This document shows positions 1-60,688 of a stretch of DNA of 60,688 bases, piece by piece (the first letter of the stretch is position 1; each line of letters starts with the position of its first letter). The position numbers were made by a program, and so were the translations under genes. The stretch covers positions 1 to 60,688 of the forward strand of contig JAGCDE010000057.1 in assembly GCA_017651315.1 (NCBI GenBank), in the 5' to 3' direction. The DNA comes from Bacteroidaceae bacterium. Lineage in GTDB: Bacteria; Bacteroidota; Bacteroidia; Bacteroidales; Bacteroidaceae. The notes below the pieces were generated by a model, which was not told the origin of the DNA, searched no databases, and was given only the letters and a program-made list of their open reading frames with translations.

Positions 1-1197
1 ACCATCGATATGGACTTCATGAACCTGAACCAGAGCGCCCACGGCGATATCGAGTTCGGTCATATCTGCACCCGTATGCGTGTAGCCCGCAAGGTTGTTG
101 TAGGTCACTGGAAGAGCGCTGAGGCTCAGAAGCAGATTGCCATTTGGGCCCGCGCCGCTGCCGGCCGTGCCGATGCACATAACGTACGCTGCCTTATGTT
201 CGGTATGAACATGAACAACGTGGCCGTTACAGACGGTGACCGCGTTGAGTTCGAGCAGCGCATGGGTTACCATGTAGATTACTACCCCGTATCATCACTG
301 ATGGATTACTTCAAGAAGGTTACCGATGACGAGGCCGATGCCCTGGTTGAGGAGTACAAGAAGCTCTACACCATCAAGATCGATGAGAGCGGTGAGAAGG
401 TATATTGGGAGAAGGTCAAGAATGCAGCCAAGGCAGAGATTGCCCTGCGTCGCGTCCTGAAGGATGAGAACGCCACCGCTTTCACCACCAACTTTGACGA
501 TCTGGGTGACGCCGATATCGACGCTCCCGATTTCTGCGGTTTCGACCAGATTCCCGGCCTGGCATCACAGCGTCTGATGCAGGAGGGTTACGGTTTCGGT
601 GCCGAGGGTGACTGGAAGACAGCCTGCCTGCAGCGTACTCTCTGGGTTATGAATCAGGGTATGCCCAAGGGTTGCTCATTCCTGGAGGATTACACCCTGA
701 ACTTTGCCGCTGACTGCACATCAAGCCTGCAGAGCCACATGCTGGAGATCTGCCCGCTCATTGCTACCGGCAAGCCCAAGCTGGAAGTTCACTTCCTGGG
801 TATAGGTATCCGCAAGCAGCAGACAGCACGCCTGGTGTTCACATCCAAGACCGGCCGCGGTATCAAGGCAACCGTTGTTGACCTGGGCAACCGTTTCCGT
901 CTTATCACCAGCGAGGTTGAGTGCATCGAGCCAAAACCAATGCCCAAACTGCCGGTTGCATCGGCCCTCTGGGTTCCGCAGCCCACATTCGAGATCGGCG
1001 CAGGCGCATGGATACTGGCAGGTGGCACACACCACAGTGCTTTCTCATACGATATCACTGCCGAGTATTGGGAGGATTTTGCCGAGATGTGCGGTATAGA
1101 GTACATCGGTATCGACAAGAACACCACCATCAGCGGTTTCAAGCAGCAGCTCCGTAACAACGAGGTTTATTACATGCTCAACAAAGCACTGAAGTGA
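1..1197 (+). CDS. araA: L-arabinose isomerase, C-terminal part (5' end cut by window)
   Basis: Interconverts L-arabinose and L-ribulose in the cytoplasm, the first step of arabinose catabolism. The frame is open from base 1, so the true start lies upstream; about 398 of the roughly 500 residues of the family are present. Family blocks are clear: MNLNQSAHGD near the left edge, GFGAEGDWKTA (metal-ligand Glu), SFLEDYTLNF (second Glu), SHMLEICP (His) and ILAGGTHHSAF (His), which together form the Mn-binding active site of AraA. The gene ends one base before the start of the following sugar kinase, so the two are surely cotranscribed. Nothing looks truncated internally. The family assignment is secure; only the missing N-terminus is unseen. 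Confidence 0.97.
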   Translation, partial: TIDMDFMNLNQSAHGDIEFGHICTRMRVARKVVVGHWKSAEAQKQIAIWARAAAGRADAHNVRCLMFGMNMNNVAVTDGDRVEFEQRMGYHVDYYPVSSLMDYFKKVTDDEADALVEEYKKLYTIKIDESGEKVYWEKVKNAAKAEIALRRVLKDENATAFTTNFDDLGDADIDAPDFCGFDQIPGLASQRLMQEGYGFGAEGDWKTACLQRTLWVMNQGMPKGCSFLEDYTLNFAADCTSSLQSHMLEICPLIATGKPKLEVHFLGIGIRKQQTARLVFTSKTGRGIKATVVDLGNRFRLITSEVECIEPKPMPKLPVASALWVPQPTFEIGAGAWILAGGTHHSAFSYDITAEYWEDFAEMCGIEYIGIDKNTTISGFKQQLRNNEVYYMLNKALK

Positions 1198-1198
1198 T

Positions 1199-2791
1199 AT
1201 GAACGCACGTAGAACTATAGAAGCCGGCCGCGCCGTCCTGGGAATCGAGTTTGGCAGTACCCGTATCAAGGCGGTGCTGATCGATGAGGACCAGAGACCG
1301 ATAGCCCAAGGCAGTCATACCTGGGAGAACCAGCTTGTTGACGGACTTTGGACTTACAGCAACGAGACCATCTGGTATGGTCTGCAGGACTGCTACGCCA
1401 ATCTCCGTCAGGATGTACGCAATCAGTATGACATAGAGATTGAAGACCTTGCCGCCATTGGTATCAGCGCCATGATGCACGGTTATATGGCTTTTAACCG
1501 CGAGGGTCATCTGCTGGCACCGTTCCGCACCTGGCGTAACACCAACACAGGAGAGGCTGCCGCCGTACTGTCAAATCTGTTTGTATATAACATTCCTCTG
1601 CGCTGGAGTATCTCTCACCTCTATCAGGCCATCCTGAACGGTGAGGAGCATGTTCCGCAGATTGGCTATCTGACCACTCTCGCCGGTTACATCCACTGGA
1701 AACTCACAGGCGAGAAGGTATTAGGTATAGGCGATGCATCGGGTATGATACCTGTAGATCCAGAGACCAAGACCTACCGTGCGGATATGGTGGAGAAGTT
1801 TGACAAGCTGGTGGCTCCCAAGGGTTATCCATGGAAGCTGGGAGACATACTGCCCAAGGTGCTTATGGCAGGCGACAAGGCCGGCGTACTCACAGCAACA
1901 GGCGCCAAGCATCTGGACGTTTCCGGTCACCTGAAAGCCGGAATTCCGTTCTGCCCGCCCGAGGGTGATGCAGGTACCGGCATGGTGGCAACCAACTCAG
2001 TCAAGCCGCGCACCGGTAACGTATCGGCAGGAACATCATCCTTCTCAATGATTGTTCTTGAGAAGGACCTCAAGAAACCACATGAGGTTATTGACATCGT
2101 GACTACCCCCGATGGCAGTCCCGTGGCCATGGTTCACTGCAACAACTGCACAAGTGACCTGAATGCCTGGGTCAACCTGTTCAAGGAGTTTGAGGAGGTT
2201 ATGGGTCTGCCAGTTGACATGGGTAAGATATTCACCAACCTGTTCAACACCGCCCTCAAGGGTGATCCCGACTGCGGTGGCATAATCAGCTACAACTATG
2301 TATCAGGTGAGCCTGTTACCGGTTTTGCCGATGGCCGTCCGCTGTTTGTCCGCTCTGCGGGTGACAAGTTCAACCTGTCCAACTTCATGCGCGCCGTGAT
2401 AAGCGGTGCCGTAGGCGTGCTCAAGATAGGTAATGACATCCTGTTCAAGGAGGAGAAGATCAAGGTGGACCGTATTACCGGTCACGGCGGTCTCTTCACC
2501 ACTCCGGGCGTAGGCCAGCGCATACTGGGCGCTGCCCTGAACTCACCTATCTACTGCATGAAGACAGCCGGTGAGGGCGGTCCCTGGGGTATGGCTATCC
2601 TGGCATCATATCTTATCAACGGAAAGAAGAACCAGACTCTGTCCGAGTATCTTGACGAGGAGGTGTTTGCCGGCGATACCGGTACATCGGTTGCCCCCAC
2701 TCCGGAGGATGTTGCAGGATTCAACGCTTACATTGAGAACTACAAGCAGTGCCTGCCTATCGAGGAGGCTGCCGTCAAGTTCAAGAAGTGA
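1199..2791 (+). CDS. FGGY-family carbohydrate kinase, probable L-ribulokinase
   Basis: A 530-residue sugar kinase that most likely phosphorylates L-ribulose made by the preceding isomerase. The N-terminal phosphate-binding segment GIEFGSTRIKAVL and the C-terminal block ITGHGGLFTTPGVGQ (ATP side) are typical FGGY landmarks, and GTSSFSMIVLE lies in between. The sequence reads closer to xylulokinase-like Bacteroidetes kinases than to enterobacterial AraB, so the substrate is inferred from the araA neighbour, which ends only one base upstream. A strong hairpin terminator follows, so this is the last gene of the arabinose unit seen here. Alternative reading: a xylulokinase. FGGY membership is certain, ribulose specificity probable. 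Confidence 0.9.
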   Translation: MNARRTIEAGRAVLGIEFGSTRIKAVLIDEDQRPIAQGSHTWENQLVDGLWTYSNETIWYGLQDCYANLRQDVRNQYDIEIEDLAAIGISAMMHGYMAFNREGHLLAPFRTWRNTNTGEAAAVLSNLFVYNIPLRWSISHLYQAILNGEEHVPQIGYLTTLAGYIHWKLTGEKVLGIGDASGMIPVDPETKTYRADMVEKFDKLVAPKGYPWKLGDILPKVLMAGDKAGVLTATGAKHLDVSGHLKAGIPFCPPEGDAGTGMVATNSVKPRTGNVSAGTSSFSMIVLEKDLKKPHEVIDIVTTPDGSPVAMVHCNNCTSDLNAWVNLFKEFEEVMGLPVDMGKIFTNLFNTALKGDPDCGGIISYNYVSGEPVTGFADGRPLFVRSAGDKFNLSNFMRAVISGAVGVLKIGNDILFKEEKIKVDRITGHGGLFTTPGVGQRILGAALNSPIYCMKTAGEGGPWGMAILASYLINGKKNQTLSEYLDEEVFAGDTGTSVAPTPEDVAGFNAYIENYKQCLPIEEAAVKFKK

Positions 2792-2812
2792 CCTTATACC
2801 TATAAGGATTCC

Positions 2813-2857
2813 AGACAATACCATTGCAGTTTGTGCCGCAATGGTATTGTCTATTTT
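2813..2857 (+). terminator. Intrinsic terminator after the arabinose genes
   Basis: A perfect 15-bp inverted repeat (AGACAATACCATTGC, 2813-2827, against 2838-2852) with a 10-base loop, followed by ATTTTAT. It begins 22 bases after the kinase stop codon. Confidence 0.85.
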
Positions 2858-2886
2858 ATGAGAAAACCGAAAAACTGACATGGAGA

Positions 2887-2919
2887 TTTGGCAATATCCG
2901 TTACAAAGCATTATTTTTG
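2887..2919 (+). promoter_or_regulatory. Bacteroidetes-type promoter for the GH3 gene
   Basis: TTTG at 2887-2890 and TATTTTTG at 2912-2919 match the Bacteroidetes -33 (TTTG) and -7 (TAnnTTTG) elements with a 21-base spacer. It lies after the arabinose terminator and before the GH3 start. Transcription would begin near 2923, which argues against the first in-frame ATG at 2928 as the main start. Confidence 0.65.
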
Positions 2920-2951
2920 ATGATTAAATGGTTATTTACCAACCTATGATT

Positions 2952-5312
2952 ATGAAAAAATTCTTGATAATTGCTTTGGGAACAGCTATGACATTATGCG
3001 GTTGCGGCACAGGAAATGACAAATCCGGAACCATTGACAGCAAGAAGGTCATCAGAAAAATGACTCTTGAAGAGAAGGCCCGTTTCGTGATAGGGACCGG
3101 AATGGCCGGTTCAACAGGTGACAATGCAGTAATAGGAGCCACTCAGCTCCTTGTACCAGGTGCTGCCGGAACGACTTATCCATTGGAGAGGCTTGGCATT
3201 CCGGCTATCGTGCTTGCCGACGGTCCTGCCGGCCTGCGGATAGACGCCACAAGGACGGGCGATGACCAGACATACTACTGCACACATTTCCCGATCGGCA
3301 CCCTGCTCGCATCGACCTGGAACACCAGTCTCATTGAGCAGGTAGGAGCGGCTATCGGCCAGGAAGTCAAGGAATACGGTGCCGATGTCCTGCTTGCTCC
3401 TGCTGTAAACATAATGCGCAGCCCGTTGTGCGGACGTAATTTCGAGTACTATTCGGAAGACCCTGTCGTGGCCGGAAAGACCAGTGCGGCTTACATACGC
3501 GGTGTCCAGTCTAACGGTGTCGGTACCAGCATCAAGCATTTTGCAGGAAACAACCAGGAGACCAACCGTATGAACAACGATGCGCACATCTCACAACGCG
3601 CCTTGAGAGAAATATATCTGAAAGCCTTTGAAATTGCCGTCAAAGAGAGTCAGCCCTGGACTGTAATGACTTCATACAACTACATCAACGGTGTCTATAC
3701 ATCGGAAAGCAAGGAGCTGGTAACAACCATCCTGCGTGACGAATGGGGCTTTGAAGGCACCGTCATGACAGACTGGTACGGCGGCAAGGATGGCGGAAGA
3801 CAGATGTGGGCCGGCAACGACATGCTCCAGCCTGGCAAGGAGGAGCAGTACGACTCAATCGTTGCAGCAGCCAGGAGAGGACGTCTGGATATGGCGGAAC
3901 TTGACCGGAATGTTGAAAGGGTTTTGAGACTGATTGAGAAGACTCCGCGTTTTCAAGGGTACAAGTTTTCCAACAAGCCTGACCTGACTGCCCATGCGGC
4001 GGTTACCCGCCAGTCGGCAGCCGAGGGTATGGTTCTCCTTAAAAACAATAATGCGTTACCGCTTGATACCAGGATTAAAAACGTGGCCCTGTACGGCTGC
4101 ACCTCATACGATTTCATTGCAGGCGGAACAGGTTCCGGCAATGTAAATCACGCCTACGTGGTTTCACTTCTCGACGGTCTGAAGAACAATGGTTACACAG
4201 TATCGGAGAGTCTGAAGGAGAGATACACCAAATATATAGCAGAAAAGAAAAAGGAGATCAATGACAAGATTGAGGAGGAAGCCAGGAAGGATGCCCAGAG
4301 TGCCATGCTGGCACAGTTTCTTCCCCACCCGCTTCCTGAGGAAATGCTGTTCGACCATTCAGAACTTGCGGCACAGGCTACCGGAGCAGACATAGCCATC
4401 ATTACCTTGGGACGTCTCTCCGGAGAATTCATTGACCGTTCACCATCCGATTTCGCTCTCTCAGACGCAGAGAGGAGACTCATCGAACAGGTATGCAATG
4501 TCTATCACAAGGCACGAAAACAGGTGATAGTCCTTCTGAACATAGGTGGCTCCATTGAGACTGCCTCATGGAAGGAACTGCCTGACGCAATTCTCTGCGC
4601 ATGGCAGGCCGGTCAGGAGGGAGGCAACAGCGTGGTCGATGTACTCAGCGGGAAACAGTCGCCTTCAGGCAAACTTCCTATGACATGGCCGGTCAACTTC
4701 ACCGATGTGGCATCCTCCAGGAACTTCCCGATAGACCAGGACCCCAGAATCGACATGTTCTCACAGGGCAAGACCGGCAACGTCAGGAATGTTGACTACA
4801 CAGACTATGAAGAGGACATATATGTAGGATACCGATACTTCGACTCGTTCGATGTTCCCGTTTCCTATCCGTTCGGATATGGTCTTTCATACACGACTTT
4901 TGAGTACAGCAATCCCAAAATTGAACGAAACGGCGAGAAATCCTTTAAGGTAAGCGTCCAGGTCAGGAACATCGGCAAGGCTGAAGGCAAGGAGATTGTG
5001 CAGCTATATGTATCCGCACCAGACAACAAGGCAGCCAACAAGCCTGTAAAGGAACTGAAGGCCTATGCCAAGACAAAGAGCCTGAAGCCCGGAGAACAGC
5101 AAACAGTGGAGATGACCGTAAATGAACCCGACCTCGCATCCTTCGATGAGGGAGAATCTTCCTGGGTAGTGAAAGCAGGCAGTTACCGGTTCCTGATAGG
5201 AGCGTCATCACAGGATATCAGGCAGACTCTTACCGCACAGGTCCAGGGCAGCAAGACAAAGGTCCACGATGTAATGAAACCCGTAAAAAAGCTGAATCTA
5301 CTTCATAGATGA
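2952..5312 (+). CDS. Glycoside hydrolase family 3 lipoprotein (beta-glucosidase/beta-xylosidase type)
   Basis: An exported lipoprotein glycosidase of about 786 residues. The start at 2952 gives a clean signal peptide MKKFLIIALGTAMTLCGC with a lipobox Cys; ATGs at 2928 and 2946 are also in frame. The N-terminal GH3 barrel shows DGPAGLRI, KHFAGNNQETNR (His/Asn substrate-binding block) and VMTDWYGG, where Asp (about residue 274) is the expected nucleophile. The second alpha/beta domain (GRLSGEFIDRS region) and a C-terminal fibronectin III-like domain with YPFGYGLSYT follow. GH3 members release glucose, xylose or arabinose from non-reducing ends; the substrate cannot be read from sequence. The neighbours (arabinose genes before, mutarotase after) suggest plant cell-wall oligosaccharides. 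Confidence 0.93.
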   Translation: MKKFLIIALGTAMTLCGCGTGNDKSGTIDSKKVIRKMTLEEKARFVIGTGMAGSTGDNAVIGATQLLVPGAAGTTYPLERLGIPAIVLADGPAGLRIDATRTGDDQTYYCTHFPIGTLLASTWNTSLIEQVGAAIGQEVKEYGADVLLAPAVNIMRSPLCGRNFEYYSEDPVVAGKTSAAYIRGVQSNGVGTSIKHFAGNNQETNRMNNDAHISQRALREIYLKAFEIAVKESQPWTVMTSYNYINGVYTSESKELVTTILRDEWGFEGTVMTDWYGGKDGGRQMWAGNDMLQPGKEEQYDSIVAAARRGRLDMAELDRNVERVLRLIEKTPRFQGYKFSNKPDLTAHAAVTRQSAAEGMVLLKNNNALPLDTRIKNVALYGCTSYDFIAGGTGSGNVNHAYVVSLLDGLKNNGYTVSESLKERYTKYIAEKKKEINDKIEEEARKDAQSAMLAQFLPHPLPEEMLFDHSELAAQATGADIAIITLGRLSGEFIDRSPSDFALSDAERRLIEQVCNVYHKARKQVIVLLNIGGSIETASWKELPDAILCAWQAGQEGGNSVVDVLSGKQSPSGKLPMTWPVNFTDVASSRNFPIDQDPRIDMFSQGKTGNVRNVDYTDYEEDIYVGYRYFDSFDVPVSYPFGYGLSYTTFEYSNPKIERNGEKSFKVSVQVRNIGKAEGKEIVQLYVSAPDNKAANKPVKELKAYAKTKSLKPGEQQTVEMTVNEPDLASFDEGESSWVVKAGSYRFLIGASSQDIRQTLTAQVQGSKTKVHDVMKPVKKLNLLHR

Positions 5313-5365
5313 CAACATCCATTCTTTAACAGACAAAAGATACAATGATCAGAAAAAAATACATT

Positions 5366-6520
5366 ATGAAAAAAACTAAACTTATGCTTGCCATTACAGC
5401 AGCATCTATCTGTTGCCTGCCTTCAGTGGCAGCCAAACCAAAGTTCCCGTTTATTGACAGTGCTCCATACGACACGGTTATGGACGGCAGGAAAGTGACA
5501 TTATTCACTATACAGAAAGGCAAGGTAGCTGCCCAGATCATCAATTACGGAGGTTTTGTGGTAGGGCTTTACTCTCCCGACAAGAACGGCGAATATGCCA
5601 ATCTGGTGAACCACTATGACAACATACATCAGTATCTGCGGTACAATATGGGCATGATAGGACCGGCATTGGGACGCTACGCAAACCGAATCGCCAACGG
5701 TAAGTTCACTCTTGACGGACATGAATACAACATTACAAAAAACAGCGGACAGCATACCCTGCACGGTGGCTCCAAGGGTTTTGATCACACTGTATGGACA
5801 GTTGTCAAAGCCAAAAAGAGCAAGCTTGTCCTCTCCTGCGTCCTGCCCGATGGCCTGGATGGATTCCCCGGCACACTTACCACAACCCTGACCTACTCCA
5901 TCACAAAGGACGGCGGCCTGCAGATCAGCTATGAGGCCACTACCGATAAGGCAACAGTTGTAAACCTGTCCAATCACACCTATTTCAATCTGGATGGCAC
6001 AGGCAATGGCGACATAATGGACCACGAACTTATGATCAACGCCGGCTTCATAACCGAGACTGACCGCAGCAACATTCCTACAGGAGACTACGACTTAGTG
6101 GATGGCTCGCCCTATGATTTCCAGAAGCCGGTGAGGATTGGAGACCGTCAGTATTCACCCGCTCCCCCGCAGCCCGGTCAGGCTGGTGCACGTACAGGAT
6201 TGGGTGGCGGATTCGGAGGTTTTGGAGGACAGGTCCCAGAGGGTATGGTCCGCAGTTTTGACAACAACTTCTGTCTTGTACACTCCGAACAGGACAAGGT
6301 TGAGAAGGTGGCCACGCTCTACTCCCCTAAATCCGGACGCTTCATGGAGGTATGGAACAATCACCCGGGACTTCAGGTCTTTACCGGTGCGCGTACTGCC
6401 ATTGCCCTTGAGTCACAGATGTTCCCGGATTCACCCAACCACGACAATTTCCCGAGCACTGTGCTCCGTCCGGGTGAAAAGTACCGGCACACTGTCATAT
6501 ACAAACTCTCTGTAAAATGA
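5366..6520 (+). CDS. galM: Secreted aldose 1-epimerase (mutarotase)
   Basis: Converts alpha and beta anomers of free aldoses. The start at 5366 yields MKKTKLMLAITAASICCLPSVAA, a signal peptide with an Ala-rich cleavage site, so the enzyme is periplasmic; an ATG at 5345 would add seven residues. Family blocks are present: GRYANRIANGKF, GQHTLHGGSKGFD, NLSNHTYFNLDG (catalytic His) and ALESQMFPDSPNH (catalytic Glu). About 53 bases separate it from the GH3 gene, so the two are probably cotranscribed, with the epimerase processing sugars the hydrolase frees. Odd point: a Gly/Pro/Arg-rich insertion (about residues 265-295, containing GGGFGGFGGQ) interrupts the domain. Confidence 0.93.
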   Translation: MKKTKLMLAITAASICCLPSVAAKPKFPFIDSAPYDTVMDGRKVTLFTIQKGKVAAQIINYGGFVVGLYSPDKNGEYANLVNHYDNIHQYLRYNMGMIGPALGRYANRIANGKFTLDGHEYNITKNSGQHTLHGGSKGFDHTVWTVVKAKKSKLVLSCVLPDGLDGFPGTLTTTLTYSITKDGGLQISYEATTDKATVVNLSNHTYFNLDGTGNGDIMDHELMINAGFITETDRSNIPTGDYDLVDGSPYDFQKPVRIGDRQYSPAPPQPGQAGARTGLGGGFGGFGGQVPEGMVRSFDNNFCLVHSEQDKVEKVATLYSPKSGRFMEVWNNHPGLQVFTGARTAIALESQMFPDSPNHDNFPSTVLRPGEKYRHTVIYKLSVK

Positions 6521-6570
6521 TTTCAATCTGAGAATCTGACAAAATAATCAAAAAATCAGCGTCATTAACT

Positions 6571-6609
6571 AAAAAGCGCACTGGGGACTATCCCTAATGC
6601 GCTTTTTTT
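6571..6609 (+). terminator. Intrinsic terminator after galM
   Basis: AAAAAGCGCA (6571-6580) pairs with TGCGCTTTTT (6598-6607), extended by further Ts to 6609. It lies about 50 bases after the mutarotase stop and closes the GH3-galM unit. Confidence 0.85.
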
Positions 6610-6721
6610 GCCGTGTTTGCCAAAAAATCCAACAGCAAACCGCGCTACGCGCTGCGGTGTTTGTGAGTATAACTTGTGCAAATGGAAACTTTTTTCATGT
6701 TTTGTTTGGTGGTTTGTTTTC

Positions 6722-6754
6722 TTTGCATTTACTTTGTAGCGCAAAGTACTTTTC
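6722..6754 (+). promoter_or_regulatory. Palindromic operator within a promoter, upstream of the membrane-protein/HTH operon
   Basis: A perfect inverted repeat TACTTTG-N5-CAAAGTA occupies 6730-6748. It lies between a -33-like TTTG (6722-6725) and a -7-like TACTTTTC (6747-6754) with a 21-base spacer; alternatively TACTTTG itself serves as the -7. The position suits steric repression. The natural candidate to bind it is the winged-helix protein at 7421-7714. The binding partner is inference. Confidence 0.6.
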
Positions 6755-6768
6755 AATGCAATATTTAT

Positions 6769-7413
6769 ATGAAGGAACAGGAGATTAAGGAGACTCTTAG
6801 TGACATTAAGGATTTGATGGAACGGTCACAGAAGGTGCTTTATATTGACGGGACATCGGGTGTAGTGGCAGGACTGTGGGCTCTGATAGGTGCGGCTGTG
6901 GTCAGTTTCTGGGTTTATGGAAGTTTCAGTCCTCTTTGGGGGGCTTGGATCAATCCTATCAGGAATTCTGACTGGAGTACATTCTTTATGGTGGCTGGAG
7001 TCTGCACTTTAGTATTTGGTGCGGCCTTCAGGAATGTTTGGGAGATGTCAAAACGCAGGGCCGGGCGCGAAGGGATGGAGTTCAAGCTTGATGCAGGGTC
7101 CCGGCACCTTTTAGGTAAGTTCTTCACCGTTATGGTTGTGGGCGGATTTGTGTGCCTTACACCACTGGTCAACGGACTTTGGAACATGGTGCCCGGTGTT
7201 ATGCTTGTGTTCTATGGCTTGGCTATGGTAATCATATCGCCTATTGCACTGAAGGTATCGGTCATGAAATATATAGGGTATGCAGATATCGTATTAGGTA
7301 TTGCGGCCTTGGCTTTTACTCCATGGGGAATCATGCTCTGGGCCATAGGGTTCGGCATTATCCATATTATTTGGGGCATCTGGTTCCATTTCAGGTTTGA
7401 CAGTAAAAAGTAA
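6769..7413 (+). CDS. Conserved multi-pass membrane protein of unknown function
   Basis: A 214-residue protein if translation starts at MKEQEIKETL (6769). The open frame extends to 6676, but that extension runs through the predicted operator and promoter, so the later start is preferred. A charged N-terminal amphipathic segment (about residues 1-25) is followed by at least five hydrophobic segments (for example GVVAGLWALIGAAVVSFWVYG and MLVFYGLAMVIISPIAL). No catalytic motif was recognised. It is first in an operon with a HTH_34-type regulator seven bases downstream. That pairing of a small membrane protein with a winged-helix regulator recurs in Bacteroidetes, but the role is unknown; sensing or envelope maintenance is only a guess. 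Confidence 0.8.
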   Translation: MKEQEIKETLSDIKDLMERSQKVLYIDGTSGVVAGLWALIGAAVVSFWVYGSFSPLWGAWINPIRNSDWSTFFMVAGVCTLVFGAAFRNVWEMSKRRAGREGMEFKLDAGSRHLLGKFFTVMVVGGFVCLTPLVNGLWNMVPGVMLVFYGLAMVIISPIALKVSVMKYIGYADIVLGIAALAFTPWGIMLWAIGFGIIHIIWGIWFHFRFDSKK

Positions 7414-7420
7414 TGCCTAG

Positions 7421-7714
7421 ATGACCGCTATCGAGAATCTTGACAAGGCGTTCGAGAGCCGTGTAAGGCTGGGGATAATGTCGGTGCTGACCGGAGCTGG
7501 CCAGTCCGATTTCAACACCCTCAAGTCCATGCTCGGAGTATCGGACGGTAATCTGGCAAGTCACATCAAGGCTCTTGAGGAACTGGGTTACATCGAGACC
7601 GTCAAGCAGTTCATCGGCCGAAAGCCTAACACCTCCTACTCCGTGACCGACGCCGGCCGCAAAGCCTTCAGCGCCCACATTGAGGCGCTCAGCTCTCTGC
7701 TTGGGTTGAAATAA
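7421..7714 (+). CDS. Winged-helix transcriptional regulator (HTH_34/MarR-like)
   Basis: A 97-residue DNA-binding protein. It reads as a single winged helix: LGIMSVLTGAGQSDFNTL (helices 1-2), GVSDGNLASHIKALEELGYI (recognition helix) and a wing with KPNTSYSVTDAGRKAF. The ending YSVTDAGRKAF is characteristic of the ArsR/MarR-like HTH_34 group. There is no ligand domain, so a signal would have to reach it by protein contact or by its level. It sits seven bases after the membrane-protein gene and 12 before the next gene. The palindrome at 6730-6748 is the obvious candidate operator for autoregulation; this is inferred from position and symmetry only. Confidence 0.88.
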   Translation: MTAIENLDKAFESRVRLGIMSVLTGAGQSDFNTLKSMLGVSDGNLASHIKALEELGYIETVKQFIGRKPNTSYSVTDAGRKAFSAHIEALSSLLGLK

Positions 7715-7726
7715 GCACTAAAAGCG

Positions 7727-8542
7727 ATGAACAAATCAATCAGATACTATCTGCTTAAATGGTGGCTTTGGCCATTGGTTCTTATTGTACTGCAGATAAT
7801 TCAGTTTTTTATCATCAGGAAGTGCCACAACGTAGGGGCAGATGTTCCGGCCAGTGTCGTCAGGGTTGTAAACTTCAGGGATCCGATAGCAATTATCAGT
7901 ATAATTCTAATAATTGCCAATCTGTGCCTTTGGATCTATTACATAATAAAAAAGCAGGGAAAAGCCATCTCCGGGCATCTGGCATTGATGGTAATTGCTG
8001 TGGCCATCTGCTTATGGAATATTCTTTCAATTGGTGTCTGGTGGATGTTCGGCGGTGACCGGTTGGATGACTTTGGCAGGAAACATCCTATACCTGAGAA
8101 TGTTGAATACAATGAACCCTTGCCATCACACTATTCAGACCGGATTGATGAGTTCGGGAACAGTCAGAAAACAGTTCTATCGGACTTTATCAATCCTTCT
8201 GACAGCGCCACATGGCTACAGATTAAAAACGGCGGCCAGGGAGGTTGGTATTATTACAACTTTTACATACCTGAAGGCATTGACAACGGAGAGATTTGGC
8301 TGGAATGTTATGAAGTAACTGAAAACATACAGCTGTCATCAAAAAGAATCCGGGAAAGGACCTTGCTAACAGTCACGGAAGAAATGAAGGGAAAAATCTC
8401 TGAGAGAGAATTCAGTATCTACGAAGGTGTATGGGAAGAGTATTACCTGGCAAGAATAGAGGTCTGGTTCCAAGACAGCGCCACTCACACCAAGCAAAAG
8501 CTTTCTGAAAAGGTTTATAAGGTAGAGGGGTGGATGAGATAA
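7727..8542 (+). CDS. Hypothetical membrane-anchored protein
   Basis: A 271-residue protein of unrecognised family. Three hydrophobic segments are visible in the first 110 residues (around 13-31, 50-72 and 82-107). A hydrophilic C-terminal domain of about 160 residues follows, rich in aromatic residues (GGWYYYNFYIPEG) and in Glu/Lys, probably folded outside the membrane. The gene starts 12 bases after the HTH regulator. The next gene's preferred start (8569) lies after its stop, although that frame is open back to 8530 and so overlaps. Codon use resembles the neighbours. The function is unknown; by position it belongs to the same regulated membrane-protein operon. Confidence 0.75.
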   Translation: MNKSIRYYLLKWWLWPLVLIVLQIIQFFIIRKCHNVGADVPASVVRVVNFRDPIAIISIILIIANLCLWIYYIIKKQGKAISGHLALMVIAVAICLWNILSIGVWWMFGGDRLDDFGRKHPIPENVEYNEPLPSHYSDRIDEFGNSQKTVLSDFINPSDSATWLQIKNGGQGGWYYYNFYIPEGIDNGEIWLECYEVTENIQLSSKRIRERTLLTVTEEMKGKISEREFSIYEGVWEEYYLARIEVWFQDSATHTKQKLSEKVYKVEGWMR

Positions 8543-8568
8543 TGTTTAATTGTAAAATAATAAGCGAT

Positions 8569-9048
8569 ATGAAAACTTTAGCAGAGACGTTTAAGCGGTA
8601 CTTTCAGTTCAGGGGCAGAGCTGACCGCAGGGAGTTTTGGATATGGGTACTCGCCATGCTGGCTGTATCGGTTCCAGTTGTTAGCATTCTGGCTGTAATT
8701 GCGTTTTTGTTTGGCAATACGGCTGGTCATACTGTGGCCGAAGGAGCGTTTCACGCAACAATTGATCTTTTGGGACTGTTCTGGCTCGTAATGTTCCTGC
8801 CGTCACTTACAGTATCTGTACGGCGTCTGCGCGATGCCGGGATAACTCCCTGGCTGCTCCTCATCCCAGCAGCTTTGGGTACATTCACACTGCTTGTCCT
8901 GATGGACCGCGCTCTCTACAACATGTCCCCGAACACTCCGGCAAACTGGTCTGAAACCTTTGCCTTTGTCCTGACTTCAGTCACCGCATTGGTGGATATT
9001 GCTTTCCTGATTCTTTTCTGCCTACCCTCCAAAAAGGACTCCATTTAA
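8569..9048 (+). CDS. DUF805 family membrane protein
   Basis: A 159-residue inner-membrane protein. The diagnostic DUF805 opening is present: ETFKRYFQFRGRADRREFW followed by four hydrophobic segments, with the second family block LTVSVRRLRDAGITPWLLL between segments 2 and 3. The start at 8569 (MKTLAETF) fits the family; a longer frame back to 8530 would overlap the previous gene. The stop codon TAA shares its last A with the ATG of the next gene, indicating translational coupling. DUF805 proteins have no established biochemical function. Confidence 0.9.
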   Translation: MKTLAETFKRYFQFRGRADRREFWIWVLAMLAVSVPVVSILAVIAFLFGNTAGHTVAEGAFHATIDLLGLFWLVMFLPSLTVSVRRLRDAGITPWLLLIPAALGTFTLLVLMDRALYNMSPNTPANWSETFAFVLTSVTALVDIAFLILFCLPSKKDSI

Positions 9049-9617
9049 TGCAGGATAGCAACAGTCATAATGAGAACGATAACAGGAGCGGATGCGGAGG
9101 GTGTCTTCTGAAATTGTTGATAATATCCGCCGCCCTGGTTCTATTCATTCTTATTTATGACAGGATAACTATCAACAGATACAAGAAAGATCCCGCTGGT
9201 TCACACAAGGAGATTGTTGAAGGTTATGCAGGTTTTGAATTTCCGCCTTATAGGTTGGTAGAGACCATATTGAACCCAGAGAAAGGAAGATTTGAATACG
9301 TTGATACTTTTAAAATGAAGTTCCTGACCACACCTGATTCCGCGTTCTATGAAACTATCAGCACAGCATGCAGCAATGTGTTTATTCTGGGAAAAAGCGA
9401 GAATCCTACAAAATATAAGCCCTGGTATTTCAATGAGGAAACAAATACATACCATTTCAGATTCTGGGCTTGGCACAACCAGACCGAATATGATACCGTA
9501 AGAAACACTTTCTTATCAAGAGGAGTTCCCAAGGAATTCCTGCAGGGAGACCGTGCGTATGAGATTCATCTGCCGGTGGATTCCCGAGAGTGGACAATAG
9601 TAACAGGCATTCACTGA
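9048..9617 (+). CDS. Hypothetical single-pass membrane protein
   Basis: A 189-residue protein with a hydrophilic N-terminus, a GCGGCLLKLL cysteine/glycine patch (about residues 17-26), one transmembrane helix (about 24-41) and a roughly 145-residue soluble domain containing many aromatic residues (KYKPWYFNEETNTYHFRFWAW). No family was recognised. Its ATG overlaps the DUF805 stop by one base, so it is probably translationally coupled and functionally linked to it. The Cys pair just before the membrane helix could be lipidated or bind metal, but the spacing matches no known site. Confidence 0.75.
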   Translation: MQDSNSHNENDNRSGCGGCLLKLLIISAALVLFILIYDRITINRYKKDPAGSHKEIVEGYAGFEFPPYRLVETILNPEKGRFEYVDTFKMKFLTTPDSAFYETISTACSNVFILGKSENPTKYKPWYFNEETNTYHFRFWAWHNQTEYDTVRNTFLSRGVPKEFLQGDRAYEIHLPVDSREWTIVTGIH

Positions 9618-9635
9618 TTTAAAGACCTTAGATAT

Positions 9636-11432
9636 ATGAGCATATTAAAGGAAAAGATTAAAGGTTTGGCCGATACCGTATGGAGCGGGATTCAGAGGTT
9701 CCCGCTTACGGTGGCGTTTGCCATAGCGCTTACCGTGTGCATGATGATTCTTGACTGGAAGGGTTATCACGGTATCAGCAAGGAATGGAGGTTCTTTATG
9801 ATCTGGTATCCGGCCACGGGTATTGCGCTTTCACTGAGTCTTTCACTGTGGCTTGAGGAGCATAAAGGCCGATGGGGCTACCAGCTGGCATCGGCCCTGA
9901 TTCATATAGCATGGATCGGAGTGAGCGTTCTGCTGATGCGCAATTATGACATGCTGGGATATGCACCTTATACCTATGTAGTTGTGGCTCTTATCGCTGC
10001 GCTCACGCTTTCGCTGCCTGTGCTTTCATTCTTCAGCGACGGGACCGATGTAGCTTTCTGGAACTTCAGCCTGCATTCCATCGGTGCAGTCTGTACCGCT
10101 TTCATTGTAAGCGGCATTGTATGCGGCGGATTGGAATTGCTGGTAGTGGGTATTGAGAAACTGTTCGGAGTATCTGTAAATTCACACTGGTACAGCAACA
10201 TTGCTATAATCTGCCTATGCCTGCTGGCTCCGGTGCTGCTGATACAGGGTGTGCCCGGAGGAGAGCAGAAACATGACTCTGAGCCTATGGAGATATCCCG
10301 CCTGCTGGTTAATTCCGTAACTAAGCTGTTCACTCCTATTGCCATAGCCTACTTTATAACACTTTACTGTTATGCAGCCAAGATACTGTTCACATGGCAG
10401 CTGCCCGACGGTTGGGTATCGTGGTTAGTCACTGCATCAATGCTGGCTTTTGTAATACTGTTCATGATGGTCTATCCCTATCGAGACAAGGCCGACAAGA
10501 GCGCATCGGGCTGGAACCGTAAAGCCGTGCGGATAATAACGCACCGGATGCCAATACTGATGCTGCCGCTGTTGCTGCTTATGAGCATTGGTATTGCACG
10601 GCGTATATCGGACTACGGAATTACCATACTGCGAGTGTATCTGGTGGCGTTCAACCTTTGGTGCTACGCGGTTTGTGTGGTATTGATCCTGAAACGGAAC
10701 GCTGGAATCCTGTGGATTCCGGTATCGCTTGTACTCACTTTTGCACTGCTCACCCTACTCCCGGTTAACGTATCCACAGCGGTCAGAAAGAGCCTGACCG
10801 CAAAGATTGACACTGCCCTTAAGTCTAACGGATGGGACGGCAATACTATGGACGATGACGAGTACGGCAAATTCATCAGCACGCTTGATGCCGGCGTATC
10901 ACATCAGATAGACAGCCGCATCGACTACCTCAAGAGTCAGTTCTCACGCAAGTCGGTATCGGCCTTTATTGAAACGGGAGTGCTAACGGGACGCGTTCCT
11001 GAGGCGGTGTTTGAAGACGGAAAGGACGGTACGGTGGAGATCCACCGTTACCGCAGCATACTGGGCGGCATCAGTTTCAATCTGCCAGCGGGTGCCGGCA
11101 GTATCCGTCTGTATGATGCCCGTGTTGACCTGGACAAGGATTGCATTAAAGATGATATCCTGACCGTGCAATTGCCGGTTTCATGGGACGGCAATGAACT
11201 GAAGTATGAGTTCCGCATACCTGTGCAGCAACTGCGCGCATTGGAGAAAGAGATGACACCCGAGAACATAGCTAAAGATGACTTCAACCATGCGATAAGT
11301 TACACCGGCACGCTTGTGGGCAACAAGAGAACTGATGCCCCGGCAAGAGTGACACTCTACTTAGACACATTCCACCTGCGTCACGACGGCAGGCAGGGTT
11401 ACTTTGAGGTTACCGGCCCGCTGTTCTGGTGA
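9636..11432 (+). CDS. DUF4153 domain-containing membrane protein
   Basis: A 598-residue polytopic membrane protein. About twelve hydrophobic segments fill the first 400 residues (for example RFPLTVAFAIALTVCMMILD and ILMLPLLLLMSIGIARRISDYG, the second a hallmark of DUF4153). The last 200 residues form a soluble domain rich in beta structure. A DUF4153 protein downstream of a small HTH regulator and DUF805-type proteins suggests an envelope-stress or membrane-homeostasis operon, though no member has a defined activity. It is the last gene of the six-gene unit starting at 6769; the following gene is convergent and its stop lies about 30 bases away. Confidence 0.88.
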   Translation: MSILKEKIKGLADTVWSGIQRFPLTVAFAIALTVCMMILDWKGYHGISKEWRFFMIWYPATGIALSLSLSLWLEEHKGRWGYQLASALIHIAWIGVSVLLMRNYDMLGYAPYTYVVVALIAALTLSLPVLSFFSDGTDVAFWNFSLHSIGAVCTAFIVSGIVCGGLELLVVGIEKLFGVSVNSHWYSNIAIICLCLLAPVLLIQGVPGGEQKHDSEPMEISRLLVNSVTKLFTPIAIAYFITLYCYAAKILFTWQLPDGWVSWLVTASMLAFVILFMMVYPYRDKADKSASGWNRKAVRIITHRMPILMLPLLLLMSIGIARRISDYGITILRVYLVAFNLWCYAVCVVLILKRNAGILWIPVSLVLTFALLTLLPVNVSTAVRKSLTAKIDTALKSNGWDGNTMDDDEYGKFISTLDAGVSHQIDSRIDYLKSQFSRKSVSAFIETGVLTGRVPEAVFEDGKDGTVEIHRYRSILGGISFNLPAGAGSIRLYDARVDLDKDCIKDDILTVQLPVSWDGNELKYEFRIPVQQLRALEKEMTPENIAKDDFNHAISYTGTLVGNKRTDAPARVTLYLDTFHLRHDGRQGYFEVTGPLFW

Positions 11433-11461
11433 AAAACAGCACAATTGTTAGGCCCTTTGTC

Positions 11462-12544
11462 CTAATTTCCGATTGTGAGGACCAGGTATTCGGAGCGGGT
11501 GCCGATGCGGATGAGGGCGCCCCAGATACCTATGCCGGAGGTGATGTAGTACCGGGTTGCGCCTCGCTGGTGATGCCCCCAGGATTTTTCGTACATGGCA
11601 TCGGTCACCCATGAGATAGGCCATACCTGTCCGCGATGGGTATGGCCGCTGAATTGGAAGTCTATACCGGCCTGCTCCGCCTCCTCCAGATGATAGGGCT
11701 GATGGTCCAGCAGTATGCTGAATCCTCTGATACTGTCGGTTAGCGCACTAAGCGGTTTTCGGTGCGGGTTGGTGCGGTCATCACGGCCTATTACGGTAAG
11801 ACCCTTGAACTGCGCCGATTCATCGCGGAGTAACCTTATGCCGGCATCCCTGAAGAACTGCTCTACCAAGGGCTCGTTGCTGTAGTAGTCATGATTGCCC
11901 AGAACCGTCCAGAAAGGCGCTTTAAGCCGATGAAATTCATCGGCATAATTACCCTCAAAAACGGGACGGATACTGCGGTCCACCACATCTCCGGCGGTAA
12001 GTATAAGGTCCGGATTCTCGGCATTTATCAGATCCACCCATCGGGCCAGTTCGGCTCGACGGTTATGATAGCCCAGGTGCAGGTCGCTTATCAGCACCAC
12101 CTTGAGCGGCTTGTCAAGTGGCTTGTCGGTATGGATGGTAAGCTCCTCGCGATACTTGTGGTGATAGTGCAGCCCGCCTATGAGCATAAGCAGCGCCACA
12201 CCTCCTATTATTGTACAAAACCCTTCGGGGCTGCTCTTGAGGAAACCGGGCGGGAGTATGCGGCACCATTGTGCAATCCGGGCAAAAAGGAACGCCAGCA
12301 GCAGATACAGAAAGAATATCAGCCAGGGGTTGCCCACATTATATACAACCTGAGCCAGTCCAAGCGGTAACCTTTCTATGCGGATGAAACTGACAAAGAA
12401 AAGAGCCATCCAAGCCAGGAATAGAGAGAGCACTCCGGCCTTCACGGTCCACATACCCGGGGTGATTCGCCACAGCCGCCAGCCTGCATAGACGGTAAGG
12501 CCCAGTAGCAGCCCGATAAACAGCAATGCAATTGTTTTGTTCAT
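11462..12544 (-). CDS. Membrane-anchored metallophosphoesterase (YaeI-like)
   Basis: A 360-residue calcineurin-like phosphoesterase. Three or four N-terminal hydrophobic segments (about residues 1-125) anchor it. The catalytic domain carries every metal-binding block in order: LISDLHLG (Asp and His), TAGDVVDRS (Asp), VLGNHDYYS (Asn-His-Asp), and later LLDHQPYH and SGHTHRGQVWP (His-x-His). This layout matches the YaeI/lipid-type phosphoesterases of Bacteroidetes, which act on membrane phospho-substrates; the substrate here is unknown. The ATG at 12544 starts 63 bases from the divergent GH43 gene. A weak hairpin (TTAGG/CCTAA) spans its end and that of the DUF4153 gene. Confidence 0.9.
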   Translation of the reverse strand: MNKTIALLFIGLLLGLTVYAGWRLWRITPGMWTVKAGVLSLFLAWMALFFVSFIRIERLPLGLAQVVYNVGNPWLIFFLYLLLAFLFARIAQWCRILPPGFLKSSPEGFCTIIGGVALLMLIGGLHYHHKYREELTIHTDKPLDKPLKVVLISDLHLGYHNRRAELARWVDLINAENPDLILTAGDVVDRSIRPVFEGNYADEFHRLKAPFWTVLGNHDYYSNEPLVEQFFRDAGIRLLRDESAQFKGLTVIGRDDRTNPHRKPLSALTDSIRGFSILLDHQPYHLEEAEQAGIDFQFSGHTHRGQVWPISWVTDAMYEKSWGHHQRGATRYYITSGIGIWGALIRIGTRSEYLVLTIGN

Positions 12545-12607
12545 AGATTGTAAAGGTAGCGTTTTTTTGTCTATCTTTATGCCTCAAATCAGATAACCCG
12601 AACTAAA

Positions 12608-14257
12608 ATGAAACAATACAAAGGACTGACCTGGATGTGCATGGCTATTACCTGCTGTGCCGCCATGACGGTTTCATGTTCCGGACAGGCCGGAAGCCAG
12701 GAGAAAGAGCTTATGACTGTAGGTAACCCTTATCTGCCCATGTGGGAGCATATCCCCGACGGCGAGCCGTATGTGTTTGAAGATCCGGACAATCCCGGAA
12801 AGCAGCGTGTCTATATTTACGGCTCTCATGACAGCCGCATAACCGACTACTGCGGCCGCGAGCTCGTGGTATGGTCAGCGCCTGTGGAGGACCTGAACCA
12901 CTGGCGCTACGACGGCGAGATACTCAAGGTCGATAAGAACCGTGACGGACAATCCATAAGCCGCCGCGGAGAGGCTGACGTGCTGTTCGCCCCTGATGTC
13001 ACTCTGGTAACAGCCCCCGACGGCACAAAGACCTACTACCTCTATCCCAATGACCAGGCGGGCGGACGCAATGGCCTCATTGCCAAGAGCTCACGCCCGG
13101 ACGGTCCGTTCACGGTCTGCAACTGGAGCAAGGCCAACCCCAACATCACAGACGGTGTGCTGGCATTCGACCCTGCCGTATTCGTGGATGATGATGGCAG
13201 GATATATGGCTACTGGGGATTCGAGCGTTCATACGGCGCCGAGCTTGACCCCGCCACTATGGCTACAGTCAAGCCGGGAACCGATATTGTGGAGGATATG
13301 GTCCCGGGACGCTATCAAGACGGGGTCTTCAAGTTCTTCGAGGCATCCTCAATACGCAAGATCCAGGACAAGTACGTGTTCATATACAGCCGTTTCACAT
13401 TAGAGGGTGAGTTCGGATTGCCGTCATCCAATTATACATTAGCATACGCCTACAGTGACAAGCCCTTAGGCCCCTGGACTTATGGAGGTACCGTAATAGA
13501 TGGCCGTGGGCGTGAGATTGACGAACAGGGCAAACCCTTTGCTTCAGGTACCGTTGACGGTAACACTCATGGAGGAATATGTCAGATAAACGGACAGTGG
13601 TACGTGTTCTATCACCGCCACACCGGAACCGACGAGTATGCACGCCAGGCAATGGTAGCCCCTATCACGGTGAAGGTGACACCTGGCCCCGGCGGCAAGG
13701 TGGAGATATCCGAAGGCGAGTATAATTCGGAAGGATTCTCGCTGAACGGTCTTAATCCTATAGAGCGTCACTCAGCCGGTATTGCCTGCTGGTACACCGG
13801 CCCCAAGACCGCCATCCACGAATGGCCCAACAACAAATTCTTCGGTTCATATGTAGCCTCATCATACGGCACTGACAGCAAGTTCGACAAGCCGTATGAG
13901 CTGGCAAACAACACCAATCACGTGGTGAACAATACTGACGGTTCAATTGTGGGTTACAAATATTTCAACTTTGACGCCACTAAAGGCCGCAAGAACGTTA
14001 AGCTGCTGCTTAACCTGATTCCGGAAGGTGTGGACGGCACTGTTACCATTATGGCCGACCGTCCCTGGGCATCACAGAAAGGCAGGGAACTTGGCAAGAT
14101 CAGTATCAAGGCCGATATGCCCCGGCAACCCACTGAGATGGCTGTAAAACTGCCTGCCATAGGTGAACTGAGCGGCAAGCACGCCATATACTTCACATTC
14201 TCATCAGACACAAAGGAGAAATCCATTTGCACGCTGTTAGACTTTCAGTTTAATTGA
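12608..14257 (+). CDS. Glycoside hydrolase family 43 lipoprotein with CBM6-like C-terminal domain
   Basis: Exported glycosidase of 549 residues. A lipoprotein signal ends in TVSCSGQ with an acceptor Cys near residue 24. The five-bladed GH43 propeller shows IPDGEPYVFEDP (candidate base Asp), VLFAPDVTLV (Asp that tunes the acid), FDPAVFVDDDGRIYGYWG, and FKFFEASSIRK where Glu is the likely acid. From about residue 390 a beta-rich segment (KYFNFDATKG, LDFQFN at the end) resembles a CBM6-type carbohydrate-binding domain. GH43 enzymes remove arabinofuranosyl or xylosyl units; given araA, the kinase, tkt and rpiB nearby, arabinose-containing glycans are the likely target. Exact specificity cannot be read. 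Confidence 0.9.
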   Translation: MKQYKGLTWMCMAITCCAAMTVSCSGQAGSQEKELMTVGNPYLPMWEHIPDGEPYVFEDPDNPGKQRVYIYGSHDSRITDYCGRELVVWSAPVEDLNHWRYDGEILKVDKNRDGQSISRRGEADVLFAPDVTLVTAPDGTKTYYLYPNDQAGGRNGLIAKSSRPDGPFTVCNWSKANPNITDGVLAFDPAVFVDDDGRIYGYWGFERSYGAELDPATMATVKPGTDIVEDMVPGRYQDGVFKFFEASSIRKIQDKYVFIYSRFTLEGEFGLPSSNYTLAYAYSDKPLGPWTYGGTVIDGRGREIDEQGKPFASGTVDGNTHGGICQINGQWYVFYHRHTGTDEYARQAMVAPITVKVTPGPGGKVEISEGEYNSEGFSLNGLNPIERHSAGIACWYTGPKTAIHEWPNNKFFGSYVASSYGTDSKFDKPYELANNTNHVVNNTDGSIVGYKYFNFDATKGRKNVKLLLNLIPEGVDGTVTIMADRPWASQKGRELGKISIKADMPRQPTEMAVKLPAIGELSGKHAIYFTFSSDTKEKSICTLLDFQFN

Positions 14258-14291
14258 CACAATAGACACAATAGGAACGTTTCCCTGTGTC
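14256..14291 (+). repeat. Short REP-like palindrome, copy A
   Basis: Two tandem GACACAATA units (14256-14264 and 14265-14273), the second opening an imperfect palindrome (GACACA at 14265 against TGTGTC at 14286-14291) with core AGGAACGTTTCC. The first unit overlaps the GH43 stop codon. A related sequence lies at 30342-30369. Confidence 0.6.
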
Positions 14292-14310
14292 ACCTTGACC
14301 TTATATTCAA

Positions 14311-14691
14311 ATGAGAAAGATTCTGTATTTAGTTGCAGTGCTGGGTTTATCGGCCTGCAGTGGTAAAGATTTTAATGACGGTGTGATGCAGAAGAGCGGA
14401 AAGGTCTATACAATCAATACGGAGACCATCTGCAATGCAAAGGGATTCCACGGTGCCACACCTATCAAGGTTACCGTAAAAAAGGATAAGATAGTGAGTG
14501 TGGAAGCACTCCCCAACCGCGAAACGCCGCGATTCTTTGAGAACGTACAAAGGAATATGCTTCCCAAGTTCAAGGATGTGAAGTTCAAGGACTACGCCAC
14601 GGTCGATTGCGTATCGGGCGCAACCATCAGCAGCAAATGCGTGCGCGAGAACCTAAAAGCGGCGTACGAATACTACAATGCACATAAGTAA
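14311..14691 (+). CDS. FMN-binding domain lipoprotein
   Basis: A 126-residue exported protein. The signal peptide MRKILYLVAVLGLSAC ends in a lipobox, so the mature protein is anchored to a membrane. The remainder is one FMN-binding domain of the NqrC/RnfG C-terminal type: CNAKGFHGATPIKVTVKKD, VEALPNRETPRF, and the flavinylation-like motif CVSGATISS, in which Thr would carry covalent FMN attached by ApbE. Bacteroidetes encode many such small flavoproteins, used in extracytoplasmic electron transfer. No ApbE or partner oxidoreductase is adjacent, so its redox partner is unknown. The gene stands alone between the GH43 gene and a long palindromic repeat. Confidence 0.88.
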   Translation: MRKILYLVAVLGLSACSGKDFNDGVMQKSGKVYTINTETICNAKGFHGATPIKVTVKKDKIVSVEALPNRETPRFFENVQRNMLPKFKDVKFKDYATVDCVSGATISSKCVRENLKAAYEYYNAHK

Positions 14692-14728
14692 GCCACTAAA
14701 CTCACATTAATAACACTTCTATATTCTT

Positions 14729-14893
14729 AGAATCTGTTTAAATGTGTTCCATAAAAATGATTATGGGCTATTTTATCCTATGGTTTTATCGTTTCCGAGG
14801 GAATAATGGAGGTCCATTTTGACTGAGGAACGATGAAAGCAGAGGATAAAAGAGGCTATAAGAAATTTATGGAGACAAATTTAAACAGATTCT
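14729..14893. repeat. 165-bp palindromic intergenic element with 15-bp terminal inverted repeats
   Basis: AGAATCTGTTTAAAT (14729-14743) is exactly inverted at 14879-14893. Inner arms also pair (GGCTATTTTATCC-like against AGGATAAAAGAGGC), as do ATCGTTTCC and GGAACGAT near the centre, so nearly the whole element could fold into one long hairpin. There is no coding capacity. The right end overlaps the stop codon of the following minus-strand ATPase. A shorter degenerate relative lies at 27869-27983. Confidence 0.8.
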
Positions 14894-16170
14894 TAATCCT
14901 TTAAGCAACCTATAGGGATAACATATACTCCATCTTGCCTTTGATAGGCATACTGTCCGACACCGATGATAACTGCCATAAATGATGGTGCCGGCATTTT
15001 ATCGGTATCTATATTCCCTGCAAGTTCTATCATGTTAGCTGCGCTATCATTAATATGATTTTCTCCTCCCAGTTTTACCTCAAGCAGGGCGTAGCTACCA
15101 TTTCTTCTATGAAGAACAGTATCACATTCAAGGCCATTGCTGTCTCTGTAATGATAAAGCTGACCATCCAAGGCTTCTGCATACACACGCAGGTCTCGCA
15201 CGACCATGTCCTCAAAGAAAAGTCCAAACGTATCTAAGTCATTAATCAAGTCTTTTGGACCAAGCCCCAATGCGGCAGTCCCAATGCTCGGATCCACGAA
15301 ATGGCGTGTGTCGCTTGTCCTGATGGCTGCCTTGCTTCGCAGATTAGGATTCCATGCGGCTAAATCTTCAATCACAAACAATTTCTTCAAGACTTTGATA
15401 TAGTCTGCTACAGTGTCTTCATCTAACGTACTTGCATCATTGGCAAGCATGTCTTTGCGGATTGTGGCATAAGAAACTTGCTGGGAGATATTCCTTGCAT
15501 ACGAACGAAGGAGCAATTTTGTACGTTCAGGACTTCTTTTTACCTTATCCACGCGTTGTATATCCCGTTTTGTCACAGAGTCCACATAGTCGAAAGCCTG
15601 ATCAAGGGCAACATCCTTGGAAATCAATGTAGCCCATGGCCATCCACCCCGGCATGTAAGGTAGGCAATGTCATCAACATCAAGGTCACATTGCTGAACT
15701 TCTGGTGTTTTTCCATCGAACAAATCCTTCAGACTAATCGTGCCCGATGATTCGCCCGATTCATACAAACTCATGGGACGCATCATGATATGTGCGAATC
15801 GCCCTGTTCCACTATGAATTGTTTCATCGGCATCGGGAAGTACAGAAGATCCTGTAAGGATAAACTGAGAGGGCTCCCCTCGCTTGTCCACCTCGCCACG
15901 AACGGAATCCCAGATGGGAGGCAGCGCCTGCCATTCATCAATCAATCGAGGAGTCTTTCCTTCCAAAAGGGACTTGGGACTTATCTCTATCATTTGTGTG
16001 CTTTGTTTCAGTACCGATGCATCCCCTAAGTCAAGTACACTTTTGGCCAATTGTTTTGCCGTTGTTGTCTTTCCGCACCACTTAGGCCCTTCAATAAGAA
16101 CGGCGCCTTTTCCGAGAACCTTACGTTCAAGAAGCCTGTCTGCTATTCGTTGTTTGTACTTTGCCATCAT
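14893..16170 (-). CDS. AAA-family ATPase with DUF4143 domain
   Basis: About 425 residues, starting at MMAKYKQRI (16170; an ATG at 16188 is also open). The N-terminal ATPase (AAA_14) has Walker A IEGPKWCGKTTTA and Walker B-like RLIDEWQALP, followed by the family segments FILTGSS and GRFAHIMMRPMSLYESGES. The C-terminal DUF4143 domain ends in a restriction-like fold motif, LECDTVLHRRNG then ALLEVKLG. Such proteins are scattered across bacteria, often as isolated, horizontally moved genes; their function is unknown, with roles in defence or DNA transactions suggested. Here the gene runs opposite to its left neighbour, touches a palindromic repeat on one side and a peptidase-tail relic on the other, which fits an inserted module. 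Confidence 0.9.
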   Translation of the reverse strand: MMAKYKQRIADRLLERKVLGKGAVLIEGPKWCGKTTTAKQLAKSVLDLGDASVLKQSTQMIEISPKSLLEGKTPRLIDEWQALPPIWDSVRGEVDKRGEPSQFILTGSSVLPDADETIHSGTGRFAHIMMRPMSLYESGESSGTISLKDLFDGKTPEVQQCDLDVDDIAYLTCRGGWPWATLISKDVALDQAFDYVDSVTKRDIQRVDKVKRSPERTKLLLRSYARNISQQVSYATIRKDMLANDASTLDEDTVADYIKVLKKLFVIEDLAAWNPNLRSKAAIRTSDTRHFVDPSIGTAALGLGPKDLINDLDTFGLFFEDMVVRDLRVYAEALDGQLYHYRDSNGLECDTVLHRRNGSYALLEVKLGGENHINDSAANMIELAGNIDTDKMPAPSFMAVIIGVGQYAYQRQDGVYVIPIGCLKD

Positions 16171-16295
16171 ATTACTGTATAGGTGCAAAGAAACAAATTC
16201 TATCGCAAACCGCCAAAGGAATTTTCCAAAATTCGGTGATTTGAGGCGATTTCATTCGGTTGTTTGTGGAGTTTTTGTTCGGTTAATTATGATGA

Positions 16296-16406
16296 TTTCA
16301 TTCGGTGAAATATGATTTGAGCGGCAAGCGGATAGAAACCGATGACATATCCACATTGCCTGCCGGAATCTATATCCGTAACGGGCGTAAATATACAGTA
16401 CAGTAA
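16296..16406 (+). pseudogene. Relic of a secreted protein's C-terminal tail (C10 peptidase-type)
   Basis: Translating from 16305 gives about 33 residues containing KYDLSGKRIETDD and LPAGIYIRNGRKYTVQ before a TAA at 16404. The tail of the broken C10 peptidase at 34549-35718 reads IYDLTGMKIETND then LPSGIYISNERK, so the two are clearly homologous. Upstream the frame stops at TGA (16293-16295), leaving no signal peptide or catalytic region. A 13-base direct repeat GATTTCATTCGGT (16248-16260 and 16294-16306) straddles the break. The rest of the interval from the ATPase start to 16295 shows no coding sequence. Confidence 0.75.
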
Positions 16407-16427
16407 CGGCTTGCATGCAAGCAATTA

Positions 16428-16470
16428 AAAAACCGGTCCTGAAGGTGCACCATTCAGGAGCGGTTTCTTT
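16428..16470. terminator. Bidirectional terminator between the relic and rpiB
   Basis: AACCG-gt-CCTGAA (16431-16443) pairs with TTCAGG-ag-CGGTT (16453-16465). A run of As before it gives a T-run for the minus-strand rpiB transcript, and TTTCTTT follows on the plus strand. Confidence 0.8.
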
Positions 16471-16493
16471 AATACAGTATCAGCCGTCAAGCG

Positions 16494-16943
16494 TCAAACC
16501 GGATGCTTTTCAGAGTTGTTTACCGGGATGCTATCTACCCGAGCCTGATGGCGACCGCCCTCGAAGGGGGTGTTCAGGTACTCGTCCATGATTTTGCGGG
16601 CCATGTCGGTATCGATGAAACGGCCGGGCATGACAAGGACATTGGCATCGTTGTGCTGACGGATAAGGTGGGCTATCTCGGGAATCCAGCACAGTCCGGC
16701 GCGGATGCCCTGATGCTTGTTCAGGGTCATGGAGATACCCTCTCCGCTGCCGCACATGGCTATACCCTTCTCTACCTCACCCTGCTCTATGCCGCGGGCC
16801 AGTGCGTGGCCGTAATCGGCGTAGTTGCAACTGTCGGGAGTATAGGTGCCGTAGTCCTTGAACTCCAGCCCCTTCTCCTTCAAGTATTCTATCACGAACT
16901 GCTTTAGCGGAAAAGCAGCGTGGTCACTTGCAATTCCTATCAT
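16494..16943 (-). CDS. rpiB: Ribose-5-phosphate isomerase B
   Basis: Interconverts ribose 5-phosphate and ribulose 5-phosphate in the non-oxidative pentose phosphate pathway. All 149 residues align by eye with the RpiB/LacAB family: GIASDHAAFPLK (Asp and His near the N-terminus), AMCGSGEGISM (active-site Cys and anion-binding glycines), RQHNDANVLVMPGRFI (His and Arg) and the terminal FEGGRHQARV (Arg). Length and ends are normal. It lies 89 bases downstream of the transketolase gene in the same direction, so the two form a pentose-phosphate pair that links to the arabinose genes at the left of the window. Confidence 0.97.
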   Translation of the reverse strand: MIGIASDHAAFPLKQFVIEYLKEKGLEFKDYGTYTPDSCNYADYGHALARGIEQGEVEKGIAMCGSGEGISMTLNKHQGIRAGLCWIPEIAHLIRQHNDANVLVMPGRFIDTDMARKIMDEYLNTPFEGGRHQARVDSIPVNNSEKHPV

Positions 16944-16956
16944 ATTTACTTTGGCT

Positions 16957-17030
16957 TTTGGCTGTTAGCCATTGGCTTCCATACGGTGTGATTAAAGCCA
17001 ACAGCCAATAGCCAATAGCTAACAGCTAAA
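16957..17030. repeat. Inverted repeat between tkt and rpiB
   Basis: The left arm 16957-16977 (TTTGGCTGTTAGCC then ATTGGCT) and right arm 17010-17030 are 21-base inverted copies with two differences, both allowing G-U pairing in one transcript orientation. The right side also holds short direct repeats (AGCCAACAGCCAATAGCCAA). It fills almost the whole tkt-rpiB spacer and would form a strong mRNA hairpin. Confidence 0.75.
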
Positions 17031-17032
17031 GT

Positions 17033-19048
17033 TTACTTAAGCAATGACTTAACCTGAACATAAACGTTCTCAGCGGTGAAGCCCAGCTTCTCATCGAGCA
17101 CCTTGTAAGGAGCCGAGAAACCGAATGAGCTGAGGCCCCATACCTTGCCGCTGGCACCTACCAGACCCTCAAGGGTTACAGGCAGACCGGCGGTGAGACC
17201 GAATTTCTTCTTGTTACCGGGCAGGATGCTGCGCTGGTATGCCTTGGACTGGCTGCGGAAGAGGCCCTCTGAAGGAACGCTTACTATGCGGCACTTGATA
17301 CCGTCCTTGCGCAGGAGCTCAGCACCGGCAACCAGAGTCGATACCTCCGATCCTGAAGCCAGCAGGATTACGTCAAAGTCGGCATCCGAACCTGCTACGA
17401 TGTAAGCACCCTTGGCAGCCTGGCTGTAGTCGTTGCCGGCGGGCAGGGTCTTGATGTTCTGACGGCTGAAGATAAGGCCAGTGGGCGATGTGGTATTCTC
17501 CATGGCGAGCTTCCAGGCCTGGGTGGTCTCGTCGCTGTCGGCGGGACGCAGAACCAGCATTGAGTTCTTGCCCTTGTGGGTCTTGAGTTTCTCCATGAGA
17601 CGGATCTGTGCCTCCTGCTCGACGGGCTCGTGTGTAGGACCGTCCTCACCGACGCGGAATGCATCGTGAGTCCAGATGAACTTGACGGGGAGCTCCATCA
17701 GGGCAGCCATACGTACGGCGGGTTTCATGTAGTCGGAGAATACAAAGAAGGTACCGCAAGCGGGGATGACACCACCGTGCAGAGCCATACCGATGCAGCA
17801 GCAAGCCATGGTGAGCTCGGCTACGCCGGCCTGGAAGAATGCACCGCTGAAATCGCCCTTAACCATATTGGTGGTATATTTCAGGAATCCGTCGGTCTTA
17901 TCGGAGTTGCTCAGGTCAGCGCTGGCACAGATCATGTTGGGAACCTGCTGTGCGAGCTGGCTCAGAACTGCTGCAGATGCTGAACGTGTGGCGTCATCGG
18001 GTTTCTGCTGAACCTTGCTCCAGTCAACCTTGGGAGCCTTGCCGCTGAACCACTCCTTGAGCAATGCAGCCTTCTCGGGGTTGGCCTTCTCCCAGGCAGC
18101 CTTGCGGGCATACTTGGCATCCATGATCTTGCGGAGCTCCTTGGCGCGGTCAGCATAGAGCTTCTTGACCTCGGGGAATATCTGGAAGGGATTCTCGGGA
18201 TCACCGCCCAGAGCCTTGATTGTGTTAACGTATGCGTCGCCGCCAAGAGGAGCGCCGTGAGTCTTGCAGTTACGCTCGTAGCTGCTGCCGTCGGCCTTGA
18301 GGGCACCCTTACCCATTATGCACTTACCGATGATAAGGGTCGGTTTGCCGTTGGCGTTCTGAGCCATGGTCAAAGCGCCACGGATCTGGTCAACGCAGTT
18401 ACCGTTTATCTCATATACGTTCCAACCCCATGCGCGATACTTGGCGGCGGTGTCCTCGGCGGTCACCACCTTGGTCTCGGTTGAGAGCTGGATATCGTTG
18501 GAATCGTAAAACATGATGAGGTTGTCAAGGCCCAGCGTACCGGCTATGCGGCCTGCACCCTGTGAAATCTCCTCCTGGATACCACCGTCGGAGATGTAGG
18601 CGTAGATCTTGTGGTTCATAACCTCCTCACCCAGCACGGCTGCCAGATGCTTCTCGGCAATGGCGGCACCTACTGCAAATACGTGACCCTGACCGAGAGG
18701 ACCTGAGGTATTCTCAATGCCGCGTGCAACCTCGAGCTCGGGGTGACCGGTAACGGGTGAGCCCCACTGGCGCAATGTGGCCAGCTCCTCCATCGAGAAC
18801 TTGCCGGTGAGTGCCAGCTGTGAGTAAAGCATGGGAGCCATGTGGCCGGGATCGAGGAAGAAACGGTCCCTACCCTCAAACTTCATGTTGCGGGGATCAT
18901 ACTCCAGGAACTCGCTGAAAAGCACGTTTATGAAATCAGCGCCACCCATAGCGCCGCCGGGGTGACCGGACTTGGCCTTCTCGACCATGGATGCAGCCAG
19001 GATACGGATATTGTCGGCTGCCTTGTTCATCAATTCTTTACTGTTCAT
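17033..19048 (-). CDS. tkt: Transketolase
   Basis: Thiamine-diphosphate enzyme of 671 residues that moves two-carbon units between sugar phosphates. Family landmarks: KAKSGHPGGAMGGADF (His), LDPGHMAPMLYSQLALTG, TSGPLGQGHVFAVGAA, the cofactor motif SDGGIQEEIS ending in YDSNDIQLS, the pyrimidine domain GDFSGAFFQAGVAELTM (Glu), THDAFRVGEDGPTHEPVEQ (His, Arg) and LRPADSDET. The first Gly of the usual GDG motif is Ser here, which is tolerated in related Bacteroidetes enzymes as I recall them. A -7 element (19086-19093, minus strand) gives a leader of about 33 bases. rpiB follows, separated by an inverted repeat. Confidence 0.97.
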   Translation of the reverse strand: MNSKELMNKAADNIRILAASMVEKAKSGHPGGAMGGADFINVLFSEFLEYDPRNMKFEGRDRFFLDPGHMAPMLYSQLALTGKFSMEELATLRQWGSPVTGHPELEVARGIENTSGPLGQGHVFAVGAAIAEKHLAAVLGEEVMNHKIYAYISDGGIQEEISQGAGRIAGTLGLDNLIMFYDSNDIQLSTETKVVTAEDTAAKYRAWGWNVYEINGNCVDQIRGALTMAQNANGKPTLIIGKCIMGKGALKADGSSYERNCKTHGAPLGGDAYVNTIKALGGDPENPFQIFPEVKKLYADRAKELRKIMDAKYARKAAWEKANPEKAALLKEWFSGKAPKVDWSKVQQKPDDATRSASAAVLSQLAQQVPNMICASADLSNSDKTDGFLKYTTNMVKGDFSGAFFQAGVAELTMACCCIGMALHGGVIPACGTFFVFSDYMKPAVRMAALMELPVKFIWTHDAFRVGEDGPTHEPVEQEAQIRLMEKLKTHKGKNSMLVLRPADSDETTQAWKLAMENTTSPTGLIFSRQNIKTLPAGNDYSQAAKGAYIVAGSDADFDVILLASGSEVSTLVAGAELLRKDGIKCRIVSVPSEGLFRSQSKAYQRSILPGNKKKFGLTAGLPVTLEGLVGASGKVWGLSSFGFSAPYKVLDEKLGFTAENVYVQVKSLLK

Positions 19049-19085
19049 TTTGTTATTATTGTTTGTTCGAATTAGCGATAGTCTG

Positions 19086-19093
19086 CAAATTTA
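19086..19093 (-). promoter_or_regulatory. -7 promoter element for tkt-rpiB
   Basis: The minus strand reads TAAATTTG, an exact TAnnTTTG, about 38 bases upstream of the tkt ATG. No convincing -33 TTTG at the right distance was found. Confidence 0.5.
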
Positions 19094-19184
19094 GCAAAAA
19101 ATATGGTATTACACTGAAGCCTGCACCTTTTTTATTCTGAGACATCTTCCTACCCGTTATCGTACAGATTTGAACATTTTTTCC

Positions 19185-19192
19185 TATTTTTG
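19185..19192 (+). promoter_or_regulatory. -7 promoter element for the histidine phosphatase gene
   Basis: TATTTTTG, an exact TAnnTTTG, 36 bases before the ATG. A TTTG at 19169-19172 is only 12 bases upstream, shorter than the usual 19-21-base spacer. Confidence 0.5.
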
Positions 19193-19227
19193 CGTACAAG
19201 CATAAAAACAACGACAATTATATCCAA

Positions 19228-20631
19228 ATGAAGAAATTACTATTCGTTGCCGGCATGGCTCTTCTGCTCCCGCTGGCCATCAGTTCACAAGTCATCAAGA
19301 AAGAGGACATCAATGCGCAGAATCTGTACAATTTCAGAGGCAGCATGACCCAGTACATCGACCCCGGTGTAAAGTACTCCAAGGCCCCCAAGGGATTCAA
19401 ACCTTTCTATATGAGCCACTACGGACGTCACGGTTCGCGTTACCTGTTAAACACCCCGCAATACAATGACCCTTACAATATCCTCCACGAAGCATACGAA
19501 CAGGGCAAGCTCACCCAATTCGGCAAGAGCGTAATGGATCGCCTTGAGATAATGAAAGACGATGCCAACGGACATCTGGGAGACCTTACGAAACTGGGCC
19601 AGCAACAGCACCGTGGAATAGCACGCCGCATGGTCAGGAACTACCCTGAAATATTCAACAGCAAGTCAACCATAGTTGCACGTTCCACCACTTCACACCG
19701 TGTGATGGCCAGCATGACATCGGCTCTGATGGAGTTTTCCACTATCCTGCCTAAGATGAACATTGACTTCAACGACAGCGATTTCGACAGAGGCTACATG
19801 AACTATGAGGACAATGCCATCAGCCGCGCCAAGAACAGTCGCGAAAAGAGTGCCGCAGTCAGCCAGTTCAACGCCCGCCACACCCATCCCGAGCGTCTCA
19901 TGACCGCCCTGTTCACAGACACCACATTCATAACAAGATATGTAAGACAGTCCAGCCTGACCCGCACCTCAACCATAAACGGTGCGATGGAATCCACAGT
20001 CACCGTTGCAAACACCCAGGACCGCTCTGCCAATCTTTATAACCTTATCTATGACATTGCAGCCAACATGGGAAGCCATGATTTAGGATTTGACCTGGAT
20101 GACGTGTTTACATACGAGGAGTGGTATGACTGCTGGCTCCAGAACAACATGTACTGGTACTCCGTCTCGGGATTCAGTCCCTTCACCGAGAACCTGGTGC
20201 CCTACGGACACTCCACTCTGCTTCAGGATATAGTTGAAAAGGCTGACCAGGCTATTGCCGCAGGTTTCCCCGCCGCAAATCTCCGCTACGGACATGACAC
20301 AGCACTCTTCCCGCTGCTGTGCCTGATGGAGGTCAATGACTGCGCATGGGCTCCCGATGACCTTGAGAAGGTGGCAGACAAATGGGTGGACTACAACATA
20401 GTTCACATGGGCAGCAACCTGCAGCTGATATTCTTCAAGGACAAGAAAGGCACCGTACTGGTCAGGGCTCTGCTTGACGAGAAGGAGGCCACCCTTCCGG
20501 CAGAATGCTACAAGGATGCCAAAGGAAGGGAATATCCCTATTTCTACGAATGGGACAAGGTGTCCAAAGTCTATCGTGAAAGACTCGATTACTGGGCAGC
20601 CAAGAAAGAGGAACTGACAAACAACAGATAA
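19228..20631 (+). CDS. Secreted histidine-type phosphatase (MINPP/phytase-like clade 2)
   Basis: A 467-residue exported phosphatase. The signal peptide is MKKLLFVAGMALLLPLAISSQ. The catalytic motif RHGxR appears in SHYGRHGSRYL (nucleophile His) about 65 residues in; the proton-donor motif comes late as RYGHDTALFPLL, an HD form rather than the HAE of MINPP-type phytases. This clade hydrolyses phosphate monoesters including inositol phosphates and sugar phosphates. A Bacteroides MINPP homologue is a known phytase, so phytate is one possible substrate, but the HD motif makes a simple sugar phosphatase equally plausible. The ROK glucokinase starts six bases after it, suggesting a periplasmic phosphatase feeding a cytoplasmic kinase. 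Confidence 0.9.
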   Translation: MKKLLFVAGMALLLPLAISSQVIKKEDINAQNLYNFRGSMTQYIDPGVKYSKAPKGFKPFYMSHYGRHGSRYLLNTPQYNDPYNILHEAYEQGKLTQFGKSVMDRLEIMKDDANGHLGDLTKLGQQQHRGIARRMVRNYPEIFNSKSTIVARSTTSHRVMASMTSALMEFSTILPKMNIDFNDSDFDRGYMNYEDNAISRAKNSREKSAAVSQFNARHTHPERLMTALFTDTTFITRYVRQSSLTRTSTINGAMESTVTVANTQDRSANLYNLIYDIAANMGSHDLGFDLDDVFTYEEWYDCWLQNNMYWYSVSGFSPFTENLVPYGHSTLLQDIVEKADQAIAAGFPAANLRYGHDTALFPLLCLMEVNDCAWAPDDLEKVADKWVDYNIVHMGSNLQLIFFKDKKGTVLVRALLDEKEATLPAECYKDAKGREYPYFYEWDKVSKVYRERLDYWAAKKEELTNNR

Positions 20632-20637
20632 CCCGAT

Positions 20638-21600
20638 ATGGAAAGACTTGCCATCGGCATAGACATAGGCGGTCAGTCCTCTAAGTGCGGAGTGGTCGAT
20701 GAGAGAGGTAATATCCTTAGCCAGCGTGTCGTCACATCGCTGATTGACAACACTAAGGACTACATAGAACTGTTGACCGTCACTGTCAGGGAACTGATCA
20801 GGGATACCGCCGGAATAGGCACTGTCGCCGGAATAGGCATAGGAGCCCCGAATGCAAACCGTCTGGACGGGACGATAAGGTACGCCCCGAATCTCACGTG
20901 GGCACGCGATGCGGAAGGCAGGCCCTGCGTAATACCGTTCGCAGAACTGCTCGAGGCGGCCACCGGCCTTCAAGTCCGCATTACGAACGATGCCAATGCC
21001 GCTGCACGTGGAGAGCACACATACGGTGTGGCACGCGGAATAGACGATTTCATAATGATTACCCTCGGTACAGGTGTCGGCAGCGGGATCATCACCCACG
21101 GACGCCTGCTTTACGGTCATGACGGATTCGCAGGCGAACTGGGTCATGTCTGTGTATTTCAGGGAGGCAGGCAGTGTAACTGCGGTCTCAAAGGATGTCT
21201 TGAGACTTACGCAAGCGCCATGGGAGTGGCAAGGACAGCCCGTGAACTGCTGCAGAACGACAAGAGGGAGAGTCTGCTGCGCAAACTCGACCCCGGGAAG
21301 ATATCATCAAAGGACATCTACGATGCCGCCGTACAGGGTGACACACTCGCCAAGGAGATTTTCGCTTTTACCGGCAGGATACTGGGACGGGCCCTGGGTG
21401 ATTTCGTCAAGTTCAGTTCGCCTCAGGCTATAGTGCTATTCGGCGGTCTGACCAAGTCGCGGGAGTTCTTCCATGACGAGATGGTCAAGGCAATGAATGA
21501 CAACCTGATGACAGTCTGGAAAAACAAGATACAGATTCTCTACTCCTCACTCAAGGAGTCCGATGCTGCCATCCTCGGGGCATCATCGATGGTCTGGTGA
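20638..21600 (+). CDS. ROK family sugar kinase, probable glucokinase
   Basis: A 320-residue cytoplasmic kinase. ROK signatures are complete: GIDIGGQSSKCGVV (phosphate loop), GIGIGAPN, ITNDANAAARGEH (catalytic Asp), MITLGTGVGSGII, the substrate-binding ELGHV, and the zinc motif CNCGLKGCLE. The ending LKESDAAILGASSMVW is typical of Bacteroidetes glucokinases. It lies six bases after the histidine phosphatase gene and is closed by a perfect 19-bp stem terminator. Glucose is the likeliest substrate; other ROK kinases act on N-acetylhexosamines or allose, so specificity is moderately sure. Confidence 0.92.
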   Translation: MERLAIGIDIGGQSSKCGVVDERGNILSQRVVTSLIDNTKDYIELLTVTVRELIRDTAGIGTVAGIGIGAPNANRLDGTIRYAPNLTWARDAEGRPCVIPFAELLEAATGLQVRITNDANAAARGEHTYGVARGIDDFIMITLGTGVGSGIITHGRLLYGHDGFAGELGHVCVFQGGRQCNCGLKGCLETYASAMGVARTARELLQNDKRESLLRKLDPGKISSKDIYDAAVQGDTLAKEIFAFTGRILGRALGDFVKFSSPQAIVLFGGLTKSREFFHDEMVKAMNDNLMTVWKNKIQILYSSLKESDAAILGASSMVW

Positions 21601-21611
21601 AAGGAGCTTTC

Positions 21612-21659
21612 GAAAACAGATACGGCGGCCTTCGCTGAGTGGCCGCCGTATCTGTTTTC
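21612..21659. terminator. Bidirectional terminator between glucokinase and the tagD-like gene
   Basis: A perfect 19-bp inverted repeat (21612-21630 against 21641-21659) with a 10-base loop: a GC-rich middle flanked by AAAA/TTTT ends that serve both strands. Its last bases form part of the stop codon of the convergent cytidylyltransferase gene. Confidence 0.9.
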
Positions 21660-22140
21660 ACTTCCGTTCGTCCTCCTTCCAGTTCTTGTCGATAAACTCC
21701 TCGCGGGAGAGCGCGGCAGCTATTATGTCACTGGCACTCTTGATGATTGTACTCTTGATTTGGGTAGTGCTTACACCAGGAGTATAAGGAAAATATACCA
21801 CCTCCTTGCCAGGTTGCCGTTTCATCCACTCCAGTCCCTCCAGATACTTGCCTTTCCAGTCATCACCGATGGTGACGATATCTATGTTCTCACGCTGAAG
21901 CTGGGCGATCTCAGTCAGCTTGGTCTGCTTAACCACTTTGGTGACACACTTTATGGAGGCCACTATACGGGCACGCTGCTCGTAAGGGATTATGGGTTTC
22001 ATACCCTTGTAGTGTTCAATCAGCTCATCGGTACTGACACCCACTATCAGTTCGTCCCCGAGAGCGGCCGATTTTTCCAGAATATTCAGATGACCTATAT
22101 GGAACAGGTCGAAACTGCCGGATGTAAAAACCCTCTTCAT
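21658..22140 (-). CDS. TagD-like cytidylyltransferase (glycerol-3-phosphate type)
   Basis: A 160-residue nucleotidyltransferase that would make a CDP-alcohol such as CDP-glycerol. The catalytic HxGH motif is in SGSFDLFHIGHLNIL, and the second motif (usually RTxGxSTT) appears as YTPGVSTTQIKS. Length exceeds TagD (about 130) by a charged C-terminal tail. Its start lies one base after the LicD stop, and it is last of four tightly packed minus-strand genes. In Gram-positives TagD and TagF build teichoic acid; in a Gram-negative such as this the same chemistry would add phosphoglycerol, or another activated alcohol, to a surface glycan. The exact alcohol is not determinable. Confidence 0.88.
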   Translation of the reverse strand: MKRVFTSGSFDLFHIGHLNILEKSAALGDELIVGVSTDELIEHYKGMKPIIPYEQRARIVASIKCVTKVVKQTKLTEIAQLQRENIDIVTIGDDWKGKYLEGLEWMKRQPGKEVVYFPYTPGVSTTQIKSTIIKSASDIIAAALSREEFIDKNWKEDERK

Positions 22141-22141
22141 A

Positions 22142-23029
22142 TCATTGTCTCTTTTTCCTTGCTAAACTGTCCATCCCCTCGTAATGGGCTTTGAGCTCAC
22201 TTAAATCGACCCCCGTATATCCGTTCTCAAGATCGCAGTAGTCATGAAAATGGGAATCACGCTTCTCCACAGGGGGCGGAGTCATGAAATCCTCGCCATA
22301 TAATACCGACAGGAATCCCTCGGGATGTTCAGGTGCACAGAATGTGTGCCCTTCGAACTCACAGGGCTGAGGCTTACCGAACACGGACTTGCGGTATGCC
22401 TTGAAACCGTCGTCATGGGTCATTACATAGTTACAGTTACTCTTTCCCTCAAATTCAGTAAGGACCCTGCGTGTCCTTCGGTGAAGCTTCTCCTTAGAGA
22501 CCATTTTCTGCAACAGGCGCAGCATCAGCGAACCTAATCCCTTGCCATGCTTGTACGGATCCCGATAGACCAGGTAGAGCATGCGGCGTTTCAGATTGAA
22601 ACGGTAGTAATGCCATGCCCTGAGCAACCTGTTGTCAGGAACTGAATCCAACGGGAAGATATCCATGTAGATGCCTCCCACATATCCCAGATAGAAACGC
22701 TCCACAAGAGTGGTGCTCCTATCCTCCAGTTTGGCAAAATACTTGGGGTAGTTCAGGTCATTGCTATAATCCACTATCGAATAAGGCTCAGGAAACCACT
22801 CAGCGGCATGTTCAATCAGCAGGTCATAGTCTCTGCGCATCAGAGCTATGTCCAGATCGTCATCCCATGGTATGAATCCCTTATGACGCACCGCCCCGAG
22901 CAACGTGCCTGCAATCACATAATATCTGATATTATGTTCTTTGCAAACCTTGTCAACAGCATCCAGAAGGCCTACGCACTTGAGCTGGAACTGCCTCAAA
23001 TCATAGTTGTATGGCTGGTCAGATATCAT
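22142..23029 (-). CDS. LicD family phosphotransferase
   Basis: A 295-residue enzyme with the LicD core: RYYVIAGTLLGAVRHKGFI followed by PWDDDLDIAL (metal-binding Asp cluster), then YVGGIYMDIFPLD. LicD-type proteins transfer phosphocholine or other phospho-alcohols from a CDP-activated donor to a sugar. It overlaps the TagF-like gene upstream by four bases and is followed after one base by the cytidylyltransferase, which would supply the donor. No choline kinase or choline transporter is present, so phosphoglycerol, phosphoethanolamine or a phosphonate is as likely as phosphocholine. Confidence 0.9.
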   Translation of the reverse strand: MISDQPYNYDLRQFQLKCVGLLDAVDKVCKEHNIRYYVIAGTLLGAVRHKGFIPWDDDLDIALMRRDYDLLIEHAAEWFPEPYSIVDYSNDLNYPKYFAKLEDRSTTLVERFYLGYVGGIYMDIFPLDSVPDNRLLRAWHYYRFNLKRRMLYLVYRDPYKHGKGLGSLMLRLLQKMVSKEKLHRRTRRVLTEFEGKSNCNYVMTHDDGFKAYRKSVFGKPQPCEFEGHTFCAPEHPEGFLSVLYGEDFMTPPPVEKRDSHFHDYCDLENGYTGVDLSELKAHYEGMDSLARKKRQ

Positions 23030-24087
23030 TTTCCGTTCCTTTTAATTTTTCCGAATGTCTTGATACCGGTATATCTGCGCCAAAGATTCAGCTTTCTCTT
23101 AGACGGGACTCCATGCCTCCTGACATAGTCCTCGGCCTCGGCAATCATCCGGCGGCAGCAGCAACCATCCAGATGCGGATCATAATTCTCCACGATCCAA
23201 CGTCTTTTCATTTCGGCCCCCGGGTCATTGAGAGCCCTGTCAAAAGCCTCAGCAAGCATCCCGGGATCGTCTATGTTCTCCCAGTAGATATCTTTGGCGA
23301 TTGTCCTGAACGTCACTACGGGACGGTCCAGCAGCAGGAACTCATATACCGATGACGAAGTGTCGCTTATCATCAGGTCACTCATCATCTGGTAGCGGGT
23401 GACATTCTCCGATGCCTCTATATATATGGTATCATTACGGTTCGAAGCCCACTCGCGGTATTCATCGGTCCAGGCACTGGCGGTGAGCGGATGAAACTTG
23501 AGGATGAGCAGAATATCCCTTGAAGCGCACAACTCCTCCAATGCAGGTTTGAGGTATGGCAGCGATGTCAGCTTGGGAGAGAATGTAGGGGCATACAGCA
23601 CCACCCTGCCCTTTCCGTATTCCTTCAGCAGCCGCTCTTTCTCATCATCATAGTCATGAAGATGCCTGTATATCCAGTCCTGCTTGGTCCAACCGGTCTC
23701 ACGTACCTCGAAATCCCCGTACTTGCGGGCCGATGCCTCAAAATGTGAAGTAAAATAGGGGCCCTGAGTAAAATAAGTATCGAAATAGCGGCGTATGACC
23801 CAGTGGTCCTTCTTCTCGGCAGCATAACCGTGGAACACCTGGATCTTGACTCCCGGCAGATAGTAAGGGACTATATTGCCTGGGACGAATATGGCCTCGG
23901 GGCTGAAATCGTACAGCTCCTGGATGCTTGATGTCCAATGTGCCTCATCATCAAGCCTGAAATCCCTGATCTTAGGAGTATGGATATACCAGAGCACATC
24001 GTGACAACCCTGCGACACAGCCTCCTCATAAAGAGGCTGGAGTATGTCTATCGCATACCGGTTTTCGCAGAATAACGCTATCCTCAT
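23026..24087 (-). CDS. CDP-glycerol glycerophosphotransferase family protein (TagB/TagF-like)
   Basis: A 353-residue GT-B-fold transferase. Signatures of the TagB/TagF catalytic half are visible: QVFHGYAAEKKDHW, RVVLYAPTFSP, LILKFHP (catalytic-region His), and MISDTSSSVYEFLLLDRPVVTF, which binds the CDP-alcohol phosphates. A Rossmann-like N-terminal half replaces the membrane-binding region of TagF. It shares one base with the aminotransferase gene before it and four with LicD after it. Its probable role is to add phosphoglycerol, or the product of the neighbouring cytidylyltransferase, to a glycan. Acceptor and polymer are unknown. Confidence 0.88.
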   Translation of the reverse strand: MRIALFCENRYAIDILQPLYEEAVSQGCHDVLWYIHTPKIRDFRLDDEAHWTSSIQELYDFSPEAIFVPGNIVPYYLPGVKIQVFHGYAAEKKDHWVIRRYFDTYFTQGPYFTSHFEASARKYGDFEVRETGWTKQDWIYRHLHDYDDEKERLLKEYGKGRVVLYAPTFSPKLTSLPYLKPALEELCASRDILLILKFHPLTASAWTDEYREWASNRNDTIYIEASENVTRYQMMSDLMISDTSSSVYEFLLLDRPVVTFRTIAKDIYWENIDDPGMLAEAFDRALNDPGAEMKRRWIVENYDPHLDGCCCRRMIAEAEDYVRRHGVPSKRKLNLWRRYTGIKTFGKIKRNGK

Positions 24088-25127
24088 CAGGGTCTGTTCT
24101 CTATTTCACTGATTGTTGCAGCCAGTTCGTCCAGATCCTCACGGGTATCGCATCCCATGTGTGAGACACGGAAGAAATGGGGCTTGCCGCTTGGCATGAT
24201 GAATATTCCGTGCTTCTGGAGTTCATTGCAAAGGATGTCTGAATTACGGTGGACAAAGAACCCCGTAACAGCATTGGCTGGATTACAGGCGGGGATCTCC
24301 CAACCGTACCTTACGCACAACTCACGGAAATACAGAGATTTGGCATGTGTGGCTGCGACAATCCTGTCTATACCGGTCTCCATATTGCGGCGCATACGCT
24401 CATGAACCTGCATGAATATGGTGGTAGCAGGACTGAACGGTGTCTGACCACGCTCCAGATTCCTGAGATTCTCCTGAAAATCCAGATAATAGTTGTTGTG
24501 AAGGAAATCCACCTTCAGGGCATTCTCAGAGAGGAAGACAAGAGCCGCCCCGGGAGGCAGGTTCAAGCCTTTCTGTGTACTGGTGACAGCCACATCTATC
24601 CCAAGCTCATCCATATCAAGTCTCTCGGCCAGGAATGAGCTTATCACATCCACGGCCAGTCTGGCTCCTGTCCTTTGGCAGATATCCGACAAGCGCTTCA
24701 GGTCAAACAGCTGACCCGAAGAGGTCTCATGGTGCTGGCAGAGGAGGACTGCCGGCTTGTATTGCACCATTCGCTCCTCCAACAGTCCATAGTCTATGTC
24801 CTCGGCAAAAGGTATCTGCATGGATTCATGTCCGATGCCATGATACCCGCAGAGTTCCACCCAGCGGTGTCCGAAAGTACCTCCGTCAATAATGAAGGCC
24901 TTCCCGAGAGCCGCCACATAATTCTGCACTACGGCCTCCATGGCCGCCGTTCCCGAGGATGTGAAGAACATCACCCTGCCGCCACGGCAACCGATTGCCT
25001 CCAGCAACATGCATTCGTTCTCTTTCATGAGTCCGGAGAACCATGATGTACGCATATAGGGTATCTGCTGAGAGGCTATACCCAGGATATCGTCCTCTAT
25101 TATACCGGGGAAAGCGAATGGTTTCAT
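24087..25127 (-). CDS. Class V PLP-dependent aminotransferase (PhnW/AGXT-like)
   Basis: A 346-residue fold-type I aminotransferase. Key blocks: RTSWFSGLMKENE, FFTSSGTAAMEAVVQN (PLP phosphate loop), CQHHETSSGQLFD, RLAVDVISSF (PLP-binding Asp) and TSTQKGLNLPPGAAL, with the Schiff-base Lys. This resembles alanine-glyoxylate and 2-aminoethylphosphonate aminotransferases. The frame is open to 25172, but that extension reads through the secG terminator, so 25127 is chosen. First gene of the four-gene operon: it may make the amino group of the alcohol or phosphonate that TagD-like and LicD proteins attach. No PEP mutase or phosphonopyruvate decarboxylase is nearby, so the phosphonate reading is unproven. 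Confidence 0.88.
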   Translation of the reverse strand: MKPFAFPGIIEDDILGIASQQIPYMRTSWFSGLMKENECMLLEAIGCRGGRVMFFTSSGTAAMEAVVQNYVAALGKAFIIDGGTFGHRWVELCGYHGIGHESMQIPFAEDIDYGLLEERMVQYKPAVLLCQHHETSSGQLFDLKRLSDICQRTGARLAVDVISSFLAERLDMDELGIDVAVTSTQKGLNLPPGAALVFLSENALKVDFLHNNYYLDFQENLRNLERGQTPFSPATTIFMQVHERMRRNMETGIDRIVAATHAKSLYFRELCVRYGWEIPACNPANAVTGFFVHRNSDILCNELQKHGIFIMPSGKPHFFRVSHMGCDTREDLDELAATISEIENRP

Positions 25128-25169
25128 ATCGTGATAACGGGAACTGTCGGAACAGTATGGTCTATTTAG

Positions 25170-25203
25170 CAAAAATCGGGAGACAATCTGACGGTTGTCT
25201 CCC
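25170..25203 (-). terminator. Terminator after secG
   Basis: GGGAGACAA (25178-25186) pairs perfectly with TTGTCTCCC (25195-25203), followed on the minus strand by GATTTTT. It separates the secG operon from the aminotransferase operon. Confidence 0.85.
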
Positions 25204-25224
25204 TGACTATGCTTTCAGAAAGAA

Positions 25225-25572
25225 TCATTCCTGGGTGGGAATGTCCTGTATCTCTATCGGTGAATCAAACGTTGTGGTGGAGGATTCGGGATTCTCCATT
25301 CTGGTCTCTATAGCCTCGTTCTCCAGTACGGAACCGGTATTGACGGCTCTCGGTTTGGATACATAAGCGGTGACAATGCTGAGCAGGGCGATAAGGATTA
25401 TCAGCGTCCATGTGGTCTTTTCGAGAATATCGGTGGTCTTGCGGACACCCATAATCTGGTTGGACGATGCAAAACCGGCAGCCAGGCCGCCGCCCTTGGA
25501 ATTCTGGATCGTGACAATAAAGCAGAGGAATATTGCCAGAATCACGATAATAACAAGCAATGTAACAAACAT
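25225..25572 (-). CDS. secG: Preprotein translocase subunit SecG
   Basis: Small inner-membrane component of the SecYEG channel, which improves translocation efficiency. 115 residues: two transmembrane helices (about 3-23 and 52-71) flank the conserved loop IQNSKGGGLAAGFASSNQIMG, with TDILEKTTW before the second helix. The C-terminal tail of about 45 residues is acidic and Thr/Glu-rich, longer than in E. coli but usual for Bacteroidetes. It starts five bases after the TPR-like gene and closes the sigma-54 activator, lptE, TPR, secG operon. Confidence 0.95.
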   Translation of the reverse strand: MFVTLLVIIVILAIFLCFIVTIQNSKGGGLAAGFASSNQIMGVRKTTDILEKTTWTLIILIALLSIVTAYVSKPRAVNTGSVLENEAIETRMENPESSTTTFDSPIEIQDIPTQE

Positions 25573-25576
25573 TTTT

Positions 25577-26065
25577 CTATTCTGTTTTTTGATTTATCCT
25601 AACTAATTTCTCCAAATACCGGATTTGGTCCGCAAAGTAAATGCTTTTATTTGGAAAATTCAAATATAGAGAGCGAATTATTTCCAATGCCTTGACATAT
25701 CTGTGCTGTTTGAGATAAATCCGGGCCAATGTCTCAGTACAGAAGGCATCATCCGGTTCTTCCTGCTCCAACGGTTCAAGGTCGTCCATCCCGGCAGGAC
25801 CTTCCCGGACAGGCAGATCCCTACCGGGCAGAACCGGGCCTTCGGCGGAGTATCTGATGAATGCGTCCAAAAGTGACTCGGTTTTTGAACGGATGACACT
25901 CTCGGCAGGTGTCTCAGGACTGTCTGGCAGATTCTTCACATAAGCCTCGACATAATCCGCCGGTAATCCTGACAGTTCTTCATCCGGGATAGAGTCAGCA
26001 GACGCATTCTCTTTAAGGAATCCGTCAAAAAGGGACATCAGCCTCTCGTCCTTCTCCTGATCCAT
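25577..26065 (-). CDS. Hypothetical TPR-like protein between lptE and secG
   Basis: A 162-residue soluble protein, acidic and Pro-rich in its first 110 residues (PDSPETPAES, DDLEPLEQEEPDD). It ends in one helix-turn-helix pair that reads like a tetratricopeptide unit (ETLARIYLKQHRYVKALEII followed by NKSIYFADQIRYLEKL). No signal peptide. Its ATG shares a base with the lptE stop, and secG follows five bases later. Proteins of this shape recur at this position in Bacteroidales, so it may assist envelope export, but the function is not established. Confidence 0.75.
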   Translation of the reverse strand: MDQEKDERLMSLFDGFLKENASADSIPDEELSGLPADYVEAYVKNLPDSPETPAESVIRSKTESLLDAFIRYSAEGPVLPGRDLPVREGPAGMDDLEPLEQEEPDDAFCTETLARIYLKQHRYVKALEIIRSLYLNFPNKSIYFADQIRYLEKLVRINQKTE

Positions 26066-26580
26066 TACCAGTTTGCCACTGTGGCATTGAAAATCTGATC
26101 CACGATATCGTCTATCATCTGCTGCACAAGCTCCTCCTGGACCGATGAAAGCTGTTGGCTTGAATCATACTCCCTTGTTGCCGAGAAACTCTTCTCGAAA
26201 TCATCCTTATGCTCCTTGGTATTGACGAACTTGACCTTGACGGTCATCTTGAGCTGAACCATGGATGAATAACCGCTGGCGGATATGGACTTGTTGGTCT
26301 GGTCGTATGACGTTATCTCACCGGATACGGCAAGGTCACCGTCCCGTTTGACCTGACGCAGTTTGGTCTGACGGTTATAGAAATCACTGAGGGTGTTGTT
26401 GAACATGGGAGCCATGGGAGCCCACTGGTATGTCGCCCTGTTCTGGAAACTCTCAATGGATATGGTCTTGATGACATTGTAATCGATAGACGCCCCTTTC
26501 AGCTGGTATGAAGGGAGGCATGAAACTGCTGTCAACAACATGAACAGACAAGCTGCCGCTGTAAGAATCCTGTTTTTCAT
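26065..26580 (-). CDS. lptE: LptE-like LPS-assembly lipoprotein
   Basis: A 171-residue outer-membrane lipoprotein. The signal ends in LLTAVSCLPSYQL with the lipidated Cys near residue 21. The mature part starts with the LptE-like GASIDYNVIKTISIESFQNRA, then long amphipathic beta segments, a VSGEITSYDQ block and a C-terminal helix (QEELVQQMIDDIVDQIF). In Gram-negatives LptE plugs the LptD barrel that inserts LPS; the Bacteroidetes proteins are short and divergent. It overlaps the sigma-54 activator gene by four bases (ATGA) and the TPR-like gene by one base, so translation is coupled. No lptD is in this window. Confidence 0.88.
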   Translation of the reverse strand: MKNRILTAAACLFMLLTAVSCLPSYQLKGASIDYNVIKTISIESFQNRATYQWAPMAPMFNNTLSDFYNRQTKLRQVKRDGDLAVSGEITSYDQTNKSISASGYSSMVQLKMTVKVKFVNTKEHKDDFEKSFSATREYDSSQQLSSVQEELVQQMIDDIVDQIFNATVANW

Positions 26581-27788
26581 TCCAGATTGTACTCCCTGAT
26601 TTTTCTGTATAACGTGCGCTCCGATATGTTCAGGTCAGCAGCGGCATTACGGCGTTTTCCGCCATGCTTGGCCAATGCCCTGCGTATCATATCCTTCTCC
26701 ACCTCATCAAGCGAAAGGGTCTCCTCGACATAGACTTCTGTATCCTGAATGTCATCATCCGCCCGGTCATTGGCATTTCTGACACTCTGCACAGGTGCTA
26801 TCGTATCGTGCGGAGTGATTATCGAGACAGGCTGCGGCTGAATCTGGGAGGTATTCCGCGAAAGCGTATCAACCTGAGCCTTGAGATCCGTAACGTCACG
26901 ACGCAGGTCAAAAAGCACCTTATAAAGGATCTCGCGTTCATCCCGGAACTGATTCTCCGGCTGTCCTGCACCGGCCAGCATGGGAAGCATGGGGCCAGGA
27001 CTCTCCGGAAGGTACCCTTGCAGCATTTCGGCAGTAATCAGCCTCTGCTGGGCCATGATTGAAATCTGTTCTGTGATATTCTTGAGCTGTCTGACATTTC
27101 CCGGCCATCCGTATGCAAGCATCATCTGTCTTGCATCATCGGAGAGTTGTATCGCAGGCATGTGGTATTTCTCCGCACAGTCGGCGGCGAACTTCCTGAA
27201 GAGCAGGAGTATGTCATTGCCTCTCTCTCTCAATGAGGGGACTTTGACAGGGATGGTGCTCAGACGATAGAACAGATCCTCGCGGAAGCGGCCCTGCTCT
27301 ATCGCTTTCTGCAGGTTCACATTCGTTGCCGCCACTATCCTGACATCGGTTTTCTCCACATTGGACGAGCCCACCCTGATGAATTCACCTGTCTCCAGCA
27401 CGCGCAGCAGACGGGCCTGAGTGGCGAGCGGCAGTTCTGCCACCTCATCAAGGAATATAGTGCCCCCGTCGGCCTCGCCGAAATAACCCTTCCGGTCATT
27501 GATGGCATTGGTGAACGAGCCCTTGACATGCCCGAACAGTTCGGAATCAATGGTCCCTTCGGGTATGGCGCCGCAGTTCACAGCCAGATATTTTCTGGAT
27601 TTGCGGGCACTGTTATCATGTATGATCTTGGGAATGACATCCTTTCCCGAACCGCTTTCACCTGTAATAAGCACCGTCAGGTCAGTAGGTGCCACCTGCA
27701 TGGCCACATCAATGGCGCGGTTCAGTTCCGGTGCGTTTCCTATGATACGGAAGCGCTGCTTCATTCTCTGTACCTCTTCTATATTCAT
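26577..27788 (-). CDS. Sigma-54-dependent transcriptional activator
   Basis: A 403-residue enhancer-binding protein. AAA+ domain: Walker A ITGESGSGKDVIPK, the sigma-54 contact loop as GSFTNA (about residues 90-95, where the consensus is GAFTGA), Walker B GGTIFLDEVAEL, the arginine-finger region REDLFYRLSTIPVKVPSLRERG, and the PGNVRQLKN sensor. A Fis-type helix-turn-helix closes the protein (GGKRRNAAADLNISERTLYR). There is no receiver or GAF domain, so activity must be set by level or by a partner. It heads the operon with lptE and secG, an arrangement I recall as common in Bacteroidetes. A -7 element (27809-27816) leaves a short leader. Confidence 0.93.
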   Translation of the reverse strand: MNIEEVQRMKQRFRIIGNAPELNRAIDVAMQVAPTDLTVLITGESGSGKDVIPKIIHDNSARKSRKYLAVNCGAIPEGTIDSELFGHVKGSFTNAINDRKGYFGEADGGTIFLDEVAELPLATQARLLRVLETGEFIRVGSSNVEKTDVRIVAATNVNLQKAIEQGRFREDLFYRLSTIPVKVPSLRERGNDILLLFRKFAADCAEKYHMPAIQLSDDARQMMLAYGWPGNVRQLKNITEQISIMAQQRLITAEMLQGYLPESPGPMLPMLAGAGQPENQFRDEREILYKVLFDLRRDVTDLKAQVDTLSRNTSQIQPQPVSIITPHDTIAPVQSVRNANDRADDDIQDTEVYVEETLSLDEVEKDMIRRALAKHGGKRRNAAADLNISERTLYRKIREYNLE

Positions 27789-27808
27789 TCAATCCTATTA
27801 AAGACTGA

Positions 27809-27816
27809 CAAAAGTA
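27809..27816 (-). promoter_or_regulatory. -7 promoter element for the activator-lptE-secG operon
   Basis: The minus strand reads TACTTTTG, an exact TAnnTTTG, 20 bases upstream of the ATG. A TTTG lies 12 bases further upstream (27829-27832). Confidence 0.5.
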
Positions 27817-27868
27817 CATATTTTCGCGCAAATGCGGAAATTTTGGCAGATTATTTCGTATGAATTAA

Positions 27869-27983
27869 GAATCTGTCTTGATTAGCTCCGTGAAGATGGT
27901 TACGGGTTATTTTAAGCTATGATTGAATATAGGCTGCGCCTCGGAATAAAAAAGAGGCCGTAAGAAAAACATGGAAACAGATC
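27869..27983. repeat. Degenerate, shorter copy of the palindromic element
   Basis: GAATCTGTCTTGAT at 27869-27882 and the inner GGTTACGGGTTATTTTA match the left arm of the 165-bp element at 14729 (GAATCTGTTTAAAT, GATTATGGGCTATTTTA). The right side keeps AAAAGAGGCCGTAAG and ends near ACAGAT (27977-27982) without the terminal TTCT. The arms can still pair. Confidence 0.65.
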
Positions 27984-28155
27984 AAAGCCGTCAGCCGCTA
28001 AACGAAGCGCCGTTCCTAACGAGATCTTCTAAACCTCTCCGCTGATGCTCCCTAATTATTAAGGTTCTGCTCCTGCAAATGGGAACAAATGACTATATTT
28101 CCTCTATAAAAAGTATTGTTCATATCCGGCGGGCGTAAAATCAGCGGATTTTATG
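27984..28155. other. Intergenic stretch upstream of the RelA-type gene
   Basis: The gap between the divergent sigma-54 activator and RelA-type genes spans 27789-28170. Apart from the two promoters and the repeat, the remaining bases hold no open frame with coding character, RNA gene or clear hairpin that I can see. Confidence 0.5.
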
Positions 28156-28163
28156 TAAGTTTG
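28156..28163 (+). promoter_or_regulatory. -7 promoter element abutting the RelA-type start codon
   Basis: TAAGTTTG, an exact TAnnTTTG, ends seven bases before the ATG at 28171. Transcription from it would begin only a few bases before the start codon, suggesting a leaderless or nearly leaderless mRNA. Confidence 0.55.
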
Positions 28164-28170
28164 CGGGAGT

Positions 28171-30342
28171 ATGGAATTCGGATTGTACAGGGAGTTGGTT
28201 GGAGTGGCCCGGCCTTTGTTCGGGGCGGATGAGTGGAGCAGGCTTAAGGGGTTGCTTCGCGATGGCATTGAGAAGGGGTGCTATGGCGTTGACCAGCATG
28301 GGATTTCCACTCTTGAGCGATGCATCAGGACGGGCATCGTGATTGTAGAGAAGACTGGACTCAGGAAAGCATCTCTGCTCACAGCCCTGTTTGATCCTAT
28401 GGTTCAGCATGGGCTGATTGTCCCGGAACAGTTTCAGAGAGAGTTCGGCGAGGACGCATATAGACTTATGCAAGGAATGTGTCGTGTCAAGGAGCTCTAT
28501 TCAAGACACGACTCCATTGCCGATGAGAACTTCCGCAAGCTTTTAGTATCGTTTGCCGAGGATGTCCGCGTGATTATATGCCTCATTGCCGACCGTTACG
28601 TACTGATGCAGATGCTGACCAACACTACCGATACCGAATATAGGCTTCATGTAACCGGGGAGGCCCGCCTGCTCTACATACCCATGGCGCACCGTTTGGG
28701 TCTCTACGCCATCAAGAGCGAGATGGAGGACATGACTGTCAAATATGAGCACCGTGATGTATATGACAGCATCGCCCGGCAGCTGAATGAGACCAAAAGT
28801 GCCCGTGAGGCCTATATCAAGGCGTTCATCGGACCTGTAAGGCAGCGTCTTGAGGAGGCCGGACTCAAGTTCACAATCAAGGGACGCACCAAATCCATAT
28901 CGAGCATCTGGAACAAGATGAAGGTCCAGAACACTACCCTGGACCACATCTATGACCTGTTTGCCATACGCATAATACTGGATTCCCCTGCCGACAAGGA
29001 GAAGGCGCAATGCTGGCAGGTATATAGCATTGTGACCGACATGTACCAGCCCAACCCCAAACGGCTGCGCGACTGGCTGAGCGTACCCAAGAGCAACGGA
29101 TACGAATCTCTGCACATTACCGTCAACGGCCCCGAGAACCGCTGGGTGGAGATCCAGATACGCACCCGACGCATGGATGACATTGCCGAGCGCGGCCTGG
29201 CCGCCCATTGGTCATACAAGGGAATCAAGAGTGAGGGAGCAGCCGACAAAGTAATGGCAAGCATACGTGAAATTCTGGAACACAACTCCAACCCTGATGA
29301 GATGCGCAAGGATTTTGCGCTGGACATGTATCAGGAGGAGATTTTCGTATTCACCCCAACCGGTGAAGTCCGGCAACTGCCCAAGGGCGCCACTGTGCTT
29401 GACTTTGCATTCTCCATTCACAGCCGGTTAGGTCTGACCTGCGTGGGGGCTCGCGTGGGAGGACGCAATGTCCGTATCAGCCACAAGCTCCAGAGCGGCG
29501 ATACGGTGGAGGTTCTGACATCTTCCACCCAGACTCCCAAGCAGGATTGGCTGAACATCGCTGTGACTTCCAGGGCACGCATGCGCATACGGCAGGGACT
29601 CAACGAAATACGTAATCGCGAAGCGCAGGCAGGAAAAGAGATGCTGCAACGCCGCTTCAAGAACCGCAAGATAGATATATCGGAAAGCGACATGTCGCGT
29701 CTCATCGTGCGCATGGGATACAAAGGCCAGACTCCATTCTTCCATGCACTTATGGAAGAGGAAATCACAGTCGATGATGTGCTCAGAGTTTATGAGGAGA
29801 TGCACACTCAGGCTGAAACCGGAGTTCACAGTGCGCAGGATTTTGATATTGGAAAAACCTTTGCCGAGACCGGGAAGAAAGTGGCTCATGAGAGTGATGT
29901 CCTGGTGATCGGCGACGGGCTTACGGGATTGGATTTCAAGATGGCGGGATGCTGCCATCCCATTTATGGTGACGATGTGACTGGGTTTGTGAGCATAAAC
30001 GGCGGAATAAGGATTCACCGCAGCGGTTGCCCTAACCTGCAGCGCATGAGAGAACGCTACCCATATCGTATTGTGAAAGCGCGCTGGTCAGGCAAAAGCG
30101 GGAACCAGTACAGTATTACGCTGAATGTGGTGGGTCAGGACGACATCGGTATAGTATCGAACATATCATCGATAATAAACAAGGAGCCCGACACTCTGCT
30201 GCGCTCCATCAGCATTGACTCCAACGGAGGATTGTTCCAGGGACGGCTTACCGTTCTTGTCAGCGACCTTTCTTCATTGGACCGTCTGGTCAAGAAGCTC
30301 AAGCAGGTTAAGGGTGTAAGAGAAGTAGAAAGGATTAATTAA
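28171..30342 (+). CDS. RelA/SpoT family (p)ppGpp synthetase with degenerate hydrolase domain
   Basis: A 723-residue stringent-response enzyme. The N-terminal HD-hydrolase region is present in length but has lost its metal motif: where Rel/SpoT have HD-x-x-ED, this reads ALFDPMV (about residues 72-78), and the first His is also missing. The synthetase domain looks intact (GRTKSISSIWNKM, DLFAIRII, SNGYESLHITVNGP, EIQIRTRRMDDIAERG). It is followed by a TGS domain (VFTPTGEVRQLPKGATVLDF), a conserved Cys block (AGCCHPIYGDD) and a C-terminal ACT domain. So it is probably a synthetase-only RelA-like enzyme, with hydrolysis left to another RSH elsewhere in the genome. Confidence 0.93.
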   Translation: MEFGLYRELVGVARPLFGADEWSRLKGLLRDGIEKGCYGVDQHGISTLERCIRTGIVIVEKTGLRKASLLTALFDPMVQHGLIVPEQFQREFGEDAYRLMQGMCRVKELYSRHDSIADENFRKLLVSFAEDVRVIICLIADRYVLMQMLTNTTDTEYRLHVTGEARLLYIPMAHRLGLYAIKSEMEDMTVKYEHRDVYDSIARQLNETKSAREAYIKAFIGPVRQRLEEAGLKFTIKGRTKSISSIWNKMKVQNTTLDHIYDLFAIRIILDSPADKEKAQCWQVYSIVTDMYQPNPKRLRDWLSVPKSNGYESLHITVNGPENRWVEIQIRTRRMDDIAERGLAAHWSYKGIKSEGAADKVMASIREILEHNSNPDEMRKDFALDMYQEEIFVFTPTGEVRQLPKGATVLDFAFSIHSRLGLTCVGARVGGRNVRISHKLQSGDTVEVLTSSTQTPKQDWLNIAVTSRARMRIRQGLNEIRNREAQAGKEMLQRRFKNRKIDISESDMSRLIVRMGYKGQTPFFHALMEEEITVDDVLRVYEEMHTQAETGVHSAQDFDIGKTFAETGKKVAHESDVLVIGDGLTGLDFKMAGCCHPIYGDDVTGFVSINGGIRIHRSGCPNLQRMRERYPYRIVKARWSGKSGNQYSITLNVVGQDDIGIVSNISSIINKEPDTLLRSISIDSNGGLFQGRLTVLVSDLSSLDRLVKKLKQVKGVREVERIN

Positions 30343-30369
30343 CACAATAGGGACGGTTCCTATTTGTCA
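30342..30369 (+). repeat. Short REP-like palindrome, copy B
   Basis: ACACAATAGGGACGGTTCC followed by TATTTGTC; AATAGG pairs with CCTATT around a GGACGGTT core. It begins at the last base of the RelA-type gene and resembles the palindrome at 14256-14291. Confidence 0.55.
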
Positions 30370-30380
30370 GAAAATAAAAT

Positions 30381-33492
<3,112 letters not shown>

Positions 33493-33495
33493 ATC

Positions 33496-33541
33496 AAAAA
33501 AAGAGACCGGCTAAAAAGCACTTTAGCCAGCCTCTTTTTTA
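33496..33541. terminator. Bidirectional terminator between the esterase and the PIN-domain gene
   Basis: AAAAAAGAG and GGCTAAA on the left pair with TTTAGCC and CTCTTTTTT on the right. A-run and T-run flanks serve both converging genes; it overlaps the end of the PIN gene. Confidence 0.85.
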
Positions 33542-33961
33542 TTTCTCATTGAAGATGAGATTCAATCCCTGTTTACGGTAAAAATCAAAACGTGTATCAC
33601 TGGAAATAAGTGGTATTTTAAGTGTCATGGCATGGGAGATGATAACATGATCACTTGGATCGCGATGGTTCTGGGAGTAGTTGATACGCAATCTTGAATA
33701 CGTATACATCACCTCTTTCTGTATAGGAAAGATTTCAACAAAATAAGTCTCCTCAATAGAACGGACCATATCCTCTGCTGTTTTCCATTTCTTATTGCCC
33801 CAACCTTTATTGTTATAGGCTACAATAAGTTCACGTACACTCTCATTACTGATATACAACAAGGTATCAGGTTCACTAAGCATCGCCATAACATCAGGAC
33901 TAAATTTACCATGGTCAGTGCTCAGGTATATAAAGATGTTTGTGTCAATCAGGTATCTCAT
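33539..33961 (-). CDS. PIN-domain toxin (VapC-like)
   Basis: A 140-residue predicted ribonuclease of a type II toxin-antitoxin pair. PIN acidic residues are all visible: LIDTNIF (first Asp), SVRELIVAY (Glu), HRDPSDHVIISHA (Asp) and LISSDTRFD (Asp). The start MRYLIDTN (33961) is usual for VapC; an ATG at 33970 is also possible. The gene for a 54-residue basic protein ends 16 bases upstream and is the likely antitoxin. Base composition is more AT-rich than the neighbours, in keeping with a mobile toxin-antitoxin module. Confidence 0.88.
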   Translation of the reverse strand: MRYLIDTNIFIYLSTDHGKFSPDVMAMLSEPDTLLYISNESVRELIVAYNNKGWGNKKWKTAEDMVRSIEETYFVEIFPIQKEVMYTYSRLRINYSQNHRDPSDHVIISHAMTLKIPLISSDTRFDFYRKQGLNLIFNEK

Positions 33962-33977
33962 AACAAGCATCTTTATG

Positions 33978-34142
33978 TCATAACAACAGCATAGGATCTT
34001 TAACCCAAACTTCCCCCAGATGTTCCTTAAAAGCTTTCATACTTCTATTCTGTGGAACAATTGTAGCATTAATTGCTCTTCTCTCCTCAGGAGTATATTT
34101 CTTCATCTTCCTGGGAGATTTTCTTTTTCTCTCTGTTTCCAT
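33978..34142 (-). CDS. Small basic protein, probable antitoxin of the PIN toxin
   Basis: A 54-residue open frame directly upstream of the PIN gene and in the same direction. It begins METERKRKSPRKMKKYTPEE and continues RRAINATIVPQNRSMKAF, ending in GEVWVKDPMLLL. The strongly basic N-terminus could touch DNA, and the C-terminal VWVKDP segment could dock onto the toxin. The family is not named here; the call rests on size, charge, order and the 16-base spacing. An AT-rich stretch with TACCTTTA (a -7-like element on the minus strand near 34171-34178) precedes it. Confidence 0.7.
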   Translation of the reverse strand: METERKRKSPRKMKKYTPEERRAINATIVPQNRSMKAFKEHLGEVWVKDPMLLL

Positions 34143-34548
34143 GATTTTGAATTTTAATTATTACAGCCGTAAAGGTACAATAAAAAAAAGAAGAAAAAAT
34201 CAAGAATTGTTATCCCATTTTGTGAATTAACAGATATTGTGGATATTTGCCTTTAGCATCAGGCTGAATATGCCGTTCTGATGCTTACATATTAGAAAAC
34301 GTATAGCTTTATTCCTATCAAGAGAATCTGGAAAAATCATCTGACAACAATGGAATAATGATAAACGCCCACGTTGGCTGTATCATGGGCAACGCTCACA
34401 CTATAGTCTTCTGTGTGAGTTTTGCATTAATTGTTTTTCCGTTGTCAGGCATTCCAGAACCCTCTTGAGGAAAAAGTTTATGTGGGCTCACACTTTCTTT
34501 TGTTTATATCCGCATAGTGCCCATCGGTGAAAAAGAACTATAAGACTT
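34143..34548. other. Intergenic region with two small hairpins, no gene seen
   Basis: A 406-base stretch. AGCATCAG (34255-34262) pairs with CTGATGCT (34278-34285), and CTCACAC (34395-34401) with GTGTGAG (34413-34419), the latter followed by TTTTGC. An open frame starting at 34527 overlaps the peptidase relic in another frame and has no coding character. No RNA family was recognised. Confidence 0.5.
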
Positions 34549-35718
34549 ATGAGAAGAAGGACTATCCTAGCATTGATTGCCCTGGTGTCAGCATCTGCTG
34601 TCATTGCATCTCCTGTAGATCCGTAGCGTGCCGTTCAAGTTGCACAACAGTTTGTACCCCAGTCTATATCAGCTTTAAGAACACAAGGTCGAGGTTCGGC
34701 CACGTCACCAGCAGGTAACATCGTATACACCCACAAAATGCCCCAAAGCGACCGCCCGGCATTTTACATAATCAATGTGAATGACGCTTTTGTCATTGTC
34801 AGTGCCGATGACATTGCCCATCAGATCTTAGGATACAGTCTGAGCAAGAACTGGCCTGTATCAAAAGACGGAACAATTGAACTGCCAGCTCATATTAAAA
34901 GTTTCTTTGATGATCTGGCTTCACAAATTGAGGCCGCAATAGACACAGAGCCCAAACAGGTACCCGATGAAGATTGGACCGATTCACGCTCAAGATCTCC
35001 AATGCGTGCTCCAACAAATCTGCCTGACAGCGTAGGTCCGCTGCTTACCACCACATGGGACCAAGGGCAGTATTACAACGCCCTTTGTCCTAAGGATGAG
35101 AATGGCCCAGATGGACATGTCTATACTGGCTGTATTGCCACTGCTATGGCACAAATAATCAAGTATTGGAGTGCTCCCAATCCAGGACTAGGAACACATA
35201 CTTTCGAAACAAACTATGGAGAACTGACCGTAAACTATGAATCAAGCACCTATGACTTTGATAATATGCCGTCTATATTAACCGAGTCATGCTCTCAGCA
35301 ACAAATTTCAGAAGTTGCCAAACTCATGTATAACTGTTGTGTGGCCGCTAATATGAATTATGGTGCAACAGAAAGTAATAACACATATAATGATTTGGTA
35401 GATGCCAACAACGCCTGGGTAGATGCCAACAACGCCAATGGCCAATATCGTCACTGGATGAATGACACTACAAATGTGAATGGAGGTTATCCAATATTTG
35501 CTCCTCTATATATTGATAATGAACAAGAAAACTCCAACATATCAGATGATGAAGTGGGATGGGATAATAACTCTGTGTCATCAAATAAGGCTTATTCCGA
35601 CAAGTCTGCCATCTATGACCTGACAGGAATGAAGATTGAGACGAATGATATTAATGCTCTGCCCTCGGGAATATATATCTCTAACGAGCGCAAGATTCTT
35701 ATCAACGTGAAGGAATAA
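34549..35718 (+). pseudogene. Broken C10 (streptopain-like) peptidase with in-frame TAG
   Basis: Reading from ATG 34549 gives a signal peptide (MRRRTILALIALVSASAVIA), then TAG at codon 26 (34624-34626), then an intact frame from 34627 to the TAA at 35718. After the stop come a Spi-type propeptide (FYIINVNDAFVIVSADD) and the first half of a C10 domain with the nucleophile region YTGCIATAMAQIIKYW. The half with the catalytic His is missing: after AANMNYGATES the sequence passes through a tandem 21-base duplication (two VDANNA units near 35397-35436) into the C-terminal tail IYDLTGMKIE...LPSGIYISNERK. So there is one nonsense codon and one internal deletion; it is probably not functional. Confidence 0.85.
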
Positions 35719-36352
35719 AGCATCTGACCGACATATCAAGAGTCGATAAAGTGGTAATCTGGAAGGTGTGGCAGCCGATGGATTGGGCGGGTAGGATGTC
35801 TTTTTCCTGGCTGTCACCTATCATTACGGTTTCCTCAGGTTGTAGGCCTAATGCTTTCACTCCCAAGCGGAATATCTCCGGATCGGGTTTGCGGACTCCA
35901 ACAACGGCCGATTCTACCACATATTTAAATAGGTAGTCCAGACTGAACTCTTCCAGTACGGTGTGCATATTGCCATAGAAGTTGGTTACCAGGACTATAG
36001 GGTATTGGGTGTGGAGCTTTTGCAAAACGGGCTTGGAGACTGTGGATATATGGCTAACTACATTGTTATAGCATGTATCCAAGATAGTATCCTGTGCCGG
36101 TACAGCAATGCCGTGCAACTGCAGATACTCCATCTGTAGGGCAATCTTAGTCTGCAGGGTCTTGCGAAAAGTATAATCGGGTCCGATGATAGGGTTGTTG
36201 CCTAGTGTGCGCTCGGTGTGAACGTAGGCATCCCACAGCAGTTCATGAGGAATATCGGCCACAAGGGCGTATGCCTCACTGAAGGCATTGAACCAGTGGA
36301 TGCCGTCGGAGTCGATGGTTCCGCCAAAATCTATGAGTATTCCCTTAATCAT
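35702..36352 (-). CDS. HAD superfamily hydrolase with DFGGT nucleophile motif
   Basis: A 216-residue Rossmann-fold hydrolase. Motif I reads LIDFGGTID (Asp8), so the usual second Asp (DxDGT) is Gly; motif II is VLVTNFYG (Thr), motif III the Lys of GVRKPDPEIF, motif IV VMIGDSQEKDI. A helical cap lies at about residues 15-90. Lack of the general-acid Asp is found in some HAD branches, so it may be a slow phosphatase, use another acid, or bind rather than cleave. Its ATG lies eight bases inside the UPF0104 gene, making it the last member of the overlapping run down from the nucleotidyltransferase. Its 3' end overlaps the peptidase relic tail to tail by 17 bases. Confidence 0.88.
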   Translation of the reverse strand: MIKGILIDFGGTIDSDGIHWFNAFSEAYALVADIPHELLWDAYVHTERTLGNNPIIGPDYTFRKTLQTKIALQMEYLQLHGIAVPAQDTILDTCYNNVVSHISTVSKPVLQKLHTQYPIVLVTNFYGNMHTVLEEFSLDYLFKYVVESAVVGVRKPDPEIFRLGVKALGLQPEETVMIGDSQEKDILPAQSIGCHTFQITTLSTLDMSVRCFIPSR

Positions 36353-37352
36353 TCTTACGACCGGTTTTCATAATCAAAACACCTATCACAGTCCACACCA
36401 CCTGACGCAGGCGGGCCACCAATGCGGTGTAAAGTCCGTATGCACCGGGCACCTGAACTCCGCCTGCCGCAAGCGCCATACCGCCTTCATATCCGCCCAT
36501 CTGCATGGGTGAAAAGAATAACAGATTACTGAACAGCGATGAGAATGCCATAACCAGGATACTGTCCCAGAATGTGAATCCGGGCATAAGCATTCCTATC
36601 AGGAGCCAGTACTCAAGGCAAGAAACCACCCGGGCGACGTACTCCAACAGCAACGACCACCAGAACGGAGCGCGACGCTGCGAATGCAGGAACGCTATCT
36701 GGCTGTCAACCTCCTCCATATCGGCACGATGCCTGTCAAGGAAACCGGCTGACCACTTCCTGAGCAGCGGAATCCGGCTGAGCAGGCTGAAAACCTTTAC
36801 CACGAATCCCATGCGGTAACCAAGCGTGAACAGCCACAACACAAACACAAAGACTACGGTCATCACGCCCAGCATAACGCTCATCCATAGGTCCAATCCG
36901 TAACCATCGGCCACAAAATGCAAAACCACGTACAGGGCCACGGCCGACAGCCAGAAACAGAAATGGGAGCAGATATGCATCATGGAGTAAAGTATCACTG
37001 CCGATGTTGCCTTCCGTCCGCCCACATACCTCTGTAGCTCCAATATACGGTAAGGCTCACCCCCCATTAAGCCAAGCGGGGTGACATAGTTCAGCGCATA
37101 GCCCGAGACGGTCAGTTGGAACACCTTGCAAAACGGCACTCCCCTACCCGTCCCGTCATTGATTATCAGCCCGAACGAACAGGCGTTCATAAGATAGATG
37201 CCCCCCCAGAGCAGCACAATGACTGGGAACCATATTCCTGCCTGTGACAATACCTCCCTGACCCTGACCCAATCAGCATCAAAGGTGAGCAGCATCAATA
37301 TAACTGCCGCCACCCCGGACAGGAAGAATAGGGTCTGCCATCGCTTTTTCAT
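36345..37352 (-). CDS. Lysylphosphatidylglycerol synthase TM-region/UPF0104-like membrane protein
   Basis: A 335-residue polytopic protein with about eight hydrophobic segments. Family blocks: the early AWGG-like VLLWGGIYLMNA, then VTPLGLMGGEPYRILEL (matching the PxxxGGEp signature of this family) and a late SPMQMGGYEGGMALAAGG. The family includes the flippase half of MprF and is often found beside lipid or glycolipid synthesis genes. It overlaps the CDP-alcohol transferase gene by four bases and the HAD gene by eight. Inferred role: moving the lipid made by this operon across the inner membrane. Confidence 0.88.
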   Translation of the reverse strand: MKKRWQTLFFLSGVAAVILMLLTFDADWVRVREVLSQAGIWFPVIVLLWGGIYLMNACSFGLIINDGTGRGVPFCKVFQLTVSGYALNYVTPLGLMGGEPYRILELQRYVGGRKATSAVILYSMMHICSHFCFWLSAVALYVVLHFVADGYGLDLWMSVMLGVMTVVFVFVLWLFTLGYRMGFVVKVFSLLSRIPLLRKWSAGFLDRHRADMEEVDSQIAFLHSQRRAPFWWSLLLEYVARVVSCLEYWLLIGMLMPGFTFWDSILVMAFSSLFSNLLFFSPMQMGGYEGGMALAAGGVQVPGAYGLYTALVARLRQVVWTVIGVLIMKTGRKND

Positions 37353-38272
37353 ATCAGGCCCATCATTTCACGGCACACTTTTTCATGCGCCGCCCTCATG
37401 TAAAAGAAAATCACGTTCATTACAGTTAGCTCGAAAATGAAGTAAATCCAAGGCATTCCGGCCAATAGGGTTATGTAAAGCACTATGGCGCGGGTATTGA
37501 ACGTGGAAATGTTTGTCCATTTGAGAAGTCCGTACGTGCGGCGGCAGAACTCCCGGCCAAGTTCTGGCGGGATCTCATCTCCATACTTGCCGCGAAGAGC
37601 GGAACGGAACTCCTGAAAACAGGGAGTCATCCGCTCCTGTGTGCGGGTATAACCCTGATAGAAGAAGAGCCATATCTTCCAGAACCAGCGCTCACGCCAC
37701 GGTGTGCCGCGTTGCTGCCCTGCAAGTTCCGTGCTGTCATTGAGTTCCGAGCTGTCACCGTGGAACAGCAGATAGATATTGCGGTAGTAATCGGCCAGGC
37801 CTGCCTGACGTGAGTGGAACAGTATGCTTGACACAAACTCGAGCACCCATATCCATATACCCCACGCCCTGCCACCGCCAAAAGGCATCGGCTCGGGCGT
37901 AAGCCTGACAGCCAGGAAAACGTATATGGATGCAAACCACAGATCACCGGCAAAACCGTCTAACAAACGGCCCCACAATGTTTTCTTGCCGGTCATGCGG
38001 GCGAGCTGTCCGTCAGCACTGTCCAGGAAATTGGCCAGCATGAGCATCATTATGCCCAGAATGGTCCAGCCCATTGTGGCATGCCACCAGCAGAATCCGG
38101 CAAACACACCGAGGAAGATTGAAATGACGGTCACCACATTGGGATGTACCCCCATTGCGCCGAACATACGCGCAAACAGCAGTCCGACAGGCCTTGTGAA
38201 CCATATATCCAGCCACTCTTCAGTATCCTTTGACTTGAATGTGGCTTCAACCGCCCTTTTTCTTTCAGTCAT
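37349..38272 (-). CDS. CDP-alcohol phosphotransferase family membrane protein
   Basis: A 307-residue integral membrane enzyme that would join a CDP-activated alcohol to a second alcohol. The start at 38272 forms an ATGA overlap with the previous stop; longer frames to 38326 are less likely. The signature is at residues 84-110: DSADGQLAR, eight residues, then GRLLDGFAGD. Six of the eight motif positions are standard, but the last catalytic Asp, expected three residues after D105, is Gly109 with Asp displaced by one to position 110. About six hydrophobic segments surround it, with a soluble insertion (about residues 170-245). Substrates are unknown; the neighbouring nucleotidyltransferase probably makes its CDP-donor. 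Confidence 0.88.
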   Translation of the reverse strand: MTERKRAVEATFKSKDTEEWLDIWFTRPVGLLFARMFGAMGVHPNVVTVISIFLGVFAGFCWWHATMGWTILGIMMLMLANFLDSADGQLARMTGKKTLWGRLLDGFAGDLWFASIYVFLAVRLTPEPMPFGGGRAWGIWIWVLEFVSSILFHSRQAGLADYYRNIYLLFHGDSSELNDSTELAGQQRGTPWRERWFWKIWLFFYQGYTRTQERMTPCFQEFRSALRGKYGDEIPPELGREFCRRTYGLLKWTNISTFNTRAIVLYITLLAGMPWIYFIFELTVMNVIFFYMRAAHEKVCREMMGLI

Positions 38273-39093
38273 CCCGTTCTGCCGATTATAAGTTCCGATA
38301 TCTTCCGTGCCGCTTCTACCGTACATGTACGGAAGCTTGGCCAGTCATTGAAATCTATCAGGGTTATTTCACCGTCCGGACCCACGACAGCGTCACCGCC
38401 GAACACATCAAGATCCAGCATACGTGACGCCCGTTCCACCATCGCTGCGAGAGTTTCCATACTGACACCGGAAGAATCGGGGCGTTCATTATACCGTTCC
38501 TGACCGAACCTGCTATCCTTCAATGAGACAGCGTAGCAGTCCGTGATTCCGGCACCTCTTATCCCATAAAACTTGGCCACCCATCCGCACACGTGATCCT
38601 GGAGTACACATGTATCTATACCACGCCCAGCGAAAGCCCGCATCGCGGCATTACACTCGGCTACATTCCGCAAAAAAAGCACGTCACCGGGCTCCATGGA
38701 ATGGCTGTCACCCCGCTTGATCCAGCAGGGATAACGGTCCCACACATCCGCCCCTCCGCAGGTACTGCAAACCAGGCTTTCCGGAATAAGTCCCGAATCC
38801 TTCAGGATCTCCGTCTGTATGGCACGGCCGCAGTTCTTTACCGCTCTTGCGGAATTGGTCACAGGAACAGTCGCGTTTTCCAGAACCGCAAGCACCTCTC
38901 GGCTTCGTGCCATCTGGAATATACCGTCTATACCGTCAGGAATACCTTGCCGTACCAGTTCCTGCCCGGTCATGCAGAGCACCTCGTTCCCCTGACGCTC
39001 CAATTCGGCAACTACTGCATGGAACACGGCAGCATCGCCCTCCACACGGTTCGGCGAGAATATCTCCTCCCTGCTTACTCCAAGATACCTCAT
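38269..39093 (-). CDS. ATP-grasp-like protein of unknown substrate
   Basis: A 274-residue soluble protein. The C-terminal third reads like the ATP/Mg site of ATP-grasp ligases: LDVFGGDAVVGPDGEITLID followed by FNDWPSF, with acidic metal ligands; PCWIKRGDSHSMEPGDVLFL in the middle resembles the ATP-binding Lys strand. N-terminal segments (GNEVLCMTG, DGIFQMARS) look Rossmann-like. ATP-grasp enzymes join a carboxylate to an amine or thiol through an acyl-phosphate, or phosphorylate small molecules such as inositol phosphates. It overlaps both neighbours by four bases, so it belongs to the lipid/phosphodiester operon and may modify its head group. Assignment is by motif only. Confidence 0.75.
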   Translation of the reverse strand: MRYLGVSREEIFSPNRVEGDAAVFHAVVAELERQGNEVLCMTGQELVRQGIPDGIDGIFQMARSREVLAVLENATVPVTNSARAVKNCGRAIQTEILKDSGLIPESLVCSTCGGADVWDRYPCWIKRGDSHSMEPGDVLFLRNVAECNAAMRAFAGRGIDTCVLQDHVCGWVAKFYGIRGAGITDCYAVSLKDSRFGQERYNERPDSSGVSMETLAAMVERASRMLDLDVFGGDAVVGPDGEITLIDFNDWPSFRTCTVEAARKISELIIGRTG

Positions 39094-39785
39094 CCCTCCA
39101 ATGCTATCTGTCCGGCTTTCTGCACATCACTCAGATGGTCCACGTCAATCACCCGACCCAAGTCGAAAGCCTTGAGTCTCATTCCCTCCTCAATCAGACT
39201 GCGCTGGAAAAGGCGCATTCTCCTGCCACCAGACTCCACACATTCTGACAGGACATCGAGAGCTGCCGGTTTCAGGCAATAGACTCCGGCTGACACGAAC
39301 CGGCATCCTTCCGCCAAATCGTGGAATCCTTTTATAACCATTGACTCATCCACGCCTACATAGAGAGGTTTCTCGTCATCGACAAATGATGTCACTCCCA
39401 TAATCCCGTCAAACCCTGTCTGTTTGAACTCACTTACCATTTCGGAGAACCGTTTTTCCTGAAAGACGGTATCAACCGTCATTGCACAGAACCGGTCACA
39501 TGCAAGGAATGGAGCAAGTGCAAGGAGACTGTGCATGGGAGACGGAGTGTCCCTTACCACGAAGTCAATGGGCATCCTCAGGGACATGCTCTCAAGCAGG
39601 GCACGGGTGTCGGGTGACTGTTCATTGATTATGACGGCTATACGGTCAGCGTCCTGACGCATGAGAATTCCGGCAAGACGCTCTATCATGGGAACTCCGC
39701 CAATCGGGACCAAAGGCTTCGGCACATCCAGACCCTCCTCCGCAAGACGGCTTCCTTCACCGGCTGCAATTATGGCATAACGCAT
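39090..39785 (-). CDS. Nucleotidyltransferase (sugar/inositol-phosphate NTP transferase type)
   Basis: A 231-residue GT-A-fold enzyme. The N-terminus carries the NTP-binding signature IIAAGEGSRLAEEG then PKPLVPIGGVPMIERL; VDTVF (about residue 107) is the metal-binding Asp region, and RVIDVDHLSDVQ near the end is the second metal site. Such enzymes couple a sugar-1-phosphate or inositol-1-phosphate with NTP. With a CDP-alcohol phosphotransferase two genes downstream, CTP is the likely nucleotide: a separated version of the IPCT/DIPPS pair is one reading. It starts 24 bases after pdxA and overlaps the ATP-grasp gene by four. Confidence 0.88.
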   Translation of the reverse strand: MRYAIIAAGEGSRLAEEGLDVPKPLVPIGGVPMIERLAGILMRQDADRIAVIINEQSPDTRALLESMSLRMPIDFVVRDTPSPMHSLLALAPFLACDRFCAMTVDTVFQEKRFSEMVSEFKQTGFDGIMGVTSFVDDEKPLYVGVDESMVIKGFHDLAEGCRFVSAGVYCLKPAALDVLSECVESGGRRMRLFQRSLIEEGMRLKAFDLGRVIDVDHLSDVQKAGQIALEG

Positions 39786-39809
39786 GGTCCGACCGGCTTG
39801 GATGAGTGG

Positions 39810-40901
39810 TTATTCCCTGTCGCCGTCAAGCTGCTTGAGCTTGTCGCTGTCATCCCTGCGGTCAAAGAAGAGCTTGCGCAACGGATTGGCACTGATTTCA
39901 GCTTCATTACGGCGGGAGCGGTATATGTCAATGGCAGTAAAAATAGCCTGACGGAGGGATTGCTCGCTGGCCACGCCCTTTCCGGCAATGTCATACGCAG
40001 TTCCGTGATCCGGTGATGTGCGCACCACGGGAAGGCCGGCAGTGAAATTGACTCCACACTCCATATCAAGGGTTTTGAGAGGTATCAGGCCCTGGTCATG
40101 ATACATGGCCAGAACGGCATCAAACATCCGGTAGTCCCCGCCGCCGAAGAATCCGTCAGCAGGAAATGGTCCGAAACACTGGATACCGTCTGCGGAACAC
40201 TCCTTTATGGCTGGCTTGATCATAGTCTCCTCCTCATTACCGATAAGTCCGTCATCACTGGCATGAGGATTCAAAGCCAGTACTGCGATACGGGGAATCT
40301 CTATCCCGAAATCGACCTTGAGGGAGTTATGCAGAATTGTTATCTTCTCCTTTACCAGATCTTTGCTGAGGAGTGAAGCCACCTTCGATATAGGCTCATG
40401 TACTGTCACCAGAGCCACCCTCATGGCACTGTTCATAAGTATCATAAGAGCTCTCCTCCCTTCGCCCAGTTCCGATTCAAGGTACTCAGTATGACCCATG
40501 AAACTGAACTTGTCCGAATGGATGCTCCTCTTATTTATGGGAGCGGTCACGAGCACATCTATCATTCCTTCCCTATACTCCTTCACAGCACGCTCAAGAG
40601 CATTGAAAGCTGCATTTCCACTCTCTGCAGTCGGTATGCCAAGATCCACCTTTACGTCCTCGGAGCAGCAGTTCACCAGGTTCAGACGGTCAGGTACAGC
40701 TTCCGAAGCGTTGTTGACCACATTGAAATTGGTCTGGGAATCAACCGCCTTCCTGTGATAAGTCGCTATCTTCGGGGAACCGTACAGCACAGGGGTACAG
40801 AACTCGAACATTGAGGAATCCTCAAATGTCTTCAGGATAATCTCGTAACCTATCCCGTTTACATCACCGTGGGTGATGCCCACCTTTATTCTATTATTCA
40901 T
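39810..40901 (-). CDS. pdxA: 4-hydroxythreonine-4-phosphate dehydrogenase
   Basis: Oxidises 4-phosphohydroxy-L-threonine in pyridoxal phosphate synthesis (DXP-dependent route). 363 residues with all metal-binding histidines: FSFMGHTEYLE, LALNPHASDDG and AMYHDQGLIPLK. It starts KVGITHGDVNGIGYEII (usually GDPxGIG), and the active-site block TAPINKRSIH and VNFTAGLPVVRTSPDHGTAYD are present. The C-terminal 35 residues form a charged extension. It overlaps the DUF4837 gene by eight bases; pdxA-DUF4837-rlmN is an order I recall from other Bacteroidales. Confidence 0.96.
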   Translation of the reverse strand: MNNRIKVGITHGDVNGIGYEIILKTFEDSSMFEFCTPVLYGSPKIATYHRKAVDSQTNFNVVNNASEAVPDRLNLVNCCSEDVKVDLGIPTAESGNAAFNALERAVKEYREGMIDVLVTAPINKRSIHSDKFSFMGHTEYLESELGEGRRALMILMNSAMRVALVTVHEPISKVASLLSKDLVKEKITILHNSLKVDFGIEIPRIAVLALNPHASDDGLIGNEEETMIKPAIKECSADGIQCFGPFPADGFFGGGDYRMFDAVLAMYHDQGLIPLKTLDMECGVNFTAGLPVVRTSPDHGTAYDIAGKGVASEQSLRQAIFTAIDIYRSRRNEAEISANPLRKLFFDRRDDSDKLKQLDGDRE

Positions 40902-41958
40902 CGTCCGGATTGATTGTTATCTCTTCTAACTTGAAATTGTTGGTATCCTCGTCAATCTCATCAGGAAGCCTGAGAGTGTAAAGAGCGGCTTCCATACGGC
41001 GCATAAGGCCCTTCTTGGAATCACCCGGGGCATATACGAACCCTTCCACCACGATTACTCTCTGGTTCTTTTCATCCACCCTGGAGATACTGACGAAAGG
41101 ACCTCCCATATCGTAATTCTTCATATCCCACAAGCCTCTTGCTATCTGGGCATACTTTCCCTTTACCTCGGCATCCCGTACCTTGACGAACTCGCGGGTG
41201 GTAGTCATGTACTGCCCTTCACGGGGCCCGGGAATGTTTCTCTGCATGACGGAGTCCCGCTTGTCGAAGAAATACCCGGCCGTAAAGGTGTTGGCATCGG
41301 TATAAGGATATGAGTATATCACGAAATTCATGTCCCTTTCACCCCTGTCGGTACTTGCCCAGAGGAAGTTCTTTGCAGTCTTCATCCGTCTCAGGTCCTC
41401 CGGCACATAAACGTCACAGCCGAATATGTCCTGGACCTTCTCTTCGATGACGGGGTGATGACTACGTTTGAGATGCTCCACCTCACGGTTTATCTCCACC
41501 TTGTCGAAAAAAGTGAGGATTGAACCGCCGCTTTTTTCAAGAAACTTCTTGAACCCGGCTATATCCGGGGCCTGGATGGTCATGACTATCTGAGGCGATG
41601 CATACACGTCCCTTGAGAACTTGTATTTGGCCTGTGTGAACATCCGGTCTATCTTCACGATGATAATGTTCCTGCAATAGCGGTGGGAACGCGTGAAATC
41701 CCTGCTTGTAGTCTTGGAAACCTTGAAGAACTCCTCTGACTGTGGCAATCCGGGAATATCGTCGGTAAGGACCTCGTGAAGAGCGTCATACACCCCGTTC
41801 TGAAAATCCTCAGGATCAGCCACCACAAGCATCTCATAGGGTGCCCCTGTGGCTGTGGGGGTCATGATGGATTTCTTGTTGCTGCTTCCGCCAGTACAGG
41901 AGACTAATGCGAGAAGCATGACCGGCAATAGCGCCGCAGAGAATCTGACGTTTTTCAT
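40894..41958 (-). CDS. DUF4837 family lipoprotein
   Basis: A 354-residue exported lipoprotein. The signal peptide MKNVRFSAALLPVMLLALVSC ends in a lipobox. The mature part begins with a Ser/Thr-rich linker and the family opening GAPYEMLVVADPEDFQNG; later blocks include RNIIIVKIDR, FLWASTDRGERDMNFVIYSYPY and GGPFVSISRVDEKNQRVIVVEG. Members are restricted to Bacteroidetes and lack a known function. The gene follows rlmN after 25 bases and overlaps pdxA, so it belongs to a housekeeping operon without an obvious functional link to either. Confidence 0.9.
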   Translation of the reverse strand: MKNVRFSAALLPVMLLALVSCTGGSSNKKSIMTPTATGAPYEMLVVADPEDFQNGVYDALHEVLTDDIPGLPQSEEFFKVSKTTSRDFTRSHRYCRNIIIVKIDRMFTQAKYKFSRDVYASPQIVMTIQAPDIAGFKKFLEKSGGSILTFFDKVEINREVEHLKRSHHPVIEEKVQDIFGCDVYVPEDLRRMKTAKNFLWASTDRGERDMNFVIYSYPYTDANTFTAGYFFDKRDSVMQRNIPGPREGQYMTTTREFVKVRDAEVKGKYAQIARGLWDMKNYDMGGPFVSISRVDEKNQRVIVVEGFVYAPGDSKKGLMRRMEAALYTLRLPDEIDEDTNNFKLEEITINPDDE

Positions 41959-41983
41959 ATTTTCTGGTTTTTATCGTTTTATT

Positions 41984-43075
41984 CTATTCTACCTTTCCCG
42001 CCAAGACAGGGTTAACGGGTTCCCTCTGTCCTTCCCGCTTGACGGAAACGCCGCTTTTTTCCTGTTCCGAAGTACTGAGCATTCCGCAGGCGGCCCAGAT
42101 ATCCTCACCTCGCGATGCCCTTATGGTGGCGAACACGCCATGTGCCGTAAGCCAGTCACGGAACTCCGCCATACGTCCTTCCGGTACGGGACGCAGGGGA
42201 CTGTCCGGAATGGCATGGAAACGGATCAGGTTTACCCTGCAGCTCAGCCCGTGCAGGGCTTTCACGAGCTGGCGGGCATCATCAGGAGAGTCATTAACGC
42301 CATCGAACATGGTGTACTCAAATGAAAGACGGCGCTGGTGGCTGAAATCATACCGGCGCAACACCTCCAACATCTCAGTCATGGAAAACGCCTTCTCAGC
42401 CGGGATAAGCTCCCTGCGTTTCTCCGGCGTAGGGGCGTGCAGGCTGACCGCTATATGGCACTCGCAACCCTCAATGAGCTGTTTGAGCTCCCGTCGCAGA
42501 CCTACTGTCGAGATTGTGATACGCTTTGGACTCCATCCGAACCCCCAGGGGGCCGTAAGAATCTCCTGCACGGCAAGCACGTTCTCAAGATTATCGAGCG
42601 GTTCACCCATGCCCATGAATACCACATTCGTCAAGGTCTCCTTTCCCGGAAGTGAAAGTATCTGGTTGAGTATCTCGCCTGCGGTGAGGCTGGCGGTATA
42701 TTGCTGACGGCCCGTCATGCAGAAGATACAGCCCATCTTACACCCCACCTGACTTGAAACACAGAGGGTGGCGCGGTCTCCATCCGGAATATAGACAGTC
42801 TCCACGGAGTGGCCGTTCCGTACCGGGAACAGGAACTTGACCGTTCCGTCATCCGATGCAGCATTGAGTGACGGTTCAGACAGGCCCACCTCATAGTTTT
42901 CAGCAAGCATAGCCCTGTGCTTGAGCGAGATATTGGTCATGGAGTCTATCGAGCTGACCTGCTTCACATAAAGCCAGTCGGCCAGCTGTCTGGCAGTGAA
43001 CAATGGCATACCGTTCTCCACGGCCACCTGCTGCAGCTGCGCCAGCGTCATTCCTACAAGATTCTTCCTGCCCAT
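41984..43075 (-). CDS. rlmN: Dual-specificity rRNA/tRNA adenine-C2 methyltransferase
   Basis: Radical-SAM enzyme that methylates C2 of A2503 in 23S rRNA and A37 of some tRNAs. 363 residues. The 4Fe-4S motif is SQVGCKMGCIFCMTGRQ; other blocks are VFMGMGEPLDN, TISTVGLRREL, SLHAPTPEKRRELIP and the C-terminal RASRGEDIWAACGML, whose Cys receives the methyl group. The C-terminal 25 residues are variable and charged. It heads the eight-gene minus-strand run; a -7 element (43099-43106) leaves a leader of about 20 bases. Confidence 0.96.
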   Translation of the reverse strand: MGRKNLVGMTLAQLQQVAVENGMPLFTARQLADWLYVKQVSSIDSMTNISLKHRAMLAENYEVGLSEPSLNAASDDGTVKFLFPVRNGHSVETVYIPDGDRATLCVSSQVGCKMGCIFCMTGRQQYTASLTAGEILNQILSLPGKETLTNVVFMGMGEPLDNLENVLAVQEILTAPWGFGWSPKRITISTVGLRRELKQLIEGCECHIAVSLHAPTPEKRRELIPAEKAFSMTEMLEVLRRYDFSHQRRLSFEYTMFDGVNDSPDDARQLVKALHGLSCRVNLIRFHAIPDSPLRPVPEGRMAEFRDWLTAHGVFATIRASRGEDIWAACGMLSTSEQEKSGVSVKREGQREPVNPVLAGKVE

Positions 43076-43098
43076 CGCTCAATCAAAACTATATGATG

Positions 43099-43106
43099 CA
43101 AAGATA
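43099..43106 (-). promoter_or_regulatory. -7 promoter element for the rlmN operon
   Basis: The minus strand reads TATCTTTG, an exact TAnnTTTG, 23 bases upstream of the rlmN ATG. It is the only obvious promoter for the genes down to the HAD hydrolase. Confidence 0.55.
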
Positions 43107-43120
43107 TGAATTTATTTTAT

Positions 43121-43128
43121 TATTTTTG
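43121..43128 (+). promoter_or_regulatory. -7 promoter element abutting the glycosyltransferase start
   Basis: TATTTTTG, an exact TAnnTTTG, ends five bases before ATG 43134. If used, transcription would begin essentially at the start codon. It is divergent from the rlmN element 14 bases away. Confidence 0.5.
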
Positions 43129-43133
43129 CTGAT

Positions 43134-44471
43134 ATGATACAGACCATCGATTTACCCCAGTACGGAAGTTCGACACAGCATGTCAGAGACACGCTGAAAG
43201 CATACCGTAACCAATATCTCCTGCTCAATCTATGCGGTAGGGAAGTGACCGTTACCGAAGAGGCCGTGGAGCGCATGAAACAGTGCGCCGGCTCCGCACA
43301 TGCAGGACTAGTATATTCAGACTATCTCAAGACTATGGGATCCGACTCCATAGTTCCCGCACCGCTGACTGACCTTCAGGAAGGCAGCCTCAGGGATGAC
43401 TTTGATTTCGGTGCATTGGTGCTGCTCACGCCCACCGGAATTGAAGCATATCTGTCCTTTGAGGGAGAGGAATTCAAAACCGCAGGGTTCTATCAGATGC
43501 GCCTGGCAATACAGCGTTCCCTTCCCATTGTGCGCATACCTCAGCCGCTCTACATCATTGCAGAGACTGATTTCCGCACCTCGGGACAGAAACAGTTCGA
43601 CTATGTGAACCCGCGCAACCGCGATGTCCAGATTGAGATGGAGGCAGCATGTACCGAACATCTGAAACTGGTTGGCGGCTACCTCAAACCCGGATCGGGG
43701 CAGGCTGTGGATGTCGATGAAGGCTGTTTTCCTGTCCTTGCATCGGTCATCATACCTGTCCGCAACCGCGCCCGCACTATTGCCGATGCCGTGAAGTCCG
43801 CACTCAGCCAGCAGTTGGACGGAACATACAACGTGATTGTTGCAGATAACCATTCCACTGACGGGACCACGCAGATCCTGAGCAGTCTGGCATCCCAAGA
43901 CTCCCGTCTTGTCCACATCATACCGGAGCGGACCGATCTGGGGATTGGAGGATGCTGGAACCTTGCCGTGAACGACAGCCGCTGCGGAAGGTTTGCTGTC
44001 CAGCTTGACAGCGACGACCTTTACAGCGGACCAGATACGCTTCAAAAGATAGTTGACAAATTCCACGAAGGTGGTTACTCTATGGTGATAGGCAGCTACC
44101 GCATGTGCAACTTCGACCTTGAGACTTTGCCACCGGGCATAATCGACCATCGCGAATGGACCGATGAGAACGGTCCCAACAACGCACTGAGAATAAACGG
44201 CCTTGGAGCACCTCGTGCATTCTACACTCCGGTAGTACGTTCAATAGGATTCCCCAACGTAAGCTACGGAGAGGATTATGCAGTAGCCATCCGCATCGCC
44301 GGTGAATACCGCATAGGCCGGATCTTTGACGAGCTTTACCTGTGCCGTCGCTGGGAGGGCAACAGCGACGCAGCACTGAGCCCCGAGAAAGTCAATTTAA
44401 ATAATATTTACAAAGATTCGCTCCGCACAGCCGAGTTGCAGAGACGGATCGACAGTAATCTCAACCGCTGA
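43134..44471 (+). CDS. Family 2 glycosyltransferase with an extra N-terminal domain
   Basis: A 445-residue transferase. The GT2 catalytic domain begins near residue 200: [36 protein letters not shown] and [11 protein letters not shown] (metal-binding DxD), then [12 protein letters not shown] and a late [10 protein letters not shown]. The first 190 residues resemble a second, degraded GT-A-like domain ([30 protein letters not shown]) without a clear DxD. No membrane segment or signal is seen, so it is cytoplasmic. The stop TGA overlaps the ATG of the HIT-SpoIID gene by one base, implying shared function. Donor and acceptor unknown. Confidence 0.88.
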
Positions 44472-46657
44472 TGCAAGACATATTCAATCATCTGGGCACC
44501 ATTCTGGAGGAACAGCTCCGGGATTGGCCCGCTGCCCGTGAGGCTTTCCGTAATCTGGAAAAGGTACAGACCCGCATACTCTCCTCATCGGGACTTGCCC
44601 TCCAGCACAACCCGGCACGTATTATCTCGACAACTGCCAGGATCAAGCCTGCGGAGATAGCCGCCCGTTCCTGTTTCCTGTGTGAGGATTGCCGCCCAAA
44701 GGAGCAGCGTTCCATAGAGCTGGATGACAGGTTCTACCTGTTAGTCAACCCATACCCCATACTCCGCGAGCATTTCTGTGTGGTGAGCCGCGAGCATCGC
44801 CCTCAGCTGTTCAGGGACTGTTACGTGGAGATGCTCTCCATCGCATCCCGTCTGGAGCCCGGCTACATGATATTCTACAACGGTCCCCGCAGCGGGGCAT
44901 CGGCACCGGACCACCTTCACATGCAGATTGGACGGGCCGAGGGAATACCGCTTGTTGACAAGCTGCGGCTGAACGAACCGCCAGCCTCTGACGGGCCAGT
45001 CACCATCCAGCCGTTCGGATTCCCTGTGACAGTGATCAAGGGCTCTGACCCGGCAAGACTATGGGAATGCGTGAGCGGCATGTCCATATACGACGGCGAG
45101 AATGAGCCGCGCATGAACGTGCTCTCATTCAACCGCGACGGCCAGGTCATAACCGCCATAATCCCGCGAGGCAAGCATCGCCCTGACTGTTACTACGCCG
45201 AGGGAACAGACAAGATCATGGTCAGTCCGGGCGCGGTCGATATGTTCGGGCTGGTAATCACTCCGCGAAAAGAGGATTTCGACAGACTTACAGAGCGTCA
45301 GGTTCTGGACATTTACCGTCAGGTCACGCCTCAGCAGCCATGTATCAAGGTGGGAGTCATGGCCGCAAGCGAGATCCGTTTCCGCCTGAACGGAAGTTAC
45401 ACCGACGGCCGCGGCATCCTCGAAGGCGAGATGTCGGTCACTGCCTCAGGAGGAATGCTCTTCTGGAACGGCATGCAGACAGGAAGCCTCACCTTTAAGC
45501 CTGACGGAAACGGAAGCACCTTCACGCTTCATGACGTGACCATCGGCATAGGGTTCCATTGGGAGCGCAAAGAGGACCAGACATTCTCCGGTTCGCTTCA
45601 TTTCATCCCCGAAGGCAATATGGTGCGTGCCGTGAACATACTGCCCGTGGAGGAGTATCTCACCAGCGTCATTTCATCCGAGATGAAACCCACTGCCAGT
45701 CGCGAGTTTCTCCGGGCACACGCAGTGATTTCCCGCAGCTGGGTACTGGCGCAGCTGCGCTCACCATACCGCAATGCATTTGTGACCGATGGAGCCGGTG
45801 TTCCTGCACCATCTGCACACGATCATATCCTGAACCGCATTATAAAATGGTACGACCATGACCAGCATACCCAGTTCGATGTCTGTGCCGATGACCACTG
45901 CCAACGCTATCAGGGGCTGACACGCATAATAAGCGCAGCCGCCCAGGCCGCAGTCAAGGACACCTTCGGGCAGACCCTGGTGTTTGACGGCCATCTGTGC
46001 GACGCCCGTTTCAGCAAATGCTGCGGTGGCGTGACCGAGCAGTTCGAGACCTGCTGGCAGGACGAGCACAAGCCCTATCTGTCAGCCTTGCGTGACAGCA
46101 GTGTGAATGAAGGTCCCCTGCCTGACCTTACCGACGAGGAGAACGCCCGCAAATGGATTCTCTCCGAACCCAAATCATTCTGCAACTCTGCCGACGGCAA
46201 CATCCTGGCTGAATCACTGAACGGCTACGACCTGGAGACACCGGACTATTACCGATGGCGAGTGGAATACACCGTGGAGCAGATATCGGACATATTCCGC
46301 CGCAAAACAGGATTGGATATCGGTGATATTGTTGACCTACGTCCCGTTAGACGAGGCCCATCCGGTCGTATCTGTGAACTTGAGATTGAGGGCAAAGACA
46401 GCTCTGTAACCATAGGCAAGGAACTTGAAATACGCCGCGCACTTTCCGAGAGCCATCTGTTCAGCAGCGCATTCACGGTTGAGAGAACAACCGATGAAAA
46501 CGGCATCCTAAAGGGTTTTGTGCTGCACGGAGCCGGCTGGGGCCACGGAGTCGGCCTGTGCCAGATAGGAGCCGCCGTCATGTCCGCCAAAGGCTATACC
46601 TACCGCGAAATCCTCCGTCATTACTATCCCGGCACCACCCTTGGCCGCTTCTATTGA
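44471..46657 (+). CDS. Fusion of a HIT-like (DUF4922) domain and a SpoIID/LytB domain
   Basis: A 728-residue two-part protein. Residues about 1-300 read as a GalT/AP4A-phosphorylase-like HIT protein: CFLCEDCRP (possible zinc site), YLLVNPYPILREHFCVVS and SAPDHLHMQIG, the HxHxQ catalytic motif. Residues about 300-728 are SpoIID/LytB: VEEYLTSVISSEMKP, RAHAVISRSWVLAQL, FSKCCGGVTEQFETCW, and the terminal GAGWGHGVGLCQIGAAVM with YYPGTTL. SpoIID-type domains bind or cut denuded peptidoglycan glycan outside the cytoplasm, while HIT phosphorylases are cytoplasmic, and no signal peptide is present. The arrangement with a GT2 partner suggests glycan turnover; location and reaction are open. Confidence 0.88.
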   Translation: MQDIFNHLGTILEEQLRDWPAAREAFRNLEKVQTRILSSSGLALQHNPARIISTTARIKPAEIAARSCFLCEDCRPKEQRSIELDDRFYLLVNPYPILREHFCVVSREHRPQLFRDCYVEMLSIASRLEPGYMIFYNGPRSGASAPDHLHMQIGRAEGIPLVDKLRLNEPPASDGPVTIQPFGFPVTVIKGSDPARLWECVSGMSIYDGENEPRMNVLSFNRDGQVITAIIPRGKHRPDCYYAEGTDKIMVSPGAVDMFGLVITPRKEDFDRLTERQVLDIYRQVTPQQPCIKVGVMAASEIRFRLNGSYTDGRGILEGEMSVTASGGMLFWNGMQTGSLTFKPDGNGSTFTLHDVTIGIGFHWERKEDQTFSGSLHFIPEGNMVRAVNILPVEEYLTSVISSEMKPTASREFLRAHAVISRSWVLAQLRSPYRNAFVTDGAGVPAPSAHDHILNRIIKWYDHDQHTQFDVCADDHCQRYQGLTRIISAAAQAAVKDTFGQTLVFDGHLCDARFSKCCGGVTEQFETCWQDEHKPYLSALRDSSVNEGPLPDLTDEENARKWILSEPKSFCNSADGNILAESLNGYDLETPDYYRWRVEYTVEQISDIFRRKTGLDIGDIVDLRPVRRGPSGRICELEIEGKDSSVTIGKELEIRRALSESHLFSSAFTVERTTDENGILKGFVLHGAGWGHGVGLCQIGAAVMSAKGYTYREILRHYYPGTTLGRFY

Positions 46658-46687
46658 AAAAACCAGGAATCTGTTCTTATTTCCGGA

Positions 46688-47392
46688 TTACCGGTTGAGC
46701 CAGATACGGCGCTCTGATTCGGGGAATTTCTCTATGGCGTACCTGAGCATGGTGCGGGGCATGGCGTGACAACGCGGTTCGAGCCAGTCCTTCAGAGCCT
46801 GTACGTCACGCTTTCCCGCCTCACGCAGCAGCCAGCCCACGGCCTTGTGTATCAGGTCGTGGGGATGGTCTATCAGGATATCGGCTATGGCGTATGTATC
46901 GGCTGTCTGGCCGTGACGGATGAACTGCATGGTGCTTACCATCCCTATCCGCTGTTCCCAGACAGTCTTGCCGTTACGCGCCAGGTCATACAGGATGGTG
47001 CGGTCCTTGTCAAGCAGCCATGTCCCGAGCAGAGGGTAGCATGACAGATCGACCAGATCCCAGTTATTGATAGAATCCGTATGTGACAGATAGAAACCGA
47101 CACACTCTTTCTGCAATTTCAGGTTTTTCCTGTTATGACTGAATATCTCCACCAGCGTAAGGAGGGAGGCGAGCCGTACTTCGTGGTACCTGCAGGTGAC
47201 ACACTCCTCCAGATCCTTAAAATCCACATCCTTCCAACAGGACTTGACCACCTCACGGGTCACAGGCACTTTAATACCGAGGAACGTATCGCCCTCACCG
47301 TACTGTCCGGGACCGGTCTTGAAGAATCGCATCAGCCCCTCCACCTGGGCAGGGTCAGCATGCCGCAACATCTCATCATACAGTTTATTCAT
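46688..47392 (-). CDS. DNA alkylation repair protein (AlkD-like HEAT-repeat glycosylase)
   Basis: A 234-residue all-helical protein made of HEAT-like repeats. The AlkD signature is intact: FLGIKVPVTREV at the first repeat, DSINNWDLVDLSCYPLLG with the catalytic-region Trp and Asp, WEQRIGMVSTMQFIRHG (the Arg that contacts the phosphate backbone) and DLIHKAVGWLLREAGKRD. AlkD excises bulky or cationic alkyl bases such as 3-methyladenine and 7-methylguanine without base flipping. It overlaps the MurU-like gene by eight bases, so it shares that operon, although no functional link to cell-wall salvage is evident. Confidence 0.93.
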   Translation of the reverse strand: MNKLYDEMLRHADPAQVEGLMRFFKTGPGQYGEGDTFLGIKVPVTREVVKSCWKDVDFKDLEECVTCRYHEVRLASLLTLVEIFSHNRKNLKLQKECVGFYLSHTDSINNWDLVDLSCYPLLGTWLLDKDRTILYDLARNGKTVWEQRIGMVSTMQFIRHGQTADTYAIADILIDHPHDLIHKAVGWLLREAGKRDVQALKDWLEPRCHAMPRTMLRYAIEKFPESERRIWLNR

Positions 47393-48128
47393 AGTATTTA
47401 CGGATTATCTGTGCGGCAAGTTCAAGAGCTTCGGGCTTTCCGGCATCCACCCAGTCCGAAGCTTCGCTTTCCGTCATACGGAATTTCAGACGGCCTGAAT
47501 TGGCTACATAGAAATCCGTTATTCCAAATTTCTGTCCAGGAACGACATCAAGCTGTGCCAGCACATTGCGGGATATGACATGTATCCCCTGAAATGCGTA
47601 TGGAACGAACCTGGACTTGTCAAACCCAGGCAAAGGTGAGCGTATCTCGCCTGTTTTCTCATTGCTCCACCCGCACAATGCGCCCTCCTGACTGAAATAC
47701 AGATGGCGTGATGTGTTGCGGCGGGCTGTGAGCAGAGTGGCATCGGCCCCGCTGTCAAGATGGTTCAGATACAGACTGCAAAGGTCCGTTCCTGAGAATA
47801 TGTCCACATTATGGACCAGCACAGGCTGTTCATCGTCAAACAGGCGCATGGCCTTGCGGATACCTCCGCCGGTATCAAGCAGCATGCCGCTCTCATCGGA
47901 CAGACGGATGTCGAGTCCGAAATTGTCATGCTCACCGAGATAATCCCTGACCTTTGTGGCAAAATGGTGTATGTTTATCACGAAATGACCGAATCCCGCT
48001 GCTGACAGGTGACGAAGCTGATGCTCCAACATGGTACGTCCCCTAACCTCGACAAGAGCCTTTGGGCGGTCTGAAGTCAGTTCGCCCAGGCGGGTCCCGA
48101 GTCCGGCTGCAAGTATGAGTGCATTCAT
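47385..48128 (-). CDS. MurU-like nucleotidyltransferase (MurNAc-1-phosphate uridylyltransferase type)
   Basis: A 247-residue sugar nucleotidyltransferase starting MNALILAAGLGTRLGEL (ATGs at 48134 and 48170 are also in frame). Motifs: RPKALVEVRGRTMLEHQL (sugar-phosphate-binding Lys), LLDTGGGIRKAM, VLVHNVDIFSG (metal Asp) and TDFYVANSG. This pattern matches MurU-type enzymes that make UDP-MurNAc during peptidoglycan recycling. The gene directly upstream encodes an AmgK-like anomeric kinase, the partner of MurU in Pseudomonas, which strengthens the call. Alternative: another NDP-sugar pyrophosphorylase. No start codon with a ribosome-binding site distinguishes the starts. Confidence 0.85.
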   Translation of the reverse strand: MNALILAAGLGTRLGELTSDRPKALVEVRGRTMLEHQLRHLSAAGFGHFVINIHHFATKVRDYLGEHDNFGLDIRLSDESGMLLDTGGGIRKAMRLFDDEQPVLVHNVDIFSGTDLCSLYLNHLDSGADATLLTARRNTSRHLYFSQEGALCGWSNEKTGEIRSPLPGFDKSRFVPYAFQGIHVISRNVLAQLDVVPGQKFGITDFYVANSGRLKFRMTESEASDWVDAGKPEALELAAQIIRKYYE

Positions 48129-48159
48129 AAGCATATCTTTATGAAACCCTGACAAAAAA

Positions 48160-49605
48160 TCAACACACATCTGTACGGCTTTTCTGCTCGCGGTGCTCCA
48201 GCACTATATGTATTCTGCCACCGTACTTTTCCTTCAGATGTCCGGCCAGATGGTTGGCACAGTAGAGTGAGCGATGCTGACCGCCTGTACATCCGAACGC
48301 CACCATCAGGTTCCGGAATCCCCGCTCCACATAATTCCGGACTGCGGGATCGACCAACCCATATACGTGCTCCAGGAAGTCCTGCACCTCACCATGTGCC
48401 TCAAGGAATTCAATCACCGGGGCGTCAGCTCCTGTTATGCCTTTGTACTGCTCGTACCTGCCGGGATTCTCCATGGCACGGCAGTCGAATACGAATCCGC
48501 CTCCGTTGCCGCTGCAGTCCTCGGGAATACCCTTGCGATAGCTGAAACTCATAACGCGGACAGTAAGCAGTCCGTCAGCAGGTTGCCGGACGGGGGCAAA
48601 TCGAGGCAGCCCGGCAAGTCCGGTGAGCAGTTTGTAAAGATAGGGGTATTCCCGCTCTCCCACTCCCTGCTCCAATAACTCATTCAGGTTATTCATGGCA
48701 GACGGAATGCTCTGCAGGAAATGCTGCTTGCGCTCAAAATAACCACGGAAACCGTATGCACCGAGAACCTGCAGTGTCCGGAAAAGGACAAAATGCATCA
48801 ACCCCTTGCGGAATGTCCCGCCATCCACATTGCGATAACGTCCGAGCGATTCCAGATATTCATTGACAAGGTGCTCCCTGAGCTCACGGGGATATGCCGC
48901 ACGAGCCTGCCACAGGAAAGATGCCACATCATATTCAACCGGTCCGCGGCGACCGCCCTGGAAATCTATGAACCACGGCTCGCCGTCCCTGACCATCACA
49001 TTACGCGCCTGGAAATCGCGGTACATGAATGTATTGTACGGAGCGTCAGCAAGCAGGACCGAAGCAAGATTCCCGAAGTCATCCTCCAGGCACGCCTCAT
49101 GGAACTCAAGTCCCGAGGCCTTCAGGAAACTGTATTTGAAATAGTTCAGGTCCCAGAATATGCTGCGGCGGTCAAACGAAGCGCATGGGAAACAGACACT
49201 GTAATCCATCCCGTGACCACCTTTGAACTGGATGTCCGGCAACAGGCGCATCACCTTTTCAAGCATCTCCACCTGCCCGGAACCATAAATCCCGTCCTCA
49301 CGAGCACTCTCCAACATACCGAACAACGAGACATCACCCAGATCCTCAAGAAGATAGCACATTCCTGTATCCGAGACGGCAAGAATCTCCGGGACCGGCA
49401 ATCCCGCACCACGCAGATGCCTTCCTATCTCTAAAAAGGCAGCGTTTTCATCGGCATTAGTACCCTCAACCCCTACCGTCGTGCGCCCGTCCGGATAGAT
49501 GATCCGATAATAGACACGGTTTGAGCCAGCGGCCGTAAGCCTTAACACAGACTTCGGCTCACCACCGGCATAAGCGACGTACAAATCCCGAAGTTCATCA
49601 TTCAT
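48160..49605 (-). CDS. AmgK-like sugar kinase fused to a RapZ C-terminal-like domain
   Basis: About 481 residues from MNDELRDLYVAYAGG (starts at 49620 and 49659 are possible). Residues about 1-325 form an aminoglycoside-phosphotransferase-fold kinase: GSNRVYYRI, CYLLEDLGD, MYRDFQARNVMV (catalytic Asp and Asn; the usual His is Tyr) and FIDFQGGRRGPVEYDVAS (metal Asp). From about 355 the chain matches the C-terminal half of RapZ: VRVMSFSYRKGIP, GGFVFDCRAMENPG, KGITGADAPVIEFL and FGCTGGQHRSLY. RapZ senses glucosamine-6-phosphate through that half in enterobacteria. The kinase next to MurU points to MurNAc/GlcNAc salvage, with the RapZ-like part as a possible metabolite sensor. Confidence 0.88.
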   Translation of the reverse strand: MNDELRDLYVAYAGGEPKSVLRLTAAGSNRVYYRIIYPDGRTTVGVEGTNADENAAFLEIGRHLRGAGLPVPEILAVSDTGMCYLLEDLGDVSLFGMLESAREDGIYGSGQVEMLEKVMRLLPDIQFKGGHGMDYSVCFPCASFDRRSIFWDLNYFKYSFLKASGLEFHEACLEDDFGNLASVLLADAPYNTFMYRDFQARNVMVRDGEPWFIDFQGGRRGPVEYDVASFLWQARAAYPRELREHLVNEYLESLGRYRNVDGGTFRKGLMHFVLFRTLQVLGAYGFRGYFERKQHFLQSIPSAMNNLNELLEQGVGEREYPYLYKLLTGLAGLPRFAPVRQPADGLLTVRVMSFSYRKGIPEDCSGNGGGFVFDCRAMENPGRYEQYKGITGADAPVIEFLEAHGEVQDFLEHVYGLVDPAVRNYVERGFRNLMVAFGCTGGQHRSLYCANHLAGHLKEKYGGRIHIVLEHREQKSRTDVC

Positions 49606-49782
49606 AATGTGACCAGACATATTCCAATATACCTCCAATGCACCTGCCCACACTATCAACTACTTACCTGCCCCGACCCTTTCACCGGTATTTGGAACAG
49701 GAACCGGAACGGAAGCGGATAACGGCAAGGATTGCTCTCTTTAATAATTGGTTAATATTTCACCAAAAATGCAATAAGCGTT

Positions 49783-49790
49783 CAAAAATA
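49783..49790 (-). promoter_or_regulatory. Possible -7 promoter element for the AmgK-like operon
   Basis: The minus strand reads TATTTTTG about 180 bases upstream of the AmgK-like start, implying a leader of about 170 bases. The region is AT-rich, so chance matches are likely. Confidence 0.35.
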
Positions 49791-49818
49791 CAAAAAATGC
49801 AGACAACTCGGATTCAAT

Positions 49819-49842
49819 CCCTTATTGTAAAGGGGTTTTTTC
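49819..49842 (+). terminator. Orphan terminator-like hairpin
   Basis: CCCTT (49819-49823) pairs with AAGGG (49830-49834), then G and six Ts. No plus-strand gene lies upstream of it within 3 kb, so it would end an antisense or small RNA, or is a chance hairpin. The rest of 49606-49902 shows no gene. Confidence 0.4.
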
Positions 49843-49902
49843 ATCTTCAATCAGGTGTTTCAGACTTTAAATACATGAACAGAGTATTTGGAATATTTTG
49901 TG

Positions 49903-49910
49903 TATCTTTG
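49903..49910 (+). promoter_or_regulatory. -7 promoter element for the glutathione peroxidase gene
   Basis: TATCTTTG, an exact TAnnTTTG, 17 bases before ATG 49928. A TTTG lies 12 bases upstream (49887-49890). The open frame beginning at 49898 would start inside this element, supporting 49928. Confidence 0.55.
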
Positions 49911-49927
49911 CAGAAAACAGAAACCAT

Positions 49928-50458
49928 ATGAAAAAGTTAATTACCTCTATCATGCTGTTGGTTACCATAATGACAGCAACCGCACAGGAGAATATCTATT
50001 CCTTCAAGGCAAAGGATGACAAAGGCACAGAAGTCAGTCTCGGGCAATACAAAGGCAAACTGCTGCTTATAGTAAATACAGCCACACGCTGCGGATACAC
50101 ACCTCAGTACAAGGATCTTGAGGCCATGTATGAAAAATACCGCGGACAGGGATTCGAAATACTGGACTTCCCCTGCAACCAGTTCGGTCAGCAAGCCCCC
50201 GGCACCATAGCGGAAATCAAGGAGTTCTGCTCAACCAATTACAAGGTAAAGTTCACTCAGTTTGACAAGATTGAAGTCAACGGAGAGAATGAGCATCCGC
50301 TTTACACCTATCTAAAGGCCAATGCCGAAAACAAGAACAATATACGTTGGAATTTCACAAAGTTCCTGGTTTCTACCGACGGTAAGGTGCTCAAGCGGTT
50401 CGAACCCGGCGACAAAATGACCGATGTGGAGGATGCCGTAGCACAGGCCCTCAAATAA
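49928..50458 (+). CDS. Exported glutathione peroxidase-family protein
   Basis: A 176-residue thiol peroxidase. The signal peptide MKKLITSIMLLVTIMTATAQ places it in the periplasm, unlike cytoplasmic BtuE-type enzymes. The catalytic tetrad is present: Cys55 in NTATRCGYTPQY, Gln in FPCNQFGQQAPG, and Trp and Asn in IRWNFTKFLV. The Cys in the active site (rather than selenocysteine) and CNQ suggest thioredoxin rather than glutathione as reductant. It stands after an AT-rich gap with its own promoter; the flavodoxin gene follows 58 bases later, so the two may respond together to oxidative stress. Confidence 0.93.
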   Translation: MKKLITSIMLLVTIMTATAQENIYSFKAKDDKGTEVSLGQYKGKLLLIVNTATRCGYTPQYKDLEAMYEKYRGQGFEILDFPCNQFGQQAPGTIAEIKEFCSTNYKVKFTQFDKIEVNGENEHPLYTYLKANAENKNNIRWNFTKFLVSTDGKVLKRFEPGDKMTDVEDAVAQALK

Positions 50459-50516
50459 AGTATTGCTTCGCAGTTTGAGAATCTGGAATTAATATGTACT
50501 TAAGACTTTCAAGAAA

Positions 50517-51068
50517 ATGAAAAAGAGCTTGATTTTAGCAATGATGGCTATAGCGATAGCATCTTGCACCGCAAAGGACAAAGTGTTGATAACCTATTTT
50601 TCAGCATCAGGAACCACTAAGACTTTGGCACAGGAGTTGGCAGCAGCTACCGGTGGAGACCTGTTCGAGATAGAGGGTGCACAGCCTTACACCGCCGAGG
50701 ATGTCAACCTGGGCAACCGCGAGGCACGTGCTTTCAAGGAGATGGCCGACAAGTCATTCCGTCCCGAACTTAAGGAGAAACCCAAGAATCTTAAAAGCTA
50801 TGATGTCGTGTATATAGGATTCCCTATCTGGGGCAACGCCGCACCCAACATCATCTACACTTTCATTGAGCAGAATGAGCTTAAGGGCAAGACAGTAATC
50901 ATATTCTCCACCTCAGGCAGCAGTGACCTGGGCAACTCATTCCGTCTGCTCAAGGAACAGTATCCTGACCTGACTCTGGTTGAGGGCACGACCCTTAAGC
51001 GCAACCCCACCCCTGAAGCACGTCAAGAGGTAATCAACAAGCTCAAGGAGGCTATTCCTGCTAAGTAA
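50517..51068 (+). CDS. Flavodoxin-like lipoprotein
   Basis: A 183-residue FMN-binding protein. The signal MKKSLILAMMAIAIASC ends in a lipobox, so this flavodoxin works outside the cytoplasm. The FMN phosphate loop is TYFSASGTTKTLAQEL; YDVVYIGFPIWGNAAPNIIY and IIFSTSGSSDLGNS form the isoalloxazine-binding loops. Exported flavodoxins of this kind are frequent in Bacteroidetes and related anaerobes; their redox partners are not established. AmpG starts at the very next base after its stop, so it is cotranscribed with the permease and GlcNAc kinase. Confidence 0.92.
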   Translation: MKKSLILAMMAIAIASCTAKDKVLITYFSASGTTKTLAQELAAATGGDLFEIEGAQPYTAEDVNLGNREARAFKEMADKSFRPELKEKPKNLKSYDVVYIGFPIWGNAAPNIIYTFIEQNELKGKTVIIFSTSGSSDLGNSFRLLKEQYPDLTLVEGTTLKRNPTPEARQEVINKLKEAIPAK

Positions 51069-52334
51069 ATGGCCAGGCCCAGGACCTCGTGGGCTTGGGT
51101 TCCCACGTTATATTTTGCCGAAGGCCTGCCGTACGTGCTGGTGGTTACGGTTTCCAGCATTATGTTCAAGCAATTGGGCGTAAGCGTTGGAGACATCGCC
51201 CTCTACACCAGTATGCTCACATTACCCTGGGTAATCAAGCCGTTCTGGAGTCCGTTTGTGGACCTCGTCAAGACTAAACGTTGGTGGCTGTTGCTTACCC
51301 AGCTCATCCTTGGAGCCGGTCTGGCAGGTGTAGCCCTCACAATCAATACGACCAACTTCTTCAGATGGACTCTCGCCATCATGTGGCTGCTGGCATTCAG
51401 TTCCGCCACCCATGACATTTCAATTGACGGATTCTACATGCTTGGCCTGGACGAGGGGGAGCAATCAATGTTTGTAGGCATCAGAAACACCGCCTATCGC
51501 ATTGCCATGATTGCAGGCCAAGGCGGTCTTCTCATTCTGGTAGGATTTTTTGAAAAGACATTTGGCCGGACCGCATTCGCCTGGAGTCTGGGGTTCCTGA
51601 TTGCCGGAGGACTGATGATCCTTCTATGGCTCTACCACTCCTATATACTTCCGCGTCCAGTCGCAGACTGCAACACCGGAGTCTCGGGCCAGAACATAAT
51701 GAAAGAGTTTGGATTGACGTTTTTGAGCTATTTCAGGAAACCTGACATCATTCCCGCCCTGCTTTTTATCCTGCTCTTCCGTTTTCCCGAAGCACAGATC
51801 ACCAAGATCGCACCTCTGTTTCTGATTGACGATGCCGCAAGCGGAGGTTTGGCCCTTACCACAGGTCAGATAGGTTTTGCACAGGGAACGTTAGGTGTGA
51901 TTGGACTCCTTACAGGTGGCATCCTGGGTGGAATCACGCTCTCACGGTTCGGACTGAAGAAATGCATCTGGTATATGGTGGCCGCCATTTCAGTGCCGGA
52001 CCTGGTATATGTCTATCTGAGCTGGTTCCCCACACAGGATCTCCCGCTGGTAAGCAGCTGCATTTTCATAGAACAGCTGGGTTACGGATTCGGATTCACA
52101 GCCTATACCCTTTTCCTGATGTATTTCGCACGCGGTGACCACCAGACTTCGCACTATGCCATAAGCACCGGCATAATGGCCCTAGGCATGATGCTGCCGG
52201 GCATGATATCCGGGTGGCTTCAGGAGCACATGGGTTACCGGTGGTTCTTTGTCTGGATAATCGCATGCTGTACCGTTACCTGCATAGTATCGGCCTTAAT
52301 CAAATATGAACCTGATTTTGGAAAGAAACAATGA
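51069..52334 (+). CDS. AmpG-like MFS permease (muropeptide/saccharide import)
   Basis: A 421-residue inner-membrane transporter with about twelve hydrophobic segments. The N-terminus WVPTLYFAEGLPYVLV and the block SSATHDISIDGFYMLGLDE are characteristic of the AmpG/PAT1 group of the MFS; LPWVIKPFWSPFVD and VGIRNTAYRIAMIAGQGG fit too. AmpG imports GlcNAc-anhydroMurNAc peptides released by wall turnover. It starts immediately after the flavodoxin stop and overlaps the GlcNAc kinase gene by four bases, which agrees with recycling of imported amino sugars. No AmpD or NagZ is seen in the window. Confidence 0.9.
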   Translation: MARPRTSWAWVPTLYFAEGLPYVLVVTVSSIMFKQLGVSVGDIALYTSMLTLPWVIKPFWSPFVDLVKTKRWWLLLTQLILGAGLAGVALTINTTNFFRWTLAIMWLLAFSSATHDISIDGFYMLGLDEGEQSMFVGIRNTAYRIAMIAGQGGLLILVGFFEKTFGRTAFAWSLGFLIAGGLMILLWLYHSYILPRPVADCNTGVSGQNIMKEFGLTFLSYFRKPDIIPALLFILLFRFPEAQITKIAPLFLIDDAASGGLALTTGQIGFAQGTLGVIGLLTGGILGGITLSRFGLKKCIWYMVAAISVPDLVYVYLSWFPTQDLPLVSSCIFIEQLGYGFGFTAYTLFLMYFARGDHQTSHYAISTGIMALGMMLPGMISGWLQEHMGYRWFFVWIIACCTVTCIVSALIKYEPDFGKKQ

Positions 52335-53182
52335 AACTGACAGTTGACAGCGGATCCACCAAGACAGACTGGGGATTCTTCAATACCAGGGATGACCTAA
52401 AGACAGTAAAGACACAGGGTATAAACCCATGCCACCAGAAAGAGGATGAAATAAGGGGCATAATACTCAACGAACTTATTCCCGTCGTTCAGGACATTGA
52501 CCTGAAAGCGATAAAGGAAGTATTCTATTATGGTGCGGGTTGCGCCACTGAATCCATCTGTACACAGATGGCAGACATCCTGAAGGAGTTCCTGCCTGAT
52601 GCCAGCATAATGGTTGACAGCGATATGCTGGGAGCCGCCCGCGCCCTGTGCGGCCGTTCCGAGGGCGTAGCCTGCGTGCTTGGCACCGGCTCCAACTCAT
52701 GCCTGTACAACGGACGCGATATAGTGGACCAGGTGCCGTCGCTGGGATATATCCTGGGCGATGAGGGCAGCGCATCGGCTCTTGGACGCCGCCTCATCGG
52801 CGACTGTCTTAAACGCCAGTTGCCGGAACCGGTCTGCACCGAATTCATGAGTAAATACTCCCTGACCAAGGACAGTATCATAGAAAGTGTTTACCGCAAG
52901 CCGATGGCAAACCGGTATATTGCAGGTTTCGCCCCGTTCCTTATCGAGAAGCGCGCTATTCCTGAGGTTCACAAGATGCTGATAAGCTGTTTTACTGATT
53001 TTTTCGTCAGGAATGTGATTAACTATCACAAGCCTTGGCTTCCGGTGCATTTCATAGGTTCGTTAGCCTACAGTTTCGCCGATGAGCTCAAAGAGACAGC
53101 CGATTCACTCGGAATGACGATAGGAAAGATTGAAGCAAGTCCCATGAGTGGCCTCGTATATTACCACAATATACCAGACTGA
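52331..53182 (+). CDS. BadF/BadG-type kinase, probable N-acetylglucosamine kinase
   Basis: A 283-residue actin-fold kinase. Phosphate and adenosine loops: LTVDSGSTKTDWGFF, VDSDMLGAARALCG (catalytic Asp), CVLGTGSNSCLY, YILGDEGSASALGRRLI and VHFIGSLAYSFADEL near the end. This is the eukaryotic-NAGK-like group common in Bacteroidetes, which phosphorylates GlcNAc at O6. Its ATGA overlap with the AmpG-like gene links it to amino-sugar import. It ends 22 bases inside the convergent phosphopantetheinyl transferase gene. Confidence 0.88.
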   Translation: MKLTVDSGSTKTDWGFFNTRDDLKTVKTQGINPCHQKEDEIRGIILNELIPVVQDIDLKAIKEVFYYGAGCATESICTQMADILKEFLPDASIMVDSDMLGAARALCGRSEGVACVLGTGSNSCLYNGRDIVDQVPSLGYILGDEGSASALGRRLIGDCLKRQLPEPVCTEFMSKYSLTKDSIIESVYRKPMANRYIAGFAPFLIEKRAIPEVHKMLISCFTDFFVRNVINYHKPWLPVHFIGSLAYSFADELKETADSLGMTIGKIEASPMSGLVYYHNIPD

Positions 53183-53766
53183 GCCTCGAAATCATGGATG
53201 AGCATAGCGACCGACGCCGCATAACCCTTTTCACGGTTTATTGTGGTGGCGGTCGCTGTTTTTTCTGACAGGATTCCGTGCAAATCATCTGTTATACCGG
53301 TACCCAGAAGCTTGAAAACGGCCTCCTTTCGCGTCCAGAATACAGTAAAAGACTCTTCAGGTGACACCGAAGCCAAAATCTCCCTTCTTTCAGGATCATT
53401 CATGGCCTTGACAAGCAATCCGTCACTGTATTTCCGGAAGCCCTCCACATCTATCCCCACAGGCTTGTCGCTTACGGCCACAGCTATAGCCTTTTGACAG
53501 TGACTTATGTTGAAGTGGATATCCGGATGGTCGGGAAGAAAAGGTTTGCCGTGCTCTCCGACCTCCATACGGAACTTTTCCAGACCGAATTCCGAAGAGA
53601 GCAGCCCGGCAAGCAGAAGATATGATTTCAGGCAGGCGAACCGTCCGAAAGCATGTCTGTACCTGAGAGCCACGCTGCGACGCTGTTCCGGAACCAGGGG
53701 AAGCATACGCTCCACCTCGGCATCGCTGCAGAGTGACATATCATCAAAAAGGGATATGCGTATCAT
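53161..53766 (-). CDS. 4'-phosphopantetheinyl transferase (Sfp type)
   Basis: Attaches phosphopantetheine from CoA to a Ser of a carrier protein. 201 residues starting at MIRISLFDD (53766), which forms an ATGA overlap with the ThrE gene; the frame stays open to 54105 inside ThrE, and that extension is rejected. Sfp motifs: GKPFLPDHPDIHFNISHC, VGIDVEGFRK (Mg-binding Asp and Glu) and FWTRKEAVFKLLG (Glu and Lys). It may serve acyl carrier protein or an aryl-polyene/polyketide carrier; no such carrier is nearby. Confidence 0.92.
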   Translation of the reverse strand: MIRISLFDDMSLCSDAEVERMLPLVPEQRRSVALRYRHAFGRFACLKSYLLLAGLLSSEFGLEKFRMEVGEHGKPFLPDHPDIHFNISHCQKAIAVAVSDKPVGIDVEGFRKYSDGLLVKAMNDPERREILASVSPEESFTVFWTRKEAVFKLLGTGITDDLHGILSEKTATATTINREKGYAASVAMLIHDFEAQSGILW

Positions 53767-55013
53767 TTCCTGGCTGCTATCTTGAAAAATCTCCCGGGAA
53801 TACTTGTCACGAATATTATTCCCAATACTATGGCAATCGTGACACCCAGTGCGGTGAATCCGGTGGTCACAGCTGTCCCAAGCTCCTTCACGACCACCCA
53901 GTATGCAGTCCAGAAGATGCCGGCACCGGGAATCAGCGGAAATACTCCGCAAATCTGGAACACTATGACAGGGCAGCGGCGGCGTACAGCCATGAAACGT
54001 GACACAAACACCACAGCCAGGGTTGCCACAAAGGTAGCCTCTATGACCGATGCTCCGGTCAGACGTGTCATGAGCAGATAGACTGTCCATCCTGCCATGC
54101 CGCACACTCCAACCGGTACATACTGGTCACGAGGGACACCGAACAGCACCGCGAACCCTGCAGTACCCAGGAAAGCGGCGGCCATCTGGACAGGCCATAC
54201 GGATGTCATGGCGTCAGTCCTCATCCCGTCCAGGACAATTATCCCGTTCTCGATGCGGCCGTCCACGAGAAACGTGAGAGCCACTCCCGCAGCAATGCAG
54301 AAAAAAACAGTAAGGGCATCTGTCAGGCGTGTCGAGCCGGCTATGTAATCCTCATTCGCAAGGTCACGGATGCCATTGGTGAACGGCACGCCGGGGATAA
54401 GGGGGATTATGGAACCGATGATCATGTTGCCGGGATTATCACCGAACCCCATGCGATAGAATACAATGCACAATGCAGTGGCAAGCATACTGCCGAGGAT
54501 ATTGGTCACTATCTTGGAAAGCCCTGACCTGCATACCGCAAGCACGAACGCGTAAAGGATCATCCCCGCCATGAAAGATGCCACGCAATCCAGGGGACTG
54601 CCGCCGAATATTGCACAGAAAGCTCCGCTGCCTATAGCCGAGGCCATCGTCTGCTCCATGAACGGTTTGGGTTTCATGGCTCGGATAGCAGCCAGACGCA
54701 CACGCGCATTCCCCAACGTGCATTGACCGGACTCTATCTCACGCGACAGGCGGTTCACCTCGACGACCTTCTCCAGCTGGGCACCCTTGAACGGAATGAA
54801 CTCCACATTGGAGTAGCTTGTTCCTCCAGAGGTGATGATTCCGTTACTGAGGACAAAGAAATGGCCGGATTCAACTCCAAAATGACGCGTAATACGCTCC
54901 ATCGTCTCCTCCACGCGGAAAATCTCCGCCCCGTTCTCAAGCATGATATGGCCGGCGTCGGTAGCCACCTGCATCACGTCGGCCAGATTATAGACCTTCC
55001 CGCTGTCCTCCAT
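53763..55013 (-). CDS. ThrE-like threonine/serine exporter family protein
   Basis: A 416-residue membrane protein joining the two halves of the family. The N-terminal DUF1212/ThrE part has a cytoplasmic domain with AGHIMLENGAEIFRVEETM and then five hydrophobic segments, including PLIPGVPFTNGIRDLANEDY. The C-terminal ThrE_2 half has four or five more, ending with CGVFPLIPGAGIFWTAYW. The repeated PLIPG in each half is the family mark. It follows the DUF1846 gene after nine bases and overlaps the PPTase gene by four. Substrate is inferred from the family only. Confidence 0.9.
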   Translation of the reverse strand: MEDSGKVYNLADVMQVATDAGHIMLENGAEIFRVEETMERITRHFGVESGHFFVLSNGIITSGGTSYSNVEFIPFKGAQLEKVVEVNRLSREIESGQCTLGNARVRLAAIRAMKPKPFMEQTMASAIGSGAFCAIFGGSPLDCVASFMAGMILYAFVLAVCRSGLSKIVTNILGSMLATALCIVFYRMGFGDNPGNMIIGSIIPLIPGVPFTNGIRDLANEDYIAGSTRLTDALTVFFCIAAGVALTFLVDGRIENGIIVLDGMRTDAMTSVWPVQMAAAFLGTAGFAVLFGVPRDQYVPVGVCGMAGWTVYLLMTRLTGASVIEATFVATLAVVFVSRFMAVRRRCPVIVFQICGVFPLIPGAGIFWTAYWVVVKELGTAVTTGFTALGVTIAIVLGIIFVTSIPGRFFKIAARK

Positions 55014-55022
55014 CAGAAAAAG

Positions 55023-56504
55023 TCATTTGCCGTTCGGGAAGTACTTCTTCTTGACCGGATCACATGTAAGCCCCACACCCAGCTTGCGGAATATCTTGCG
55101 GTCCACTTCACTGAGCAGCACGGTGCAATGTACCTGGCAGCCGCGCAGTTCTGGCAGCATGTCAAGAGCACGGCGGCAGTTGTCATCCTGCTGGCTCAGT
55201 ATGGAGAGCGCCACCAGGACCTCATCGGTATGCAGACGCGGGTTATTTCCGTGCAGATAGTTCACCTTAGTCTTCTGGATGGGCTCGATCATGTTCTGCG
55301 CTATAAGCTTCACATCATGGTCAATCCCGGCGAGGAACTTGGTGGCATTCAGTATCAGAGCGGCGCTGGGCCCTAACAGGGCCGTGGTCTTGGATGTTAT
55401 TATGGTTCCGTCCGACAGCTCTATTGCAGCCGACGGCACACCTGTCTGCTCCTGACGTTCCCTGGCCGCCACTGTGGTGCGACGGGTTGCGGTTGTTATG
55501 CCGGCCTTGTTCATGAGCAGTGCAATCTTGTTGACCTCGGTCTCGTTGGTCTTTCCGCTGGCCAGGTCACCCAATGCGGTGTAGTAGCGGCGTATCACCT
55601 CATCCTTTGCGCTTCGGCAACACACCTCGTCATCACTTATGCAGAAACCTGCCATGTTCACGCCCATGTCCGTCGGTGACTTGTATGGATTTTCACCGTA
55701 AATGCCCTTGAACAATGCATCCAAGACAGGGAAAATCTCTATATCACGGTTGTAGTTGACGGCCTTTTTGCCGTATGCCTCCAGGTGGAACGGGTCCAGC
55801 ATGTTCACATCATCCAGATCGGCTGTTGCAGCCTCGTAGGCTATGTTCACAGGATGATTGAGCGGCAGGTTCCAGATAGGGAATGTCTCGAACTTGGCAT
55901 ATCCTGCCTTGATTCCGTGTTTCTGTTCCTGGTATAGCTGGCTCAGGCACACCGCCATCTTGCCGCTTCCGGGTCCCGGAGCGGTGACAACGACCAGCGG
56001 CCGCGAGGTTTCCACATAATCGTTGCGTCCGAATCCTTCATCGGAATCAATCAGGGCGACATTATTGGGATAACCGTCAATAGTATAATGCACGTATGTA
56101 CGTATGCCAAGCCGCTTGAGACGCTCGCGGAAAGCATCGGCGCTCGACTGGCCGTTATAGTGAGTTATCACTACCGAGCTCACCATAAGCCCGCGTGTCT
56201 GGAACTCCTCCCGCAGGCGCAGCACGTCCATATCATATGTTATACCAAGGTCACTGCGGACCTTGTTCTTCTCAATGTCCAATGCACTGATCACGATGAT
56301 TATCTCGGCACAGTCACTGAGCTGCATGAGCATCCGCAACTTGCTGTCCGGCTGGAAACCGGGGAGTACGCGGCTGGCGTGGAAATCGTCGAAGAGTTTG
56401 CCTCCGAACTCAAGATAAAGCTTGTCTCCGAACTGGGCTATGCGGTCCTTGATGTGTTCGGACTGTATCCGAAGATACTTGTCGTTGTCGAATCCGTATA
56501 TCAT
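55023..56504 (-). CDS. DUF1846 domain-containing protein
   Basis: A 493-residue cytoplasmic protein, uniform in length with its family. The start MIYGFDNDKYLRIQSEHI (56504) is canonical; the frame is open to 56684 but a good promoter (56514-56545) lies in between. Blocks: LEFGGKLFDDFHASRVLPGF, a phosphate-loop-like VTAPGPGSGKMAVCLSQLY, HPVNIAYEAATADLDDVNM, NMAGFCISDD and NYLHGNNPRLHTDEVLVALS. The P-loop-like GPGSGK suggests nucleotide binding. No established activity for the family is known to me. Confidence 0.92.
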   Translation of the reverse strand: MIYGFDNDKYLRIQSEHIKDRIAQFGDKLYLEFGGKLFDDFHASRVLPGFQPDSKLRMLMQLSDCAEIIIVISALDIEKNKVRSDLGITYDMDVLRLREEFQTRGLMVSSVVITHYNGQSSADAFRERLKRLGIRTYVHYTIDGYPNNVALIDSDEGFGRNDYVETSRPLVVVTAPGPGSGKMAVCLSQLYQEQKHGIKAGYAKFETFPIWNLPLNHPVNIAYEAATADLDDVNMLDPFHLEAYGKKAVNYNRDIEIFPVLDALFKGIYGENPYKSPTDMGVNMAGFCISDDEVCCRSAKDEVIRRYYTALGDLASGKTNETEVNKIALLMNKAGITTATRRTTVAARERQEQTGVPSAAIELSDGTIITSKTTALLGPSAALILNATKFLAGIDHDVKLIAQNMIEPIQKTKVNYLHGNNPRLHTDEVLVALSILSQQDDNCRRALDMLPELRGCQVHCTVLLSEVDRKIFRKLGVGLTCDPVKKKYFPNGK

Positions 56505-56513
56505 AACGGATTG

Positions 56514-56545
56514 CAAACTTACATAAAAACTTCTTATTTTACAAG
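56514..56545 (-). promoter_or_regulatory. Promoter for the DUF1846 operon, close to its start codon
   Basis: On the minus strand CTTG (56542-56545) and TAAGTTTG (56514-56521) are separated by 20 bases, matching -33 and -7 spacing. The -7 ends nine bases before the ATG, so the leader would be about five bases. Confidence 0.6.
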
Positions 56546-56575
56546 CTATGGGTGTTCCATGAAAATAATAATTCA

Positions 56576-56583
56576 TATTTTTG
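56576..56583 (+). promoter_or_regulatory. -7 promoter element for the MG2-like protein gene
   Basis: TATTTTTG, an exact TAnnTTTG, 19 bases before ATG 56603. It lies downstream of the earlier in-frame ATG at 56552, supporting 56603 as the start. Confidence 0.5.
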
Positions 56584-56602
56584 CATATCAAAAACTGTGC
56601 GC

Positions 56603-59251
56603 ATGAATTCCAGTTCCATATTGACCAGAAAAAGATCGGCAGGAAAATTCGCCAAGGCTGTCGCAATCGCCATGCTTCTGTCATTTCCGGCAGTCAGATC
56701 CGTCTCAGCCACAGCACGCATGGACTCGCTCATGCGTCTTGCAGGCAACATACACCAGTTCAATTCCATCTTTCCCCAGGAAAAGGTATATCTCCAGTTC
56801 GACAACACATCATATTATATCGGCGAGACCATCTGGTTCAAGGCTTTCGTTTCAAACGCTTCCTCTCTCGGACGCGCCCAAAGCAAGGTCCTGTACGTCG
56901 ATCTCATATCTCCCGACGGTGTCCTGCTGAACCGCGAGAAACTCAAGATTGTGGCAGGCCAGGCCGACGGTTCCCTGCCTCTCATGGATGGCTCGACCGC
57001 ACAGGCCCGTGACCTTCGCGGAGTCCTCAGCTTCCCGAGCGGTTTCTATGAAATCAGGGCTTACACCTCCTGGATGCTTAATTTCCATCAGGAAAACGTC
57101 TTCTCACGCGTGTTCGCCGTTTATGAAAAGCCTAAGGAAGAGGGCCATTACTACGACGGAAGCCCTGTGGTAACCATTAAAAAGAGTCCTCTGCAACAGA
57201 AACGCCCCGAGACACCCCGCCTGCGCAACCTGAACGCATCGTTCCACCCGGAAGGAGGCCATCTTGTCATGGGTGTGCCCAACAGGATTGCCTTCAAGGT
57301 GACCGATGAGAACGGCTTCGGGACTGACGCCACCCTCACAGTCAAGGGAGATGACGCGTCGGCTGTCACCGTACACGACGGAATGGGTGTATTCACATTC
57401 ACGCCCACCTCAAGACGGAACAGCGTTGAAATCACGGCCGACGGGAACAGCAGGTCATTCGACCTTCCCGACGCCGAGAACGAAGGCCTGGCCCTGATGC
57501 TTGACCAAACCGGGAGAGACAGCCTGTCCATAACCCTATACCCCTCTGCATCACCCTTGCCGGACACCCTCGGAATGACCATAACCTGCCGCGGCGAACT
57601 CATGGACTTTGCAGCCATACCCGTCGGTGGGCAGCCATATATCCACACACTCTCCCTTTACGGCATCCCTGAGGGGGTTTGCCGCATGGTCCTGTTCGAT
57701 GAACACGGCAGCATCTACGCCACCCGCTCGTTCTATCACAGAAGCACCACATCCTTCCCCCCTGTTCTGACTGTCACTCCTGACAAGAACCGTTACGGCT
57801 TCTTTGACAGGATACATCTTGACCTGGACCTCAAGGACAGCCAGGGCAACGCCCTTCGCGACAGGTTCTGCCTTGCAGTCCGAGACGTACGCGGTCAGGG
57901 CAACACGTTCACCGATGACATCCGCACATCCATGCTCCTCTCATCAGACCTGCGGGGACTCATCGAGCGGCCTTCATGGTACTTCGAGTCCGATGATTCA
58001 GAACATCTCCATGCCCTTGACCTGCTCTGCATGGTCCAGGGTTGGGAAAGATATGACTGGCGTCTCATGACCGGCCTGGACGAGTTCAAGGAGGTGCACC
58101 GTCTGGAGGAGAGCCTTACACTCAACGGATGGATCCTCAACCCCGCCGGCCGCAAGCCCATGTCCGATGTCAACGTGACCGCCTCCCTTATGCCCGTGGA
58201 CAAGACCCTCACCGAATCATACTCATACACCACCGATTCCACGGGCTACTTCGGGTTCAACATAGGCGTGGATTTCTACGAGAAAGCCAGATTCACCATA
58301 AGGGCCAACACACCCAAGGAAAGGCTGATAGGAACCAGTGCAAGAATCATGTTCGAACGTTCCATCATGCCCGATGTCAGGGCATACCACCCGGGAGAAA
58401 CCGTATTCAGGAGCCTGACTTCAAAAAAGCCGTCATCAGGTCAGAAACGTGAATCCACGGAAGATGACGGTCTGCCTACCGTTATAAACGTGGATAACGG
58501 ATTCCTGCTTCCGGATGTGGAGATTGAGGAACGGCGCAAATACGTGGATTACTATACGTTCAATGCCTTCGATGTAACCAAGGATGTCGAACTGGACCTT
58601 GACAAAGGTGAATTCACCACCGATGTCGAAGGTTATCTGATTGAGAAGGGATACCAGATCATTGACACAATCAATGATGACGGCGACTACCTGATTACCG
58701 AGATCAACGGATTCGAACCGTTCTTCTACGTACACAACTCCACCGTCTTCCGCAACACCGGCATATTCTCCAACCCCGGCTCCATCGACTCCCGCGACAT
58801 AAAGAGCATCCTGGTCTATGACCGGCCTGTCTATAAGCGTGAAGCATGGCTTCTGGCGCCACTCTACATGGATTACATGAGACATACCGTGACTAATGTG
58901 GAAGAGAGGACTGACGAGGAGTATGACCGTGTCATCATGGTTGATATCCTGCTCAAGGAGGACCACCAGCTCAGCTCCCGTGAGGACAGGATGAAAATCG
59001 ACCACCGCGTGACGACCGCAGAGGGTTGGTCAACCCCATACAGTTTCTATGCACCTACCTACCCTGACGGTCCGGTGTTCGGTGACGTAGATTACCGCAG
59101 GACACTCTACTGGAACCCCAATGTGGTGACAGACAGCGTGGGACACGCTCAGGTCGAATTCTACAACAGCTCCATAACCGAGCATATCAACATCTCTGCG
59201 GCAGGCATGACATCAACAGGACTCCCCTACACCCTCGATGCAAACTATTGA
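56603..59251 (+). CDS. Large exported MG2-like domain protein of the Bacteroidetes surface type
   Basis: An 882-residue exported protein. The N-terminal segment KFAKAVAIAMLLSFPAVRSV serves as signal peptide. The mature start FPQEKVYLQFDNTSYYIGETIWFKAFV is the alpha-2-macroglobulin-type MG2 opening common in a family of large Bacteroidetes proteins. MG-like beta domains follow (ASFHPEGGHLVMGVPNRIAF, a TVTPDKNRYGFFDRI block that reads like a second MG2), then a carboxypeptidase-regulatory-like region near residue 530 (LNGWILNPAGRKPMSDVNV) and a late YRRTLYWNPNV. No thioester or protease motif was found, and no transmembrane barrel. It may be a periplasmic or surface structural protein; no specific function is claimed. 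Confidence 0.82.
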   Translation: MNSSSILTRKRSAGKFAKAVAIAMLLSFPAVRSVSATARMDSLMRLAGNIHQFNSIFPQEKVYLQFDNTSYYIGETIWFKAFVSNASSLGRAQSKVLYVDLISPDGVLLNREKLKIVAGQADGSLPLMDGSTAQARDLRGVLSFPSGFYEIRAYTSWMLNFHQENVFSRVFAVYEKPKEEGHYYDGSPVVTIKKSPLQQKRPETPRLRNLNASFHPEGGHLVMGVPNRIAFKVTDENGFGTDATLTVKGDDASAVTVHDGMGVFTFTPTSRRNSVEITADGNSRSFDLPDAENEGLALMLDQTGRDSLSITLYPSASPLPDTLGMTITCRGELMDFAAIPVGGQPYIHTLSLYGIPEGVCRMVLFDEHGSIYATRSFYHRSTTSFPPVLTVTPDKNRYGFFDRIHLDLDLKDSQGNALRDRFCLAVRDVRGQGNTFTDDIRTSMLLSSDLRGLIERPSWYFESDDSEHLHALDLLCMVQGWERYDWRLMTGLDEFKEVHRLEESLTLNGWILNPAGRKPMSDVNVTASLMPVDKTLTESYSYTTDSTGYFGFNIGVDFYEKARFTIRANTPKERLIGTSARIMFERSIMPDVRAYHPGETVFRSLTSKKPSSGQKRESTEDDGLPTVINVDNGFLLPDVEIEERRKYVDYYTFNAFDVTKDVELDLDKGEFTTDVEGYLIEKGYQIIDTINDDGDYLITEINGFEPFFYVHNSTVFRNTGIFSNPGSIDSRDIKSILVYDRPVYKREAWLLAPLYMDYMRHTVTNVEERTDEEYDRVIMVDILLKEDHQLSSREDRMKIDHRVTTAEGWSTPYSFYAPTYPDGPVFGDVDYRRTLYWNPNVVTDSVGHAQVEFYNSSITEHINISAAGMTSTGLPYTLDANY

Positions 59252-59304
59252 GAATCTGTTCTGATTTTTTCAGTGTTTTTCCCCGATTATCGGAATAAAT
59301 TCAC

Positions 59305-59341
59305 TACCTTTGCACCGCTATTCGCGCAACGCGCGTGTAGC
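59305..59341 (+). promoter_or_regulatory. rpsA promoter -7 element and leader hairpin
   Basis: TACCTTTG (59305-59312) is an exact TAnnTTTG 80 bases before the rpsA ATG. The transcript would begin near 59317 with a stem-loop: GCTA and CGCGC pair with GCGCG and TAGC around AAC (59317-59341). The remaining leader to 59392 is AU-rich and unstructured by eye. Confidence 0.6.
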
Positions 59342-59392
59342 AGTGTTCACAACATATTGTCTAACTTAATCTTAATTCGAAAATTAACGAAA

Positions 59393-60688
59393 ATGGAAGA
59401 TTTTAAGAACGTAGCTCCCCTGCAGGATTTTGACTGGGATGCATTTGAAAACGGCAATGCCGAGAACGGCATGACCAAGGAACAACTTGAGCAGGCTTAT
59501 GACAACACCCTCAACAAGGTGGCCGATAACGAGGTCGTGATGGGTAAGGTCATCGCCATCAACAAGCGCGAGGTAATCGTCAACATCGGTTACAAATCAG
59601 ACGGTATCATCCCAATCAGCGAATTCCGCTACAATCCCGACCTCAAGGTAGGCGATGAGGTTGAGGTCTATATCGAGAACACCGAGAACAAGAAGGGACA
59701 GCTGCTTCTTTCACATAAGAGGGCTCGCGCTTCACGCTCATGGGACCGCGTGAACGAGGCTTTAGAGTCACAGGAAATCGTAAAGGGCTTCATCAAGTGC
59801 CGCACAAAGGGTGGCATGATTGTCGATGTGTTCGGCATCGAGGCCTTCCTGCCCGGCTCACAGATCGACGTGAAGCCCATCCGCGACTACGATGTATTCG
59901 TGGGCAAGACCATGGAGTTCAAGGTTATCAAGATCAACCAGGAATACCGCAACGTGGTCGTTTCACACAAGGCTCTTATCGAAGAGGAGCTTGAGCAGCA
60001 GAAGAAGGAGATCATCAGCAAGCTTGAGAAGGGTCAGGTACTTGAGGGTACCGTCAAGAACATCACCTCTTACGGTGTATTCATCGACCTGGGCGGTGTT
60101 GACGGTCTTATCCATATCACAGACCTCAGCTGGGGCCGCGTAAGCGATCCCAAGGAGATCGTTGAGCTTGACCAGAAGATCAACGTGGTTATCCTTGACT
60201 TCGACGATGAGAAGAAGCGTATCGCCCTTGGTCTCAAGCAGCTCACTCCGCACCCATGGGATTCTCTGGATCCCAACCTCAAGGTTGGCGACGTTGTCAA
60301 GGGCAAGGTTGTCGTTATGGCCGATTACGGTGCATTCATCGAGATCGCTCCGGGCGTAGAGGGTCTGATCCACGTATCAGAGATGTCATGGAGCCAGCAC
60401 CTGCGTTCAGCTCAGGATTTCATCAAGGTTGGCGACGAGGTTGAGGCTGTCATCCTGACACTTGACCGTAACGAGCGCAAGATGTCACTCGGTATCAAGC
60501 AGCTCAAGCAGGATCCGTGGGAGAACATTGAGGAGAAGTATCCCGTTGGTTCAAAGCACACCGCTACCGTACGCAACTTCACCAACTTCGGTATCTTTGT
60601 TGAGATTGAGGAGGGTGTTGACGGCCTGATCCACATCAGCGACCTGAGCTGGACCAAGAAGGTTAAGCATCCGTCAGAGTTCACCTCA
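59393..60688 (+). CDS. rpsA: 30S ribosomal protein S1, N-terminal part (3' end cut by window)
   Basis: Ribosomal mRNA-binding protein. The frame runs from ATG 59393 to the window edge with no stop: 432 residues of roughly 600 in Bacteroidetes S1. S1 (OB-fold) repeats are evident: VVMGKVIAINKREVIVNIGY, IVKGFIKCRTKGGMIVDVFG, VLEGTVKNITSYGVFIDLGG, VVKGKVVVMADYGAFIEIAP and TATVRNFTNFGIFVEIEEG, the last two groups each followed by GLIH-type segments (GLIHVSEMSW, GLIHISDLSW). The N-terminal 45 residues form the usual acidic lead. The leader hairpin may allow autoregulation, as known for E. coli rpsA; that is inference here. Confidence 0.97.
   Translation, partial: MEDFKNVAPLQDFDWDAFENGNAENGMTKEQLEQAYDNTLNKVADNEVVMGKVIAINKREVIVNIGYKSDGIIPISEFRYNPDLKVGDEVEVYIENTENKKGQLLLSHKRARASRSWDRVNEALESQEIVKGFIKCRTKGGMIVDVFGIEAFLPGSQIDVKPIRDYDVFVGKTMEFKVIKINQEYRNVVVSHKALIEEELEQQKKEIISKLEKGQVLEGTVKNITSYGVFIDLGGVDGLIHITDLSWGRVSDPKEIVELDQKINVVILDFDDEKKRIALGLKQLTPHPWDSLDPNLKVGDVVKGKVVVMADYGAFIEIAPGVEGLIHVSEMSWSQHLRSAQDFIKVGDEVEAVILTLDRNERKMSLGIKQLKQDPWENIEEKYPVGSKHTATVRNFTNFGIFVEIEEGVDGLIHISDLSWTKKVKHPSEFTS

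What the first reader, a model, noticed from the sequence alone, without database searches (positions are those of the whole stretch)
35702..39785. Five-gene overlapping operon that looks like a complete undescribed polar-lipid or phosphodiester pathway
Seen: nucleotidyltransferase, ATP-grasp, CDP-alcohol phosphotransferase, UPF0104-type membrane protein and HAD hydrolase lie head to tail with overlaps of 4, 4, 4 and 8 bases. Known: inositol-lipid and di-inositol-phosphate pathways use a cytidylyltransferase, a CDP-alcohol phosphotransferase and a phosphatase; LPG-type membrane proteins flip lipids. Inference: X-phosphate is activated to CDP-X, joined to a lipid or alcohol, dephosphorylated and flipped, with the ATP-grasp protein modifying the head group. 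No inositol-phosphate synthase is present, and the ATP-grasp member does not belong to the known inositol clusters, so the head group may be new.
Basis: partly seen in the sequence, partly recalled or inferred. Interest (0 to 1): 0.8.

Follow-up and report, generated by a model that had tools for sequence, protein, structure and literature searches.

The report
Bacteroidales alternative inositol-lipid gene cluster
Five overlapping genes in this gut-type bacterium belong to an already proposed, still untested route for making inositol-containing membrane lipids, and comparison suggests that its unexplained ATP-grasp member may be an inositol-phosphate kinase.

Summary
In detail: five minus-strand genes (39785 to 35702) overlap by 4, 4, 4 and 8 bases. 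All five lie together in 63 of 80 loci fetched with the ATP-grasp protein.

Domains and order match the "putative alternative inositol-lipid cluster" of Heaver 2022 (PMC9246714), proposed to make PI/PI-dihydroceramide through CDP-inositol. "No inositol-phosphate synthase" is wrong genome-wide: a MIPS lies on another contig. Of 29 sampled genomes of the order with the ATP-grasp gene, 28 carry a PF07994 MIPS and the 29th an Ino1-type MIPS. Of 10 with MIPS but no ATP-grasp gene, 9 carry BT_1523-type synthase. Exceptions: G028, G457.

New here: (1) the ATP-grasp profile matches ITPK inositol-phosphate kinases (6.9e-8), though 7drm, a ligase, scores better and the fold is LysX/RimK-like; I propose an ATP-grasp/HAD kinase-phosphatase pair. 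(2) The CDP-alcohol phosphotransferase has Gly for the catalytic Asp4. (3) Outside the order the cluster gains an IolG-like dehydrogenase, aminotransferase and Mla genes.

Nothing was tested biochemically.

The parts
39090..39785 (-). NTP: nucleotidyltransferase, probable CTP:inositol-phosphate cytidylyltransferase
   Evidence: Pfam NTP_transf_3 1.1e-12; PDB hits: best 5xhw 3.5e-7 (6-deoxy-D-mannoheptose pathway protein), 4jd0 3.2e-6, A. fulgidus IPCT 2xme 4.5e-4; R13, K23 and D105 invariant in 39 of 39, the counterparts, as I read them, of R16, K26 and D112 named in PMC12275187 for 4JD0 (T. maritima IMPCT) and CpgD
38269..39093 (-). ATPG: ATP-grasp protein, proposed ITPK-like inositol-phosphate kinase
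37349..38272 (-). CAP: CDP-alcohol phosphotransferase, lipid-forming step; fourth signature Asp replaced by Gly109
36345..37352 (-). LPG: PF03706 (LPG_synthase_TM) membrane protein, probable lipid flippase
   Evidence: Pfam 6.1e-21; HpnL and MprF sub-threshold
35702..36352 (-). HAD: HAD-superfamily hydrolase, proposed phosphatase of the inositol intermediate; motif I is DxGGT
   Evidence: PF00702 1.3e-16; D8, G10, G11, T12, K155, D180, D185 invariant in 39 of 39
39810..40901 (-). PdxA (4-hydroxythreonine-4-phosphate dehydrogenase), co-directional neighbour, probably co-transcribed
   Evidence: PF04166 1.7e-110; near the cluster in 52 of 80 loci
40894..41958 (-). DUF4837 protein, co-directional neighbour
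   Evidence: PF16125 1.2e-101
41984..43075 (-). RlmN-type radical SAM methyltransferase, first gene of the co-directional run
   Evidence: PF04055 and PF21016

Best explanation
The five genes are the 'alternative' inositol-lipid pathway of Bacteroidota. A MIPS encoded elsewhere in this genome makes inositol 3-phosphate. The nucleotidyltransferase activates an inositol phosphate with CTP, the CDP-alcohol phosphotransferase passes the phosphoinositol to a lipid alcohol (dihydroceramide and/or diacylglycerol), and the PF03706 protein moves the lipid across the membrane. The ATP-grasp protein and the HAD protein act as a kinase/phosphatase pair on the inositol: my preferred scheme is that the ATP-grasp enzyme phosphorylates the MIPS product at a second position, that phosphate is the one activated and transferred, and HAD then removes the original phosphate, leaving plain PI or PI-dihydroceramide with the usual D-1 linkage. 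Shown: gene content, family assignments, conservation, co-occurrence and fusions. Inferred: every reaction. Separate odds: inositol-lipid pathway 0.85; CDP-inositol-type donor 0.7; ATP-grasp is an inositol(-phosphate) kinase 0.45; HAD a phosphatase on the inositol or PI-phosphate intermediate 0.5; the exact order given here 0.25. The confidence below is for the statement as a whole read as an inositol-lipid pathway with a CDP-inositol donor.
For: Identity: same domains and order as Heaver's putative alternative cluster. Linkage to MIPS: 28 of 29 ATP-grasp genomes among 228 sampled have a PF07994 MIPS, against 10 of 199 without ATP-grasp (Fisher 2e-26, relatedness not corrected); the 29th (G201) has an Ino1-type MIPS directly after HAD; MIPS within 6 kb in 23 of 29 plus G201 (positions compared by eye). 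MIPS genomes lacking ATP-grasp carry BT_1523-type PIPS in 9 of 10, against 4 of 28 with it. Product: B. vulgatus and P. veroralis, which lack the BT genes, make PI-DHC; P. copri DSM 18205 makes DHC-PI, and another strain of that species, L058, carries the cluster. Fusions: NTP-ATPG in 4 loci, NTP-ATPG-CAP, ATPG-CAP and LPG-HAD. Module loss: in G167 the CAP gene stays beside RlmN and PdxA while NTP, ATP-grasp and HAD are gone from the locus, and ATP-grasp and a PF07994 MIPS from the genome. Kinase: ITPK hits, with D-x-N-x-x-P-[SG]-[FY] shared with three ITPKs where 7drm has E-L-N; ITPK1 is reported to phosphorylate Ins3P, the MIPS product (PMC12077091 passages). PI-DHC carries no extra group, as a transient phosphorylation would leave it.
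Against: The best PDB hit of the ATP-grasp profile is 7drm, titled only 'ATP-grasp domain-containing protein' (a graspetide ligase, recalled), 8.6e-9; the fold is nearest carboxylate-amine ligases, with no ITPK among the 50 rows shown; no member of 57 hits an ITPK Pfam model at E<=0.01. The ITPK catalytic residues named in PMC12077091 could not be mapped. HAD motif I lacks the second Asp. CAP lacks the catalytic base Asp4. G028 (96% complete) has the whole cluster and no MIPS by PF07994 or PF01658; G010 and G019 (80-81% complete) likewise have the ATP-grasp gene and no MIPS, and G015 (80%) the reverse. G457 has the cluster and no PF01658 match (PF07994 not run on it), with a PfkB kinase beside it. 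G165 has ATP-grasp in a BT-type cluster without alternative NTP or CAP, which a kinase serving only CDP-inositol does not explain. Cer-PI is only about 1% of sphingolipids in B. vulgatus.
Confidence: 0.7

Rival explanations
1. Heaver's original scheme: NTP makes CDP-inositol straight from the MIPS product, CAP joins it to diacylglycerol, and HAD converts PI-DAG to PI-dihydroceramide like AUR1; the ATP-grasp gene is accessory. (Same pathway identity as the best explanation, so the odds overlap.)
For: Published proposal (PMC9246714 section 10). NTP has the three conserved IMPCT-type residues; CAP fold nearest AF2299/IPCT-DIPPS.
Against: Gives no role to an ATP-grasp gene that is conserved, fused to NTP or CAP and absent together with MIPS in G167. 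I know of no HAD-family lipid transferase of this kind (recalled); the BT_1522-type PI-DHC synthase in L045 is a PAP2-family protein.
Confidence: 0.2
2. The ATP-grasp protein is a ligase (RimK/LysX/graspetide type) that attaches an amino acid or other carboxylate to the head group, so a decorated inositol lipid is the true product. (Also shares the inositol-lipid identity.)
Against: Species expected to carry this cluster were reported to make plain PI-DHC. The metal-site triplet is D-x-N as in ITPKs, not E-x-N as in 7drm. Clusters without the aminotransferase keep the ATP-grasp gene.
Confidence: 0.2
3. The product is a soluble phosphodiester such as a di-inositol phosphate: NTP and CAP work like archaeal IPCT-DIPPS and HAD removes the remaining phosphate.
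For: CAP's nearest folds are AF2299 and Af IPCT-DIPPS, which PMC4634129 says do not process lipids; NTP plus CAP plus phosphatase fits that pathway.
Against: A flippase-type gene in 63 of 80 loci; Mla lipid-transport genes inside the cluster outside the order; PI-DHC made by species that lack BT_1522/23/25.
Confidence: 0.07
4. One reading: an undescribed head group unrelated to inositol.
For: No MIPS in the window; G028 and G457 carry the cluster with no detected MIPS (for G457 only PF01658 was run).
Against: Near-complete co-occurrence and frequent linkage with MIPS; a MIPS in this genome.
Confidence: 0.04

Closest known systems
Putative alternative inositol-lipid cluster of Bacteroides/Phocaeicola vulgatus and Prevotella (Heaver et al. 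2022, PMC9246714)
   Same: NTP transferase, CDP-alcohol phosphotransferase and HAD in one cluster with an LPG-type gene; genome with MIPS and no detected BT_1523-type synthase.
B. thetaiotaomicron inositol-lipid cluster BT_1522/1523/1525/1526
   Same: Starts from MIPS, uses a PF01066 enzyme, ends in PI-dihydroceramide; a lysylphosphatidylglycerol-synthase-type gene nearby.
   Different: The two systems merge in L041, L045, L059 and L071.
Archaeal IPCT-DIPPS and AF2299
   Same: Cytidylyltransferase-type domain plus CDP-alcohol phosphotransferase; nearest CAP folds.
   Different: Both domains in one protein, Asp at the D4 position in the AF2299 alignment, no lipid substrate according to PMC4634129.
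ITPK inositol-phosphate kinases (ATP-grasp)
   Same: Significant profile similarity (6.9e-8) centred on the D-x-N metal site.
   Different: No ITPK Pfam match; overall fold nearest LysX/RimK.
Four-gene CDP-alcohol cluster from Parabacteroides libraries (Boba-seq, PMC11300592, passages only)
   Same: Contains a paralogue of this CAP (L094, L096, L097, L098, L106), also without Asp4.
   Different: Paired with a glycerol-3-phosphate-type cytidylyltransferase, an SDR and a GlsA-like acyltransferase (typed in L097; relatives in the others); no ATP-grasp or HAD in those stretches. That these loci are the paper's cluster is my match by domain list.

Membership tests
Alternative inositol-lipid cluster (Heaver 2022) | NTP transferase, CDP-alcohol phosphotransferase and HAD hydrolase clustered | tested here: met
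Alternative inositol-lipid cluster (Heaver 2022) | MIPS present in the genome | tested here: met
   PF07994 E 1.4e-93 at G000:C55
Alternative inositol-lipid cluster (Heaver 2022) | MIPS directly in the vicinity (usual, with exceptions such as P. copri) | tested here: not met
   Different contig from the window; the paper allows exceptions
Alternative inositol-lipid cluster (Heaver 2022) | No BT_1523-type PIPS in the genome | tested here: met
   No NF052561 match at E<=0.001 in G000; the genome is 83% complete, so absence is not certain; BT_1522 and BT_1525 types not searched
Alternative inositol-lipid cluster (Heaver 2022) | Direct sequence match to BVU_RS13095/13105/13115 | not tested
   P. 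vulgatus record not fetched; same gene order in P. sartorii L023 and P. massiliensis L057
Class I CDP-alcohol phosphotransferases | Fold | tested here: met
Class I CDP-alcohol phosphotransferases | Signature D1xxD2GxxAR...GxxxD3xxxD4 | tested here: not met
   D1-D3 present; D4 is Gly in 46 of 46 and in 104 of 107 CAP-like ORFs, with one Ser, one ORF without the motif and one (L043) misread by the pattern (ORFs seen in more than one locus not removed)
HAD phosphatases | Motif I DxD | tested here: not met
   DxG in 39 of 39; DxGGT in 92 of 95, 3 unmatched
HAD phosphatases | Nucleophile Asp, motif III Lys, motif IV Asp pair | tested here: met
   D8, K155, D180, D185 invariant
ITPK inositol-phosphate kinases | Match to curated family models | tested here: not met
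   No ITPK model among Pfam hits of 57 members at E<=0.01
ITPK inositol-phosphate kinases | Profile-level sequence relation | tested here: met
   E 6.9e-8, 1.5e-5 and 1.2e-4 to three ITPKs; not exclusive, 7drm scores better
ITPK inositol-phosphate kinases | Catalytic residues H167, K199, R212 (human ITPK1 numbering) | tested here: inconclusive
   Alignments do not reach these positions reliably
ITPK inositol-phosphate kinases | Nearest fold | tested here: inconclusive
   LysX/ArgX/RimK on top; ITPK not among the 50 rows
BT_1523-type PIP synthase | NF052561 above cut-off 350 | tested here: not met
   12.7 bits

The most novel reading that the evidence does not exclude
Bacteroidota carry a bacterial ITPK-like inositol-phosphate kinase that works inside lipid synthesis: it phosphorylates the MIPS product so that a second phosphate can be activated as CDP-inositol and transferred by a CDP-alcohol phosphotransferase without the canonical catalytic base, and a HAD phosphatase then strips the first phosphate, which sets the stereochemistry of the lipid. 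Outside the order the same module with an IolG-like dehydrogenase, a class III aminotransferase and a second ATP-grasp copy makes amino-inositol lipids exported by an Mla system.
Probability: 0.3. Interest if true: 0.77.

Novelty: new member of a known kind. Interest (0 to 1): 0.5.

Why it matters
How Prevotella/Segatella and Phocaeicola, major gut bacteria, make inositol sphingolipids is open: the 2022 proposal rests on gene clusters and lipid detection, and a 2023 paper says it remains to be validated (PMC10056535 passages). Naming the ATP-grasp and HAD members as a candidate kinase/phosphatase pair, and showing that the transferase lacks a residue described as absolutely conserved, turns that proposal into a short list of enzyme assays. 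If the kinase holds, ITPK-type inositol-phosphate kinases, reported from eukaryotes and Lokiarchaeota (PMC8024741 passages), would extend into bacteria.

Tried and rejected

ATP-grasp as a plain RimK relative: sub-threshold in NCBIfam, 1 of 57 members in Pfam; not adopted, though the fold agrees. No ITPK chain appears among the 50 VIA rows; this is no evidence of absence.

Weak matches: G065 and G168 (43 and 39 bits) and the matches under 32 bits were dropped before counting. The threshold of 190 bits was mine and was used; the within-genus counts use E<=0.001 and include matches of 160-176 bits and split genes.

A CAP-HAD fusion in L104 was suspected from a 519-aa frame; the CAP match lies in another frame, so it was rejected. 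The IspD-like gene beside CAP in G167 may be the ordinary IspD; it is found in no other fetched locus and is not used as evidence.

Promoter and terminator scans: counts near shuffled expectation (8 vs 8.7; 9 vs 6.6); no use made. GC of the five genes (0.48-0.55) is close to the window (0.51), no sign of recent import.

A search for aminocyclitol/amino-inositol phospholipids in Bacteroidetes listed one review that I did not open. Searches listed no paper that, from its title or the passages read, assigns the ATP-grasp member; only the held open library was searched, no supplements, no preprints.

From memory, not from a call: MIPS product stereochemistry (D-Ins3P = L-Ins1P), the DIP pathway, PI-PLC preference for D-PI, 7drm being a graspetide ligase, AmgK/MurU.


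Full report
WHAT IS THERE. The five genes lie on the minus strand between 39785 and 35702 and overlap by 4, 4, 4 and 8 bases as reported; the third gene is taken to start at the ATG at 38272. Domains: NTP transferase; a protein with no Pfam family (ATP-grasp by predicted structure); CDP-alcohol phosphotransferase PF01066; PF03706 membrane protein; HAD hydrolase. RlmN, DUF4837 and PdxA lead into them on the same strand.

CONSERVATION. All five genes lie within 6.5 kb, centre to centre, in 63 of 80, four in 10, three in 6 and two in 1. The loci were chosen by the ATP-grasp gene, so this shows company, not how often the other genes occur alone. MIPS lies inside 30 of the 80 loci, although flanks were at most 6 kb. 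Fusions tie the proteins together: NTP-ATPG in L015, L042, L058 (Segatella copri) and L101; ATPG-CAP in L007; NTP-ATPG-CAP in L093; LPG-HAD in L015, L022 and L042.

ALREADY PROPOSED. Heaver et al. 2022 (PMC9246714; section 10 read, other passages) found that B. vulgatus and P. veroralis make PI-dihydroceramide without the B. thetaiotaomicron genes, and proposed an alternative cluster of NTP transferase, CDP-alcohol phosphotransferase and HAD near MIPS. In their scheme CDP-inositol and diacylglycerol give PI-DAG, and HAD turns PI-DAG into PI-DHC. The functions were 'not confirmed'. The B. vulgatus tags they give (RS13095, RS13105, RS13115) are spaced as if one gene lay between each pair; I infer these are the ATP-grasp and PF03706 genes, which occupy those places in P. 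sartorii (L023) and P. massiliensis (L057). 'ATP-grasp' does not occur in the main text. Two 2023 papers repeat the proposal as not yet validated (PMC10191378 passages; PMC10056535 passages).

MIPS. This genome has a MIPS, 1.4e-93, on another contig. In 228 genomes of the window's order (Bacteroidales, judged from the titles; all but this genome at least 90% complete), the ATP-grasp gene (over 190 bits) occurs in 29; two weak matches of 43 and 39 bits were dropped. A PF07994 MIPS occurs in 38, among them 28 of the 29. The 29th, G201, has an Ino1 of the TIGR03450 type (374 bits, cut-off 638) directly after HAD, so two different MIPS lineages have joined the cluster. Comparing positions by eye, MIPS lies within 6 kb in 23 of the 29, plus G201. 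Of 10 genomes with MIPS and no ATP-grasp gene, 9 carry a strong BT_1523-type PIPS (over 250 bits) and one (G266) does not; 4 genomes have both systems. Fisher tests gave 2e-26 and 4e-5; they ignore relatedness.

EXCEPTIONS. In this genus, 33 of 37 genomes have an ATP-grasp match and 31 of 37 have MIPS. G028 (96% complete) has the whole cluster and no MIPS of either model; G010 and G019 (80-81% complete) also have the ATP-grasp gene and no MIPS; G015 (80%) has MIPS and no ATP-grasp match. G457 (100% complete, another order of the same class) has the cluster and no PF01658 match (PF07994 was not run on it), but a PfkB-family kinase follows HAD, which could be an inositol kinase; that is a guess. 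In G167 the CAP gene remains beside RlmN and PdxA while NTP, ATP-grasp and HAD are missing from the locus, and ATP-grasp and a PF07994 MIPS from the genome; its congener G064 has all four. I read this as loss of the inositol module in one go; PF01658 and genome-wide NTP and HAD searches were not run on G167.

WHY A KINASE AND A PHOSPHATASE. The lipid reported from likely carriers is plain PI-DHC, so a lasting decoration is not needed. If CDP is put on the MIPS phosphate itself, the lipid would be linked through the 3-position (D numbering, from general knowledge). A second phosphorylation, activation of that phosphate and later removal of the first would give the usual 1-linkage and uses both otherwise unexplained genes. 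A variant does the same job: HAD frees inositol from the MIPS product and the ATP-grasp enzyme re-phosphorylates it at position 1. The preferred order is a hypothesis, about 0.25.

OTHER FORMS. In L041, L045, L059 and L071 the ATP-grasp gene heads a run with relatives of the BT-type genes (PgpA, GtrA, PIPS and PI-DHC synthase in all four by tblastn, typed by models in L045 only), then CAP, HAD and, in three of the four fetched stretches, MIPS; an acyltransferase is seen in three; NTP is not in the stretch but elsewhere in those genomes. G165 has ATP-grasp with GtrA, PIPS, PI-DHC synthase and MIPS relatives and no alternative CAP or NTP match. Outside the order, 10 genomes of the 296 have an ATP-grasp match over 190 bits (G457, G419, G455, G337, G298, G491, G391, G341, G399, G395). 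In eight of these (all but G457 and G395) the cluster reads NTP-[MlaE, MlaF, MlaD-like]-ATPG (one or two in tandem)-[class III aminotransferase]-CAP-[Gfo/Idh oxidoreductase]-LPG-HAD-MIPS, the bracketed genes varying. The bracketed families were checked by models in L136 only: Aminotran_3, IolG-like GFO_IDH_MocA 6e-19 (68 bits, cut-off 355), MlaE and MlaD. G298 has two clusters, one with the extra genes and two ATP-grasp copies and one without. An amino-inositol head group is my inference.

VERDICT. The finding is real but is a member of a pathway already proposed in 2022; the head group is very probably inositol. What is new is the reading of the ATP-grasp and HAD members, the missing Asp4 and the wider forms.

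Noticed in passing
   Followed up: partly
L094, L096, L097, L098, L106: A paralogous CAP cluster with a glycerol-3-phosphate-type cytidylyltransferase, an SDR, a GlsA-like acyltransferase and, in L096-L098, an LPG-type gene; its CAP also lacks Asp4. Resembles the four-gene cluster in PMC11300592.
   Followed up: partly
L041, L045, L059, L071: BT-type and alternative inositol-lipid genes merged in one run headed by the ATP-grasp gene.
   Followed up: partly
L093 (G201): 820-aa NTP-ATPG-CAP fusion followed by LPG, HAD and an Ino1-type (TIGR03450) MIPS.
   Followed up: yes
L036: A locus titled Roseburia sp. MAG carries the Bacteroidales-type cluster; the title may be a mislabel or a contaminated bin.
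   Followed up: no
window 34738-35718 (+): Peptidase C10 ORF with Spi inhibitor domain, converging on HAD with a 17-base overlap; the C10 profile is matched only in part (1-123 of 194), so the gene looks incomplete.
   Followed up: no
window 33539-33970 (-): PIN-domain protein with a short ORF just upstream, like a VapBC-type toxin-antitoxin pair.
   Followed up: no
window 48160-49659 (-) and 47385-48170 (-): APH-type kinase fused to a RapZ C-terminal domain, overlapping an NTP transferase; possibly an AmgK/MurU-like cell-wall recycling pair (recalled).
   Followed up: no
window 44471-46657 (+): One protein joins DUF4922 to a SpoIID domain.
   Followed up: no
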